Positions 1 to 64,000 of a stretch of DNA of 64,000 bases are shown here, in pieces. Location: the NCBI GenBank assembly GCA_037576215.1, contig JBANDB010000008.1:4092001-4156000 (forward strand). The letters are read 5' to 3'. The first letter of the stretch is position 1, and each line of letters opens with the position of its first letter. The position numbers were made by a program, and so were the translations under genes. The stretch is from Armillaria gallica. Taxonomy: Eukaryota > Basidiomycota > Agaricomycetes > Agaricales > Physalacriaceae. The notes under the pieces are model-generated. The model had not been told where the DNA came from, did no database searches, and worked only from the letters and a program-made list of their open reading frames with translations.

Positions 1-331
1 TGAATGCTGCCTTTACTCTCTCAAGGAACATCCTCTTCTGCTCTTCCGACAAATCTAGGGACATGGTCGAGGGTTGACGCTTGGCTGTCAGATATAGATA
101 TGTGGATGTGGGCCAGAGGTGGCTGAAGTGGGACATCATTAGTAATGGTGGGTTGGTGATTGTACTGATTAATGTAAGGGAGAAGGAATTATCTGCGAGA
201 TCATACTGCTAGTATGATGGCTGCTCCAAACAGGGCACTGCTTATGCCTATGAAGGTACTGAAAAGGATTTTGTCGAGAGTGCTAGTCATGAAGGTTCCG
301 GTGAGGGAGCAGTAAGAAGCTTCGAGCTAAT
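1..331 (-). mobile_element. 5' internal start of an LTR-A retroelement, truncated by the window edge
   Basis: Read on the minus strand, LTR-A copy 1 ends near 332 and is followed by about 265 nt of non-coding leader and then an ATG at 64-62. From there 21 codons stay open to the window edge (beginning MSLDLSEEQK), as expected of a gag start. No obvious TGG-type tRNA primer site follows the LTR. The layout LTR, leader, ATG suggests the left-hand element uses this LTR as its 5' LTR; that is inference, because the rest lies outside the window. Confidence 0.4.
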
Positions 332-727
332 CATTAGACCCAAACTCCAATCCAGAGTAAACAATAGCTGTATCATGTTCAGACAATCACCGATGAGTCT
401 CAAAGTGAAAGGAGATAAGGCTAATGTCTTAGTCTTAGTGAAGAGAATTAAGCGGTAGGAGTTTGGTATGAATAAACTTTAGCTCAAAGCTGGAGAATAT
501 ACAGCAAGAGCTACACTACTTATATACTAAAAGTGAGGGTCTAAATATAAATGTGTGATGAGAGAAAGAAGTAGAAACATGCATAAAAGGAATAGTAGGT
601 GAACAGTAAGTGAACGATTGTTCAGTAGCATTGTGGTGAATGGTCTGGGCACCTAAAGATAAGATGAGTGCTGAAGATAAGATAGATGCTGAGGCGCTTA
701 TGAAGAAAAAGTAAATAAATTGTAACA
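332..727 (-). repeat. LTR-A copy 1 (minus orientation)
   Basis: In reverse complement it begins TGTTACAATTTATTT and ends TTTGGGTCTAA, matching the LTR-A copies at 5847 and 35008 along most of its length. It contains AGATAAG repeats at about 655-690 (GATA-type sites), a TATATA box at 521-526 and the shared block TTTGAGCTAAAGTTTATTCATACC. The sequence to its right lacks the purine tract expected before a 3' LTR, so it may be the 5' LTR of the element to the left rather than the 3' LTR of the Ty3 element to the right. Confidence 0.8.
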
Positions 728-1005
728 GATATGTTGCTTTGGCATACTTACCTCTCAGTCCTGACATGCCTCTACATCTTAGAGGATCGCAAAATGCATC
801 TGAAGCAGAAAAGGCCATGCTTGGTGGAGAGCTCCAAACTACAGGTTGAAGGTTTTATTTAAGGTATGTTTGCTGCTTTAATCAAGCATCATCTATTCAT
901 GAATAGCCAATGGAATCAGGTAGCAATAGAAATCTAGCAAAGAAAAAGACCACCAAAAAGATAGCCTAGAAAAGTATGTCATATATCCATTCACTTGTAC
1001 TTTGG

Positions 1006-1389
1006 CTAAACAATTTGGTAGCTGTACAACTGAAAGGACAGTGTGTACGCTGATGCTCCTTTCTTTGCAATAATCGCGAAGGGGCCTGTTCGTTTGTCTG
1101 CAAGTTTTTTCTTTGGTCGTGGGAGATTGAGGTTGATTGTATCAAGCCAAACCTTGTCTCCTACTTTATACTCGACTGCAGGTCGCTTTTTCTTGTTGTA
1201 CTGGGCTTTCATCTGGTCGGCGGCTTTCTTGAGTGATCGTTTTGCTTCAGCATGTATCTTTTGCATCTGCAAGATGAATGTAGTCAAGGCGAGGGTGTGG
1301 AAAGGTGCTTGGGGTTTGGCTCCTGGTTGGACGTTGGCATTATAGCCATAGTGCAGTTGTTGTGAGCGAACACCGCGAGTGAGAGCCAT
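1006..1389 (-). pseudogene. Integrase C-terminal module of Ty3 element 1
   Basis: The 127-codon open stretch continues the integrase after a frameshift near 1390-1410. It includes a basic helix (KRSLKKAADQMKAQYNKKKRP), the VGDKVWLDT strand, and GPFAII...GASAYTL, which is the GPY/F module that follows the catalytic core in Ty3 integrases. The frame then runs out at a stop, before any chromodomain; sequence further left shows no chromodomain that I can recognise. Known for the family: this module helps DNA binding and multimerisation. It is a remnant, not an independent gene. Confidence 0.8.
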
Positions 1390-1454
1390 TCTACCCAGTT
1401 GTTCTGGAGATGGTTGACAAAGATGCGAAGGTATTTTTCAACCTCCTGGTTGAC

Positions 1455-3680
1455 TCATTCCGTCTGTCCATCTGTCTGTGGGTGGTATGCTGTGGATACG
1501 TTCATCTTGATCTGGAGTAGGTTGTAGAGGTCTTGCATAAATTTGGAGACGAACACGGTGCCTCGGTCAGAGATGACTACTTGGGGCATTCTGTGTTTGG
1601 CATAAACTTCGTCACATAGGATCTTGGCCCACCCTTCCGATGTCATCTTGGTGGTACATGCAATAGGTATGATCTCCTTTGAGAAGCAATCAACGATCAT
1701 TAAGATTGCATTGTATCCCTTGCACATTGGTAGACCAGTGACCATATCGACAGAGATGTGGGTCCATGGTCAGGAGGGAATGGTATTAGGATGAAGTGGT
1801 GCCGCCTTTGCCTGAGTGCTTGACTTGGTTCGTTGGCACGTTTCGCAAGTGTGGATGTAGGCCTCTATGTCCTTCTTGATCCTGGGCCACCAGTATTCTC
1901 GTAAGACAAGTTCTTTGGTCTTTTCAATGCCAGGGTGTCTCGCCGTGATGTGGTCATGAAATACCGCGATAATTTCCCCTCACAATGCATGATCTTGGGG
2001 AACATAGATTCAGGAATCGTAATAGATTAACCCGTTTTCTAGTTTCATTCCTCGATCATGGTTGAGGGACGTGGAGATATTTTTGTCCCATTGGTGGTGG
2101 TCGAGCATGGCTTGTTTGATTTTGGTATGAACTTCCTCAGTGGTGGGCATGACCATTGCTTGGAAGTGTTCAGGTTTGAGGACTATAACCTCATTGTTCT
2201 CCTCCTTGCCTTGTTTGTGATCTGCTCTGTGACTAAGTAGGTCGGCTTTCTTGTTTGCGGTTCCCGGTTTATGGTGGAGGGAGAAGTGGTATTCCACCAG
2301 TTCTGTTACCCAGCAAGCTTGTCGCCGGTTCAGTTTCTGGGGCTTTCAGAAATACTGGAGATTCTGATGATCTGTCCAGATTTTGAAATCTTCGGCCGCC
2401 CCCATCAGGTAGTGTTGCCATTCGTCAAGCGCGAGCATAATTGCGAGCAGTTCTTTGTCATAAATTTCGTAATTTCAATTTGTAATTGTGAGGGACTTGG
2501 ATAGGAAGGCGACTGGGCGCCATTTTCCATCCTGTTCCTGCAACAATACAGCACCTATTGCTCCTTCGCTGGCATCCACCTCAACATGGAACTTGCCTCT
2601 CTCCATTGGTATGGCCAGTACCACCTCTTCAGCCAATAGCCTCTTTAGTTCCTTGAACGTGCCTTGTTGTGCTGCTCCCCATTTCCATGGATCATTCCCC
2701 GTTAACTGTGTCATGGGCTTGATGACTTGGCTGTATCCTCTGATGAAGCATCGGTAGAAGTTGGTAAAGCCTAGGAACGACTGCAACTGCTGTTTCTTTG
2801 TCAGTACTGGCCACTCTGCGATACCTTGGATCTTGACCAGGTCCATGTGAATGCTTCCCTCGCTGATGATGACTCCAAGGTATTCCGTCTCCAAAGTCTC
2901 GAACTCACATTTCTCTGCTTTAAGGAATAGCTTGTTCTTTCATAGGATTTTTAGAACCTCACACATGATGCAGCGATGCTCTTCCTTGGTTTTGGACATG
3001 ATTAGGATATTGTCAAGATAGACAGTGACGGTGCCTGATGCGATGAGATTTTTGAAGATGTCATTCATCCATTGGAAGGTTGCAGGGGAATTGGTCAGTC
3101 TGAAGAATATAACTGTGGACTCAAACAAGCCTCGGTTGATTCTGAATGCTGCTTTCTACTCGTCGCCACTCTTGATGCATACATTATTATATCCCCATCA
3201 AACATCGAGTTTGGAGAAATACTTGGTGCCTTGCAACTTGTCCATCAGCTCCGAGATGAGAGGAAGCGGGTAACAGTTTTTAATTGTCATCTTGTTGAGC
3301 TTGCGATAATCTTGTACTGGTCGCAGCTTGCCATCTTTCTTTTTGATGAAGAAGAAGGGCGAGGCCATGGGTGACTTGGAGGGTCGTATTTGCCCACTTG
3401 AGAGGTTCTTGTCTAAGAACTTGTTGAGCTCCGCCTGTTCACTTTGATTGAGAGGATAGACCTTGCAATCAAGGTTGGTGCTGGCATTTGGAATTAGTTC
3501 GATGGTGTGGTCCCATGTCTTTGGTTCAAGGAGTTTATCGAAATTATCTTTGTCGAATAGATCATTGAAATCTCTGCACCAGTCTGGGACCATTTCTTCG
3601 AACGTCTTGGTCTTCTTGTCTGCGCTAGCCTTGGCTGCGAGGTCATTTGCATGATGAGTGCATATGAGAATGGCCTGCAT
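1455..3680 (-). pseudogene. pol: Reverse transcriptase - RNase H - integrase of Ty3 element 1
   Basis: One frame runs from 3680 to 1455 with scattered stops. Visible in order: the RT entry (KDGKLRPVQDYRKLN, LPLISELMDKL, YFSKLDV), the palm motif as YLDN at about 3000-3020 instead of YLDD, RT thumb (FLGFTNFYRCFI), RNase H ([28 protein letters not shown]), the HHCC finger near 1830-1960 and the integrase core (IVDCFSK, ISDRGTVF, HPQTDGQTE). The loss of the second palm aspartate should abolish polymerase activity. The frame ends at TGA 1457-1455, where ERVNQEVEKY would be usual, fitting CGA to TGA. Confidence 0.92.
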
Positions 3681-3828
3681 GAAGTCTGGCCAGGATGGTC
3701 TCTCCTTCCTCTAGCTCCTCATCCCACTTGTCGTCAGGATCTGTGTCAGGTAACACGAATGGGTTTTTATGGCATTCACATTGCGCAAATGTTAATGCTC
3801 CTGATTTCAAATTGATGATCGGATTGTG

Positions 3829-4482
3829 TCAGGCTAACCAATCATGACCGAGGAAGATCTGTTTGTCACCAAGTTCCATGATGGCTAGATCTATTCGCTC
3901 CGCATGACCTCCAATTATGAGGCGGATCTCAGTGTACTTGGTAATTGATCCTCCTTGATTGTGTGATCCATCGGCATTATAAACTGGGATTGGTGCGGCA
4001 GTGGCATGAGTCGGGATGTTGGGTTGCTTGACGAAGCTTTGGTTGATGGCGCTACTGGTGCATCCACTGTCTACCAATGTGGAGGTTGAGATTCAGGTGA
4101 CGTTCTCCAGAGTCTCGATTTGGACATTGATGGCTAGGTCCTTCCCCTTCCCGCTTAGCTTGCTGATGTAGAGCTTTGGTTGTAGCAGCTCTTTAAGCCA
4201 CCAGAGTGTGTTGATGTGCTCCATCTTTTGCATTCCTTCGATCATTTCATCAACAACTTCATTCACATGTGTCTTGTGAATCCAATTCTTCAAGATTGCC
4301 TTTGCTTCTGACTCTGTTTTTGCTTCTACTATTCTGCATAAGGTCCACTCAGCTCCAAAGGGTTTGAGCCAAGCATGCAGGGCCTCTCTAGCCTTTGTGT
4401 CGACCCATGAGGGCTCGACTACCATTGGTGAGGTCACCGCTATTTCTATAGAGGGTGTTAATTTAGCATTCTTGTTCATCAT
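3829..4482 (-). pseudogene. Gag-pol linker and aspartic protease of Ty3 element 1
   Basis: Two open stretches share one frame and are separated by one TGA at about 4093. The first (4482-4093) is a helical linker seen between gag and protease in related elements (LHAWLKPFGAEWT, DEMIEGMQKM). The second (4077-3829) holds the retropepsin active site LVDSGCTSSAI, the flap region and GDKQIFLGHDWL. The catalytic DSG triad is intact. Sequence 4500-4860 joins it to gag and stays open in another frame as a low-complexity, proline- and serine-rich spacer. Confidence 0.82.
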
Positions 4483-4860
4483 GCCAGAGGAGGTTTCGCC
4501 GAAGCTATTCCCTCATAACTCCCTGCGAGGCAGGGACTCCGTAAAGCCGTTTCACCAGGGGGGGGGCGCTATGCGCTTGTTTCCCTGCCCCATCTGGTCT
4601 AACCGTTATGATGGGTGTCACTATGGTAGGTGACTTGTTGTTCGATGCTTTTGCCTGTAATAGGTTACTTGCTGAACGTTTAGCCGGTAGTTCAACTATC
4701 GCGGCCCTTCCTGTTTGATTCTTGCTTAGCTCCTGGTCAGATTGTGAAGTCGCAGGTATATTCGAATGTGTGGTAGATACTACAGATCTATAAGTACATG
4801 ATATATGTGTGATGGGCATACCAGCTGAAACTAAGTCCTTGGCCGAGTAAGTTGAATCAT

Positions 4861-5660
4861 TTACTCCTTGGTGCTCTCTTTTACCTCCTCGACTGTTGAG
4901 AGGGTTGTTTTTTCCTCTGTTGGATGCTTGTCCCAGTAATAGTTGCATCGGCGCATTGCTTCTTCCCTGGATTTTGGCGCATTGGGGCAGTCACGTTTGA
5001 AGTGCCCGAGCTTGCCGCATCGGAAGCACTTTGCTGCTGCCCTTGCCACGTCGATATCCATTGGCGTGCCGCGTCCCCTGAATGTTGTCCCTGTTGCTGC
5101 CTTCTTCTCGGGGATGCTTGATGGCGCCTGTCCACCCTTCTGGGGTGTGGTTGCCTTTGGCTTGACGTCAACATGCCCAGTCACTTCTGCTCGCTTGAGC
5201 TGCCAGTTATAGTCCATCTGGAGTAGGCGAACCTTCCATCCTTCATAGGTGGTTGGTATCTCTCCATCGGCTGAGTATATTGTGTTTTTACTCGTTTCCC
5301 GGGTGGCCTTTTGACTTGAGTGAGCATGACTTGCTCATTGTCACATACCTCAGTGTAATAGGTGAGTTCTTCGAATTGTTGGAAGAACTGGTCGCTGTCT
5401 CGGTAGTCGACCTGTCTGAGCTTTTCCCACTGAGCACGCTTGATCTGCATGTCGGCATCCTTCCAGAATCTCACCCTGAGCTCCGATTTGAAGTCTTCGT
5501 ACGAGGGGTATAATTGTTGCCTGTCAGGGCTTTTGCCAACAACCCTTGAGCATAGCTTCCACCGCTTTTCAGCATCTTCACTGAGTTGCGAGACGTAGAA
5601 GATTACTTTAGCTGATGAACTCATCAATGAGTACCTCGCCAAGCACATAGATATGGTCAA
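4861..5660 (-). pseudogene. gag: Gag with CCHC zinc knuckle of Ty3 element 1
   Basis: Two overlapping stretches (5660-5181 and 5217-4861) in different frames make one gag. The first has the capsid-like block with LYPSYEDFKSELRVRFW and DQFFQQFEELTYYTEV. The second has the nucleocapsid knuckle CFRCGKLGHFKRDC (C-x2-C-x4-H-x4-C) followed by REEAMRRCNYYWDKHP, a block that recurs in mushroom Ty3 gags. A frameshift near 5200 separates them. The N-terminus is missing: sequence beyond about 5640 reads more sensibly on the other strand, so gag is cut there. Confidence 0.85.
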
Positions 5661-5846
5661 CAGCAGGCAAGCAGACTGGCAATCCTACACAGATCCAAGG
5701 ATGGGGAAAAAGGTGTGGTACAACCAAGAGCAACTTTGAGACCTATTCAGTGGCAATGACAACCCTTCAACATATACGAAATCGCTGTTCGAACCGACGA
5801 GCATACCATAACAGCAGTCAGGACACCTGCCTTAATGAGGGGGTCA
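5600..5846 (+). other. Plus-strand 3' end of an LTR-A element with polypurine tract
   Basis: On the plus strand this reads as a stop-broken coding tail (ADELINEYLAKHIDMVNSR, MGKKVWYNQEQL) that ends in GAGGGGGTCA directly before TGTTAC of LTR-A copy 2. A purine run (5837-5843) encoding GGHV just before the LTR is typical of the 3' end of Ty3 internal regions. It therefore belongs to a plus-oriented LTR-A element, joined back to back with the minus-oriented gag to its left. The exact joint is not visible. Confidence 0.4.
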
Positions 5847-7188
5847 TGTTACAATTTATTCATTTTCTTTACCTAAGTGCCTCTTATCTTATCTTATCTT
5901 CAGCACTTATCTTATCTTATCCTTAGATACACAACTCCATGGAGCCTTCACATCGCAATACAGTCATACTCAGCCACTGTGTACTTTTACACACATCGCC
6001 CTCAGTATTACGACCCTCACTTGGTCACCATGTACTTGACCGCTGTGCTGCACCACATCTATGTGTGCACCAAACTTTAGCTTTCACCTTGATACAGCAA
6101 CTAGGTGCTATGCTACAACTACTTTCACTCACTGCTCCTCCAGTCGCACTTTCCTACTATTCAAAAATGGAATTCCTGCAGAATCTGCCTGGGCAACTGC
6201 CCATCTGCTTTGTGTCTGCCAAGCGATGTGTTGTCCGCCTGGCCATATGCTATCTACCATGAAACCATCTCGTTTCATGGGAATTTGACTAGCCTAGGCC
6301 CCAGGAGCTGACAGCTATCAACCTGAAGCGCCTGCATGAGTGGATGGCAGAAGGTTCATTCTTGAAGAGTGGACAAATTGACTGACAGCAGATAGCCATA
6401 TATGGCTATTCTCGAGCCAGACCAGATGAGGAAGGTGTTGCAGAGTACGCTCAATGATGCTGGAGTAGCTCATGCAGTGGATTTCAGTGCGACAGCTTAT
6501 GTCAAATATTAGCTTTTGAAGATACATTCAGAGCTATTGGAGCGGGCAGGAGCAGAAGCAGGGAGCTGGACTCAGATCCGCTACTATATAAGCATGCATA
6601 ATGTACTTAGAAAATCAGTTAATCTCACTTGCTCATAGCACACTAAGGGAATAAATTTCCGCTACTCTCCTAAGCATATCTAGCCACCTCTGAGCCTAGC
6701 ATTGCAAACGGATTGCCAAGAATTCTCCTTTTCTCTCGCTATCTTCACACAACTGCTCTCAGTTTAGCATCCTAAGCAGACACTTGGACTACTTCTTTCT
6801 ATTGTATCTGCAGATGGAGCGGATTCTATCAGATCCCTTCAGAGTGGGTGGTAACCCTCCTTGTGTATACAAAAGATCTTGCAGACACAGACGCGACTTT
6901 CTCTTACCAGAGAGTTTGCTAGCCTTACACCATGTGGTCACTGTGTTCTTACTTTCTCTTTCCTACATGGTGCCCTTATTATTCAGACTCCCATTTCTAG
7001 TATATAAGTAGTGTACTCAAAGCTGTATATTCCCTAGCTTTGAGCTAATATTTATTCATACCAAAACACATTCATTCTCGCTAAGCGCTAAAGCGTTAGT
7101 CTTGATCTCCTTTCTTCATGAGACCTTCAGTGATTGTACGAACACAATACAGCTGTTGTTTACTCTTGATTGGAGTTTGGGTCTTACA
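5847..7188 (+). repeat. LTR-A copy 2, split by LTR-B
   Basis: Starts TGTTACAATTTATTC and ends TTGGGTCTTACA. The two ends match LTR-A copies 1 and 3; the middle (6031-6929) is a different LTR. GATA-type repeats (TTATC in series) lie at about 5885-5927 and a TATATAAG box near 7000-7010. The left and right pieces overlap by roughly 50 bp of LTR-A sequence (both contain a version of CACTGTGT..CTT), so the split is not a perfectly simple insertion. Confidence 0.8.
6031..6929 (+). repeat. Solo LTR-B copy 1, nested in LTR-A
   Basis: About 899 bp between two copies of CACCATG (6026-6032 and 6928-6934), which would contain a 5-bp target duplication. It begins TGTACTTGACCGCTGTG and ends GCTAGCCTTACA. 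Its two ends (6031-6135 and about 6540-6929) match LTR-B copy 2 at 19697-20084 in reverse complement; copy 2 lacks the middle of about 400 bp. It has a TATATAAG box near 6590. No LTR-B internal region adjoins it, so it is a solo LTR. Confidence 0.72.
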
Positions 7189-7389
7189 CAAAGGATAGCA
7201 GTTGAAACACTGACAATGTATGGTCCTTTTATATTGAGAAGGTGATCACTATATGTGTAAGCTCTGTCAGTAAGTAGCTTTTCTTAAGATATACTTTCAC
7301 ATTCGAATTTCACTTGCTAGCAGGGGCAACAAATGCAAGAATAATAGCAAAGATAAGATATACAATATCAAAACTGGTATAACAGGTCT

Positions 7390-9130
7390 ATGATATCACC
7401 TCATCAAGGATCACTTGTGGCTCTGGGTATCCACATGTGATAAAATGGGGGTATTAGTCAAAGGTGCAGGAATCAGAGCTGCTAAAAGGTTCCAGTGTGA
7501 AAACAGTACCTATGAAGCATTTGCTGATGCAATTGTTGAATGGATAATTGCAGATAACTAGGTATGAGTCTTTAAGTTCTCTTTATGCTTTTCATCTATT
7601 GAATAGTCCCTCTTACTAGTCTATCAATGTGATCAAATGTCTGCAGCTATAATGGATCTTTCTCATGCTCTGAGAAGACCTTAGTGACTTTGATATTTCT
7701 CCTCATACATACATTCAGAAGTGTGTTATTGAGACATGGGGGCAGTATATTGCTATGCTTAAGAGTGAGATAGATGTGAGTCTATTTCTATCTGCTATGC
7801 TTTAATGTATGTGTTTCACATTCATATTTATTTTTAGTCATCTCTTGGCCATGTCTTGCTAACAATAGACCTATCGACCGATCTCAATCTTGTCAATTTC
7901 ATGACAGTTACAGGATGGAAGCAGTTGGGACAAATGCAGATGGTCTGAGAATGATATGCCTCTGCTCTGATCTCATTAGCTACTGCAACATTCCAGGTCG
8001 CTATGATGGCAATCACTTAGCAGTAGCTTTCCTTTATATCACTGACCATGTTGGAATCACAAGTAAACTTCCTAATCATCAATTAAAGGTTCATATATCT
8101 ATTTTCTAGCTTTGAATATCATTTGCATGTGAATATGACAGCTTAGTTGAATTACTATGGACAATGCCGCAAATAATAGCACATTCATGACATTGCTTCA
8201 GCATGACCTTTAGTGTTGGGGATATATATTTGTTGCTGTGAGACAAAGAATACAGTGCAGTTGCTTGTTTCTATTTCCAGTCTGACTGCTAAAATGACTT
8301 CTATGCCAGATGTTTTGTATATATCATTAATCTTGCCTGCAAGGATGTAATTTCTGCAGTAACAGCACTAGACACAGTGCTATTTTCAGGTTAGCTTGAT
8401 GTATCAAGTATTATTTATTAGATTCACAAACTATTTCTGCTAAATACATTTATAGATCCATGTTTCATCATTGCAGTGAAGGCAGAAAAGTGACAACAAC
8501 AGGACTTTCAGAAGGCACAATCAGTGGAGAAGTCTGTGAAATTGAAGGCAAGCAGCCAGTGAAAACATGTCAAGTCCTACTCAAGGTAACCCCACTGCAG
8601 TAGTCTGTTTTTAGATTTATTTTATGTATTGTTTTCTATGTTGTCCACTCATATTTGTATTCATTTGCATTTGTTGTTTTCTTTAATACTGGATGTCAAA
8701 TATAATATACTGTCTAGTTCCAGAATGTAGGATACTGGCTCTTCATCTGCAGCTTGGTCTTAGTCATACAATTTCACATAATAATCATCTCATTGAGAAA
8801 GAAATCATATCGGTCAGCACACATTTCACAGCAAATGCTTATCTGCTCTGCAATAAACATATTAAACCACCAGCCTTTTCCATCCTTTCCACAAAGCTCT
8901 GAAAATGCAATTGGATTGCAATTTTGTTAGCAGAACGTATCAGTTTTCAAGTGCTTGCAATTGAAATGGAAGACATCAACAGATAGACCAACATTCTTCC
9001 ATACAGGATCATTCTTGACATGCTTCACAAGCTGACAGTTATTGTCAAAAATAACATGGTTGAGCATTTTATGGTTATGGTAGGTTCACTTGATGAACTC
9101 TTACAGTAATATGGATAAGCTTTCTTAAAC
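7390..9130 (+). pseudogene. hAT transposase remnant 1, N-terminal and central part
   Basis: Plus-strand fragments in several frames resemble a hAT transposase: an N-terminal block ending EAFADAIVEWIIADN (7510-7560), the DLSTDLNLVNFMTVTGWK region (about 7870-7920) that fits the first catalytic-domain block, and DNAANNSTFMTLLQHD (8160-8210), the D-N-A-x-N-N motif of basidiomycete hAT transposases. Candidate introns begin with GTATG or GTAAG. The gene is heavily broken; about 9000-9130 may still be hAT. Its C-terminus is the separate fragment at 10850-11403, beyond a minus-strand insertion. Confidence 0.6.
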
Positions 9131-9135
9131 ATAAT

Positions 9136-10400
9136 TTAAAACCAAACCACAATGGAAGCTATTGCCTCTACACTATAGAATGTCTCTTGTGCTATGATCA
9201 TTCCACAGGATGTAATTAAAAACTGCTCATTGTGCATCTGTGCATGGCCAAACTGTGCCCTGAGGTGCTTTCCTTGCTTGTTCTTTCCCTTGTTAGTTAA
9301 GCTCATGTTGGTACTAGGGAGATAAACCACCCTATCAGTCATCTTGTATTCCTCCTCTTCATCCTCAGCAGTGATATCTTTATCATCACTCTCAGTTGGT
9401 TCCTGTTCCTGCATTTGAAATGAGAGAGCTGTTGGGATATGCCATTGCAGTCTTTGATTGAGCAGACATTGATTAGATTGTTGTGCTGTTTGCAAAACCG
9501 ACGCTTGGTACTTTAGAGTGGTATCTGACAATTATGAACATGATAACATGATCTCCTCATAATATTTCCATTGCAGACAACTAAAGAAACAGTCTTTCCA
9601 GCCAAAGTAAAAACATAAAAGACAGAGAAGACAGAGTAATGAAAGACTAATGCTTATTCTCCATTGGAAGATATGTCCTAATAAACTTGTTGCATCTGTG
9701 TCAAAACTCATACTGGTCAAACAGTTTGATGTGATGATTCCATGCTCACATGGGTTTCGTGAAGTGTTTCTTGCAATGCCCAGAATATGGTACTGAGAGA
9801 GTAACTCCCTGTTCTACACTGTCCTCCCAGAGAGACAAAAGAATAATGGTATTGTAGGTGTGACAATGACTTAAATGAGCACCAATTATCTAGTTCAAGG
9901 GAAGATCAAGAGCTTTGCAGTGTGTCACAAAATAGATGTTTATGCAGTTGAAGGCAGATACCCTGGATATGATATGACTGTTATTAGTGTTGATTCCAGA
10001 GGTACAAGTCAATATACTTACCAGGCAAGGTTCATATTCAATCTCCATGATTCTATCAATTGCCTTTCAGCATAATAATGCCCCCCAATTTGAAGAACAT
10101 CAGGGATGTTACCATAATAGCTATGTGTTCCTTGTTGTATGCAGTATTCGTGATAGTAGATAGTGCCACATGTATTACATGTAAAATGGATAGCACAAAC
10201 AGGAACAAGGCCACAGTCAATGGTGAATAGAAGTGCCTGGCATTGGACTGTACTTTGCAGCTTGATTTCATTTCCAATATGAGAGCATAGGGCATTTGTA
10301 CATGGGCAGATGGGTGGATAGAGACTCTGGGGCAACACTATGACAGGCCAATGAGTAAATTATGAAAAGGATACTTCTAGAATACACACCAAACCTATAT
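9136..10400 (-). pseudogene. CxC5/CxC6-like KDZ-associated gene fragment
   Basis: Two minus-strand open stretches belong to one gene. The upstream one (10338-10018) has CPCTNALCSH, ALLFTIDCGLVPV, FTCNTCGTIYYHEYC and YYGNIPDVLQIG, a cysteine pattern I recall from the CxC5 and CxC6 clusters found next to KDZ transposases. It ends at a GTAAGT donor near 10017. The downstream one (9531-9136) has GKHLRAQFG, HNEQFLITSCG and AQETFYSVEA, a C-terminal block of the same family. The family is known only by association with KDZ transposons. The fragment interrupts hAT remnant 1 on the opposite strand. Confidence 0.6.
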
Positions 10401-10849
10401 TCATGTCCATACTGTCAAAAGAGAGCCTTAAATGCTAGTATGTTCTTCTGGGAAGTGAGAAACTCATTTTCTATCTAGATAGTATCCTTAAAGATGTCTT
10501 AAAGCATTTGCATCTCATTCGCTTTGATAGCACTTGCTGAGGCTAGAAAATTGACAAAGCTTGAGATCAAATACTGTAGTGGGATGCTAGGTGAGTGACA
10601 AGATGGCTGAAAAAGAAGAATGTTATTCTTGAGGGTCATTGCAATATAAATAAAAAGGATTATCTGAGTTACATTGATGTGAGCTATTGGGTACTCTAGT
10701 AGTTAGCACAAAGGGCAAAAGTGAGTATAGTGGATTTCTATGTGGTGAGACTGAGGGTTGGACTTGTGGTTGGACTTTGAAATAGTTGGATGGGCAGACT
10801 CATCATTCTGGCTCTGTCCTCCATTTACTATGATCTAACTTTGTGAATA

Positions 10850-11403
10850 CTGTCAGATTGTGGTGGTGCCACCTACCTCCACTCGACCCTAGTCACTAAG
10901 GGCTATACAGATTGGGCTAACAATCTTCTTGGCAACAATCTATTTGATATAGCCATTCATTCACAAAGCCTTAAGGCTGAAGCAGAGGCTTATCTTTCTG
11001 AGATAAAATATGGCAATGACATGATCAAATACTGGCAGGTATATTTGTTATTGTGATATATTTGAGTTGTGTATTCATATTGCAGTAGGACAATCAAAAA
11101 GTATATCCAATTATATTTGTGATGGCTATGAACATTTTGCCCATTCAAGATATCTCAGTTTCATGTGAATATGTTTTTTCATCAGGAAAAGAGACAGCTA
11201 TGGTATGGCAAAATTGGATAGCAGCTGATCTAATGGAAGCATTGCAGATGAAGTATGCCTTTAAGTGTGGTCATTCTTTTAATTTTATAGATGATATGTC
11301 TAACAATGAGGAGACAGCAGCTTTGGAGACAAAAATAGCTGTGGAAGATGATGTACTAGAGGATATAGCAGCATTTATCGAGCTGCTACACTTTAAAAAA
11401 TAA
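10850..11403 (+). pseudogene. hAT transposase remnant 1, C-terminal dimerisation part
   Basis: An upstream exon (about 10890-11038) ends in IKYWQ; a candidate 47-nt intron (11039-11085, GTATATT to TGCAG) follows; then an exon continues as NQKVYPIIFVMAMNILPIQ and SVSCEYVFSSGKETAM...LMEALQMKY. This is the conserved hAT C-terminal dimerisation region (LPIQ..SV.CE.VFSS). An acidic tail follows (DDVLEDIAAF) and the frame stops at 11403. The splice site and motif are preserved although the rest of the gene is broken. Confidence 0.85.
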
Positions 11404-11632
11404 ATTACTCATTTTGATTTCCTGATTTGTAACAGAGCTAGGTGTTTTTCTAAAACTGAGCTTAAGCTAAGCAGAGCTATTATTTTACTTGGCAGCTTGG
11501 GTCACAAAAAGCTATGAAAAAAGAAAGAGCTAGAAAAAGCCAACTAAAGCTGAGCTAAGCCAAGCAGCGGCAATACTACTGCCTAGTAAAAGAAAATGTG
11601 GGTAAGGTATGGCACAGCAATCACGTATTGGC

Positions 11633-12933
11633 TAGGGATGCCCACTATAAAGTTTATAGGCAGTAGATAGATATGGTACATCTGTACTTATACGGTATAG
11701 TACAGCCTATATTATGACTGTAAAACAGTTGTACAATATATATGGATAACAAAAAGAGGTTCTATAGCTACTGCATGATATCAAAATAGCTAATTGTCAT
11801 CATTGAGGTCAATATCAATAGTCTCATATACATTTCAAAGACAGTGCTTCACTAATATCAAGGTCCTGATTGTTCCAGTTATAATCTGGCACAATGCATT
11901 GAAATAGAGTCTCTTTCAGATGAAAATATGTGCTTTACAGTGACTGCAGAATCTTGTATCACATTAGATAAATATTTGAAACTACAATGGAATATTATGG
12001 TACATCTATTAGAATGGATGCACAACAATGAGAAATAATAACACCAACCATATAGAAGAAGAAGACAAGGTGCAATACCTGTAAACTGTTGTAAATGTGA
12101 GAGGAAAATAGAAGTGTAAGTGTTTTGGGAACAAAGAGAGAACTGAACTGCATGGTGAAGCATAACATCAAAGTAGAGTGTTGCAAGGGCTGGGAAGATA
12201 AATGGCACAAAGGATAAGAAGAGAGTAGCAAAGAACCAGGTAATTATTTGATATATTATTGTGTTTGGGGTGGAAGAAAGCAGCTTGGGATGCAAACACT
12301 TGATGCAAGTTACATGAAAGATTAGCTCCTCATGAAGTGATGGACTATACAAATCAAACATATCCTGCTTGCCCATTGGAGTGAAGAAGGCAACTGTCAT
12401 GAATTGGAACCTTCTTCAATGTTGAATGAACCTATTAAAAAGAGAAAATTGTTATTTTGTCATTGGCAAACCAGAAATAAGAGGCTTCTGCACATCATGG
12501 CCTCCACTTAAAAGTTTCAAGGCAAAAATATGAAAAACAGTCTGCATATAGGAGCTACAAAGTGAATATAGGAAGTATTGAGCAAGTAGACTAGTAGCTG
12601 GAGCCTGGAGGCATAGAGATTATAGTATATTAACATGGCTGGGTTAGCAAGTGAGACGTGAAAGCGAGAGTGAGCTGGCACTGATCGATCAAATAATTTG
12701 TGAGATTAAAAAAGTAAAGGAATCACATGATAAATTTAGATTAATAGATCTATGATTCCACCCACATTTTCTACTTAAAAGCTCAAGAGCTTTGAGCAGG
12801 CTTTGGGCTTGAATACAAGTGAACCCAGTCTCAGGCCATTTGAAGCCCATCTCTGGGCTTAGGTAGGCTTGAGCCCAAAATGGGCTGGTTTTGGGCAGGC
12901 TCAGGCTTTAGCCTAAGCCTGCACATCACTAGC
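11633..12933 (-). mobile_element. hAT remnant 3, short minus-strand element
   Basis: On the minus strand the right-hand end (12933) reads TAGTGATGTGCAGGCTTAGG and is followed by GGGCTT/AAGCCC-rich sequence, the style of fungal hAT subterminal regions. The left-hand end could be TAGGGATGCCCAC at 11633, partly like it. Between them the minus strand holds a hAT C-terminus: FKYLSNVIQDSAVTVKHIFSS and RDSISMHCARL at 11880-11960, the dimerisation block. The open stretch 12400-11879 (173 codons) contains an unspliced intron. Length of about 1.3 kb implies a deletion derivative. No 8-bp target duplication could be matched. Confidence 0.5.
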
Positions 12934-14250
12934 TGTGATATATACATACAAAATGGTGTGGTTGTGATGTGATTCTGTTTGATACAGATGAAGTTCAAAA
13001 TGGAGGTAGAAGAAAGAGGATGACAAGTTTCAACTACAGGACTGACTGACAATGAGAAAACATTGGAGAGGCTAGGGCTGGTGAGCATGATTTTAATCTA
13101 TACTGGTTGTTTCACTTATCCTCAAGCAGTGTCGTATTCATACATGGTTAAGAATCTATATGAGAAAGCCAAGCTGAGAATCAAACAATACTAATACACT
13201 CATATATGCAAAAGTCATCAAACTTGAGAGAAGATTGCTGGTATTCTTTGTTTTGCATTACTCTCTCTGTCATCTCTGATGAATCATCCTCAGGTTATAC
13301 CTGTTTAGAAATCAAGCCTGACTCCAACATATTGATGTGATGTAGATTTTCTCATATAAAGCTTACAGTATTCTAGTTCCATCACCAACAGAATTGAAAG
13401 AATCTTTGGCTTTAATCTAGAGCACAATAATAGATTCAATTTACAGTTTGATAATATCTTCTGCTACAAGGTCAAGTGATACAAACATCATGTAGAGGAT
13501 TACAACTGTTGTCAGCTTTTTCTCTATTACAGTAGTACAGGCATAGTTGTATTTGACGAGTGACACATCTTGGGCCTATTATGCACATGATATTCACTTT
13601 AAATTTTCTTCTCTTAAACATTTACGGTTATTATTCCTCTTATATAGCAATCCTCTCTTTGCATTTTATGTGTTCCTTCCACTGCATGGTGGTTTTGATA
13701 TCTGAGATGAAAATATTGAAATCGAAAGTTATTTATTTTTAGCAATATGTTAATCTAAAATATCCAATAAATAGTCAAAAAATGTTTTCAATATTCATAA
13801 CTTTCTCAAGTTTTAAAGCAAATTTCCCAAATATAGAAATAATATTTACAGTTTTTCAAATATATTACAGACTCAAAATATGATTAAAATAAATATCTTT
13901 CACTATCATGCAGTGTTCTGTTGATAATAAATATCTCCAGGTTAAAAGAACGAGTTGAAATTGTGTTGTTTTAGCACATGATGTGAGAGACAGCGATTCT
14001 AAGCAGTAGACGATGACTTGAATGATCTGTGATTTGAGCTTGTACTTGGATATGCAACAGCCAGTACAAGATGTGTTTTGATGGAAGAGTTGCATATTTG
14101 GATTTAAGTATAGGTGAGCTACTAATACTTATTTTGTTTCTCTGTGGCTAACACATTTTCATACAGCATTTGTCTCTTGCTGTTCAATCTTTTCTGTGTC
14201 CTTCTATGTCAATGCATGTTTTTCACCATGCTATCAGTCTCAGCCTCTAT
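12934..14250. other. No recognisable gene
   Basis: AT-rich sequence almost without CG. Short open frames on both strands (for example 13560-13742 plus, 13865-14095 minus) show no motif I recognise and look like chance frames or decayed repeat. The left end of hAT remnant 2 should lie near the right-hand border but no TAGTGATG-type terminus could be found. Confidence 0.5.
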
Positions 14251-14259
14251 ATTTAGACT

Positions 14260-16790
14260 AGAATTGTGCCAAGGTAATGAATCACATTCAAGTGAGCAAG
14301 ATGGGGAAATTTCTGATGATGGTAAAAGGGACAGATAGCAAGTTGCAGAGATTCTCAATTAGAGGGTGCTGAAGGATATATCTCAACTATAAGATTAGGT
14401 TTTGGATTTTGTCTTTGATCATGGTAAGTAGTTCATTAATCTTCAATTTGCGTAAATTCATTCTTCTCTTAGGCTCACAACTGGCCCATTGATATCACAT
14501 TAACACTGGTACTTTTGGTAATCTCTTCATACTACATTCAGTGAGTGACAAGTGATGAACTGAACAGTAGAGACAGCAGGTTATTGAATAGCTAGTGTAA
14601 AGGAACCTGTTGTGCAAACTAGAGACTCACTCCCACTATTATATAAACTCATCATTGTACACAGCCTATTCATATCTTGGAGCATCCATTATTTCACAAT
14701 ATGATCAATATTGCATCTTGAGTGACAGAAGATGTTAAAATTTCCAGCTGTAAGCAAACTTGAAGTGCAATAATGATGACATTCCAAAGTCAAATGAAGT
14801 ATCTACAATGTTGACTTTTAGTATGTGTCATAATAATATTTATTATGAGATCTTGATGGTAATTTAAACATAGAGTTAAGCTGTTAAAGGCTGTATTAGC
14901 TTGACCTGTGATGCCTGGCAAGCATCAACAACAGATGGGTACTTTGTGGTGTCAAGCCATTGAATTGAAGAAGTGAGAGATTACTAGTGGAAACTTTAGA
15001 GTACTCTTCTAGGGTTTGTTCTCCTGAATATCTGAATGAATATGGATCAGATTGGATGGATCACATGCGATAATGCCTTAAATAATAGTACTATATTAGA
15101 TACATTTGCTATGCTGATTGAAAAGGCAACATCTACTGTTTTTGATGCTGTGAAGTGTCAGATTCGGTATGTTATTGCAATGTCTGAGATAAATGATTAA
15201 CAAGGTGTATTTTTAGATGTACAGCATATATTATCAACCTTGCAACATAGGCTATAAAAATGACTTATAGCAAATCTAAGCACTATAATCCTGAAGAACT
15301 TAATGAGGATCTCACTGCTCATACCACTATTCAACATGATGAAGTGGGCATGGTGAGATCCATTGTTATAAAGGTATTTGGCATATTCTCTTGATCCTTG
15401 CTATTTTTACATAGCCACAGGCTTGTTCATTGGTAAAAGGAAAGAAACATTTCAGAGACATTTAATACTGTGATGGCACACTAGAGAATAGAATATTGAC
15501 ACTCTTGATTGATATGGCTGTATGGTGGAGTTCAACATATGTAATGCTTCATTATGCATTGTCATTAAGAAAGGTGAGTGATAGTATTATTGATAAGATT
15601 TTAATACTTATTATAACTTAACAACATAGAAAGTAGGTACATTTGTTTATGAGATCAGAGTGATGGAGGAGGATCTTGAGAAATGCTGAAAGATTAACAG
15701 CCTGAAGCTCAAAGCAGATGAACAAGTACATTAAGCATATGGTTGAGATTCTAACAGTATGTGATATGCAGTTGAATAATTCATAGTTCTGATTGAAATA
15801 TATCTTAGCATGTCCATGATGCTCAGCAAGTATTTCCTCAGATAAAGTAGCTTTTCTGCATAATGTACTCCCTGCTTTGGAGGCACTGCACAAGGCATGG
15901 AGCTGACAGGTCAATCCTTTCAAGTTTGCAAAGTATGAACCATTTTGGCCAGCAATCAATGCTGAACTTCACAAAGTTAAGGATTATAATGACTGCAGCA
16001 AAAATGGATACTTATGTGATGACCATGTGTAGGAAATAATGATATGTTCATTTGTCTTTCACTTACCTATTTTTTAGTGCTTAATCCTGAGGAGAAGACT
16101 CAACACATTGAGAAGTATTGAGGGCTAGATGCCTTTGAAAAGTCTCTTACATTAGCAAAGACAATTGTATATGATGTTGCTGCTATAACTAGTATAGTAA
16201 TTCATCTCATGGATATTCTAGTACCACCAGTGATACTGCAAGCTGTTTGGCAATGAGTTATCTAATTCTGGACAACCATCACTACAAAAACATTGTAACC
16301 TTAAATCAGCACATGTATAACTTGAAAAGCTTATGGTGATACTATCTGACAAAAATACAGATCTTGATAATGAGAATGAAGCCCTGCCCACAGATGATTC
16401 CTGGGAGAGGAATTTCAATGGATACCTAAACTCAACTGATGTTCTTAGTAGATGTAGCATTATTGAGTGGTGGAGGGTTAGTTTCCCTTTCTCATATGCC
16501 TGTTTTTATTTTTATTATATTTTTATAGTACAATGCTGATCATTATTCTGTCTGGGCATCACTGGCTGGTGATTATCTGGCAATCATGGTCTCTTTTATT
16601 TTTAGTAAGCATGCTTTTTCCAGTGTAGGAATAATAATCAGCAAACAGCATAACCAACTAAAAGCTGATATGATTGAAGCATTACAGTTTCTGAAATGTA
16701 GCTACTGCCATAATTTAGTTTTCTGAGAGATGAATGATATTGTACTAGAGTTAGTATCTGCAATGAGTGAAAAGCAGTGGTGTCTGTTGC
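14260..16790 (+). pseudogene. hAT transposase remnant 2 with introns still visible
   Basis: Plus strand. Early part: FVFDHG near 14410 before a GTAAG donor. Core: ITCDNALNNSTILDTFAMLIEKA (15055-15125), the D-N-A-x-N-N block; an intron (about 15168-15216), then CTAYIINLAT; an intron ending near 15418; then LLIDMAVWWSSTYVMLHYAL (15510-15570), the conserved W-S-S-T-Y block. C-terminus: DYLAIMVSFIFSKHAFSSVG and LKADMIEALQFLKCSYC (16570-16720), the dimerisation region. Stops are frequent. It is a different hAT family from remnant 1, which has LPIQ-SVSCE. Confidence 0.8.
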
Positions 16791-16959
16791 CAATACTATA
16801 GGACATTCAGAACTTGCTGATCATAGGTTTAAAGCTTGGGATGAGCTTCAAAGAATGTTAAAAATGAAGCAGATTTTGAAAACAGTAATGAAAATGATAT
16901 AGACATAAGTATTATTGATATTATAGACAGTAATATGCAGTAGCTAGCTCTATTAATAT

Positions 16960-17115
16960 CATCTTGAAGCCCAGATCTAAGCCCAAGCTTGCCCAAGCTG
17001 ACCCATGTATTGGGCTTTGGGCTGGGCCTGCAATTGTATCAAACCTAAGCCCTATCAGGCCAAGGTCAAGTCTTAGGCCTTAAGCCCAAGCCTGGCCCAC
17101 ACATTACTAATTGCA
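16960..17115. repeat. GGGCTT-rich subterminal end of hAT remnant 2
   Basis: Dense alternation of AAGCCC, GGGCTT and GGCC words, ending CCTGGCCCACACATTACTA. The same style of sequence ends hAT remnant 3 at 12800-12933 (GCCTGCACATCACTA). Subterminal repeats of this kind bind hAT transposases in known cases; that role is inference here. Confidence 0.55.
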
Positions 17116-17699
17116 GCTTCATGTTACTTCTGCCCTCTAGACTACAGGCAGTCCAAATTTATATGATTGTAACATCTCAAGAGTAACAGATGAGTCTTGT
17201 AATATGCACAATAAATCTCATAGCATGCATGGTAAATCCTCATTAGAGTGAAGTCATTGAATGAGAGCACATACATGTGATGGTTGATTCAAATTGGGAA
17301 TTTCAACAGCAGATAAATCTTCAATTCAGACAAGTCACTGAACATTATCTCTTCAAATAAATGCAAAAGTGTCAGCTTGTGTACAGTGATTTGCTATGCT
17401 TTCATAGCATAAGCTTTTCTTGCAGATATAAGGGAGTTGTCATGCAATTTTAGATCCTACAAAAGTGATACCTTTCTCTATTGAAAACTCTTGTCAAAGA
17501 TGGAGGTCAGGCCAGAGCTTGTTGCAGTGATCCAGAAGAGAGTAGAGGTCTTGATCTGGGTTGTCTTCATTGAGATTGATATTATAAAAATCAACAGATT
17601 TTGGAAGACATCTAGGCAGTGATACATTGTCAACAGATGACTCATTAGAGAATTGAGCTAGTTTTGTCATCATATCACCTCATTGCTGAGATGATTTGA

Positions 17700-18135
17700 C
17701 CTTGATGATCTTGTCAATCAAGCTCTATTTATGCTAAGAGGCATTTGGCAGCAGAAACAAGAGATACTTGTAAAGCAGATGGGTTTGAATCTAGTGTTGT
17801 AGCATTATGAGCTTGATACAGCCACCATTGTGTCCATTGTTGTTCATCTTCTCAAGCATGCCATTAAACTGCTTGAAAGAGAATAGCCACCATGAGTAGA
17901 CAGGTTCAAAGACCTTGATCATAGAATAGAAATGCATTGCTAAATGATGATTTATGGAGAGAGGAATGTCTAAAAGAAGTAGCCACTGACAGTAATTCAA
18001 AAGATAAGTCTGACTAGAGTGAGTTTGAGCTATTGATAGTCTTTGTTGACAACAGCTGGACTGCTGCACAAAGAAGTAAGATAGTGTCATAAAGGAATTT
18101 GCGCTTGTAGCAGTGAGTGGTGTGGATGATTTCAT
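17700..18135 (-). pseudogene. Tnp2/CACTA-like transposase C-terminal fragment
   Basis: The 114-codon minus-strand stretch ends with YSWWLFSFKQFNGMLEKMNN and NGHNGGCIKL. In basidiomycete Tnp2-type (CACTA-like) transposases the equivalent block reads close to G-P-V-x-S-W-W-x-F-x-F-E-R-F-N-G-x-L-x-K and N-G-H-x-G-G. The preceding helix with SINHHLAMHFYSMIK fits the family too. The catalytic centre is not recognisable upstream (18136-19460), which is frame-broken. Recognition is from memory of the family. Confidence 0.6.
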
Positions 18136-18139
18136 TTAG

Positions 18140-19690
18140 AAACAACACAGGCTTGGTGTTAGGAATTTGATTATTGGCATTCTTTCAGCAATACCAGAGG
18201 ATGATGGGAGTGAAAGTGAGAAGTCATCACTATTCATCAGCCTTTTTCAAGGACTTTTTCAAGGACTGAATGATTCTTAAGAAGTCAAGTAATATAACTG
18301 GGCTATTTAATGATGTTTATGATGTCTTCCCAAGAACATGTGAGCTAAAAAGAGAATGAACATGTACAGGTAGGTAGTCAAAGGCTGTCTGTGTTGCAGG
18401 CTGCTATTCTGATATCCAATCAAACATCAAAAACCAGACTCCATGCTGCTGAAGGATTGTGCCTTGTCACTGAATTGAGGCAGTAAGTGAATAGAATTTT
18501 TGTTTGAGCATATTGTAGTTATCTTGTGGTCAAAAATCTGGTTTCCTGTTAGCAACGATGATATAGATTTTATGCTGTGTAAGACATTGTCTTAGCGAGA
18601 AAGCTGAAACCTCTAATTCAAAAGACCTTTTATAATAACATGCTAAAATGAAGGAACATCAGCAGGAAGACCAGTGGAGAAAAAGGATATACCATAAGCA
18701 AAGCTTATTTAAATACCTTCTGATATATAATCTAATAGATATATCCCAGCCAAGCTTCAGATGTTCAGCATCAGAGACATTGTGGAAGTATAGTGTTTAC
18801 CAGTTTTCATGAAGATGAACAAAGGTGCTGCAAGGATGAAGCTGATTCTCAGGGCATTAACATTAGTCAACTCTGATCATTTAATAGTGAGTAGCACAAT
18901 ATGCATAAAGTCAAAACCATATACGGACAATAAATGTAGAAAAAAAAACACAGACAGGAGAAACACAGTAAACACTCATTCAGCTTCAATTCTGAAGATG
19001 AAAAGGAAAGTTGGGTTTGAAGATGAGGAAGATGATGCAGGATAGGCTAGATATAAGAGGGTCAACAGATCAGACAACAGAGATTTGGAAGAGGGCATGG
19101 TAACAGATATGTAAATATGAAACATAGGATTAAAAATGTTATGACATACAGATAGTTATAAAAAAAAATAGAAGAAAAACAATTGCACGATAAGCACAGG
19201 AAGCAGACTGACAACAAAGATGCAAATAAATAATGAATAAGAAACAGGAATAAAGAAAAGCAAAAAGAGAACATGACCCAACTGAAGTGATAAGAAAGCA
19301 AAAAACAGACAGGAATTACTAAGGGGAGGGCACAAGGGGGACATGGCAGAGAGTGGGTAGTAGGGCAGAAAAGAATGAAATACAGATAGTGGGAGATAGC
19401 AGAGAGGCCAGAGTAGGAAATACTGAGATCAATTGATTCCATCAATAAAACTCTCCTATAAGTCACTCAGGACAGTATAATGATTGATTACCTATATTCA
19501 TAGGATTCAGAATAGAACATGTTAACTTTGCTCACTGAAATCTTGTCCCATATGAGGCCTTTTAGGCTGGTGTCAGTTTCTTCTTGCAGGTGCTGCCTTA
19601 TTATAATTGATGGTTCTTCCATGAAGCTAGCGATGAGTTATACCTCCCCAAAGATTTGAGTAATGATCTTGGTAAATCCTGTTATATTGA
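18140..19690. other. Decayed sequence, probably upstream part of the Tnp2-like gene
   Basis: No motif I can name. The minus-strand stretch 19466-19062 is 134 codons long but is mostly F, L, S, C and P, as expected when a purine-rich plus strand is read backwards. 18809-19045 plus is lysine-rich with a similar explanation. A CG-poor, A-rich decay product is the simplest reading. Confidence 0.45.
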
Positions 19691-19696
19691 TTGTAG

Positions 19697-20084
19697 CCCA
19701 CATGTGAGGTTAGTGTAAGGCTAGCAAACTCTCTGGTAAGAGAAAGTCATGTTTGCATTTGCAAAATCTTTTGTATATGCAAGGAGGGTTACCATCCACT
19801 CTAAAAAGATCTGATAGAATCTGTTCTGTCTACAGATACAATAAAGAGAAGTAGTCCAAGTGTCTGTTATTCCTTTAGGGTGCTTTAAGTAAGTGGGATT
19901 AAATAAGTTTTAAGTACATTGTATGCACTTATATAGTAGTGGATCTAAACTAGCTCCCTGCTCCCACACCTGCCTGCTCAGCTAGTGAAAATAGTTGTAG
20001 CATAGCATCTTGTCACTGTATTAAAGTGAAAGGCTAAAATTTGGTGCATACAAAGATGTGGTGCAGCACATCAGTTGTGGAGAT
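19697..20084 (-). repeat. LTR-B copy 2, internally shortened
   Basis: Reverse complement matches LTR-B copy 1: GTGCTGCACCACATC, GCACCAA, GCTATGCTACAACTA, then a jump over about 400 bp to CAGGGAGCT, ACTATATAAG and the shared 3' end GAGAGTTTGCTAGCCTTACA. Divergence is high. The middle segment present at 6136-6540 is absent. No target duplication was evident. Confidence 0.7.
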
Positions 20085-20399
20085 CTCTTGCCCTAGTCTA
20101 GTATTCTGTCATTAAGGATGGACCACTCTTTCAGTAAGTTAAGGGCAACTTAACCCTGTCAGTGCTGATGACAGCTTTAGAAAGGACCCAGTCATAGATC
20201 AAGGTTACACAAAGTATTATTTATCTCCTGAGCTTCTCTAGTTCTATTCTTAGCACATGTCCCCTGTAAATTGTTAGTGTACTCAGTGTCAAGTGCTGGG
20301 ACTTTATATTTAGTGTGACCTTTATAATAAAGCTCTACAGTTAAGCCATGCACTCTACTGGACATCACTCAAGGTATTTCATTACCTGCATTTAAGACA

Positions 20400-20930
20400 C
20401 TATACTTTAGAGTATCTCTCATTGCCTTGATATCTAGATTTTATAAAATATATGTATTGATATATTTTATAAAATTACATATATAAACACTTTTCAAGCA
20501 TGTCAGCATAATTCCAGCCTTTCCAATGGTGGCAAAAACTCTATCTAGATGAGTGATACATTTTTCATAAGTTCTCAAATATACTATAATATTGTTTATA
20601 TAAATGAGGCAAAAATTCCACAGATAAAGAGATAGGATACTTTGTATCACTGTCTGAAATACTCTTGGACTATTTTTAGTTCAAACAGTATTCGCAAGAA
20701 TTAATGTAGTCTGCAGTGAGTGCGAAAAACCATCTTTTCTATGTTGTCTATATGAATTTCTAGTTGCATAAATCCAGACAATATGTTTAGAAAAGACATT
20801 ACTTGTATGCTTGACAGCACTAAGAGATCATACAAAATTGTGGTTTCCTATTGCAGTATGTTATTATGACTAGTGCTCTCTATGGGCTCTCTGATGGCTC
20901 TATAACCCTTGTGAGAACAACTGGTCTATT
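20400..20930 (-). pseudogene. Ty3/gypsy reverse transcriptase remnant (element E)
   Basis: Minus strand. Fragments in order: NILSGFMQLEIHIDNIEKMVFRTHC (about 20800-20730), SILSLYLWNFCLIYINNIIVYLRTYEKCITHLDRVFATIGKAGI split around 20640-20510. These match Ty3 RT blocks D-x-x-S-G-Y-x-Q-x-x-V, F-x-T, and the palm motif, here YINN instead of YIDD, so both catalytic aspartates are replaced. Only the fingers and palm are readable. The 315 bp between it and LTR-B copy 2 have no recognisable content. Confidence 0.75.
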
Positions 20931-20939
20931 TATTAATTG

Positions 20940-23900
20940 ATTACTTTTGTTTTTGTCAAGGAAGAACTATGTCGGCAGAGAGATTGGTTATACTCTCTTC
21001 TTTGTACAGATTTATACTTTTGCATTAAGCTGCCTCAAGTGCTTATTGAATTTAAATGTGCTAATATTTTTTTTCAAGCATACTCCAGACTTTATCATAT
21101 AAATGTTCTGGCAAGATCAGCTGATGACAGAATTATTATTATTATTATTTTTTTTAGTATTCAAAGGATGTCACTTATATTGAATACTAAAATCCAAGGG
21201 CAGGATAAATGAATTATAGTATTGGACACTAAGTTCTATGATCAGGAAATTGTTTGTTCACACCACAGTTGGTGCATATATCAGATATATGGAGAAGAAC
21301 AGAAGAAAACAAGATGATGTATACTAAATGAGCATTTTATTTTATTGCTTGTTCATTATCTCATCTTATTATTTGTTCAGTATAGCAACAATTGGTTCTG
21401 AATTTGCCCTGTTTACATTTGTCATCTTCATAACTGCTTATGCCATCCTACAAGATTTTATCCTTATAGTACCTACAGTGTTCCTACCTACTATGGTATG
21501 CTGAAGTCCAGGCTTTTATCCTCAACATTGATTATATCTGCTGTCAGGTTAAACTTTATCAAACATAAATGGTCAATGTTATTAACAGCAAGTTGTTCTA
21601 GTCATTGATCAAGGATGAAACTTATACCAACAATTATATGCAGATGTGTTTTCCATCCTGCTAAGCTCTCAAACTGATTGAATTTACTTCTAACTAAGTT
21701 TTCAAACATTGTTAGACACAGTCACTGGTTCCAATAGCTTGAAGTCATTCTAATATTAAGGAAAAAAACTTATGTTGAGTCTCAACTAACGAAACAGGTT
21801 GAAACTTGGGGATTTTATATAGCATTGAACCACAGTGCAGTACAGTCTGGGCTTAACTTATTAATGCATGATTGTGTGATAATCTGATCTCTATTTGGTA
21901 TCATGGAAAAATCAGAAAAGAAGGACCAACAAGCAAGAGGATTTGAGATAGAATACTACTCTATAATCATACTGTCTGTAAATCCCAAGATCACTGCCAT
22001 AATAAGTGGCATCCATGCTGGCTAGTTATGCTAAGAGAACAGATTATTGAATCGGTACCAGTTATGTTAGTATAACAAGGCTTATAATGAGTCTTTAGAA
22101 TTAGAAATGTGCCTTAGAATTATAACTTGAGATAAATATTCAGTTACTCAACTGGCAGTGGCTCAAATGAGAACAAGGCAGGATTGAGATTTGCCACCTC
22201 TGTTGTAAGGAGCAACTAGAATTATGATGTTATTATTTCATTCAGAAGGTATAGTCAGATAACACAGTGGCAGTCAATATGTTGAAGTTTACTCATACAA
22301 ATGCATTTGCACTTGAATTTATTCAGCCTAAGAGAGCTTAGCAGGATGGAAAACACATTTGTATATTATTGTTAGTATAAGTTTCATTCTCTATTAGTGA
22401 TTAGAACAACTTGCTGTTAGAGATAGTAACTGTTTATGTTTGATAAAGTTTGATATGTAAGTTAGTTGGCACTTACAGAGGAAAACCAATCTTTGAAAAA
22501 CACACATTTGGACTAAGAGTCAGATTAGATCAGATTAGTTCATCAGTTTTAATAGACCATCCAACTAGGGATATCAAGTTGGTGGAGTTTATACTTGTAT
22601 CATTACTTACTATGAGCTATTAAGGTAAACTAGTTTACACCTCTTTACTTGAGCTGTATTAGCAGAAGTGGCTAATAAATCTAGTTTTCCAGTTTTACTC
22701 AACACATATTATGAATAACACTACAGAAGTTAATTGTGTTAGTCTTTGCAATCTCTGATGATATGGTGCATTATTTCAAAGTCAAGGAGAGCTTTGAAGA
22801 CCTCTAATGCAAGATAGTAAGCATAGGGGTCAGTGTCTTTGAGTTCATGTTTGTGACAGGTAGAATAGACTCAAATAATCCAGTAAAATATAATAATAAT
22901 AATTTTTTCATTGTTTTCAGCAATGTTGTTACACTTGATCATATATGTGTCAAAGGATTTATTCAGTGGATCTGGTTATGTTTTAATGTTCATTTTTATA
23001 CTTGTGAAGTTAGCTCTAACTGTCTGCTTTATCTTTTGCTTTTTCTTTTCTTGCCTTTTAGATCTCCATTCCTTTTATGCCAGCATGTCACCATTATGTG
23101 TCCTATAGGCATTAGATATATGAGGTTACTGCATTGAGCTTATGATTTTGGAAAAGTTTGAGTATTCTAGATAAACTTTACTATCTCCAAGTTTATGATG
23201 ATACTATTAGCTATATTAACAATTTCCTGAAGAAGGGAGTTAAATAAGAATCTAGTAAATAAGGCTGGGTTCAACAAGTCATTGACAACCTTTTTATGTT
23301 TTTTCTAGAATTGTAATGCCAGCATGTTTATGACATTGAGAATGAGTGTAGCATAAAGAAAAAGAATAATTAGCAGTGTTATATAGTGTCTGCACAAAAG
23401 AAAACCGAGATTGAATGATGCTTGGGATATGTGCAATAGAGTTGCAATATGTGATGGAGAGACATCTGTATTGGAGCAAAGTGCACTGATGGTTACCATC
23501 TCTATAGTGATGGTGAAAGAGTTGTGAGGCTTCTTATGCAATTCTCTAGGTATCTATTGCAGGGTTCTGTATGGATGAGATCATGCCAAGGATTTCTCTG
23601 GAGAGTCTGGCTATAAGGATTCTGAAAACTATAGCATCCTTGCAGTACTAGGTTTGTCACTTGTTAAAATAGATGTGCATATATTCCTGTGAAAGCATGG
23701 AGGGATACAAAAGAGCATTGTGTGTAATTCACATAACTGGAGAGGTTGACTATTGTATTGGGTATATATAAAAATATACTGCAGAATCTAATAGATTGAT
23801 CAGTTTGTCAGTGTGTCATTAGTACATAGTAAATGAAAAAAAAAAGTGAGACAATATCAACAGGAGATATTAAAAAACCCAGTGGAAAAAAGCCATGCTT

Positions 23901-24370
23901 TAATCCTCATCCAAGCATGCTTCCCATTCATTTTTGTCCTTGAGTTCAATACCAGGTAACCAACAATCATGGCTGCTGTTGTAGCCTTTCTAATAAATAG
24001 AATACTGTTTGCTATGACCATAGCATTTTTGTTGATGATTCATTCCATGAAATACTCTTTGAGGCTGTTGACAGTCAAAATTGATCTAGATTGCTTAAAC
24101 TTGTGAGAAAAGAAGAGATCAGTGTTGTTAGCTGTAATTTTGTGAAGGAGAGACATATGGAAGATTGAGAAAGCTTTTGAAGATAGAAGATCTAAGATGG
24201 AGGTAGAAAATTAAAGATGAATATCAATTACAGTATAAGGCCCATTGAAACCAGGCATAAACTTAATGACTCAGTCTTTATAGCCAGAAGTGTAATTATG
24301 CTAGTGATGAAATGTTGAGAGCATAACATGGTCGCCAATACAGTTTTGTTTAAACATTTTAAAAACCAAT
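20940..24370. other. Long decayed AT-rich stretch without recognisable genes
   Basis: Almost no CG; many TG/CA. Open frames of 60-96 codons on both strands (for example 20937-21212 plus, 22847-23137 plus, 23305-23541 minus) show no domain I recognise. A trinucleotide run of ATT lies at 21131-21149. By position it may hold the lost gag/protease of element E and the 3' end of element C, but the sequence does not show it. Confidence 0.5.
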
Positions 24371-24374
24371 CAAT

Positions 24375-25001
24375 CTACAGATGAAAAGAAAAAGATATAT
24401 CTAATTGGATGCCAGTCAGAGAGTTCAACATTGTCCAAAACTTAGAAACAAAGATTTTATCTTTGTTGCAGACAATGGAGAGTGGTAAGCCATTTTTGCA
24501 ATACCATTTGTTGAAGAATAGAAATGTGAAATTTTCAGCAGTGATATTAGTCTGCATAGGGACTGCAATGCAGTTGAAACTGGAATCCTGGTAATAGACT
24601 AATGAAATTGATAGCAACAGAGTCTTTACAAGACTCAGGAGTTGCAAGGGGGTGGAGAGGGCCAGTAGGCTTGGTTGTAGGTAATTTATTATAAAAACAG
24701 TTTAAGTAAGCAGGAATGTAATTTTGTTTAAGATCTCAACACATATTTGGCTAGTAATACAAATCACAAAGGATAGCATAGGCCTTATTGAGATCAGTGT
24801 GGCTGAGAAAATTATGTGTAAGATGAAAGAGAATTTATGAATATCATAGGAATGAGGAATAAACAGTTGGTTATCTATATACCAAAGATCATTGACATTT
24901 TTAACATTAGAGAGAATAGACTGACCAGAGATAAACTTCTTGCAGAATTCATGGTTGGAGTAGCCTAGCTTGATGTCATCATTTGATATTAAAAACAGCA
25001 T
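24375..25001 (-). pseudogene. Integrase of Ty3 element C
   Basis: 25001-24702 has HEFCKKFISGQSILSNVKN, NDLWYIDNQLFIPHSYDI and then the weakened zinc-finger block. 24647-24375 has AENFTFLFFNKWYCKNGLPL, SIVCNKDKIFVSKFW and TGIQLDISFSFHL. These correspond to the linker, HHCC finger and DDE core of Ty3 integrase. The second catalytic aspartate block, normally S-D-R-D, reads C-N-K-D, and the finger cysteines are mostly lost. It cannot be active. Confidence 0.8.
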
Positions 25002-25123
25002 TGACAGATTTCTGGGATCTAAACTATTGGGACCAGTTGTTCAGTTGAACCTCAATTTTTCACACAAATATAACTAATAGTAAAGTCATATTGTGACATA
25101 AGCTCCATCCAATGAGCTTGTCT

Positions 25124-25937
25124 TCAGGAGAGGTTCTGTTGCTTATTGAACTTTTCCAGAGTGCTGTAATCAGTGTAGACTTCAAAGGAAGAGCTAAGCA
25201 GATCAATGTACCACTTCTTCAGGGCATGGATGATAGCCAGCAGCTCCTTCCTGTGAATAGAGTAATTAAGTTGAGCACCTGACAGCTGCTTAGAGTTGAA
25301 GGCCACTAGACAAACAGTTTCCCAGGTGGGGATGTGGGTGTAATCAGCTAGTTTAGGTAGAAAAACAGCTAGGTATTGAACAAGACCAAAGAAGAATTTG
25401 ATATTAGAAGTAGATTGAGAAACAGGCCAATCAAGTATGCACTGGACTTTCTTCTTACAAGCCTCAATTCCATAAATAGAGATGTGGTGGTTATAAAAAT
25501 TGACCTATTGAGATTTCTTTGGGTTGCAGCACAATTTGTACTACTGAAGAGTATCCATAATTAAATGTATATGTTTGATGTGCTCCTTCATATCCACATC
25601 CTGCAATTAGATAATAATATCATTCAAATACATATGACATATTCAGCATAGGAATAGGCAGAGCACAGCAGTGACATGTCATTGATGAATAGCTGGTGAG
25701 TTTTTCAGCTTTTAAGGCATTACAAGTCACTTATATAGGTCAAACAGAGTATTGACAGTAGTGAGAGGGATCAAAGCTTCATCTATGTGGGTGTGAAAGA
25801 ATGCATTAGTCATGTTAAGTTTCAATTAGATTCTTCTATGAGCAGCATTCATAAGAATGTCATTGATGCATAGTAAGGGATGCTTGTCTACAACAATGTT
25901 CATATTAAGTTGACAAAAGTCATTGACCCAGCAGAGT
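25124..25937 (-). pseudogene. RT (part) and RNase H of Ty3 element C
   Basis: From the LTR-C border at 25937 downward the minus strand gives WVNDFCQLNMNIVVDKHPL (the R-x-x-x-D-Y-R-x-L-N block), a decayed palm segment with LNDIII in place of the usual YLDDI motif, then the RNase H stretch 25306-25124 with LNYSIHRKELLAIIHALKKW and VYTDYSTLEKF. The block order and spacing match Ty3 RT-RNase H. Stops and frameshifts are numerous. Confidence 0.78.
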
Positions 25938-25942
25938 AGTAT

Positions 25943-26893
25943 TGAAAGGTGCTGAGCACTTATATAGATGCAAAGTGCTACATACAAAACACTACACAAA
26001 GACTCAGTAAATGCAGTTTAAAGGGAGGTAGATTATATCAAGTTATGACACTTTGTACTGTACTTTACAAATTCTAGGTGCAATGAATATGGTTTGTATA
26101 AAGAATATATTGTGATGTCTACTCTAAGTTCAATGTGTTACTGAACACAAATTTAAACTGATACAGAATAACTGCCTAGTGCAGGTTCTGAACTCATACT
26201 AGCTGCCTGGTGCAGTTTCAATACTGATATTTTGCATCTAGTTGCAACTTAAAACACACTGACTGGTTCTGAACTGTTTCTCAAGTCTGACTTTCTGTTT
26301 CTAGCTTAATACTGTTTGCTTGCTTGTCGGTTCTTGCACACATGAAGTGACCAGGTCACAATCTTTCTATTCCAGATGAGTCTATGACTCGAAGCTCTTG
26401 ACTAATAAACCTGTACTATTCGCCTGGTAGTATTTCAGAGGGTCAGAAACCTGATTTCTCACTCAATACATGACCTATATTTATATTGTCCTATTGATAC
26501 CTTATTGTCAATCTTTTTACTACTGACTAAATTGCTTGCTAACCTAACCTAGTGAGGATAAACACTCTATCTGGCAGATATTATTTTATCCACGGCTACC
26601 AGGTCGATCAATCACTTGTGAGATCTGGAGATTGCTTACTGGTGTTTGCCAGAAAGCTGAATCTGGCTTTTCCAAGTGGATCGGGTAGCTTGGACTTTTA
26701 AGCTACTGAGTAGAATCCTCATGCTTTATTTTTGGTTTTTATATATCTTGCTTATAGTTCCTGGGAAATCTTCTCATTGCTAGTGGTACTTACTGCTGGT
26801 TTTTTGCTTATTGTAGTTAGATAAACTTGCTTAATTTAATTCATAGTGAACTTTATACACAATTTTCAGAGGTGTATGCCAGGCAGGTGTATT
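25943..26893 (+). repeat. Solo LTR-C copy 1 with 5-bp target duplication
   Basis: A 951-bp segment starting TGAAAGGTGCTGAGC and ending GGCAGGTGTATT, flanked on both sides by AGTAT (25938-25942 and 26894-26898). It matches LTR-C copy 2 at 44750-45675 in reverse complement over most of its length. It sits in the RT gene of element C exactly between the F-L-V and W-V-N-D-F blocks. A TATATAG box is near 25960. No internal region adjoins it. Confidence 0.9.
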
Positions 26894-26898
26894 AGTAT

Positions 26899-27160
26899 GG
26901 TTTTGTCAGGCGTTAGCACTAAAAAGACAAGTGATGTATAAGGAGATAGAAAAGGGCAGATTTGACCAGCATCAAAATGGTGCTTGATGAGGGACTGCCA
27001 TACATCTTAATATTTTCTGAGACAGATATAAGAGTAAGCAGCAATAGATTTATTAGTGTCTTTGAGCTTAATAGAACAGTTAACTTCAAAAGGTATGTCA
27101 TCAACATGTGCAAGTGGTTCAAAGATATCTTTGTATTTATTTTTAATATCAGCACCTAAG
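26899..27160 (-). pseudogene. RT N-terminal entry of Ty3 element C
   Basis: In the minus frame YKDIFEPLAHVDDIPFEVN, LKDTNKSIAAYSY and HHFDAGQICPFLSPYTSLVF can be read. This is the entry to Ty3 RT (Y-x-D-x-F, L-K-D, G-x-I-x-P-S-x-S-P-x-A-S-P-x-x-F-V). The neighbouring 78-codon open frame on the same strand in another frame is a shadow. The coding sense stops at the LTR-C border. Confidence 0.8.
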
Positions 27161-27289
27161 TCAGAGAGATGTTCCTATCATTCCAGTTGTTTAATATGTT
27201 TGTAGGTGGCACATGTAAAATTGGAATCATAAATTTTATTGTATGATGGGTTATCTAATATGGTATAGGCAGTATTGGTAGCAGTTGAA

Positions 27290-27800
27290 GCATGGAAAGA
27301 AAGGAAGGTATTTATAGTAGCAAAATTATTACAGGCAGTGGTGCAGGCAGAATGAGCAAAAGGTATTTAATGGAGGCAGTTGGGTGCAGCAAATCAAACT
27401 CTGTGGTCTTATTGATTACAGTGCACTCAGAAGAGTCAATTATCAGTTTATTGGCCACTAAAAAAGGAAGGCCTAGAATGATGTCAGTATAGAGCTTAGG
27501 AGAAATAATAGTGTGTACAGTGTGGAAGGACCATTAGTTCTTGTGTGTATGTAATTTCAGTTCAACCTATGAAATGAGAGAAGTTTTGATAGCAGAATTA
27601 TCTTAGAAGGCAATGGTGACAGAGATTGGTTTCAGTAACAGATGAACTTTGAGATTCAGGTGTGTAACAAGTGTTATAATGCTGCCGATTATCACCTTCA
27701 GAATGTCTGCCCTGCATGTATGCTTGTTCTTTGGGATGAGCCAGAACAGCCGGTCTGCCCACATTATTGCATAGACAGAAATAATCATCACAAAAAGTGT
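27290..27800 (-). pseudogene. Gag-protease tail of Ty3 element C
   Basis: Minus strand: RLFWLIPKNKHTCRADILKV and IITLVTHLNLKVHLLLKP (27750-27620), then SPKLYTDIILGLPFLVANKL and IIDSSECTVI (about 27500-27420), the I-L-G-L-P-F-L block near the end of Ty3 retropepsin. The catalytic D-S/T-G is not readable. The 66-codon plus-strand frame over the same bases is a shadow. Confidence 0.7.
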
Positions 27801-28149
27801 TGAACCATCATGCAGAAATACAAGGCTTTGCAGTGTACATATAGCTCTCTAAGAATCACAGTATTTTATAATACATGGTAACCTTTTGCAATTATTCACT
27901 TACTTTTTGTAGTCTCATTATTTATACTAAGAATTAAAAACTATCATGAAATATTGTGATCCATGGGAAATATTACTGACTTATATAAACAAATTTATGA
28001 AGTTTTGCACTCTCATAAGGGTCATATATTGTATACTAGTGATAATGTTAGTTTTCAAAACTGAATTCTGAAAAATGACACATGTATTAGATAATCTATC
28101 CATAGCTGTGTGAATAAGCATTTATTATTAGTATAACTAGGTGTCAGAG
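27801..28149. other. Spacer between Ty3 element C and a Plavaka-like fragment
   Basis: AT-rich, no motif or open frame of note. It includes poly-T-like and TATA-like runs only. Confidence 0.5.
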
Positions 28150-29206
28150 ACACTAAAGACAGCTGTAACCAAGGTAATCTTTGTCATCTCCACCACTCTT
28201 ATTATTGTCTTCATCACATTGTTTATTTAACTCTTCTTCAGCACAATTTAGATCCTCTTCTAGTAGTTTCAAGTTTTTATCATCATCCAGTTTTAAATCC
28301 TCAGTTTCCAACATCTCTATCTTCTATTCATTATCCAATTCCCCATCTGAACTCTCCATAGTATCATTCTCCATGATCACACTGACTGCATTATCAGACT
28401 CACTGACTGGTTTTAAGTCCTGGTCGTTATTGACCTCTGAGCAGCTCTGATTCTCTGAGGACAAATCATTTGCAGAAGTAACCAAATTCACACTAAAGGC
28501 TCTGCAGAGATTCTTATGCAACACTTTGGTAGCCTTCTATGTGTTCTTGTGTCCAACACCAAGCTCGCAGTGTTAGAAGATCATATCACAATCTACACAC
28601 TTGTAAATTGATCAATAGGTTTCTTTTATGACTTTGATAACACATACATATCCACAGAATACCATTCATAATCTTTATCATGCTCAGAAGATCAGTGTGC
28701 AATAGATGATAGAAGAAAATCTGAGTTCTTCCAAGCTTGTACACTGGCAGAAGATAAACAGCACAAATGATATCATTGGGATCTAAGAACCTGAATGCCT
28801 TGGGACTGCTGCTGTCAATAAAACCAACTCAGTGTGAATGCTTTGCTTTGAAACTGAACTTGTGTTTTGTATCCATGCCATACCAGCACACTCAGAGGAA
28901 GTCAATGCAGAAAGGCTTGGTAAGACTGGTATTACCACTTGGATCATTATAGCACACATTGACATGGAAAATCACGATGATACGAGCATACCAATAAGAG
29001 TGTGTATGGTTAAGATTATCATCATTAGCCAAAACGATAATGTCAGACCATGTATGAGGATTGATAGGTATGCAATCTTCTCTTTCAGTTACAGTACTCA
29101 TGTAGTCATGCTCTTCTAGATGCAGCTTGGTGCTGGAGAAGATTGTGCAGCTGACATCAACAAGCTTTGGACAAAAATACTTGATCTTATGCTTGAAGAT
29201 CAACAA
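28150..29206 (-). pseudogene. Plavaka-like transposon protein, C-terminal part
   Basis: Minus strand: CPKLVDVSCTIFSSTKLHLEEHDY, INPHTWSDIIVLANDD and HTHSYWYARIIVIFHVNV (29170-28950), then a shifted frame with FLXVCWYGMDTKHKFSFKAK, VGFIDSSSPKAFRFLDPNDI and LLPVYKLGRT, and finally an acidic tail (28524-28150: SESDNAVSVIMENDTMESSDGE and more). I recall this N-P-H-T-W-x-D-I-x-V-L-A, Y-W-Y-A-R, G-F-x-D-P-x-x-V-I-R block with an acidic tail from large transposon-encoded proteins of mushrooms, of the Plavaka/CACTA-like group. Assignment is from memory. Confidence 0.55.
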
Positions 29207-30135
29207 GATGATGCCATTACCAAACTGATTCCAGGATCAAAATTTGACCAAGGCTTCAACCACTTGGACACAGGGTGACTTTTGTGCTCTCAGTGATACC
29301 TCAGCTATTTTGACAAAGACAAGAAGTAAGCTTTATTTGAACTTGTCTATATTATGGTGCTGAATTTGCTTATTTTCAGAATTCTAACAGACATAGCCGA
29401 TAAGATTATTAAGATAACTGCATCCAACTGGCCATCCTTCCTCTACTACCAAGAACAACATGTCAAGGATGACTTAAAATCTGGTCTCATGAAAGGCTAT
29501 TTACTCCTACAAGTGTATGCAAAGCTCTGACATCTCTTTTCCATAACATGAACTGAGGCTTTTAGGTTTTTCTCCATATATTTGTGGAAAACAGTGACCC
29601 ATTCAAGCAAGGTGGACCTAAGCGATGAGGAATTGCCAAAATCAATAGCATGCAAAAAGTAACTGGGTGTCATCTTGCATATGCTGCTTGCCAGGTCAGT
29701 CACTGTTCTTATAAGGATATAAATATGTTACCTCTTTTTTTTAGGCATGTTATGCATTGTCTTTAAAAGACATCTGGTCAATTTCTAATGGTGCTGTTTG
29801 CATAGACATGTTCTATGATGCTATTGTTAACCTTTTTGAGAAGTACCCAGAAGATGAATAGACAGTTGAGACATTAAAGTGGTGGAATGAGTACATTTCT
29901 CTCACAACCCTGCTATTAACATTTGATCCACAGCAGATAAGTTTTTGATAACCCTGAGAGTTTTCCAGAGGATGTCAATGACCAGACCAATATTCACTCA
30001 TCTGAAAGCTCAGTTCAAACTATAGCTGATGCATGGGAAGCTCGTGTTAAGGCCTATGCAGAAGCAGCTGCTACTGTGGCAGCTTTGGCTATTGACAAGG
30101 ATGCTGCTGGTAATGAAAAAGCTGAGAAAACATGA
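29190..30135 (+). pseudogene. DUF6698-like pseudogene
   Basis: Plus strand. ITKLIPGSKFDQGFNHLDTG (29215-29275); after an intron-like gap, RILTDIADKIIKITASNWPSFL and YYQEQHVKDDLKSGLMKGYLL (29382-29510); later LGVILHMLL and ACYALSLKDIWSI, FYDAIVNLFEKYPEDE and TVETLKWWNEY (29745-29895); then a charged tail (EARVKAYAEAAATVAALA). This block order, from L-I-P to the closing T-L-x-W-W-N, resembles the mushroom DUF6698 family, whose function is not known. The gene lies just upstream of a KDZ transposase on the same strand. Matched from memory only. Confidence 0.5.
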
Positions 30136-30809
30136 TACATCTCACATTTGAACTACTTTGTATGTGTTTCTCTGCTGGTCTATGTTTGCACTGACTAGTT
30201 ATTGAAGCTACAACTGTTGGACTTGGATCTGGTGCTGCTTTTATGCCTATACAATTTTTGATGCTCTTGATGTTTGATGTTGCTTCTTGATGCTTCCATG
30301 GCTCCTGATCAATTCTTCCTGCTTTGAATTTTTGTGCTCTGCCTGGTGATTCTATCTTGGACTATTCTCCCATGAATGTCTTGGTGTTATTGTAGTTGCT
30401 TTTTTAGTTTCCCTGCTATAATAGATCAAGAAATTGCTAATACATTCTGAACAACTGTAAGGTGCCAATGTTTATATTAAGTCAAGAATCATGGATGATT
30501 GATGTAATAGAATATGACACATACTTATATACTTGTGAATATGCAAATGATTTATGATTTAGCTAATGTTTGTAAGAGCTCATATGTGATTATAATAGTT
30601 TGGAGTAGTTATGAAGACATGTTAAGGTCTTATGCATAAATAGACCTTACATCAAGAGAGCTCATCGTCTTTGCTAATTTTTGTAAGCCTTTTAAGCCAT
30701 CACTCTAGTATATACAATCACCTGAAGTTAGCACACTTTTTGTGGTGATTCTTTTAAGAGACTCCAAAGGTTAGGTGATAAAAATCAGGAGAGACTATCT
30801 TTGTTTCTC
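30136..30809. other. Spacer between DUF6698-like and KDZ pseudogenes
   Basis: T-rich non-coding sequence with no recognisable motif. It could contain the lost N-terminal part of the KDZ gene (the CxC2-type cluster normally precedes the catalytic region), but nothing readable remains. Confidence 0.45.
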
Positions 30810-32280
30810 TTTACAGGCATGGATCCCTTTTACTTGCTACAGATATGGTGCAAAGCAGAGAACTGTAAGCCCTATCTTCAGCCTCCATGTATTTCTATTG
30901 ATACCCTTTTAGTGCCAAATACCTATTAGCAATTGCTGATAAGATCATTAAAGAGCTTGGCAAAGATTTAACATGTGGCTATGATGTAGGCTGCAAATTT
31001 GGCATGACAATTGCAAAATCTTCATTAGGCAGTCTAGCCACCAAGCAAAACCATGCCACTGTAGTTGGTGTATTTTATGGCTATGCTTATTGTCAGATCT
31101 GTCAAATTTGCAACCTGCCATTGTATATGGATGGACAAGGACTGACTGATCATGAGGAGTGCAAGCAATCAAATGCTCTAGCATTTAGTATATGCTATGC
31201 TAGTCACTTTCATTGTATGCAGGCTATTATCCAGTGAATGAAGTGTAAAGATTGTGTTGATACCTACTCAAAACTCAGTAAGCAAATCCACTAGAGAAGA
31301 AGCTGAAAATGGAATACTACACCCAATTAGTGGCATACTATTGCATCAAGTATATACTAGTCTCCTTCATATTGATTTATTATTAATGCTTTGTATAGAA
31401 ATGATGTCTGCAAGATGAAAGATATGTGGATAAACAATAATGCTATATATATCAATGAGCAAGACAACACCGTATGGGTTGAAACAGCTTGACATCAGTT
31501 CCTGAAGAAGCAAGACAAGGCTCTTGAGCATGTTCAGGACATGGAGTGTGTCATGAACATATCAATACAGTGGACTATAGGATCCAAGAAATGGGCTAAA
31601 GTCAAAAAATTGGTGACAATAAGAGTCTACCATCAGTGTCTTGATTGTTTGGAAGGTGGCTTAGTATTACAACTTTTTGAATTAACCAAAATAAACAGAT
31701 CAGATACAGGTAAGTGAAGTTACTGGTATTCAGAGTCAATATACTAATAAAAAATTAGGCTACAAGACATGCAAACACAGTGGAAAGGCTCTTAAAGTCT
31801 GGTCTTATGCTATTTGAGACCTTGTTGATTGCTATAATGCCACAGCAAAAGCCTTTGATCTGCCTCAGGAAATGCTAAAATGAGAGAGTGTCATTGAGTA
31901 TACTTTCTTATCAGAGTTTGACCTACTGTGAGACACTAGGAAGGACATTTGCAGAAAATCATAGGCTAATAGTGCTGTCTGGGAAGTGAGTGATGCTTAC
32001 TTCTGAATCTTATATGCTCAAGAAGAAATTTACCAGCTAAATATTGAAATCTGCCAAGTGATAACAAATTTCAAGGCTGAAGATATATACCTTCGACAAA
32101 TAGTAGATCAACTAAGGAGCAAAATCCTCTTCTGTTATACCAGGTTGAGAGGGTGCCACTACTGAGTACTATGAAGGTGATGCTAATGATAGTGAAGATG
32201 ATGAAGGGTGTGAGGAGGTGACAGAAACTCAGTGATAACAGGATATTGAAAGTATCATGGCAACTTTCTTATCTTAAATA
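30810..32280 (+). pseudogene. KDZ (Kyakuja-Dileera-Zisupton) transposase remnant
   Basis: The open stretch 31004-31237 with sequence just upstream gives LTCGYDVGCKFGMTIAKSSLG, NHATVVGVFYGYAYCQICQI and KQSNALAFSICYASHFHCMQ. These are the catalytic-core blocks of KDZ transposases (G-Y-D-x-G-C-K-F; G-x-x-H-G-x-x-H-x-x-x-C-Q; S-N-x-L-x-x-x-x-R-Y-x-S-x-x-H-R-x-Q-x-I). Further on, TAKAFDLPQEML and VIEYTFLSEFDLL, then AQEEIYQLNIEICQVI, follow the family C-terminus. Stops and shifts abound, and the histidine of G-H-A-H is now tyrosine. It was a cut-and-paste DNA transposase, now dead. Confidence 0.85.
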
Positions 32281-33175
32281 TTCATCCCATATGAAAAGAA
32301 TTTAATAATAGTACTGGAGATGATGCTGCTATCTGTTTCTTTTCTATATATAGCTGTGGTCTCTATTATATTAATTAGTATATATTTTTCTATTTTTTAT
32401 TTTTGCATTTTTCTTGCTTTCTTCCTATATAGTACTATCTATATATTAGAATTACATATAATACATATTTTTTCAACATGTCTAAAAATTGCAACATAAA
32501 AAAAAACACAGCATAACTGTGTGGCATGAGAAATATGGCCTGTGGATACTGGCCTTTCTCATAGTGGATTTACCACCATCAACCAATCATGTGATCATGT
32601 GACCTGAGTGGCATTTTTCAGAAACAAGTGACATATAAACTTATACAGCTGTGTATATAGCATGTTACAGGAAGACTTGATAATTCTGAAGGAATCTCTT
32701 CTACTTCTGAGATAAAACAGCTTAAAGTACCTACCATTGCACCTCAGAGAAGGCCTTAGAATGTTTAACATTTTATTGCAATTTTTGCAATTTTTTTTAG
32801 TAAAGAGATGTGGAGATGATGACAATGACATCAAACACTTGCATAAAGCAACAAGCATTAGACATCATAGGCTACCAAACTTGCTAGTATGTTGGCCATG
32901 TCAGCTGGTGTCCTTAGGATATGGGATGACATAGTCATGACATCATATCAGTAAGTTACTCTGAATTTCATCATGGTTTGCCAAATTGAGATGTATCAGG
33001 TATAGGAGACAGGGTGCACATCACTCAGGCAGAGGATATCACTGATATACATCAGCAGTAGCAGCTTATATTATCTCACACAGTGATGGGCACAAGAGAA
33101 GTATAATATTTAACTTTTATTTCAGTTTTATTACAGTACTGTGATTTTACTAAATTTTATAATAATTATAAGTTT
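32281..33175. other. No recognisable gene
   Basis: AT-rich sequence; 87-codon (32858-32595 minus) and 65-codon frames carry no motif. Near 33090 there is CAGTGATGGGCACAAG, which resembles a hAT terminus, but no partner was found. The right-hand border is the truncated start of the old family D copy. Confidence 0.45.
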
Positions 33176-33373
33176 GATCCGAGTGTCAGAACCCACTATC
33201 AGATTTGAGTTTTAGATTTAATATGTGAAATAATAAAATAAAATAAAAATAAAATATTAAATAGAGCAGAGTAAATGATAAGCAGCCGGAGGCTGCCTAA
33301 TAATGTAATCTATTAAGGTGAAGTCAATGCTTGAAGTTAGTGTAGAGTGGAGGTTTGCAGCATGCACATAACA
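33176..33373 (-). repeat. Left (3') LTR of old family D copy, truncated
   Basis: It matches the last 200 bp or so of the 516-bp young LTR, through TTAATATGTGAAATA to GCATGCACATAACA. The first 300 bp are missing or unrecognisable. Confidence 0.78.
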
Positions 33374-34257
33374 GTATCCTCCTCTTAGCATTCTTGCCCT
33401 CAAGAGTGCTGATCCTGATGGCTGATTAATATTATTATATGTGCATAAAATTTGATTGTAAAAATTTTACAACTTAACTTTTTACTTTCACTATCTTTTT
33501 TCTTTTCATCACATCTCTCCTCATTACAAAAAATGTCTGTGCTCATCAAATATCATGACTCTGTAACTCCTAAGCCTTACGAGTTGGCATCAATGCCTTT
33601 TAAACTTTCTTTTGAAAATTATGAAGCATTAACAAAGGAATGGACTGTCACAGAGGAGTGTTATGAGGATATCATAAGTTGACATGACAACTGGAAAACA
33701 GTGAGAGCAAAGAAGGTCTAGGTGGAGAAATTAAAGCAGGATAAGTTGGCATGCCTATTTAAGATTGAGGCTCTAAAGAAGGAAAAGGAAGAGGCTGAAA
33801 GGCAGATGGAGTTGAAGAGGCAGGAGGATAAGTGGCTCTGGTTGGAGACTGAGAAGGCAGTGAAGGAGTTGAAGAAAAGAGAGAAGGCCACAGAGCATAA
33901 GTGGCTTGATGATTTGAAGACCAAGAAGGAAAAGAAGAAGGTGAATAAAGTGAACAAGCTGGCTTTGCAGGCTGCTGGTGCTCTGTTGGCAAGTGATAGA
34001 GATTTCGAAATGGATCTAGCAGATCTAAAAATGGCTGCAATGGTTAAATTGAAGAGGAGATGCAAGATTGCCAAGAAGAAGAAAAAGACAAATACTGCAG
34101 AGCCCTAAAAGTACAAGTTCTGGTCTGCAAGTGTGGTAGAGGAGAGTGAAGGAGAGGGTGGAGATGCATTAGTAGGGCCATCAACACCCAATTTGACCCA
34201 AGTGCTTAAAGACTGAGCCTACATCTTAGGCTAACAATAAGGTATTTACTGAAAATA

Positions 34258-34304
34258 GTATGTGAAACTGTCAGGACTCTGCTTTGTTTGCTGACTTGGG
34301 TTAG
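34258..34304 (+). other. Candidate intron in old antisense gene
   Basis: Forty-seven nucleotides from GTATGTG to GGTTAG with CTGAC 10 nt before the end. It lies directly before the six-cysteine block, after A of a split codon, as does the candidate intron at 54358-54399 of the young copy. Length and signals fit basidiomycete introns. No transcript evidence is available. Confidence 0.5.
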
Positions 34305-35007
34305 ATCATTGTGGCGAGTGTTGGTCTGACAGGGCCATCTGTTTCCTTCATGGCAGCATTTGTACTTGCCAGTGATGCTACATCAAGAAGGCAAGGTGTT
34401 CCTTCAACAAGAGTGGAGAGGATAGCAGCTCTCACAGATTCCAACAGTGTGCTGAAGTTATGTTAAGATATTTCCTCAAGGCTAGCACATTTGGAGAATA
34501 AGATCAAGCATGTTGTGGAGCAGATGAAGGATCTAATGGACAACTACTATGTAGATTATAACCTCAAGTATCCCAATAACTTTACTTTAAAATACACTAA
34601 GGCCAAATTCAAGGCATTGTGAATGGAACTCGGAAAAATGAGGGATATCTATAATGAGATGTTGCATGAGATGGCCAAGCAACAGCTTAATAGGGATATG
34701 GCCATCATCAAGACTGAGAGGTTACAGGTGCTGGCTTTGGACATGCTACTTGAAATAGATGACCCATACAAAATCCATTTCTACAACACATGTGGACACT
34801 GAAAGAGATGGCAGCTATGGAAAAGGCTGTTGAAGGATCAGGAAGGCTACAAGATGAAAGATTTGAATAAGCTCATGAACAAGAAAGAAGAAATTTGGGA
34901 GGAGATGGTTCTGAGAGTGGATCTAGAGGAAGAGGCCGAAAAGGAGCTCTGACAGCAAGCAACTGCAAGGATGAGGGCTTATAAATGATCAAGGGGTGAA
35001 GAGGTTG

Positions 35008-35385
35008 TGTTACAATTTATTTGTTTTCTTTATCTAAGCACCTCGCATCTTATCTTCAGCATTTATCTTATCTTATCCATAGGATCTGCGATTTCATGGA
35101 GCCATGACATCGTGATACAGTCATCATTGTTCACCTTGTGCATGTTTCTACTTTTTTCTTACATGATGCACTTATTATTAGAACCCTCACTTTAGTATAT
35201 AAGTACTGTAGCTCAAGCTGTATATTCTTTAGCTTTGAGCTAAAGTTTATTCATATCAAAACACATCTCTTCTCGCTAAGCACTAAAAATATTTAGTCCA
35301 ATCTTCTTTCATCATGAAACTCAATGGTGACTGTATAAACATGATACAGCTGTTGTTTACTCTTGATTGGAGTTTGGGTCTAACA
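35008..35385 (+). repeat. Solo LTR-A copy 3 with 5-bp target duplication
   Basis: 378 bp from TGTTACAATTTATTTG to TGGGTCTAACA, flanked by GGTTG on both sides (35003-35007 and 35386-35390). It matches LTR-A copies 1 and 2, including the TTATC series (about 35050-35080) and TATATAAG (35198-35205). It splits the old antisense gene of family D near its 3' end, so it is younger than that copy. Confidence 0.93.
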
Positions 35386-35689
35386 GGTTGAAAGCAAAGT
35401 TGAGATGTATGAGAATTTAGAGCCTATATTGGTACAGGAATTAAAAGTGGAAAAGGAAAATGAGAAGAAAGTAGATGATGTGGATATAGCAGATCCATCC
35501 AGAGCCAAAGCTTCTTGAACTTTGCCACCTTTGTATATCTTTTATTTGTATTTCTTGGTATTATTGTACAGTGGCCAGGCTATGATATATCAACTTTCTT
35601 AGACTTGAAAGTGAAGACTTGAAAAGAAAAGAAGAATGGATCTGATGAGTTCTGTTTCCAATTAAGAAATAGATTTGCAATAGTTTTTG

Positions 35690-36573
35690 TAGATTCAATT
35701 TGAAATAAAACTAATTGAAGCTGATGGAACCCAATGATGTTATATGTCAAGAAGGAAGTTAGATAGTGGATTTTTGAATAGTGACTTTGGCTAATGGTCC
35801 TGGTTTGTCTGGATAGTGATGGTGAAAATCTTCAATGAAATTGTCAGCAGAGAACTCAGTGGCTAGTAGTCAAGCAAACTCTTTGTCGGTGCCTTCATAG
35901 CCTAACCATTGAATCTTGTAGAGAAGAGGACACTGGAACTGGTGGTCAAGCTTGGAGTCTAGGATCTGAGCTATTTTGTACTGCTCTTTATTATTGACTT
36001 TCACTGGAGGTGGCAGAGGTTGAGTGCAATTAGGGATAGTGTTTTCTTCTACAAGTTCAAGTTATGATATATGAAAGACAGGATAAATGATATAGAGATC
36101 TGATGGAAGTTTAAAAGTGAAGAAATGGGAGCCTGAGCTATGATTTTAAATAGGCCAAGGAATTTCTCTATGAATTTCACAGTAGGACAAGTAGTCTTGA
36201 TATGCTTGGAACTAAGGAAGACTTTGGTTCCATCAGACTAATTCCAAGGTTTAATTTTAACTAAAATGATCTGCCAAGATATGATCATGATTATTCTGTA
36301 GGACATGGAGATAGAGATTCTTGAAGTTCAGGACATAGATGTGGTTATCAAGACAGTAAATGTCTGATTTATCTATAAACCACCAAGAGGGAGAAGTGGG
36401 AGTAAAGGATTTAGCCTGCTGGAAGCCTTTGGTGGTCATAGGGTTGGATAGTTGTGCTTATTTGATATCTAAATGGAGCTTGTCAATGTCTATTATAGCA
36501 CTAACATAAAGAGTTGGTCTTGAGTGAATACAGACTGGAAATTGTGAAAATTGACTGCTGCATATTGACTATC
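35690..36573 (-). pseudogene. 3' end of pol of old family D copy
   Basis: Minus strand sequence matches 55630-57313 of the young copy: chromodomain end (from about 35760), proline-rich linker, integrase C-terminal module, then across a deletion near 36235 the HHCC-finger and spacer region with DKSDIYCLDNHIYVL and VLQNNHDHILADHF (36439-36257). The catalytic core of integrase falls in the deletion. It ends at the right LTR border 36574. Confidence 0.82.
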
Positions 36574-37101
36574 TGTTAGGGACATGCCAAATAGACAAAG
36601 GTAACTTACATGAGCAGAGGTCTGCAGAGTGCATAGGCCTTGGCAAAGCTATTAGCAATGTCACCCTTAAGCTGAAGCCTTGAGATTGGATTGTGAAGCA
36701 GAGTCTGTGGAGAGCGAAGGTTGAATAGAGAGTAAAGATAGTCCAACAGAGTGGAGGCCACAGACTTTGGAGGGCGATGAAGTAGACTTAGAGTCAGAGA
36801 GAGATTTGGCTAAACCAAATTGATATTCGAACTAAGTATCTACAAGTAATTTTATAGTATATATATAAGTAGATAATCTGAGTCTGAGTCCGATGGAATC
36901 TGATGGAGATCTGTTTGCTACTAGATTCAGGTTCTAGATTTAATATGTGAAATAGTAAGATAAAACAGAAATGAAATATTAGATAGAGTGGAGTAAATAG
37001 TAAGCGGCCAGAGACTATGGAGGTCTAATAGCATGATCTGTTGATATTGAGTCTATGCTTGAAGTTGGTGTGGAGCAGAGGTCCATGGCATGTGCATAAC
37101 A
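36574..37101 (-). repeat. Right (5') LTR of old family D copy
   Basis: It starts TGTTAGGGACATGCCAAATA and ends GGCATGTGCATAACA, 528 bp, matching the 516-bp young LTRs along its full length, mainly with transitions. A TATATATA box is near 36860. Confidence 0.9.
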
Positions 37102-37666
37102 GCCCTGACAGAAGCAGCACTAGTGGCAAATTGGAAGAAAAGTGATAAGAAGGCTCTTTTAACAATAAGGTTGTGAGTTTCAAATGATTCACTGGTGTAT
37201 ATTGCTGGTTCTAAGACTTCAGCAGAAGCCTGGAAAGCTCTGAAAGATATCTTGAATCATGAAATTCATTTATTTCATCAGTAAAGCAAAAGGGAAGAGC
37301 CAAACTCAGGCACATGTGGCTAAATCAGACTCAGATGAAGAAGACTACATGTTTTGTGCAGCAGATATTGTGCTCAACTCACTTTCAGGAACATCATGGT
37401 TAGAGAACTCTGATGAAACCAAACACATAGTTAAGAATAGATTATATTTTTCTGACTATATTGAGACTCCAGGACATGAAGTTTTTGGTGTAGGCAAATC
37501 TAAAAGTTTAGAGAAGAAGATAGTTAAGATTAAAATAGTTGAGAGAAGCAAGACTACTTCAGTCACACTAAAGGATTATATTCACTGCCCTGAGGCATCA
37601 TTTAATTTAATTTTGCCAGAGCACATCACAGATACTGGATTTAAACTCAAATTCAAGGAATCCTAA
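37102..37666 (+). pseudogene. Copia-1 gag end and protease
   Basis: Gag text begins in mid-domain at the LTR border: LVANWKKSDKKALLTIRL, SLVYIAGSKTSAEAWKALKD (37118-37255), the usual W-x-x-x-D-x-x-A and A-x-E-A-W-x-x-L of copia gag. The 135-codon stretch 37259-37666 then has MFCAADIVLNSLSGTSWLEN followed by SDETKHIV and LKDYIHCPEASFNLI, the copia protease region. The active-site D-S-G-A-T reads N-S-D-E-T, so catalysis is lost. The abrupt start suggests the old family D copy inserted into copia-1. Confidence 0.78.
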
Positions 37667-39900
37667 ATAGATATTATCTCACCACATTGTCATGCCTATC
37701 ATATGTTTAAAAGTGTAATTTTGCAAAATACCATACCTTACATGTTAGCCATGCAGAAGCATAGTGAGTAGGCTAGCAGTGTATGCAGCACATAAAGAAG
37801 CAAGATCATGAAGACAGAAAGTTCTATGATAGAAAAAGAAGCAACAGAATTAAAATATAAGAACTTTATCATTGTACTGTACTTTATAGATATACACAGC
37901 AATAAGGCTAAAGAGCCAGCTCACTTATTAAACCACTTATTTACATTAGAGAATTCAGCCTTAGTGAGATGTGCATGCATGTGGGCTGAGACTAATTGAG
38001 ATAACTATGTGTCTGTAATCTATGACATATAGTCCCTGGAGATCTAGAAATATGATATCACATGTGAGATAATTGAGAGAATCCTCAGGCATAGTCTAAA
38101 AATAGGTTTCAGCTAATAGAAATAGTATATGGGCTCAAAGTCTGAAGCCTTCCTTAGTTACCAAGTCTAGAATATAACACTGTCACCTTTGGAACAGACC
38201 CAAAAGCTGAGTACAAAGTATGATCAGTAATCAAGGATTAAGCAGTTATTAAGTGCAAGTCTGTGGGCCACCCTGCTGCTTAGATGAGTAACATTGGCAT
38301 CACTTAGCTTTTTGAAACTACTAAAAGAGGAGCAAATAGTGCTCTGCCAAGAGCACTGTGACTATTCAAATAAGGAGTTATCAGCCAACAATGATTTAAC
38401 TTACTAATAAACTATTTGTAACAATAAATCTTTTAAATCTTTATATATTAAGATAAGCTATTTACCCCCATGTATAGTAATAAAGTTTCAGTTTGGATCT
38501 GGACTTGTTGCAATGCATAAGAGTTAGTAACTTTGAGTTTTATCTATAACACAAGTTAATAAGCTCATAGAGAGATAAAATAAGAAAAATATTTTGAATA
38601 AAAACTTCAGTTTACTTGAGATAAAAATAAAATTCAGAGGCAGTGACACTGCACCAATCTTGAGAGTTTACTATGTTACTTTTCTAGTTCAGTATAAGAG
38701 AGAGAAATTGTATTGTACTAGCCTCTGTGCAGGTTTAGAGTTGTTTTGCAAGAGAATCAGCCAGATTGAGCTGTTCTAGCAGTGGTACAAAGTGTTACAG
38801 GTGTGTGCAGTTGAACCTCGCTGCACCATTGTTCAAGTGAGTGCACTGTGTGTGAGACCTTGTAGGAATAGTCTTGGAAAATATATTGTATAATTTATTT
38901 AGGAGTGCCAAGGGCCTCTATTGCGACAAGTTTGAGAGTCAGGTTTAGCAACTGAGAAAAAGACAAGATTATATGCAAATTAGATTTAACAGCAGTTCAT
39001 ATTTAGTGAGTTTACTAACTGAACTTGGTCATGTTGCAGATCTGTGTGTCTATGTGTATTGTTTTTTAAAATATCCTTTGAAGGTTGTGTGGTTCACCAT
39101 ATTCTCTTGTAAAAGCTTCAAGAAAATAGAGAATTTGAGATTGGCTCAATAATTAGATGTTGTTGCATGCATTGTTTTAGCGAGCTCATCAAGATATATT
39201 GAAATACTGTTAGCATGCAAGTAGAATTAAATTTCTTGCTCCCCTCTACACTTATAAAGATTGAGTGAGTGTGTGTGTTTAGTAGAATTGAGTAGAGGTT
39301 TAAGATGTTCACACTAGGCTGCTCTTAGTTTCATGGGTGCCTATAATTAGCCTCATCAATGTGGCAAGACAATTGGCTATAGAAATAAGATATTAAAGCT
39401 ATACAGCCTTGACATCATTGTGCCAGAAATAACTCAGGCTTATACTATAAAACTAATCTGATTATAGCAAAAGTGGTACAAAATATTGAGTCACTTAAAC
39501 ATGAGATTAGTCAAAAGACTGTTTAGAAAGAAAATAGTCAAGAGAATAGATGTGGATGAGTTAGCCAAGCCTCAGAAGAATTGTAAAGCCTACATATAGG
39601 TCAAGTATAATGCTGAGCCATTTTTATATAAAGTTAAAAGAGACTATGCTAAAATAGGTAAAGTGATATTCTCAGATCTATAAGAACTGGCCCAAATTCA
39701 GAGCATTTATGGTGAAAGATATTATATAAGCCTCACAAATAGAAAATCTTAGAGAACAATATTATTTTTTTTAAAGTCAAAACATGGTATAGAAATTTGA
39801 AAGAAAATCTAGCAATACTAAAAATACATTAAAGTTCATAAAGGAAGAATTTGAAGTTTATAAGGATTGACAGTAGAAAAGAATATGTCAATAAGGAAGT
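37667..39900 (+). pseudogene. Copia-1 middle, mostly unreadable
   Basis: The segment between protease and integrase. Short pieces look like a GAG-pre-integrase region (37700-37990), and 39480-39900 has the integrase style EVYKD/KEYVNKEVKKYLQNNDI. Between about 38200 and 39400 nothing copia-like is seen, and a further repeat may be inserted there, but no LTR ends with target duplications could be found. Confidence 0.45.
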
Positions 39901-39904
39901 AAAG

Positions 39905-40420
39905 AAATACCTTCAGAACAATGATATTTAGTTGAAACTGACTACTGCATACTCTCTATCCCAAATAGAGTTGCTAAGAGAGTTAATTGGACTCTTTCTT
40001 GTAAAGCATGCACACATCATACTGGAAGAGCATCATTTGCCAAAATTTCTATGGCCTGAAACAGTGGCATATACCATATATCTGAAGAACCAATCACCAA
40101 GTAGAGTTATAAAAAATAATATAACTCCAGAACAAGTGTTTTAAGGCACAAAATCAAACATTTTGACACTCCAGAAGTTTAAAGTCAAGTGTTGAATGTT
40201 GCAACAAAATAATAAAAGATTAAAACTCAACCCAAAATCAAAGGAATTCATTTTTACAGATCTTATAGATGAATCTAAGGTTTGGAGATATTATAACTCT
40301 CAATTCAGGCAGATTCAGACCTCAAGAAATATTATATTTCTTGATAGCAATACCACAGAGCTTATAGATAATGACTATATAGTTTTCTTGAGAGAGGAGT
40401 TAGGGAGCAAAGTTGAGCAG
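39905..40420 (+). pseudogene. Copia-1 integrase C-terminal half
   Basis: Plus strand: LTTAYSLSQIELLRELIGLF and HHLPKFLWPETVAYTIYLKN (39935-40110), then NITPEQVF and, after a shift, KRLKLNPKSKEFIFTDLIDE and ARNIIFLDSN-like text. These fit the copia integrase end: T-A-Y-x-P-x-Q-N-G-x-x-E-R, L-P-x-x-L-W-x-E-A-x-x-x-A-x-Y-x-x-N-R, and K-L-x-x-K-x. The catalytic glutamate motif is degraded. Confidence 0.78.
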
Positions 40421-40789
40421 ACTTCAGATGAAAATAATGATATTTCAAACAATCCTGTGGATGCCAAAATTGCTGACATAAAAAAGACAAAGCCCCTTGA
40501 TGCTCTGGAAACTAAAATAAAATTGCTTATTTAATATAAAAAGGTGATTGAGCCATGTGAGAAATCAGCCTGGATCATATTAATAACTCCATTGAGTTAC
40601 CAGACCTTTAACAATCCAGCTGTATAAGGCATGAAACTACTAGAATAGTAGCATGTTGTAGTAGAAAAACTTTCAGAAGCTGCAAATATTGCAGTATACT
40701 ATACATGTATAAGAGAAACTGCAAATAATCTTAATAATAAACTATTAAGTCTTGAAGAAGCTAAAACAAGACCAGATTGGCATTATTGA

Positions 40790-41580
40790 AAGAAAGCAAT
40801 AGATGGAGAATATAATCTATTGACCTCTCTAGATACATAGTAGTTGGAGGAATTATCTCAAGACAGATCTCTTATTGATTGCAAGTGGATTTACAAATTG
40901 AAAACAGATAGTAATAGGAAAATCATGAAGTATAAAACCAGACTTGTTATGAAAGGATTTTCACAGATACCTGATATTGAGATCTTTAAGACATATATGC
41001 CTGTTGTTAGGTTGGATACATTCTGCTTACTTATAGCAATTATCATATAAAATTATCTTTTTAGGATTTGGATACATCAGATTAATGAGCAATCAATGTG
41101 TATACATCAGACAAATGGATTCTAGCTTCATAATTGTAGCTGTATATGCAGATGACATAACACTGCTTGCCTCAGATGATGAAACCATGTCCAACATAAA
41201 AGAAAAGCTTAAAAATATCATAGACATGAGAGAGATTCAATACATATTGAGCATAAAGACAGACAGGAGTTGAGATAAAGGCACTATTACCCTATTCCAA
41301 AAGACATATATTCTCAAAATATTTGAGAAAATAGGTATGAATGACTGCAAACTGGTTAAAATGCTTATAAATTTAAATGTATGGCTAAAGAAAATTCCTG
41401 TAGATGATTTCCAAGGTGTTAACATAGCCACCAGGTAATATTACTATACTGGTGTCAGATCTCTGATGTATGCAGCCAATAGACCTTGGCCTGACATTGT
41501 ATATGCTGTTACTGAATTAAGCAAATATGTGCAAAATCTGGCTGCTAAGCATATCACAGCTCTCAAACAAGTTTTCTATT
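40790..41580 (+). pseudogene. Copia-1 reverse transcriptase
   Basis: 40844-41050 has LIDCKWIYKLKTDSNRKIMK and YKTRLVMKGFSQ...VVRLDTFCLLIAI, the copia RT entry. 41085-41273 has MCIHQTNGF-like text in one frame and FIIVAVYADDITLLASDDE in another, so the Y-A-D-D palm motif is intact. 41440-41560 continues VRSLMYAANRPWPDI and LSKYVQNLAA. Frameshifts separate the blocks. Confidence 0.85.
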
Positions 41581-41589
41581 ATTTAAAGA

Positions 41590-41850
41590 GAACTCTAGAC
41601 ATTGGAGAATGAACTGATACCTTATTCAGATTCAGACTGGGGAGAAGACAGAGCAGATAGAAGATCAACATCTGGCTATATCTATACCTATGCAGAGGGA
41701 GCTGTTACTTGGAATTCAAAGAAACAGCCTACTGTAGCTCTATTCACTTTGGAAGCAGAGTATAGATCCCTTACACATGCAGCTCAAGAAGTGATATGAC
41801 CATGTCAGGTTCTGGTTCAGGAACATACTGTCAAAAATATTTAGAATGCC
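41590..41850 (+). pseudogene. Copia-1 RNase H
   Basis: The stretch 41602-41799 has YSDSDWGEDRADRRSTSGYI, GAVTWNSKKQPTVALFTLEA and EYRSLTHAAQEVI. It matches the copia RNase H signature (D-S/A-D-W, R-R-S-T-S-G, W-x-S-K-K-Q, S-x-x-E-A-E-Y) with acidic residues intact. It stops just after, at the W-x-R-x-L block. Confidence 0.88.
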
Positions 41851-41904
41851 TTCAGCATAAAGAGTAAATAGCCCAACCTAAGCTTTCTCTGTTTATTTTT
41901 GTTT

Positions 41905-43680
41905 TCATGTTAAATATGGCTGTAGTACTAAAAACACCTGGATAGCTTGCTTTGCAAGCCTCTGCTGCTGCTTTGCGGATGGCCACAGCAGCTGCTTTTT
42001 TTGCTTCAATATCCTCTGCAAGCTTGTCCACTTGCTGAACCAGAACAATGGGAGCAGTGGCCTGATCTGTATAGTATTCATTCTAAATCTGGGGGACCTA
42101 GAGGTGGTGAGCACCAGCTGGCAAGTGCTATGAAAAGACAAATACATACAATGATAGGACAAACAACAGTAGCAGCAATTAATCATTGATCAGTAATCAA
42201 AGAATCTCTGGCTGGCTCCCCTATTATGGCTGGAAGACATCCTAAAAGAATGTTTAGTTAAATTGCCAGCAAGAGGTTAATATACATTGACTGACAATAA
42301 TAATAGGCTTGCAACTCACCTGGACAAGAATATCATGGAACCGGCATAACTCTTTGTTTTTATACAAAATGTTAAGCTGTATTTAAATATTGTAAAAATG
42401 TGTCTTGATGAGGCCTGAAATCAAAGCATTAGCAGAGTATTGTACAGTGTTAAGCACATACTAAGCAAGAGATTGTGCATTGGGTCAATGACAATCATAC
42501 AACAGACATCAAAATAAGAAAGACATGCCAGTTTACACCACTGGTGATGAGCCTCCAGGCTCTGTATGTTTAGAATTTATAGATTTTCCTTGCTAATTAA
42601 GGCTACTATCCTTTTAACAGCCTTTCAGTAAACCAATGATTGCACATATAGTAATACTACTTTCATCCCATGGCAACCACTCCTCATGCACTTTGCTATC
42701 CATACTATCTAGCTATGCATTATAAATTGTCATATTCCATCATAGCAAGGCACTTTGATTGACAATCATTCTAAAACAGAATTGCCACATCACTCTGAAG
42801 CACAGAGATGATGGGCCCATCAATCATCTAATGAAATAATGTGATTGATGTGAGTATTCTTCCAGCTATGATAATTACAGCCATAGCAATTACAGACCAT
42901 GTTTACTAAGGCTGTTACTATGCCAAGACCTCAAGAAAATATAGCCTTACATATACTCCTCAGCACAATGACTATCACTTAGTAATCCACAGCTAAATAG
43001 CACTTAATAATCTATTTGTTGCTCAATAAAACCATATGGTTTTCATCCAAACATGGTAATGTCAAGGAGTTGCTGTTACTTTAGAAGTCAAAAGACCATA
43101 TATCAACTACAGTTTTTACTAAGCTAAAGCTTTACAGCCTTACAAAGTCTCGCATATTTACTTTATTTATAAAATCATACTTGTAGTATCAAAGCTAGCT
43201 AGAAAACATAGTTTGAAAAGAGTTCATCTCAAGTTGACTACAGTCTACACCAGTTATCATCATGTCCTAGTCTATTGCCAGTAAACTATGTTATTCACCA
43301 TTCTACAGCAATACACTGTTTACCATAGCATATTCTCAATTGCATGTTGACTCTTAAACTCACCAGAGTTATTTCATGATTTTTAACTGTGAAGAGTCCT
43401 TTGACACTTGCTCTTTGCTTTTAACACTATTGGTACATGCTCATATTGTGCCAACATATGATTACCGTGCCATATCTCATCTATGTTATCTTTTATCAAG
43501 CTGTTGATGTGCTTGGTAACAGTGAGTGGCAAAAGGACTAGTGAATGGCAATGAACACTAACAACACCAAACCTATCACTAACTCTACACTTATCACCAA
43601 TGTATGGAATTTGGGTTTTTTGAATATGATAGAAGCACTCTGCAGACTTCAATAATCAAGGAAAGTTGTTTTAAAGATGT
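41905..43680. other. Region with two coding-like minus-strand pieces of unknown origin
   Basis: At about 42090-41945 the minus strand reads VQQVDKLAEDIEAKKAAAVA and IRKAAAEACKASYPGVF, a helical piece. The 89-codon stretch 43652-43383 (IPYIGDKCRVSDRFGVVSVH, NIDEIWHGNHMLAQYEHVPI) reads like real protein but I do not recognise it. The rest is stop-rich on both strands. No termini were found. Confidence 0.4.
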
Positions 43681-43690
43681 TTTATTCATT

Positions 43691-44569
43691 ACTAGTGAGC
43701 TATACAAGTGTACTACTCACACTAGTGGGGTTGGTAAGACACAATTGAGTGAATAGTGACTTGGTTTGAGCTACTGTGCTCACTCTAACTGGGACTGCTT
43801 TGAACTAGTGACTCTCTTGGCCCTATACTGCTTCCTACAAGTGATAAACACTTGACTAGTCACACTCTGGGCTGATTAATGGCACTCTTGGCTTAAGAAT
43901 AATACTTTAAACTTCAAGAACTTGTTTAAACTAACTTCAAAACACTCTTGGCCTTTGCAGGACATAAAGATTGCTCTAAGACACTTTAATTCACTCAATG
44001 CTATGGGTAACTTAGCAACTAGTAGCTGCTTTGTCAAGGTTAAGCACAAAAGCCTTTAATTGAGGCATTAGATACTGACTAGTAGATTACAATCATGGAG
44101 ATGGCTTGCCTGAGCCATGTGTGCACCTATTCTACTACTTATATACTGATAATTAAGGTACCATCAAGATATAAATAACTGACTAAAAGGGTATTATTGA
44201 TAAGGATTTCTTGGCTAGTCATGAATAATGGTGAACAATCATGCAATAGTCAATCTAGAAACAGTCACTTGCTGACTAGTGAGCCTAGGAGCTTCATTAG
44301 TAGCAGTATTCCATGTCCTTGGCCCAGCAATGCTCTACTAGTATTAAGAATAAATAACTAGCCAGGGGAGCATGCCTGTAGTAGCTGTTAATTGTGATTG
44401 AAGGCACAGCTCAGCTGTACTAGTGCCAATTGTGATAGATCTGTATTGCACTAGTCAGATCTGTCACAAGGTTAATCCATTGCTAATTCATTTCTAAGTC
44501 CTGCTTTGAGATTGTTGTATGACTAGTTGACCTGACTTAGATGTTTTATGCCCAGATTGGTCTACTAGT
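43691..44569. repeat. Dense ACTAGT cluster, left subterminal region of a Tnp2/CACTA-like element
   Basis: Twelve ACTAGT words in 879 bp, at 43691, 43721, 43804, 43855, 44018, 44078, 44275, 44337, 44419, 44450, 44522 and 44564, many as CACTAGTG or TGACTAGT. Elsewhere in the window the word occurs only about once per several kb. Four more lie at 48079-48197 on the other side of a Tnp2-like gene. CACTA elements have short repeats in their subterminal regions that bind transposase, so this is probably such an array. Confidence 0.65.
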
Positions 44570-44749
44570 GCTTTGCTACTTGTTCAGTATTTTTGTTATT
44601 TCCAAAAGGGTGATAAATATTTTAATACCACCAGTGAAAAGTCTATCTTTTTGGAACAGGCATGCGAATGAGCCATGCACTTGTCCTGTTTCTGACACAT
44701 CACAGCTTGTTTTGCCTTATCCAACAATGAAATTCATTCAATGAACCCT

Positions 44750-45675
44750 GATATGCCTGCTAGATGCACACTCTTAAAAACATGTGTAAACTAACATTTT
44801 TGAGTAATATATATTGAATATATTATACTAACAAGTAAGAAACCAAAAAAAAGTAACACATTGTAAGACAAAAGAGCTCACCTAGTAACTTTGAAATAAG
44901 TGATTCTAACACTCAGATAGAAGATTGGGTATTCTATCTAGCAGGCCGAGCATTCAGGCTGTGACTCTCATGGTGTAATCACCCAGCATTCCAGCAGAAG
45001 TTATCTGATCATCTGGTGGTAATCTAGTACAATTGATCGACCTAGTAGTTGTAGATGAGATAATATCTGCCAGGTAGAGAGTTTATCCTCACCAGGCTGG
45101 GTCAGCAAGCATATTAGTCAGTAGTAAAAGGATTGGCAATAGTATATCAGTAGGACAGTATGAATACAAGTCATGTATCTAGTGAGGAATCAGGTTTCTG
45201 ACTCTCTGGAATGCTACTAGGTGAATAGTATGGGTTTTATTAGTTAAGAGCTTCAAGTTGTAGACTCACCTGGAATAGAAAAATTGTGATCTGGTCACAT
45301 TGTGTGTGCAAGAACAGTAAAGCAAGCAAGCAGTATTAGCTGGAAACAGAAAGACAGACCTGAGAAACAGTTCAAAACCAGTCAGAGTGTTTTAAGTCAC
45401 AACCAGGCACAAAGTATCAGTATTGAAACTGCATCAGACAGCCAGCACAAGTTCAGAACCTGCACCAGGCAGTTATTCTGTATCAGTTTAAGTTTGTGTT
45501 TAGTAACACATTGAACTTAGAGTGGACATCGCAATATATTCTTTATACAAACCATATTCATTGCACCCAGAACTTATAAAGTACAGTACAAAGTGTTGTA
45601 ACTTGGTATAATCTACCTCCCTTTGAGTGTTTGTGTGTAGCACTTTGCATCTATATAAGCACTCAGCACCTTTCA
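44750..45675 (-). repeat. Solo LTR-C copy 2 (minus orientation)
   Basis: In reverse complement it begins TGAAAGGTGCTGAGTGCTTATA and follows LTR-C copy 1 for about 900 bp, with high divergence at the far end (GTGTGCATCTAGCAGGCATA against GGTGTATGCCAGGCAGG). The left border is approximate and no clear target duplication is seen. It sits between the ACTAGT cluster and the Tnp2-like coding region. Confidence 0.8.
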
Positions 45676-45739
45676 ACCTCCTTTGTTTGCTTTGTTCCTC
45701 TCTACTATACTGCCCAAGCTTGTAGCATGCATTTGCTCA

Positions 45740-47110
45740 ACTTGCAAGGGGAAACAAATGCCACTTTAGATGAAAAAGAACCATGAGACAGCTCATCTGC
45801 ATGCAGCATCTCATAGGAAATTAGTTTCTCATGCCTCCATACAATCTTCTTTGCCACAAACCATCAAGAAAATGACTTACTAGGAATAATGATTCAAGAG
45901 TCCCTGGAAGAATGTATGTTACATCTCTTAATTCTCATTTCTCTCCCTTTCTCATATTGATACACTGCTTTCTAGTTCAGTCTTTTGATTTCATGTTTGA
46001 GTTTGTGCCCCAACCCCCTTCCCCACATACTTGTGAACACACTTATCAGTCTGATCTAAGCCTTTTAGATGCAGTGGAGGGAAGTGTTACTAGACTAGAC
46101 ATCCCAGTTGCCTTTCCTTCAAAGTCACCATAGACCTTGGAGATCACTGATATTGTTCTTGAATGTCTTTATATTAGTATCTTTTCCATTTGACATTTTT
46201 GAGGCTTACCATACTCTACCATTAATCACTAATCACTTTAGCACTGAACCTATATTTCAAGTCCTTTTGGTTTGTCCTCACTGCATGGAGGTGTACTCAG
46301 AAAGCTTGAAACCTGATCAAGCATGTGTACACTGTTAGTCACTTATATTCAAGTTGACTTAAAGATGTTGCTACAGTTTCCAACAAAGTTGATCAAGGAG
46401 CAGCTATATGACATGCTTGCAGTTCCAGGGATGGAGAAGTAAGACACAAAGGCCAGGAGAATACATTGACAAATTTGATGGTGCAATATGTTGTAAGCTC
46501 AAAGGTACAGATGGCTGTCTCTTTTTTAAGAATTCTCTGTCCTCGACAAATACAGAATTACAGATTGGCCTGACACTCAGTATTGACTGATGAGGTTTAA
46601 ACCATATCTGTTATCATAGTGTTTCTCAATATTGTACAGGTTTTTGTATTTATGTAGTTTAATTGCCTCATCACACTCTTCAGGGCCAATGTCCTTCAAT
46701 GTTATCAACCTACCTGACTGGCTATGGTGTATTTGGGCATTTTGGGTATTGTTGTACTTTTGACTGATGATAACAATAGATACTGCACTTCTAATCTACT
46801 CCTTATGGAAATCACCCCAGGCCCAAAAGAACAAACAGGCAATCAAATTCAATGATTTATGCAGGTGTTTGTTAATAAGCTCATTCGGCTTTATGAAGAT
46901 GGTTTTTTAGTTTGTACAGCAAAGTACTCTGAAGGGCAGCATGTTTATATTGTTCTAGTTGGTGTGATTTGTGATAAACCAGCTGCCTACAAGCTCAGTG
47001 GCTTTGGCTCTCACAGTCATACCTTTTTTGCTATTGGTGTTGGATGTTGTTGTCAGAAAAGCAAACTGTGTCCACATTCCAGAGTGATGATGAGTTGCTG
47101 TTGAGGTGTC
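45740..47110 (+). pseudogene. Tnp2/CACTA-like transposase, N-terminal half
   Basis: Plus strand in shifting frames: a zinc pair CPHCMEVYSESLKPDQACVHC (46270-46335); FPTKLIKEQLYDMLAVPGME (46378-46437); RRPGEYIDKFDGAICCKLKG with TDGCLFFKN and ELQIGLTLSID (46450-46590); then VFVNKLIRLYEDGFLVCTAK and GVICDKPAAYKLSGFGSHSH (46863-47025). These blocks, in this order, are those of mushroom Tnp2-type transposases. The gene ends near 47100 in this window, without the downstream half of the family (for example no S-W-W block). Confidence 0.8.
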
Positions 47111-48078
47111 ATGTCAAACTCAGAATCTCACAAATCATAGCATGTAAATCTCAGACATATAAAGAGCAACTTGTGTTGATGAAGTGATATCTAGCCCTTC
47201 AGAATGAAGCATAGTGGAAAGTGTTTGTTACCATATATGCAACCTGGTGATGAGCCTAAACTTCTATAGTAATGGCAACACCAACTCAGAATGAGATTGG
47301 GCAATTAATATAGTAATATGGCAATTAAGGCAATCATGTGTGTGAGTGGGTTCAAGGCATCTCCATGCAGTAAATCAATTCCTTTATACACAAGTATACA
47401 TTATGACTTTAAGTTAGTGAAGTAGTACTGCTTGGCAGTCAAGTACTAGATGCTCTGGCTGTAAGCTGGTAGAGATTTCTCAAAGTGAGAGGGAATAGAA
47501 ACAGATATAATGTTAATACCACAAATCCATAAGAGAAAATGTGTGATGAGACTAGAAAATGTCTCTAGACGGTAATCCAAGTGGGATGAATGATGGAAGA
47601 TGGGCTAAACCAATGGCAATTAGTCTAGAAGGGAGAGAATCAATGGGAAAATGTGATACTGGGGTTAAGTGTGACAAGAGAAAATGTAGAAAGAGGTATT
47701 GAGGCTGGAATGGTGAGAAAAAACATGGAACTATGAAAACTGGCAATAATACTGGTCTTATACAGTGCAATGGTGCTGAAGTCGATGTTGAAACTGGTCT
47801 TGTGCTAAAACAATCCTATCCTATATCAAAACTAACCTTCAAGTCCACTTGAGGGACTGTCCTATACTAATACTATGAGAAAACTTGCTGATACTGATCC
47901 TAAGTCTGCTTAGAGACTACCCAAGTAGGTGATGATAACAATGGTGAAAGAGAAAATATGAAAACTCCAATAGTGTGAAAGTGAAATGATGATGGTGATA
48001 TGCTGTTTACATGTTTACACCTAGATTTTGCAATTTTATAATAATATTGCATATCTGTCTTACATTAGTGATAGTTAG
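47111..48078. other. Remaining part of the Tnp2/CACTA-like element
   Basis: No recognisable transposase blocks. A plus-strand piece near 47550-47760 is charged and stop-free but unrecognised; the matching minus-strand 72-codon frame is its shadow. It probably is decayed 3' sequence of the element before its right subterminal repeats. Confidence 0.4.
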
Positions 48079-48197
48079 ACTAGTATGCAGCTAGTAGAGC
48101 CAGGACTTAGATGTGATATCACTAGTGGGTTAAATCTACCAGCCAGTCATACTAGTGACTTGAAAGCTAGCAGGACTAAATAAATATGGCCACTAGT
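48079..48197. repeat. Right ACTAGT cluster
   Basis: Four ACTAGT words in 119 bp (48079, 48121, 48151, 48192), the last within CCACTAGTGG. The left cluster has CACTAGTGG at 43720. If these are terminal repeats, the element would span about 43.7-48.2 kb. No matching 2-3 bp target duplication was seen. Confidence 0.55.
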
Positions 48198-48519
48198 GGA
48201 TGAGTAACATGATTAGCACACCAAACAAGAGGCAGAGGATACAAATCTCATAAAGTTCAGTTGGCTACTATTGTAGTCTCATAATTGTAGAAGACCCTCA
48301 ATGCCTACAGTGCTCACTTTTAATTGCCTTGAATAGGTGATTCATCTTCTACAGCACCATGTAAACTCAGAAAATATTTAATGCCTATGAAATGGCAAGC
48401 ATGAGTACAAGAATTAGTTGTAATGGTATGGTAACAGAAAGAAGTTCTAAATATAACAATATGTATATATAAGACACACTAATAATAGTTTAACAGATAG
48501 AATAGAATAAAATAAGACA

Positions 48520-49070
48520 GGCTATATACTGACAGCACTGTGCACCATCAGATAAGGTGACGAGCATCATGAACATTGTTATTAGTAAGCAAGAGACTCA
48601 CTATCAGTTCCACAATGTGAGTGTGTGGCTGCCAGAAGTGGCATGGACTGGAATCAAGGCATAAAACCCAATCAGGAGCTTTGATCTCAGAGTCTTTGCC
48701 AGTGTAAGTATCCAAGATAATAGGAAGGCTTGTGATGTGTGGGAGAAGCCTCATATTTGTTGGTGTCAGCAGGTGGATGGTAAAGGTGAGGTTATAAACA
48801 GATGGATCCTTGAGGGGTTATTGTACTATCTTCCAGTTGTGCAAAAAGCCACACATCAATGGCATTAGGTAAACCCAGGATATCCCACTGAAAGGCTTCT
48901 TGACACCAGGCCTCATTCTGTGCATAACACCTATAGTCAAGGACCAATCAATGCGACACCCAGATATAGAAGGACCTTGGAAGGGCAAAAAAATATGGTT
49001 CCTTACTTCAGTTGTTGGCAGCAGAAGACAAGTTATGATAAGAACATAATAGCAAAAAATCCAGTTGGGA
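48520..49070 (-). pseudogene. Unrecognised coding-like remnant
   Basis: The minus strand reads, with a few stops and shifts, NEAWCQEAFQWDILGLPNAI, DVWLFAQLEDSTITPQGSIC (about 48930-48800) and MRLLPHITSLPIILDTYTGK, KAPDWVLCLDSSPC (48754-48650). Composition and continuity argue for former coding sequence. I do not recognise the family and see no catalytic motif. Confidence 0.4.
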
Positions 49071-50049
49071 TATGAGCCAAAACCCTACATACTGGAGAAC
49101 ATCAGTGCAAAATTTCTTTATTGCATGATTATCACTCAATGAGACATGTCACATTATGCTGGCAATCTACCAGCAAATTCAAATATAGTAATTATATGTA
49201 ATCATGATCTAATTGGATTGCTTATCTTTAATGCTGATTTACCCCCTGTCTCTTCCTTACTATCATCAGTGTCAGTGGAGAGTGTCTAAATCCCAGCCTG
49301 TAAAGCAGAGTACATTTGATGAGAGTAGAGTCTAATTAGCAACATATAAAGAAAAAATATAAACAGGTCTCCTAACTGTGACTGATATAGTAATTTGTGA
49401 TGTGACCTGATGAGCCACTCCCAAAATAATTATTGTTATACTACATTCCCAATGGTCTTAGAAATTCATTACTATTACATATACATGTTCTATCATAATT
49501 TATACATAAAGTCCAAAACCAGTTTGGCCCTGAGAAAAGCACCCAGGCCAAGTGTCTCATTGAGTGGTACTGTCTCATTGACCAGTCCTTGACTGTAGGA
49601 GGTCCTCATGGGAGGCAGCAGTGGTGAGGTGTTGGTTTAAATCTTGGTCATATAGCTGATGATAAAGAATCATTAGAATCTGAGCAAGACATCAGAGCAG
49701 GATCAACAGGTGATGGTTGAAAAAATGTACCTTAGAAACAAGCTACAATCAAGCTCCATAATCCATAAGCCACAGATATGTTCACTAAGAGGATACTAGA
49801 GGTGGAGAAAGATGTGAGGTGTTCAGAGAGAAAAGCAACAGCATGTTCAAAAGGAAAGAAGCAGACAGCTATTCCAGTTCAAAATATGTAAAACACATAA
49901 TGATTTTATGGCCTTATCAGTCAAAGATCATCAGAGTCCTACACATGCTTAATTTTTCAGTGTCCAATTGAGTACATCTCTGACATGCAGATATTCTGGT
50001 GTGTTGCATTGCTGTAGAAGTAGGAGAAAATGCAGTGAGTTAGAAAAGG
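49071..50049. other. No recognisable gene
   Basis: Stop-rich on all frames, AT-rich, CG-poor. The 60-codon frame 49410-49592 has no motif. Confidence 0.5.
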
Positions 50050-51290
50050 ATAGAGATGCAAGTAGAGGATTTGAGCAGGAAAGGTGCACATATTGGAGAG
50101 TTGGAGGAAGAGATTGCTTATCTAGCCAAGGAATCTGAAGCTATGATGTCTAAAATAGCTTATCAGGCAAAGGAGAGAGCTGAGGATAAGAAGCCGCTTC
50201 ACAATCTAAAGGCAAAGATCAAACAGGTTTCAAATCACATTGCAAATGCTATAATGACTACAACATCAAATATCCTTATGGAATCTACCACTGATGGCCC
50301 TTTTCTCCAGCTGTAGAACAAGGGTGTTATTTCTGATGACACACATGAATTAATCAATAACCTCATTGCTAAAGATGGTGTCAATCCTGAGCAGGTTCTT
50401 AGTGTTCTGAATAAGATGGCCAATCATCTTGGAGTTCCTATTGAAGGGAGTGTTTCAGACCAGAGTACAAGACAGATTGTATAGGAGAGAGAGGCTGTGG
50501 CAAAGATGCAAGTTGTTCAATGCATGAAAAATACAGAAGGTAAGTCTTCTTAATAGTCTATATAATGAATAATTATACTCATCCATCATTCCAGAGATAA
50601 CTATAAGTGGCAATGGTACCACTCACAAAAATAACAATTTAAAATGACACCATACAACCATTATTGATGAAAATAACCACAAGGCACAGTTTTTCCTTAG
50701 AATTCAAATAGCAGTCAACCATACAAGCAAAACTCAGCTTGAGAGATGAGTAGATCTGGTTGATGATCTGTACAGCATTTATAAATGTAGCCCTCACTGT
50801 CAGAATGAAGAAGATGCCTGAGATTTCTGGATTGCAGTCACCAGAATGCATACAGATCATGCAGAGAACCAGAAGAAGCTATTTCGACTTTTGCAGATAT
50901 GAAAGCAGAGATATGAACAAGAGAAGTGCAGAGAGGAAACAATACTCAAGTCAACACTACACAAGCTTCTTGATATTCTATTCAAGATGTCACAGGAGGC
51001 TATTATCAATGCAGGTGAATTTAAAACCTGGGAAGGTCTTTCTCAGGATCAAAGGAAAATATGCTATGATAATGCCTTTTGCAGGTTTGCCTTTGAACTA
51101 GAAAAAGCTGAATTTGTGATGTCAAATGACAATTAGAAGAAGGATATTGATCTCTTAATATAGGCTGAATGCTGTATGCATAAAGAGATGAATGCATTCA
51201 AGGGAGAATGCACTTGTATGTCAAGATGGTGGAAGGAGATGTTGAGAGTACAAGCCATGACTGCAGGAACAGTCATATGGACTCTAAATT
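50050..51290 (+). pseudogene. Unrecognised fungal gene remnant with a CCMHKEMNAFKG block
   Basis: Plus strand: a coiled-coil part (LSRKGAHIGELEEEIAYLAK, ERAEDKKPLHNLKAKIKQV), then DTHELINNLIAKDGVNPEQV, a candidate 55-nt intron (about 50540-50594, GTAAGT to TTCCAG), then LVDDLYSIYKCSPHCQNEED, MSQEAIINAGEFKTWEGLSQ, CRFAFELEKAEFVMSND and AECCMHKEMNAFKGECTCMS. I recall the last block, usually A-G-C-C-M-H-K-x-L-N-x-x-K-G-G, from multi-copy mushroom proteins of unknown function. Stops are about one per 60 codons. Origin as a transposon gene is likely but unproven. Confidence 0.45.
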
Positions 51291-51690
51291 AGTTACTGAT
51301 ACTTGCAATTTTTGCTATTTTCACAGCCACACATCTTAGATCTACCACCCACTAATATGTGAGTACCTTATGTTTATTCATTCCATACCTTGCTGACATA
51401 CAGTAGATATATTCTATTTTATCCTCACAGGTACTGTACACATTTACTTAGTGACCTACCACCTGCTAAGATATATATTCTATTTTATTCTCACAGTCTG
51501 ATCCTCCCTGTACCTGTCTTGTCTTGCTCACTTGCCACTGTGTTCTCTCAAGAATTTCTGGTCCACTGCTCAACAGGTTATGGGCCCCAGTGACATATCT
51601 TCATCAACTTCCACTGTCAAACTCCTTAATCTACTCTACTGAAAAGACAATAGCATAAATTACATCCTATACAAGGAATGGATTCTGAAT

Positions 51691-52908
51691 GTGACCACCT
51701 CAAAAGGACTTAGACAAGTCTTGTATGAAACCACTAAGAAGCCCATAGAGATGACAGAGATAAACAGAGACTACTACCTACCAGGAAACTTAGCCCCTTT
51801 ATCTGATGATGAAGTTGAAAAGCAACTGACTCTTCAGGATATATATAAGCAGAAGGAGACACAGGTCTGTGAAATGATGTATGAGACAATCAGCATCTCA
51901 ACCTTCATGCAGATCAAAAACAAACCCACCACTGCCATGATAGGGAAGAAGCTCACTTCCATCTTTGAGGAGAAAGGCATCTTGACATAGGAGAACCTGT
52001 TCAACAAACTTCAAAACCAGCATTGCTCTGATGATGGAGATATTCAAATCCACCTCACCAACATGTTGAGGATGAGAGAAGAACTTGCTACAATGGAGAA
52101 GTCTATCAGTGGCAACTCATATGCCACCTACATCCAAACATCACTTCCAACAAGCTATAGACCCACACTCAACATGCTTAACATCACCTTATAAATGATT
52201 GGCAAGCCCATATCAAGCAGCCTTCTAATCCAGTGCATCCAAGAGACCACTGACCAAAGGCAAGTTGAGAAAGATATTAATGAGTCTGTACAGAACTCAG
52301 CACTGTTCTCAAGCAATAGTAAAGGTAAAAGAAAGGCTGCTGGGAAAAAGAAAGCAATAATGGTCTGCACTGTAATAACTGCAGCCATAACAACCATGTC
52401 AAGAGGGACTGCTATAGAGAGGGGGGAGGCAAAGCAGAGCAAGCACTATGGGACAAGGCTAAAAAGACAGCTTAAGCCAACACAGCAGAAAAGGCAGATG
52501 ACAAAAAACCTGTAAACCATAGATTCACAGCCATTCTAGAAGTCAACACACCTATCTTCAAGTGCACATCTGACTTCCAAGCACAAGCACAAGCCCTCAC
52601 AGCTTTGAGCAATGACACAATTTGCAAGGTCATTGACACCAGTGCAAGAAACCTTTTCACCGGCTACCACGAACAATTCAGAAACTTCACTGCCATTAAG
52701 CTCATCCCCATCAAAGCAGCAGATGGTTGAACATTCAGCATGATGGGTAAAGGAGACTATCCTACCCAATTACCAATGGGACTGAATCAAAAGCTGACAC
52801 CTGACACCCTTTTCAACACCTACTACTCATCTAGCATGGCATTCATGCTCATCTCAGTCAGCTACCTGGATCAAAGTGGATATGCACTCACCATTCAGGA
52901 TGGTAATT
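51691..52908 (+). pseudogene. Copia-2 gag and protease, left part
   Basis: 51691-52515 is one frame with a few stops: gag helices (LPGNLAPLSDDEVEKQLTLQ, NKLQNQHCSDDGDIQIHLTN, MREELATMEKSISGNSYATY). After a frameshift near 52355 comes the knuckle CNNCSHNNHVKRDC (C-x2-C-x4-H-x4-C), then FQAQAQALTALSNDTICKVI and DTSARNLFTGYHEQFRNFTA, the copia protease with D-T-S-A-R in place of D-S-G-A-S/T. The gene is cut at 52908 by the young family D element and resumes at 61652. Confidence 0.85.
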
Positions 52909-53424
52909 TGTTAGGGATGTGCCAAATAGACAAAGGTAACTCGCATGAGTGGAAGTCCGCGGAGTGTGTGGGCTTTGGCGAAGCTATTAGCAACATCACC
53001 CTTGAGCTGAAGCCCTAAGATTGGATTGCAGAGCGGAGTCTGCAGAGAGCGAAGGTTTGGATAGAGAGTAAAGGTAGTCCAACAGAGCAGAGGCCGTGGA
53101 CTTGGGGAGTGATAGATTAGACTTGGAGTCAGAGAGATTTGGCTAAACCAAGTTGATATTCGAACTGAGTATCTACAAGTAATTCTACAGTATATATATG
53201 AGTAGATAAATCCGAGTCGGAGTCCGATGGACTCCGGCAGAGGTCTGTTCACTACCAGATTCAGGTTCTAGAATTAATATGTGAAATAGTGAAATGAAAT
53301 GATAAATGAAATATCAAATGGGGTGTAGTCATAGTATGCGGTTGGAGGCCGTGGAGTCCAGTGCTGGTGTTAGGATTGAAGTTGGACTGGGTGTGAAGCA
53401 GAGTCTGGCAGCATGCATGTAACA
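52909..53424 (-). repeat. 3' LTR of young family D element
   Basis: 516 bp, plus strand TGTTAGGGATGTGCC to GCATGCATGTAACA, with short inverted ends TGTTA/TAACA. It contains TATATATA at 53191-53198. Against the right LTR I count about 35 differences, all but one transitions, mostly CG against TG or CA, and no length change. Confidence 0.96.
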
Positions 53425-53437
53425 GTATCCCCCCCTT
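53425..53437 (-). promoter_or_regulatory. Polypurine tract
   Basis: The minus strand reads AAGGGGGGGATAC directly before TGTTAC of the 3' LTR. A purine run next to the 3' LTR is the plus-strand primer for LTR retroelement replication. It fixes the element's orientation as minus. Confidence 0.85.
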
Positions 53438-53576
53438 AGCATTCTTGCCCTCAAGAGCGCTGATCCTGATGGCTGATCAATACTGTATGCCTGACAGGAT
53501 TTTCAAGCATGGGAATTTTGTCACTTAATCTCATACCACTACCATCTCCCTAATTATCTTTTCCTCACCATCTACC

Positions 53577-55352
53577 ATGTCGCAGCCTATCGAATACTGC
53601 CTCTCCATCACCCCCGAGCTGTATGAGTCAGCTCTGACACCCGAAGATATTACAATGGAGGAGATCGAAGCTCAGGCCGCCGCAGAGGAGAGTTATGCGG
53701 AGGCCATGGCAAAACATGCTGCTTGGAAGGAGGTGAAGATAGCGGCAGAGTGGGAGGACAATTTGAGGTTGGCTCATAAGGTGTGTGCTGCGAAGGTCGA
53801 GGCCTTGAAACAGAAGGCTGAGGAGAAGAGGAAGGCAGAGGAAAAGCGACAGGAGGAGGAACGGCTCCATTTGTTGAAGGAGCAGGAGGATGCCACGGAG
53901 AAGAAAAGGCTGGAGGATTTGAAGGCCAAGGAACTTGAGGAGGCCACAGAGAAAAAAAGAAAGGATGACTTGGAGAAAAAGGAGAAAAAGGATGCTGTGA
54001 GGAAATTGATGAAAGAACAAAAGAAACAAGAGAAAGCCAAGAAGGCAACAGAGTCTGGTGGACTCCTGGATGCAGCAGAGTTGTTGCGGGAGGAGAAGGG
54101 GACCAATGGAGATAGTGAGGGGGAGTTGTCAGAGGCGTCAAAGGCATGTGTACTTCAACAATTGAAGAAGAAGCGCGAAGGAAAACGGAGGGCGACGGAT
54201 TCTGTGGTGTCCACTGTGGAAGTGAGGAAAAGGAAATGGCCAACGACATCTGCGAGTGTGGTGGATAGCAGGGAGGAGGGGGTAGCTGGCCCTAGTAAGA
54301 GGGTAAAGTTGGAGGTCACGGGCCCCGCAGAGGGCGAAGATGAATTTTTGGGAACTAGTAGGTGTTTTCTTCCGGCGGCTTATTGTTTACTGACTTCAGT
54401 TTCAGAGCGCTGTATGCAATGCTGTCTCGATAGTGTCAGATGTTTTGCAAAACCGGCCTCCAAAAAATCCAACCAAGAACAGACTTGCTCTTGTTGCAAG
54501 ATCAAGAAATCTGCTTGTTCTTTCAACAAGGGAGCAACTTCCTCGCTCGCCGTCAGCTCCGATGAGGTCTTGGAGGTTCTTCACAATTTGGTGGTGACCA
54601 TGACTGTTCTGGCTGGGAAGGTTGATAGTTTAACAGGAGAAGTTGCTTCCCTCCAGAGCCGTGTTGGTGACCTCTGCGATGACTATTGAACGGAAGATAT
54701 TGAGTCGCCAAAGGATCTTCTTTTGGAGTCCGATACCGAGGAGTGGAAGGCGTTGTGTGCCAAGTTGCACGATTTGGAGGGGGTGAATAGTGAGGCACTC
54801 TGGCGGGTGATGGGATTCTGGTTGGATCGTGACATTGCACAGCTGAGGAAAGGGGGGCTGCTGGAGCCCAAGGAGGTGGATCCTAAGGACCCATACGAGA
54901 TTGCCAACTGTCAGTTCTGGTATGGCACCAGCGGCCTGGAAATGATTGAGACCATGAAGGTGCGACGTGAACTGTTCCAAGCTACAAGGAACAAGTTCTA
55001 CAAGTTGGGAGGCTGCCAGTCCGAATGGCAGTTTTGGAAGGGCTACCTTCGTAAGCACAACTGTGACGATTTTCTGGTGGAGGACTCAGATCTGGAGGAG
55101 AAGGTTCTGGATGGCAAGGTTCGGAAGTCGCGGAAGCCATACAGGAAGGACTTGGGCATCCTGGCATTGGATGGCCTGTTTGTATTGGATGGTGATTCTG
55201 CAGGGGCGACAACAAGTGAAGGGGATGGAGATGGAAGTGGTGAGAGTGAGGAAGGATCAGAGTCCATGGAGGACGACGGAAATGCACTGGCAGGGGGTAC
55301 TGACGATGTGGAGATGGGAGAGGTCGCAGATGTGGGAGCCCTGAATGCCTAG
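53577..55352 (+). CDS. Antisense accessory gene of Ty3 family D: coiled coil plus Zn2Cys6-like cysteine cluster
   Basis: One frame of 592 codons, broken only by TGA at 54687-54689 (codon 371). Residues 31-160 form a highly charged Ala/Glu/Lys coiled coil; 195-245 are basic, with KRRATD, RKRKW and KRVKLE as possible nuclear signals. Cysteines 279, 282, 289, 304, 307 and 314 follow C-x2-C-x6-C-x14-C-x2-C-x6-C, the layout of a fungal Zn2Cys6 cluster with a long linker, with KIKK in the second half. Residues 328-368 are a second coiled coil. After the TGA, 209 codons (54723-55352) hold a Trp-rich domain (WRVMGFWLDRD, CQSEWQFWKGYLRK) and a strongly acidic tail. The old copy has a sense codon at the TGA position. 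A role in transcription or host interaction is a guess. Confidence 0.8.
54358..54399 (+). other. Candidate intron in the antisense gene
   Basis: Forty-two nucleotides from GTAGGTG to ACTTCAG with a CTGAC branch-like site 9 nt before the end. Its length is a multiple of three, so the frame stays open spliced or not. It is short for a basidiomycete intron. The equivalent site of the old copy has GTATGTG...CTGAC...TTAG of 47 nt, at the same codon phase just before the cysteine block. The match of two independent copies is the support. Confidence 0.45.
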
Positions 55353-55472
55353 CTTCTTCCTCTTGTCGCCGTTCTTCTTGGACAAGTTCTTTTACACATA
55401 TTTTGTATGTTTTGTCTTTGGCTTTTTTGAATGCATCCGGGGCCTGCAGGGCCCCAATTCTTGTTGACTTGT

Positions 55473-55478
55473 AATAAA
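55473..55478 (+). terminator. AATAAA signal after the antisense gene
   Basis: AATAAA 121 bp behind the stop at 55352 and before the tail-to-tail end of pol at 55686. It could serve polyadenylation of the plus-strand transcript. Isolated hexamers occur by chance, so this is weak. Confidence 0.3.
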
Positions 55479-55581
55479 GTGGAAGATGAGAAGACTATTT
55501 GCAATAGAAGGCAGGAAATGAATATGAAATACAGCGTACGGATTCCGCTGGAGGCCGGTCTCGTTTAGGAAATGAATTTGC

Positions 55582-55631
55582 AATAGGTTTTGTGGATTCT
55601 ATTTGAAATAGGTTTTGTGGATTCTATTTGA
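55582..55631. repeat. 25-bp tandem duplication
   Basis: Two adjacent 25-bp units containing AATAGGTTTTGTGGATTCT. The old family D copy has a single, diverged unit at the matching place (near 35677-35705), so the duplication arose in the lineage of the young copy. Confidence 0.8.
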
Positions 55632-55685
55632 AATAAGAGAGGGTGGAGCCGGTGGAGACCGATAATGTTACAGGTGAGGGAGAAG

Positions 55686-58600
55686 TTAAATGGTGGATTT
55701 TCGGATAGTGACCTTGGATAACGGTCCTGGTTTGTCTGAGTAACGGTGGTGGAAGTCATCAATGAATTTGTCCGCAGAGAATTCGGTAGCTGGTAACCAA
55801 GCGAATTCCTTGTTGGTGCCTTCATAACCTAACCATTGAATCCTGTAGAGAAGAGGGCACTGGAACCAGCGGTCAAGTTTGGAGTCTAGGATCTGAGCTA
55901 TTTCGTACTGCTCTTCACCGTCGACTTCCACCGGAGGCGGTGGAGGTTGAGTGCAATTGGGAATAGTGTTTTCTTCTACTGGTTCCAGTTGTGATACATG
56001 GAAGACAGGGTGAATGGTGTGGAGGTCTGACAGGAGTTTGAGCGTGAAGGAATGGGAGCCTGGTTGAGCTAAGATTTCAAATGGGCCAAGGAATTTCTCT
56101 GTGAATTTCGCGGTAGGATGAGTAGTCTTGATGTGCTTGGAGCTAAGGAAGACCCTGTCACCTACTTTGAAGGGAGGAGCCGGATTCTGGCACTTGTCTG
56201 CTTGGATCTTGTAGCGAGACTGCGCCTGAGTGATTTCATCACATAGGAATTGGTGTAGTTCATCTAGGTTGACTACGAAGTCGCGGGCCCGAGCAGAGGC
56301 AATATCATGTTCAGGATGAACAGTGATATTAGGATGATAACCCTTGTTGGCAAAGAATGGCGAGATTCCAGTGGAGGCATTCGGGGCATTGTTGTATGCA
56401 AATTCAGCAATGGGTAGTAGTAAATCCCAGTTGTCCTGTTGATAAGAACAATAGATGCAGATATACTGTTCCAAGGTTTGATTTGCACGTTCTGTTTGTC
56501 CATCGGCCTCCGGGTGATAACCAGAAGTGAAGTGAAGTTCCATGTCAAGGGCTTTGGCAAGGGCACGCGTGAATTGGGAGACAAACTTGGAGCCACAGTC
56601 AGAGGTGATGTGGTTAGGAACACCATGCTTGGAGAACACATGAATGACGAATAACTGGGCGAGTTCTTCAGAATTAATGGTGTCGTGTGTAGGGATAAAG
56701 ATAGCTTGCTTGCTTGCGCGGTCGATTACAACAAGGATAGCAGTGAATCTGTTGGAGTCCAGTAACTGTTCAATGAAATCCATTGAAATGGAATCCCACA
56801 GACATTCCAGAACCAGCAAAGGTTTCAGCAAACCATAAGGGCGATGTCTAGGTGTCTTGTTGCAACCGCAAATCGTGCAAGATTTGACGTAGTGGCAAAT
56901 ATATTCACGCATCTGCAGCCAGGTATAGCTCCGACAGACTAATTCTAAGGTCTTATTTTGGCCAAAATGACCTGCCAAGATGTGATTGTGATTATTCTGT
57001 AGGACACGGAGACGGATATCCTCGGAGTCTGGGACATAGATGTGATTATCAAGACAGAGAATGTCTGATTCATCTAAGGACCACCGAGAGGGAAAAGTGG
57101 GAGTGGAGGATTTGGCCAGATGGAAACCATCAGAGGCCATGGAGTCAGATGATTGTGCTTGCTTGATATCTAAATGGAGCTTGTCAATATCCATTATAGC
57201 ACTAGCACAGAGGGTAGGGCCTTCAAGGAAGGTGGCGCGGAGAGATGCGGAGAGTTGTTCTTGAGTGAATACAGGGCAGAAATTGTGAGGATTGACTGCT
57301 GCATATTGACTATCCCTCTCTTTTGGATAGACGTCCCCTCGTCTAGTGAGTGTGTCCGGTGTTCCTCCGAGTTTCCCCAGTTGGAAGCGGATTACTAGAT
57401 TGAATTGGGATAGGTATTCAGACCACCGGACTTGGTGCCGGGTAAGAATCTTGGTGGTAGAAAAATATTCAAGATTCTTGTGGTCCGTTACAATGTTGAT
57501 TGGATCTGCGGAGCCTTCAAGGTAGTGACACCAGTATTTAAAGGCTTCAAAGATAGCTAGAAGCTCTTTATCATGGGTGTCGTAGTTGAGTTCGGCATTG
57601 TGGAGGCTCCGGGATAGGAAAGCGATAGGGTGGATTTCGCCATTGTCAAGGTAGATAGAGAGGATAGCAGCAATGGCATAGTCAGAGGCGTCGGTCTCTA
57701 CAACTAATTGCCGATTGGAGACCCAATGGGTAAGGATAGGGGCATGAGTGAAGGCTTGCTTTAGTTCATTGAAAGTGGCCATGCACTTGTTGTTGAATTT
57801 CCACGGAGTTCCTTTGCGTGTGAGGCGAGTTAAAGGAATAACGATGTCACTGTACTCGTGGATGAAACGGCGGTAGAAATTGGCGAAGCCAAGGAAGGAT
57901 TGGATGTCCTTAACTTTCCACAGAACTGGCCAATCTAAAATGGCCTTGACCTTGTCTTCAGACATGCGGAGGCCCTCTGGTGAGAGAATGTAGCCTAGAT
58001 ATTCCATGGAATCCCAGTGAAACTCGCATTTGGATCCTTTGCAGTAGAGCCCGTTTACTCTTAATCTGTGCAGAACCTCGCGTACATGCTGCCAGTGCTC
58101 TGCGAGGTCATTGGAATAGATGAGGATGTCATCGAGGTATACGACTATGGAAACGTCAAGCATGTCAGTAAAAATGTCATTCACGAAGCGTTGGAATGCC
58201 ATGGGAGCATTGGTGAGCCCAAAAGGCATGACACGCCATTCGAAGGAGCCGTAACGGGTCTGGAAGGCTGTTTTCCATTCATCACCTTCAGCTATGCATA
58301 CAAGATGATAAGCATGTTGGAGATCAAGTTTGGTATAGATGCGAGCGGAGCGCACGGAGTCAAGGAGGTCAGAAATAAGTGGAAGGGGATAACGGTCTTT
58401 CTTGGATATCTTGTTTAAGCCATGGAAATCGACACAGAGGTGGAGTTCTCTGGTCTTTTTCTTGACAAAAAGCACTGGAGCTCCATGGGGAGAACGTGAG
58501 GGTGTGATGAATCCACTATGGATATTATCATCAATAAACTCACATAAAGCTTTGAGCTCGGACTCTGAGAGGGAGTAAATTGGCCCAAGCGAAGGAGATG

Positions 58601-58742
58601 TTCCTTCCTCAATATTGATCTTGAGGTCATATGGTCTATGCTCAGGGAGTTTCTTGGAGAGCGAGTCACTGAAAACATCAGCAAAGTCGTGATATTCTGC
58701 TGGTACATCTGTCATATCTGGCCGGGCCATGGAACTGGCCAT
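55686..58742 (-). CDS. pol: RT - RNase H - integrase - chromodomain polyprotein of young family D element
   Basis: 1018 open codons. RT at about 35-300: D140 in KLDLQHAYH, D204 and D205 in YLDD. RNase H at 340-470: D351, E393, D420, D463. Integrase: zinc finger H587, H592, C622, C625; core D655, D715, E751 (spacing 59 and 35); GPFEIL module at 886. A chromodomain spans about 943-1000 (YEIAQILDSKL, YRIQWLGYEG, FAWLPATEF). All catalytic residues expected in these families are present. It shares its frame with the protease upstream, separated by one TGA at 58808-58806. Chromodomains direct integration to marked chromatin in known chromoviruses. Confidence 0.96.
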   Translation of the reverse strand: MASSMARPDMTDVPAEYHDFADVFSDSLSKKLPEHRPYDLKINIEEGTSPSLGPIYSLSESELKALCEFIDDNIHSGFITPSRSPHGAPVLFVKKKTRELHLCVDFHGLNKISKKDRYPLPLISDLLDSVRSARIYTKLDLQHAYHLVCIAEGDEWKTAFQTRYGSFEWRVMPFGLTNAPMAFQRFVNDIFTDMLDVSIVVYLDDILIYSNDLAEHWQHVREVLHRLRVNGLYCKGSKCEFHWDSMEYLGYILSPEGLRMSEDKVKAILDWPVLWKVKDIQSFLGFANFYRRFIHEYSDIVIPLTRLTRKGTPWKFNNKCMATFNELKQAFTHAPILTHWVSNRQLVVETDASDYAIAAILSIYLDNGEIHPIAFLSRSLHNAELNYDTHDKELLAIFEAFKYWCHYLEGSADPINIVTDHKNLEYFSTTKILTRHQVRWSEYLSQFNLVIRFQLGKLGGTPDTLTRRGDVYPKERDSQYAAVNPHNFCPVFTQEQLSASLRATFLEGPTLCASAIMDIDKLHLDIKQAQSSDSMASDGFHLAKSSTPTFPSRWSLDESDILCLDNHIYVPDSEDIRLRVLQNNHNHILAGHFGQNKTLELVCRSYTWLQMREYICHYVKSCTICGCNKTPRHRPYGLLKPLLVLECLWDSISMDFIEQLLDSNRFTAILVVIDRASKQAIFIPTHDTINSEELAQLFVIHVFSKHGVPNHITSDCGSKFVSQFTRALAKALDMELHFTSGYHPEADGQTERANQTLEQYICIYCSYQQDNWDLLLPIAEFAYNNAPNASTGISPFFANKGYHPNITVHPEHDIASARARDFVVNLDELHQFLCDEITQAQSRYKIQADKCQNPAPPFKVGDRVFLSSKHIKTTHPTAKFTEKFLGPFEILAQPGSHSFTLKLLSDLHTIHPVFHVSQLEPVEENTIPNCTQPPPPPVEVDGEEQYEIAQILDSKLDRWFQCPLLYRIQWLGYEGTNKEFAWLPATEFSADKFIDDFHHRYSDKPGPLSKVTIRKSTI

Positions 58743-58805
58743 TCCGCTGATGCTAGGTGCAGAAGGTTGGAGGGTGTATTGTTGAGTTCCATCTTCAGCA
58801 CATGC

Positions 58806-59507
58806 TCAAACAAAAGCAGCCATGGAGATGATAGATATCTTGGGTGTAACTGTTGCAGAAAAGGAAGGGACGGTAGGGTAGGAATAGATGGGTTCGTATG
58901 GCGGCGGAGTCTGTTGGGATCTCGGAGTTGGCTTAGGAGCCGGGTTGGAATTAGGAATAGGAGTTGGATGAGGAATGTCTGCACGGTTAGATGCAGTTGC
59001 ATTGGATGCCGCGGAAGCGCTTGCAGGGGAAGAGACACCTGGTAATGGTGAACAGAAAGTGATACTGTGCTTTGCCCAGTCAATCAACGGATTGCAGCGG
59101 GAGAGCCAGTTGTATCCTAGAACAATGTTACAGGATGAATCTAGATGAGTGACATAGAAGTCGATAGAGATGATGTCTCCAGAAGGGAAATGGACTGGAA
59201 GGGTAATGGATTGAGAAATGTGAGATCCGGCGGAGCCGTCAAGGAGCTGAAGTTGGACAGGAGAGATAGGTTTGGTAGGAAGGTTGTGATCCTCAATGTA
59301 TTTGGAGTCGACAAAACAGTGGCTGGAACCAGAGTCAACCAAGGCAAGAAAACAAAGGATAGTAATGATTGGAGAGTCATCGGACTCCATACTGGAGCCA
59401 ACTTCAGAAGAGAGTGATACGGTTAGTGAATGGTTGGAAAGAGCAGTGGCATTGAGGGTGACAACCTCCGATGTGCGATTACAGTCAATGCAACCCTGAT
59501 CTCGCAT
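58806..59507 (-). CDS. Aspartic protease part of family D pol
   Basis: 233 codons in the same frame as the RT polyprotein. The active site is [12 protein letters not shown] with D58, and the second block is [19 protein letters not shown] at 126-145, both typical of Ty3 retropepsins. A proline-rich linker follows ([17 protein letters not shown]). The frame ends in TGA where CGA fits (FV-stop-ACAEDG). It is in the -1 frame relative to gag and overlaps the gag end around 59507-59535, so a -1 frameshift may have joined them; the slippery site was not identified. Confidence 0.88.
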
Positions 59508-59527
59508 GGAGGATACAGGGCTGCCCT

Positions 59528-61021
59528 CTAGTTTTCCAGCTCCGACGGAGCCAGATCCTCAGAGGCAGGAGCAGGTTCTTCAACTTCTGTGGCACAGCCT
59601 TTAGTGGAGGCTGCAGCCTTGCATTTGTTGCAGTCCTTGGTCTTGTGCTTGCTTCCACAGAACATACAGAGATTGTTCTTCTAGCGATGGTCCTTCTCTT
59701 CTTGAGTGAGGTGTCCATCCTTGCCTAGCTTGTCAGCATAGGGCTTAGGGTTCGAAGCGGATCCTGAGGAATTGGAATCGGAAGACTTTGGAGCTGATCC
59801 AGAAGTCAAAGAACTGGAGTTGGAATTGGAACCCTTGGATTTAGGGTTGTTGGAATATGAACCAGAGGACTTGTTTTCCTGGTTTTCATGGGATATCTCA
59901 GTCCTCTGAGTCCAATAGCATGCGTTGAGTTCTTAGGCTAGGAAACGCATGTCACAGAGGTTGTTAGGTTTCCCGTGGTGAGCCATATCATCCTTAATGC
60001 ATGTACAAAGTCTGCGGTAGAAAGCATGGTGAAGGGAATTGTCGCTGTAGCCAACTTGGGAGGCATATTGATTGAACTGAACCATATACTTCATGATTTG
60101 GTCTCTGTCGCACATATGGAGATGTTCGAGGGCATCCTTGGCATCTCCGATAGCATCGAAAGGACCAAAGTTGGTTCGAAGTTCGTCAAGGAAGGCAGTG
60201 TAAGAGTATTGCCATGCCGCCAGATTCCGCAGATTGGGATGGAGGATGTCTGGTTCAAACCAGTCAAGAGTGGTGCCGGAAAGGAAGGAGATGGCATAGT
60301 TGACTTTGCTGGCATCCACCGCAAAAGCAGTGGGTCTGTCATTAAAGTTCAACTGAAGCGAGACAATGAAAGCCTTAAGCTTCCATGGGTTGGAGCCGTC
60401 AAATGTATCAGGTTCTTTGACCTTGGTACAGATGTTGTTGGGTTGAGGATTGTTTAGCGAAGTGGAAACCCCATGCAACAGGTTCATGAATTCTCATAAG
60501 AATTCTTGCTTGTTGGGAATATTGTTGTTGGGTCCACCCGGTCCTCCTGGTCTATTGGGACCTCCAGATCCTCCGAGGCCTCCGGGACCACCAGGACCAC
60601 CTGGTCCTCCTGGTCCATTGAGGCTGCCAGGGCCTCCAGGTCCATTCGGGCTACCTGGGGAGTCGGATCCATCATCACCCTGGTTGTGTCGATTCGGAGG
60701 ATGAGTGGGGGTATCGGTTTCACCTCCAGAATCATCAGATCCCGTGGTGTCCGTTTGTTCCCCATTGGAGGTGGGTGGAGGTGCTGGGGTGTGTGGATCC
60801 AGATTTTCTTGGTATCCATCGAATATGCCTGTCCTTCGGTGACATAGAAGGTCGTCAGGTGGCGGAGTATCGAAAGGGTTAGGAGAACCGTAGTTGTCGG
60901 ATTGACGAGCAGTGAAACTGGAGTGGCTGTAGGTTTCCCTACGGGATGGTTGTTCTCTGACGGAGGCCAATCTGAAGAGTTCTGGATTTTCCTTAGATGC
61001 GGATGCTACTATGTCTTCCAT
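59528..61021 (-). pseudogene. gag: Gag of young family D element, with three in-frame stops
   Basis: One frame of about 497 codons interrupted by TGA 60496-60494, TAA 59935-59933 and TAG 59683-59681. N-terminus: disordered, with a collagen-like Gly/Pro repeat at about 60530-60700 ([10 protein letters not shown]). Middle (60487-59933): capsid-like region with TFDGSNPWKLKAFIVSLQL, SFLSGTTLDWFEPDIL and QFNQYASQVGYSD. C-terminus: knuckle CMFCGSKHKTKDC (59668-59630, C-x2-C-x3-H-x4-C). The stops fit CGA to TGA and CAA to TAA changes. The family needs all these parts for particle assembly, so this copy cannot make full gag without a helper. Confidence 0.88.
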
Positions 61022-61135
61022 GGAAAAGATTGGTGTTTTTCACTTTGGGCCTTCGCCTGTCTCTGGAGAGTAAGTGTATGTGGTTGTCATGATTTAGAGA
61101 AAAAAATTGACTCAAGGGGTTGAGTTCGAATATAC

Positions 61136-61651
61136 TGTTAGGGATGTGCCAAATAGACAAAGGTAACTCACATGAGCGGAAGTCTACAGAGTGCATGGGC
61201 TTTGGCGAAGCTATTAGCAACGTCACCCTTGAGCCGAAGCCCTAAGATTGGATTGCGGAGCGGAGTCCACGGAGAGCGAAGGTTTGGATAGAGAGTAAAG
61301 GTAGTCCAACAGAGCGGAGGCCGTGGACTTGGGGAGCAATAGATTAGACTTGGAGTCAGAGAGATTTGGCTAAACCAAGTTGATATTCGAACTGAGTATC
61401 TACAAGTAATTCTACAGTATATATATGAGTAGATAAATCTGAGTCGGAGTCCAATGGACTCCGGTGGAGGTCTGTTCGCTACCGAATTCGGGTTCTAGAA
61501 TTAATATGTGAAATTGTGAAATGAAATGATAAATGAAATATCAAATGGGGCATAGTCATGGTATGTGGTTGGAGGCCGTGGAGTCCGGTGCTGGTGTTAG
61601 GATTGAAGTTGGACTGGGTGTGAAGCGGAGTCCGGTGGCATGCACGTAACA
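61136..61651 (-). repeat. 5' LTR of young family D element
   Basis: 516 bp, same length as the left LTR. TATATATA at 61419-61426 lies about 230 bp into the LTR from its transcription-side edge and could serve the minus-strand genomic transcript. The bases just inside (minus strand GTATATTCGAACTC) do not start with TGG, so the primer site is not of the usual tRNA 3'-end type or is altered. Confidence 0.96.
61419..61426. promoter_or_regulatory. TATA-like box of family D LTR
   Basis: TATATATA, conserved in the other LTR (53191) and in the old copy. Being palindromic it could serve either strand; in the left LTR it lies about 380 bp before the ATG of the antisense gene, which might use it. Inference from position only. 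Confidence 0.4.
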
Positions 61652-64000
61652 TAACTGCACTATACAAAGCTCACAGCTGAAATGCAAAATGATTGGCATA
61701 ATCCCAGTGACCAGAGGCCTGTACCATATAACTGTTCCTAGAGCACCTCCACCCATGCCCAATACCTCCATTACTGCATCAGCCAAATGTCTTGTAACAA
61801 TGAGGGAGTTTCACAACCTTATGGGCCACCCAAGCAAAGTAGTTCTCATCATAATGACAAAATCTGGATCAACACTTGGCATCCACATTGATCTAGGGAT
61901 CAAGGTTGGGTTCTGCCAGGCATACATTCAAGCCAAAGCTTCCCGAAGGCCCTTCCTGAAGATCAGTCTAGAAAACAAGACAGCAAAAGCATATGGCAAC
62001 AAGGTCATGACAGATGTCTGGAGATTTGCCAACACTGAGTTAATTAATGGTTACAGATACAGCAACACCTACCAGGATGTCTCATCATGGAAGGAAAAGG
62101 TCTACTTCATAAAGAAAAAGTCTGAATCATACTCACACTACCAGAAGTATGAGCCTTGGGAAAAAGTGCAATGTGGTGTAAAGAACATATAGATACTTGG
62201 CTCAGACCAAGGGGGAGAGTTCATGAGCAAGGAATTCAAAGACCACCTTGATCACACTAGAACAGCATGTCATTTAACTGTCCATAACTCACCCCAATCC
62301 AATGAAATGGCAGAGTATAGCAACCACTCACATCTTGAAGGTGCTTGAGCTATGCTTATCAAGGCAGGGCTACTACTGTATCTATGGGTTGAGGCTGTAT
62401 CACACAAAGTATGGCTAAAGAACAGGACACCCCACAGTGCATTAGAGAGCAATATCACCTCACATGAGAAGACAACTCACCAGAAGCCTGACCTCTCTCA
62501 GCTATGCAAATTTGGGTGCACTGTCTGGGTGAAGAAGCTCAAGTGATGCAAACTCCAACCCCAGGCAGATGCTGGCTGTTTCATTGGCTTTGACAAAGAA
62601 TCCAAAGGCATTTGAGTGTACTGGCCTGAACAGAGAAGAGTCAGTGTTGAAAGAGATGTTTATTTTGACAATGAAAAGACACTCAAGTCTGAAGACATCA
62701 AGATTGAGGGGGAGACAGTAACAAACCCCAATCCAGCCACTCCCAACTTGAGCCTGAAGCCCAAAAGTCAAGCAGATGAACCTGAAATCCCCAAAGCTGT
62801 ACTGGATATGCCTTATGAACACTCACTATCACCACTCACACCACCTCTCAACAGTCCTAGTTCTGCTCCACACAAGCAATGTGTCCAAATCACAGATAAC
62901 ACTGAAGATCAAGAGGATCCTGAACCTCTCAGCAGAGGACATCATTCCAGAAGAAAGCCAGACAGATTCTACAATGATAACCAACTGTCAAAGTAATCTG
63001 CAACAAAGCACACCCTTATCATCGAAGATGAAAGGAGCACTGAGTCAAAGACAGAGCTTGAAGCCAAAGAAGAAGAGTGGTTTGCTGGCCTATAGATGTT
63101 TGCATTTGCAATGAACTATGGAGAGCCTGAGAGCCTGCAGGAGGCACTGAAAGGAGACAAGGTGAGGGAATGGAAGCAAGCAATAGGAGATGAGCTGGAC
63201 AAAGTCAAAGCCCTGGAAACTTAGGAGATAATTCCCAGGCCACACAGTGCCAATGTGGCCAAATGCCAATACACCTTCTGAGCCAAAAAGGATGAGATGA
63301 ACAGAATTGTACACTGCAAAGCACACCTTGTTCTCAAAGGCTTCTTTCAAATATATGGCATCGACTTTCATAAAACCTTTACCTCAACTGTTTGACTCAT
63401 GACCCTCTGTATTCTGCTATCTGTTGCAGCCAGTAAGGGCTCAGCAATCCAACAAGCTGACATCAAAAATGCCTACCTACAAGCTGAGCTCAAAAAAACC
63501 ATCTACATGGAACTCCCTCCCATGTACAACTTGTTCTAAACCATTCCCAAACACCTGAAGAGCAAGCAACTAGTATTCAAGCTCCTCAAACCTCTCTGCA
63601 GCAGCCATCAGGGCACAAACAAGTGATACAACAAGCTAAAGGGTGTTTTCATGCAGCTAGGATATCAAGTATGCCTTTCAGATGAAACCATATTCTACAG
63701 ATTTGATGGCAACAGGTACACCATTGTCACTGCTGCTACCAATGACTTCATTATCATAGCTAACTAAGACAAATCTGTGACACTTGTCAAGAAGCAGCTT
63801 AGTGAGCACTTCAAAATGACTGATCTCAGCACCCTTCACTAGCTGCTTGGCATTGGCATAAAGCATGATCTTACCACAAGGACCATCACACTAGATCAGT
63901 ATGGCTACCTCAATGCAATAATCAAGGACATGGGTCTAGAAAATGCCAGAACAGTTACAACACCACTCAAGCCTAGAGTCAACCTCAGCTATGACTCACC
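61652..64000 (+). pseudogene. Copia-2 integrase and RT, right part, truncated by window edge
   Basis: It continues copia-2 after the nested element. GAG-pre-integrase: REFHNLMGHPSKVV (61810). Integrase: GSDQGGEFMSKEFKDH (62200) and HNSPQSNEMAEYSN (62285), then AMLIKAGLLLYLWVEAVSHK and SQLCKFGCTVWVKKLK (62350-62545). Linker (62616-62996) is proline/serine-rich. RT: ALKGDKVREWKQAIGDELDK (63148), HCKAHLVLKGFFQIYGIDFH, QQADIKNAYLQAELKKTIYM (63450), and the palm motif reads A-T-N-D instead of Y-V-D-D near 63740, so RT is dead. RNase H lies outside the window. Stops are scattered in a mostly single frame. Confidence 0.9.

What the first reader, a model, noticed from the sequence alone, without database searches (positions are those of the whole stretch)
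53577..55352. A Ty3 retrotransposon family carries a ~590-codon gene on the opposite strand with a Zn2Cys6-like cysteine cluster
Between pol and the 3' LTR, tail to tail with pol, lies a long plus-strand frame: charged coiled coil, basic patches, six cysteines spaced C-x2-C-x6-C-x14-C-x2-C-x6-C, second coiled coil, Trp-rich domain, acidic tail. Antisense extra genes are known in some plant LTR elements, but a binuclear-zinc-like regulator in a fungal chromovirus is not something I can name. It could be a self-encoded regulator, silencing antagonist or captured host transcription factor.
Basis: partly seen in the sequence, partly recalled or inferred. Interest (0 to 1): 0.88.

Follow-up and report, generated by a model that had tools for sequence, protein, structure and literature searches.

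The report
Hypervariable antisense gene in fungal retrotransposon
A family of fungal jumping genes carries, on its opposite strand, an intron-bearing and selectively conserved gene for a probable zinc-binding nuclear protein, and versions of this one gene are swapped between otherwise closely similar elements.

Summary
Between pol and the 3' LTR of an 8.7-kb Ty3 element (window 52909-61651, minus strand) lies a plus-strand gene. It is not one 590-codon frame: a conserved intron (54358-54405 here) splits it, and this copy has one in-frame TGA (54687-54689). The cysteine spacing is as stated; 19 of 23 copies read keep it. Searches give 67 merged loci in the genome; each of the 48 listed pol matches (42 copies) has the gene tail to tail. 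Median dN/dS is 0.20 (exon 1) and 0.27 (exon 2), against about 1 in four of the five other frames, so it is an element-encoded protein gene. New here: LTR, gag and pol are about 90% identical between copies, while parts of the antisense gene fall to 60-78%, with about fivefold more four-fold-site transversions than pol and conflicting trees. Old, selected alleles are shuffled between elements. Best reading: a nuclear, dimeric zinc-cluster trans-regulator or anti-silencer of the element. DNA binding is inferred; Pfam Zn_clus does not match. Antisense extra genes are known in plant elements and in fungal Boty (brtn): a new variant of a known kind.

The parts
52904..52908 (.). target-site duplication, left copy TAATT (right copy TAACT at 61652-61656, one C/T difference)
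   Evidence: read
52909..53424 (-). 3' LTR of the Ty3 element, TGTTAGGG...GTAACA on the plus strand; its U3 end faces the antisense gene
   Evidence: 92.9% identical to the 5' LTR over 520 aligned columns, 34 transitions and 3 transversions
53425..53576 (+). 5' leader of the antisense gene; the promoter must lie here or in the LTR
   Evidence: inference from anatomy
53428..53439 (-). polypurine tract (CTAAGGGGGGG on the minus strand)
   Evidence: read; similar in the 19 copies aligned
53577..54357 (+). antisense gene, exon 1 (260 codons plus 1 nt): charged coil, basic NLS-like patches (KRVKLEV)
54358..54405 (+). intron, GTAGGT...CTGAC...TTTCAG, phase 1; a GT...AG intron lies at the corresponding place in the 21 copies
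   Evidence: candidates in L043, L044
54406..55352 (+). antisense gene, exon 2: six-cysteine cluster, coiled coil, Trp-containing region, acidic tail
54411..54518 (+). six-cysteine cluster C-x2-C-x6-C-x14-C-x2-C-x6-C
54687..54689 (+). in-frame TGA that breaks this copy
55473..55478 (+). AATAAA, possible poly(A) signal of the antisense gene
   Evidence: AATAAA also found downstream in 6 of 10 other copies looked at
55686..58805 (-). pol: RT, RNase H, integrase, SH3_Tf2-1, chromodomain-like C-terminus
58806..59558 (-). aspartic protease region
59933..60493 (-). gag (Retrotrans_gag, Ty3_capsid)
61136..61651 (-). 5' LTR

Best explanation
The region is a real accessory gene of a Ty3 family with a chromodomain-like pol end, read against gag-pol. 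Shown here: conserved position, conserved intron, conserved cysteine cluster, purifying selection on this frame, and exchange of alleles between elements. Inferred: RNA polymerase II starts in or just inside the 3' LTR on the opposite strand; the mRNA is spliced once and ends between the two genes. The intron is antisense to the genomic RNA, so it survives reverse transcription. The protein enters the nucleus (basic patches), dimerises by its coiled coil, and uses the six-cysteine cluster to bind DNA of the element's own LTR and non-coding parts, with the acidic tail as effector. It acts as a self-encoded trans-regulator, most likely keeping element promoters active against host silencing; many copies carry strong CpG loss, so they have probably been methylated or targeted by a RIP-like process. 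Template switching between co-packaged genomic RNAs reshuffles alleles of this gene onto a shared gag-pol backbone, and selection has kept many old alleles.
For: Linkage: 48 of 48 listed pol rows (42 distinct copies) have the gene downstream on the other strand within 6 kb; 42 of 67 gene loci sit within 5 kb of a listed pol row and 6 more were shown by other calls (18, 74). Selection: against the window copy, dN/dS 0.13-0.28 in exon 1 (20 of 22 pairs defined), 0.15-0.35 in exon 2 (21 of 22), pol 0.12-0.39 (21 of 21; one copy has no pol); frame control: median 0.20 and 0.27 in this frame, 0.86-1.43 in four of the five other frames, and 0.35 in the minus frame whose third positions coincide with this gene's. 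Intron of 44-50 nt with a GTRNGT donor in 21 of 21 copies. Six cysteines at 100, 100, 91, 87, 96 and 87% of 23 copies against a mean of 63%. Exchange: synonymous divergence 2-6 times that of pol in most pairs with the window copy; four-fold transversions median 0.189 against 0.036, higher in 62 of 63 comparisons, three pairs being counted twice; edges of the divergent block inside or at the end of the gene; AU tests reject each region's grouping on the other's data. Profile match of the cysteine block to 12 host Zn2Cys6 domains: score 22.0 against mean 14.9 for 200 cysteine-keeping shuffles, 6 of which reach it. CGG-N3-CCG and CGG-N2-TCC enriched in one LTR against shuffles. CpG o/e 0.07-0.97 across the fetched stretches.
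Against: Pfam Zn_clus does not match any piece tested, and none of its 54 matches in the genome is one of these loci. 6 of 200 cysteine-keeping shuffles reach the profile score, and swapping the two halves scored higher (24.6), so the basic side lies mainly in the second half, unlike the host domains. The LTR CGG motifs are not distinctive against internal windows in W and L027 and only partly so in L029, L030 and L039, and they were tested after being seen. If the protein read the LTR, U3 should co-vary with it; this is strong only when the five distant or long-branch copies are included, and within the main 14 copies it is weak and fades with distance, as plain linkage would. No transcript, binding or methylation data were available.
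Confidence: 0.5

Rival explanations
1. An accessory replication or nuclear-import factor: the basic coiled-coil protein joins the particle or pre-integration complex and carries it to heterochromatin, without regulating transcription.
For: Basic patches and coiled coils; copies cluster in a few regions on several contigs; plant antisense proteins have been suggested to act in nuclear steps (PMC7264820, section 7).
Against: A protein working closely with the shared gag-pol machinery should co-evolve with it, yet the gene is swapped against pol (correlation of pairwise identity of the gene's parts with the pol end -0.08 to 0.11).
Confidence: 0.2
2. A self-limiting regulator: the antisense protein represses the element or its relatives (copy-number control), and allele diversity lets new variants escape repression by resident copies.
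For: Allele exchange and old diversity fit frequency-dependent escape; Ty1 has a self-encoded inhibitor, p22 (PMC4599808, title and start of abstract seen in the listing).
Against: Nothing in the sequence tells repression from activation; the acidic tail leans towards activation (inference).
Confidence: 0.15
3. RNA-level function: antisense transcription itself, not the protein, regulates the element.
For: Antisense transcripts that may regulate elements are discussed in PMC7264820 (passages).
Against: dN/dS well below 1 in this frame and about 1 in most others, and cysteines kept in copies with about 37-45% amino-acid identity, need a protein.
Confidence: 0.04
4. A captured host transcription factor that still serves the host.
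For: Six-cysteine spacing like fungal Zn2Cys6.
Against: None of the 54 PF00172 matches of this genome is one of these loci; each of the 49 loci examined lies beside this Ty3 pol or, in one case, beside its LTR. Eighteen loci and all other species were not examined.
Confidence: 0.04
5. The divergence contrast is a local mutation-rate effect, not allele exchange.
For: The block is one contiguous region.
Against: Trees of the parts conflict with AU rejections, and copies share one part of the gene but not the next.
Confidence: 0.05

Closest known systems
Boty-like Ty3 elements of Botrytis and Sclerotinia with antisense gene brtn (Zhao et al. 2011; the paper itself not seen, only its citation in PMC7264820 and PMC8365987)
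   Same: fungal LTR element with one antisense gene between pol and 3' LTR
   Different: no sequence was available here to compare; the passages read mention no zinc cluster, intron or allele exchange
Plant antisense ORFs of Retand (TRP28 domain), Grande gene23, RIRE2 (PMC7264820 sections 5-7 and passages; PMC11963269 passages)
   Same: position, orientation, presence in most copies, suggested nuclear or DNA-binding role
   Different: plant hosts, different domains; the passages read report no zinc cluster and no exchange of alleles against a uniform backbone
VANC anti-silencing proteins of Arabidopsis VANDAL transposons (PMC5735166 and PMC10398659, abstracts)
   Same: element-encoded, diverging protein, here proposed to act likewise on its own family's non-coding DNA
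   Different: DNA transposons (recalled), other protein family; binding and loss of silent marks shown there, only inferred here
Fungal Zn2Cys6 regulators (Gal4 type, Pfam PF00172)
   Same: CX2CX6C-linker-CX2CX6C followed by a coiled coil; acidic tail (Gal4 layout recalled)
   Different: not matched by the Pfam model; 14-residue linker in the main type; basic residues mainly in the second half
Antisense regulators of retroviruses driven from the 3' LTR (HTLV antisense promoter mentioned in PMC7264820; HBZ recalled)
   Same: a gene read from the 3' end against gag-pol
   Different: protein and host (recalled; not compared)

Membership tests
[quoted passage not shown]
   48 of 67 loci shown beside pol, 1 with LTR only, 18 not examined; the 3' LTR itself was checked in the window and in 20 of 20 stretches
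LTR-element antisense accessory ORF between pol and 3' LTR | protein under purifying selection | tested here: met
Chromovirus (Ty3 with chromodomain) | C-terminal chromodomain after integrase | tested here: met
   Clr4 chromodomain chain at E 8.2e-5; PF00385 E 2.6e-4 to 4.7e-3 in 4 of 4 copies, all below Pfam's cut-off, directly after an SH3_Tf2-1 match above its cut-off
Fungal Zn2Cys6 (PF00172) | six-cysteine spacing CX2CX6C-X(5-12)-CX2CX6-9C (range recalled) | tested here: inconclusive
   spacing met except linker 14 in 17 copies; 8 in L043, L044
Fungal Zn2Cys6 (PF00172) | match to the family profile | tested here: not met
   no match; hhalign to host domains probability 67, reached by 6 of 200 shuffles
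Fungal Zn2Cys6 (PF00172) | binuclear zinc fold | tested here: inconclusive
VANC-like anti-silencer | binds own-family non-coding DNA and removes silencing | not testable with these tools
   only motif counts, weak
brtn of Boty | sequence homology | not tested

The most novel reading that the evidence does not exclude
The antisense gene is an exchangeable specificity cassette: one retrotransposon backbone maintains an allelic series of zinc-cluster proteins, reshuffled by template switching and kept diverse by conflict with host silencing or with rival copies, comparable in logic to VANC diversification or to specificity-subunit swapping.
Probability: 0.3. Interest if true: 0.8.

Novelty: new variant of a known kind. 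Interest (0 to 1): 0.62.

Why it matters
The function of antisense accessory genes in LTR elements is stated to be unknown (PMC7264820, section 5). Here a single genome supplies many alleles on a near-constant backbone, a natural experiment: which non-coding stretch tracks which allele can be tested directly with methylation, small-RNA and binding data. If the protein is an anti-silencer, it would extend sequence-specific anti-silencing from plant VANDAL transposons to fungal retrotransposons.

Tried and rejected
Chance ORF: rejected by dN/dS with frame controls, the intron and the cysteines. Openness of the frame alone is weak evidence in exon 1, since two minus-strand frames there also have few stops: 1.10 and 1.30 per 100 codons against 0.76 in the coding frame; in exon 2 the coding frame has 1.60, decayed and frameshifted copies included. 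Minus-strand stop-to-stop frames of 150-213 codons overlap the gene; selection sits on the plus frame: dN/dS is about 1 in two of three minus frames, and the third (0.35) shares its third positions with the gene.

Rows dropped: the identity profile was run for 9 of 22 copies, all against the window. L035, L036, L040, L043 and L044 are not in the trees; L041, L042 and L038, or L025, L038 and L026, were left out of single AU tests. L035, L036, L038 and L040 are not in the segment correlations or the frame control. Codons with stops were left out of dN/dS. L024, L034, L035 and L038 do not match the strict cysteine pattern, L035 and L038 by disruption, L024 and L034 by substitutions; a stop codon inside the pattern was allowed (L023, L036). 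For one search, 15 of the 19 matching cysteine blocks and 12 host domains were used; of 16 host stretches fetched, 13 gave a domain by pattern and one of these (L053) was dropped.

Full report
WHAT IS THERE. The window holds an 8.7-kb Ty3 element on the minus strand: LTRs at 52909-53424 and 61136-61651 (92.9% identical, 34 transitions and 3 transversions; near-perfect target duplication TAATT/TAACT), gag 59933-60493, protease 58806-59558, pol 55686-58805. The pol C-terminus has a Tf2-1-type SH3 and a chromodomain-like stretch: the best PDB match is the Clr4 chromodomain, E 8.2e-5, while PF00385 stays below Pfam's cut-off. On the plus strand, between pol and the 3' LTR, lies the finding (53577-55352). 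It is two frames, 386 and 220 codons stop to stop, separated by a TGA at 54687-54689.

A GENE WITH AN INTRON. In many related copies the match changes frame just before the cysteines. There each of the 21 copies examined has a GT...AG intron of 44-50 nt with a GTRNGT donor and a branch-like motif near its end (the search pattern demanded these, and I chose the borders among its candidates); the distant copies L043 and L044 have a candidate at the same place. In 17 of 21 copies the length is not a multiple of three. The intron is the least conserved of the segments compared (mean identity 0.583) while donor and acceptor are kept. In the window it is 54358-54405, 48 nt, in phase, so it reads through. 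After splicing, 3 of 21 copies are open to the normal end (577, 582 and about 562 codons). An intron lying antisense to the genomic RNA would survive reverse transcription (inference); its conservation argues for a separate plus-strand transcript, which I could not test.

COPIES AND LINKAGE. Searches of the genome (86.0 Mb, 28 contigs) gave 115 and 63 matching pieces for the two parts, which merge into 67 loci (same strand, within 4 kb). The pol search scored 44 of 1228 first-look candidates and listed 48 matches, 42 copies after merging; all 48 have the gene downstream on the opposite strand within 6 kb. Of the 67 loci, 42 lie within 5 kb of a listed pol; six more were shown beside pol by other calls: L036, L038 and L041, L061, L062 and the window's own second copy. 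One (L040) has the LTR but no pol in 9.9 kb, and 18 were not examined. Of the 20 stretches of 9.9 kb fetched, 19 show pol and all 20 show the LTR next to the gene. The two distant copies L043 and L044 also carry this pol on the other strand.

SELECTION. Nei-Gojobori dN/dS between the window copy and 22 others: exon 1 0.13-0.28 (20 defined), exon 2 0.15-0.35 (21 defined), pol 0.12-0.39 (21 pairs, one copy without pol). On an independent alignment of 19 copies the medians are 0.20 and 0.27 in this frame; four of the five other frames give 0.86-1.43, and the fifth, a minus frame whose third positions coincide with the gene's, 0.35. Because many copies are decayed, these values probably understate the constraint. 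The six cysteines are kept in 100, 100, 91, 87, 96 and 87% of 23 copies against a mean column conservation of 63%; 19 of 23 keep the exact CX2CX6C-Xn-CX2CX6C pattern, n = 14 in 17 and 8 in two, stops inside the pattern being allowed.

THE UNEXPECTED PART. The gene is far more divergent than the element that carries it, at synonymous sites too. Examples (exon 1 / exon 2 / pol dS): window against L027 1.41 / 0.76 / 0.26; L030 against L037 0.88 / 1.49 / 0.25; a counter-example, window against L024, is 0.38 / 0.44 / 0.29. Counting only transversions at four-fold sites, which CpG decay cannot make, the medians are 0.189 in the gene and 0.036 in pol, and the gene exceeds pol in 62 of 63 comparisons (three references, three pairs counted twice; the exception is L037-L035). 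Identity profiles of nine copies against the window run at about 90% through gag and pol (pol end only for L043 and L044), fall to 60-78% in parts of the gene (47-71% in L043 and L044), and recover at or just after its end, with breakpoints that differ between pairs: L023 shares the first two thirds of the window's gene but not its end, L032 and L029 share the end but not the middle. Trees agree with exchange: pol joins the window copy to L032, most of the gene joins it to L023 and L024, and its tail to yet others. Pol data reject W+L023+L024 (p 0.007) and L029+L030+L032 (p 2.5e-61), gene data reject W+L032 (p 2.6e-32), tail data reject W+L023+L024 (p 9e-70) (groups chosen after seeing the trees). 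Pairwise identity of the gene's parts does not correlate with that of the pol end (-0.08 to 0.11), correlates with U3 (0.70-0.78) and little with R-U5 (0.20-0.29) (the U3/R-U5 split was placed by me). Without five distant or long-branch copies the U3 correlation is weak and fades along the gene (0.53 to -0.05). U3 is inherited from the 3' end of the RNA next to this gene and U5 from the 5' end, so this is what template switching during reverse transcription would leave (inference).

WHAT THE PROTEIN MAY DO. Charged coil, basic NLS-like patches, a six-cysteine cluster, a well-predicted helix for the second coiled coil and an acidic tail suggest a dimeric nuclear regulator. The cysteine block aligns to 12 host Zn2Cys6 domains with the cysteines matched (hhalign score 22.0, probability 67). 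Of 200 shuffles that keep the cysteines, 6 reach that score (mean 14.9); 40 shuffles that do not keep them reach at most 16.4; swapping the two halves gives 24.6. So it resembles a Zn2Cys6 cluster mainly by spacing, with the basic side in the other half, and it is not a Pfam Zn_clus member. CGG-N3-CCG occurs 5 times in one LTR against 0.09 expected from shuffles, but the contrast with internal windows is uneven. The copies have lost CpG to very different degrees (o/e 0.07-0.97 in the fetched stretches; 0.18 in window 1-46000), which points to cytosine methylation or a similar silencing process. I therefore favour a self-encoded regulator acting against silencing, at about even odds for 'DNA-binding regulator' and about one in four for 'anti-silencer' in particular.

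COMPARISON. [quoted passage not shown] PMC11963269, passages; brtn also in PMC8365987, passages); their function is called unknown in PMC7264820. VANC proteins (PMC5735166, PMC10398659, abstracts) are the nearest working analogy. In the listings of my searches for such genes in fungal elements I saw no title or abstract start describing a zinc-cluster antisense gene or exchange of such a gene; these cover open-licence papers only, and the listings were capped. In PMC3248453 (fungal LTR survey) a term search gave no 'antisense' or 'opposite', and in the Laccaria survey PMC3411680 none of five terms. The class 'antisense accessory gene' is thus known; the zinc-cluster-like protein and the exchange of old alleles on a uniform backbone are what appears new.

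Noticed in passing
window 33194-37007: A second, strongly decayed copy of the same element: LTR match at 36574-37007, LTR fragment at 33194-33262, pol end at 35762-36133 (-), antisense-gene fragment at 33533-33916 (+), same arrangement.
   Followed up: partly
G000 contigs C4, C14, C6, C7, C8 and others: Copies cluster in a few regions on several contigs (for example C4 4.08-4.23 Mb, C14 1.54-1.67 Mb), which could be centromeric heterochromatin; not tested.
   Followed up: no
G000 C2 6.1-6.8 Mb and C5 5.46-5.63 Mb: About a dozen or more Zn_clus matches with the same profile range (2-37) and similar scores lie in two regions; possibly another repeat family with a zinc-cluster gene.
   Followed up: no
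window 60500-60680, minus strand: Next to gag a stretch that looks by eye Gly/Pro-rich and repetitive (collagen-like) on the minus strand.
   Followed up: no
window 51600-52908 and 61657-64000: The flanks look by eye like two parts of a decayed Copia-type element, so the Ty3 copy seems inserted in it; not tested.
   Followed up: no
window 1039-3590 and 25031-25921: Other, distant Ty3 pol stretches (36% and 26% identity) with no match to the antisense gene beside them in the same search.
   Followed up: no
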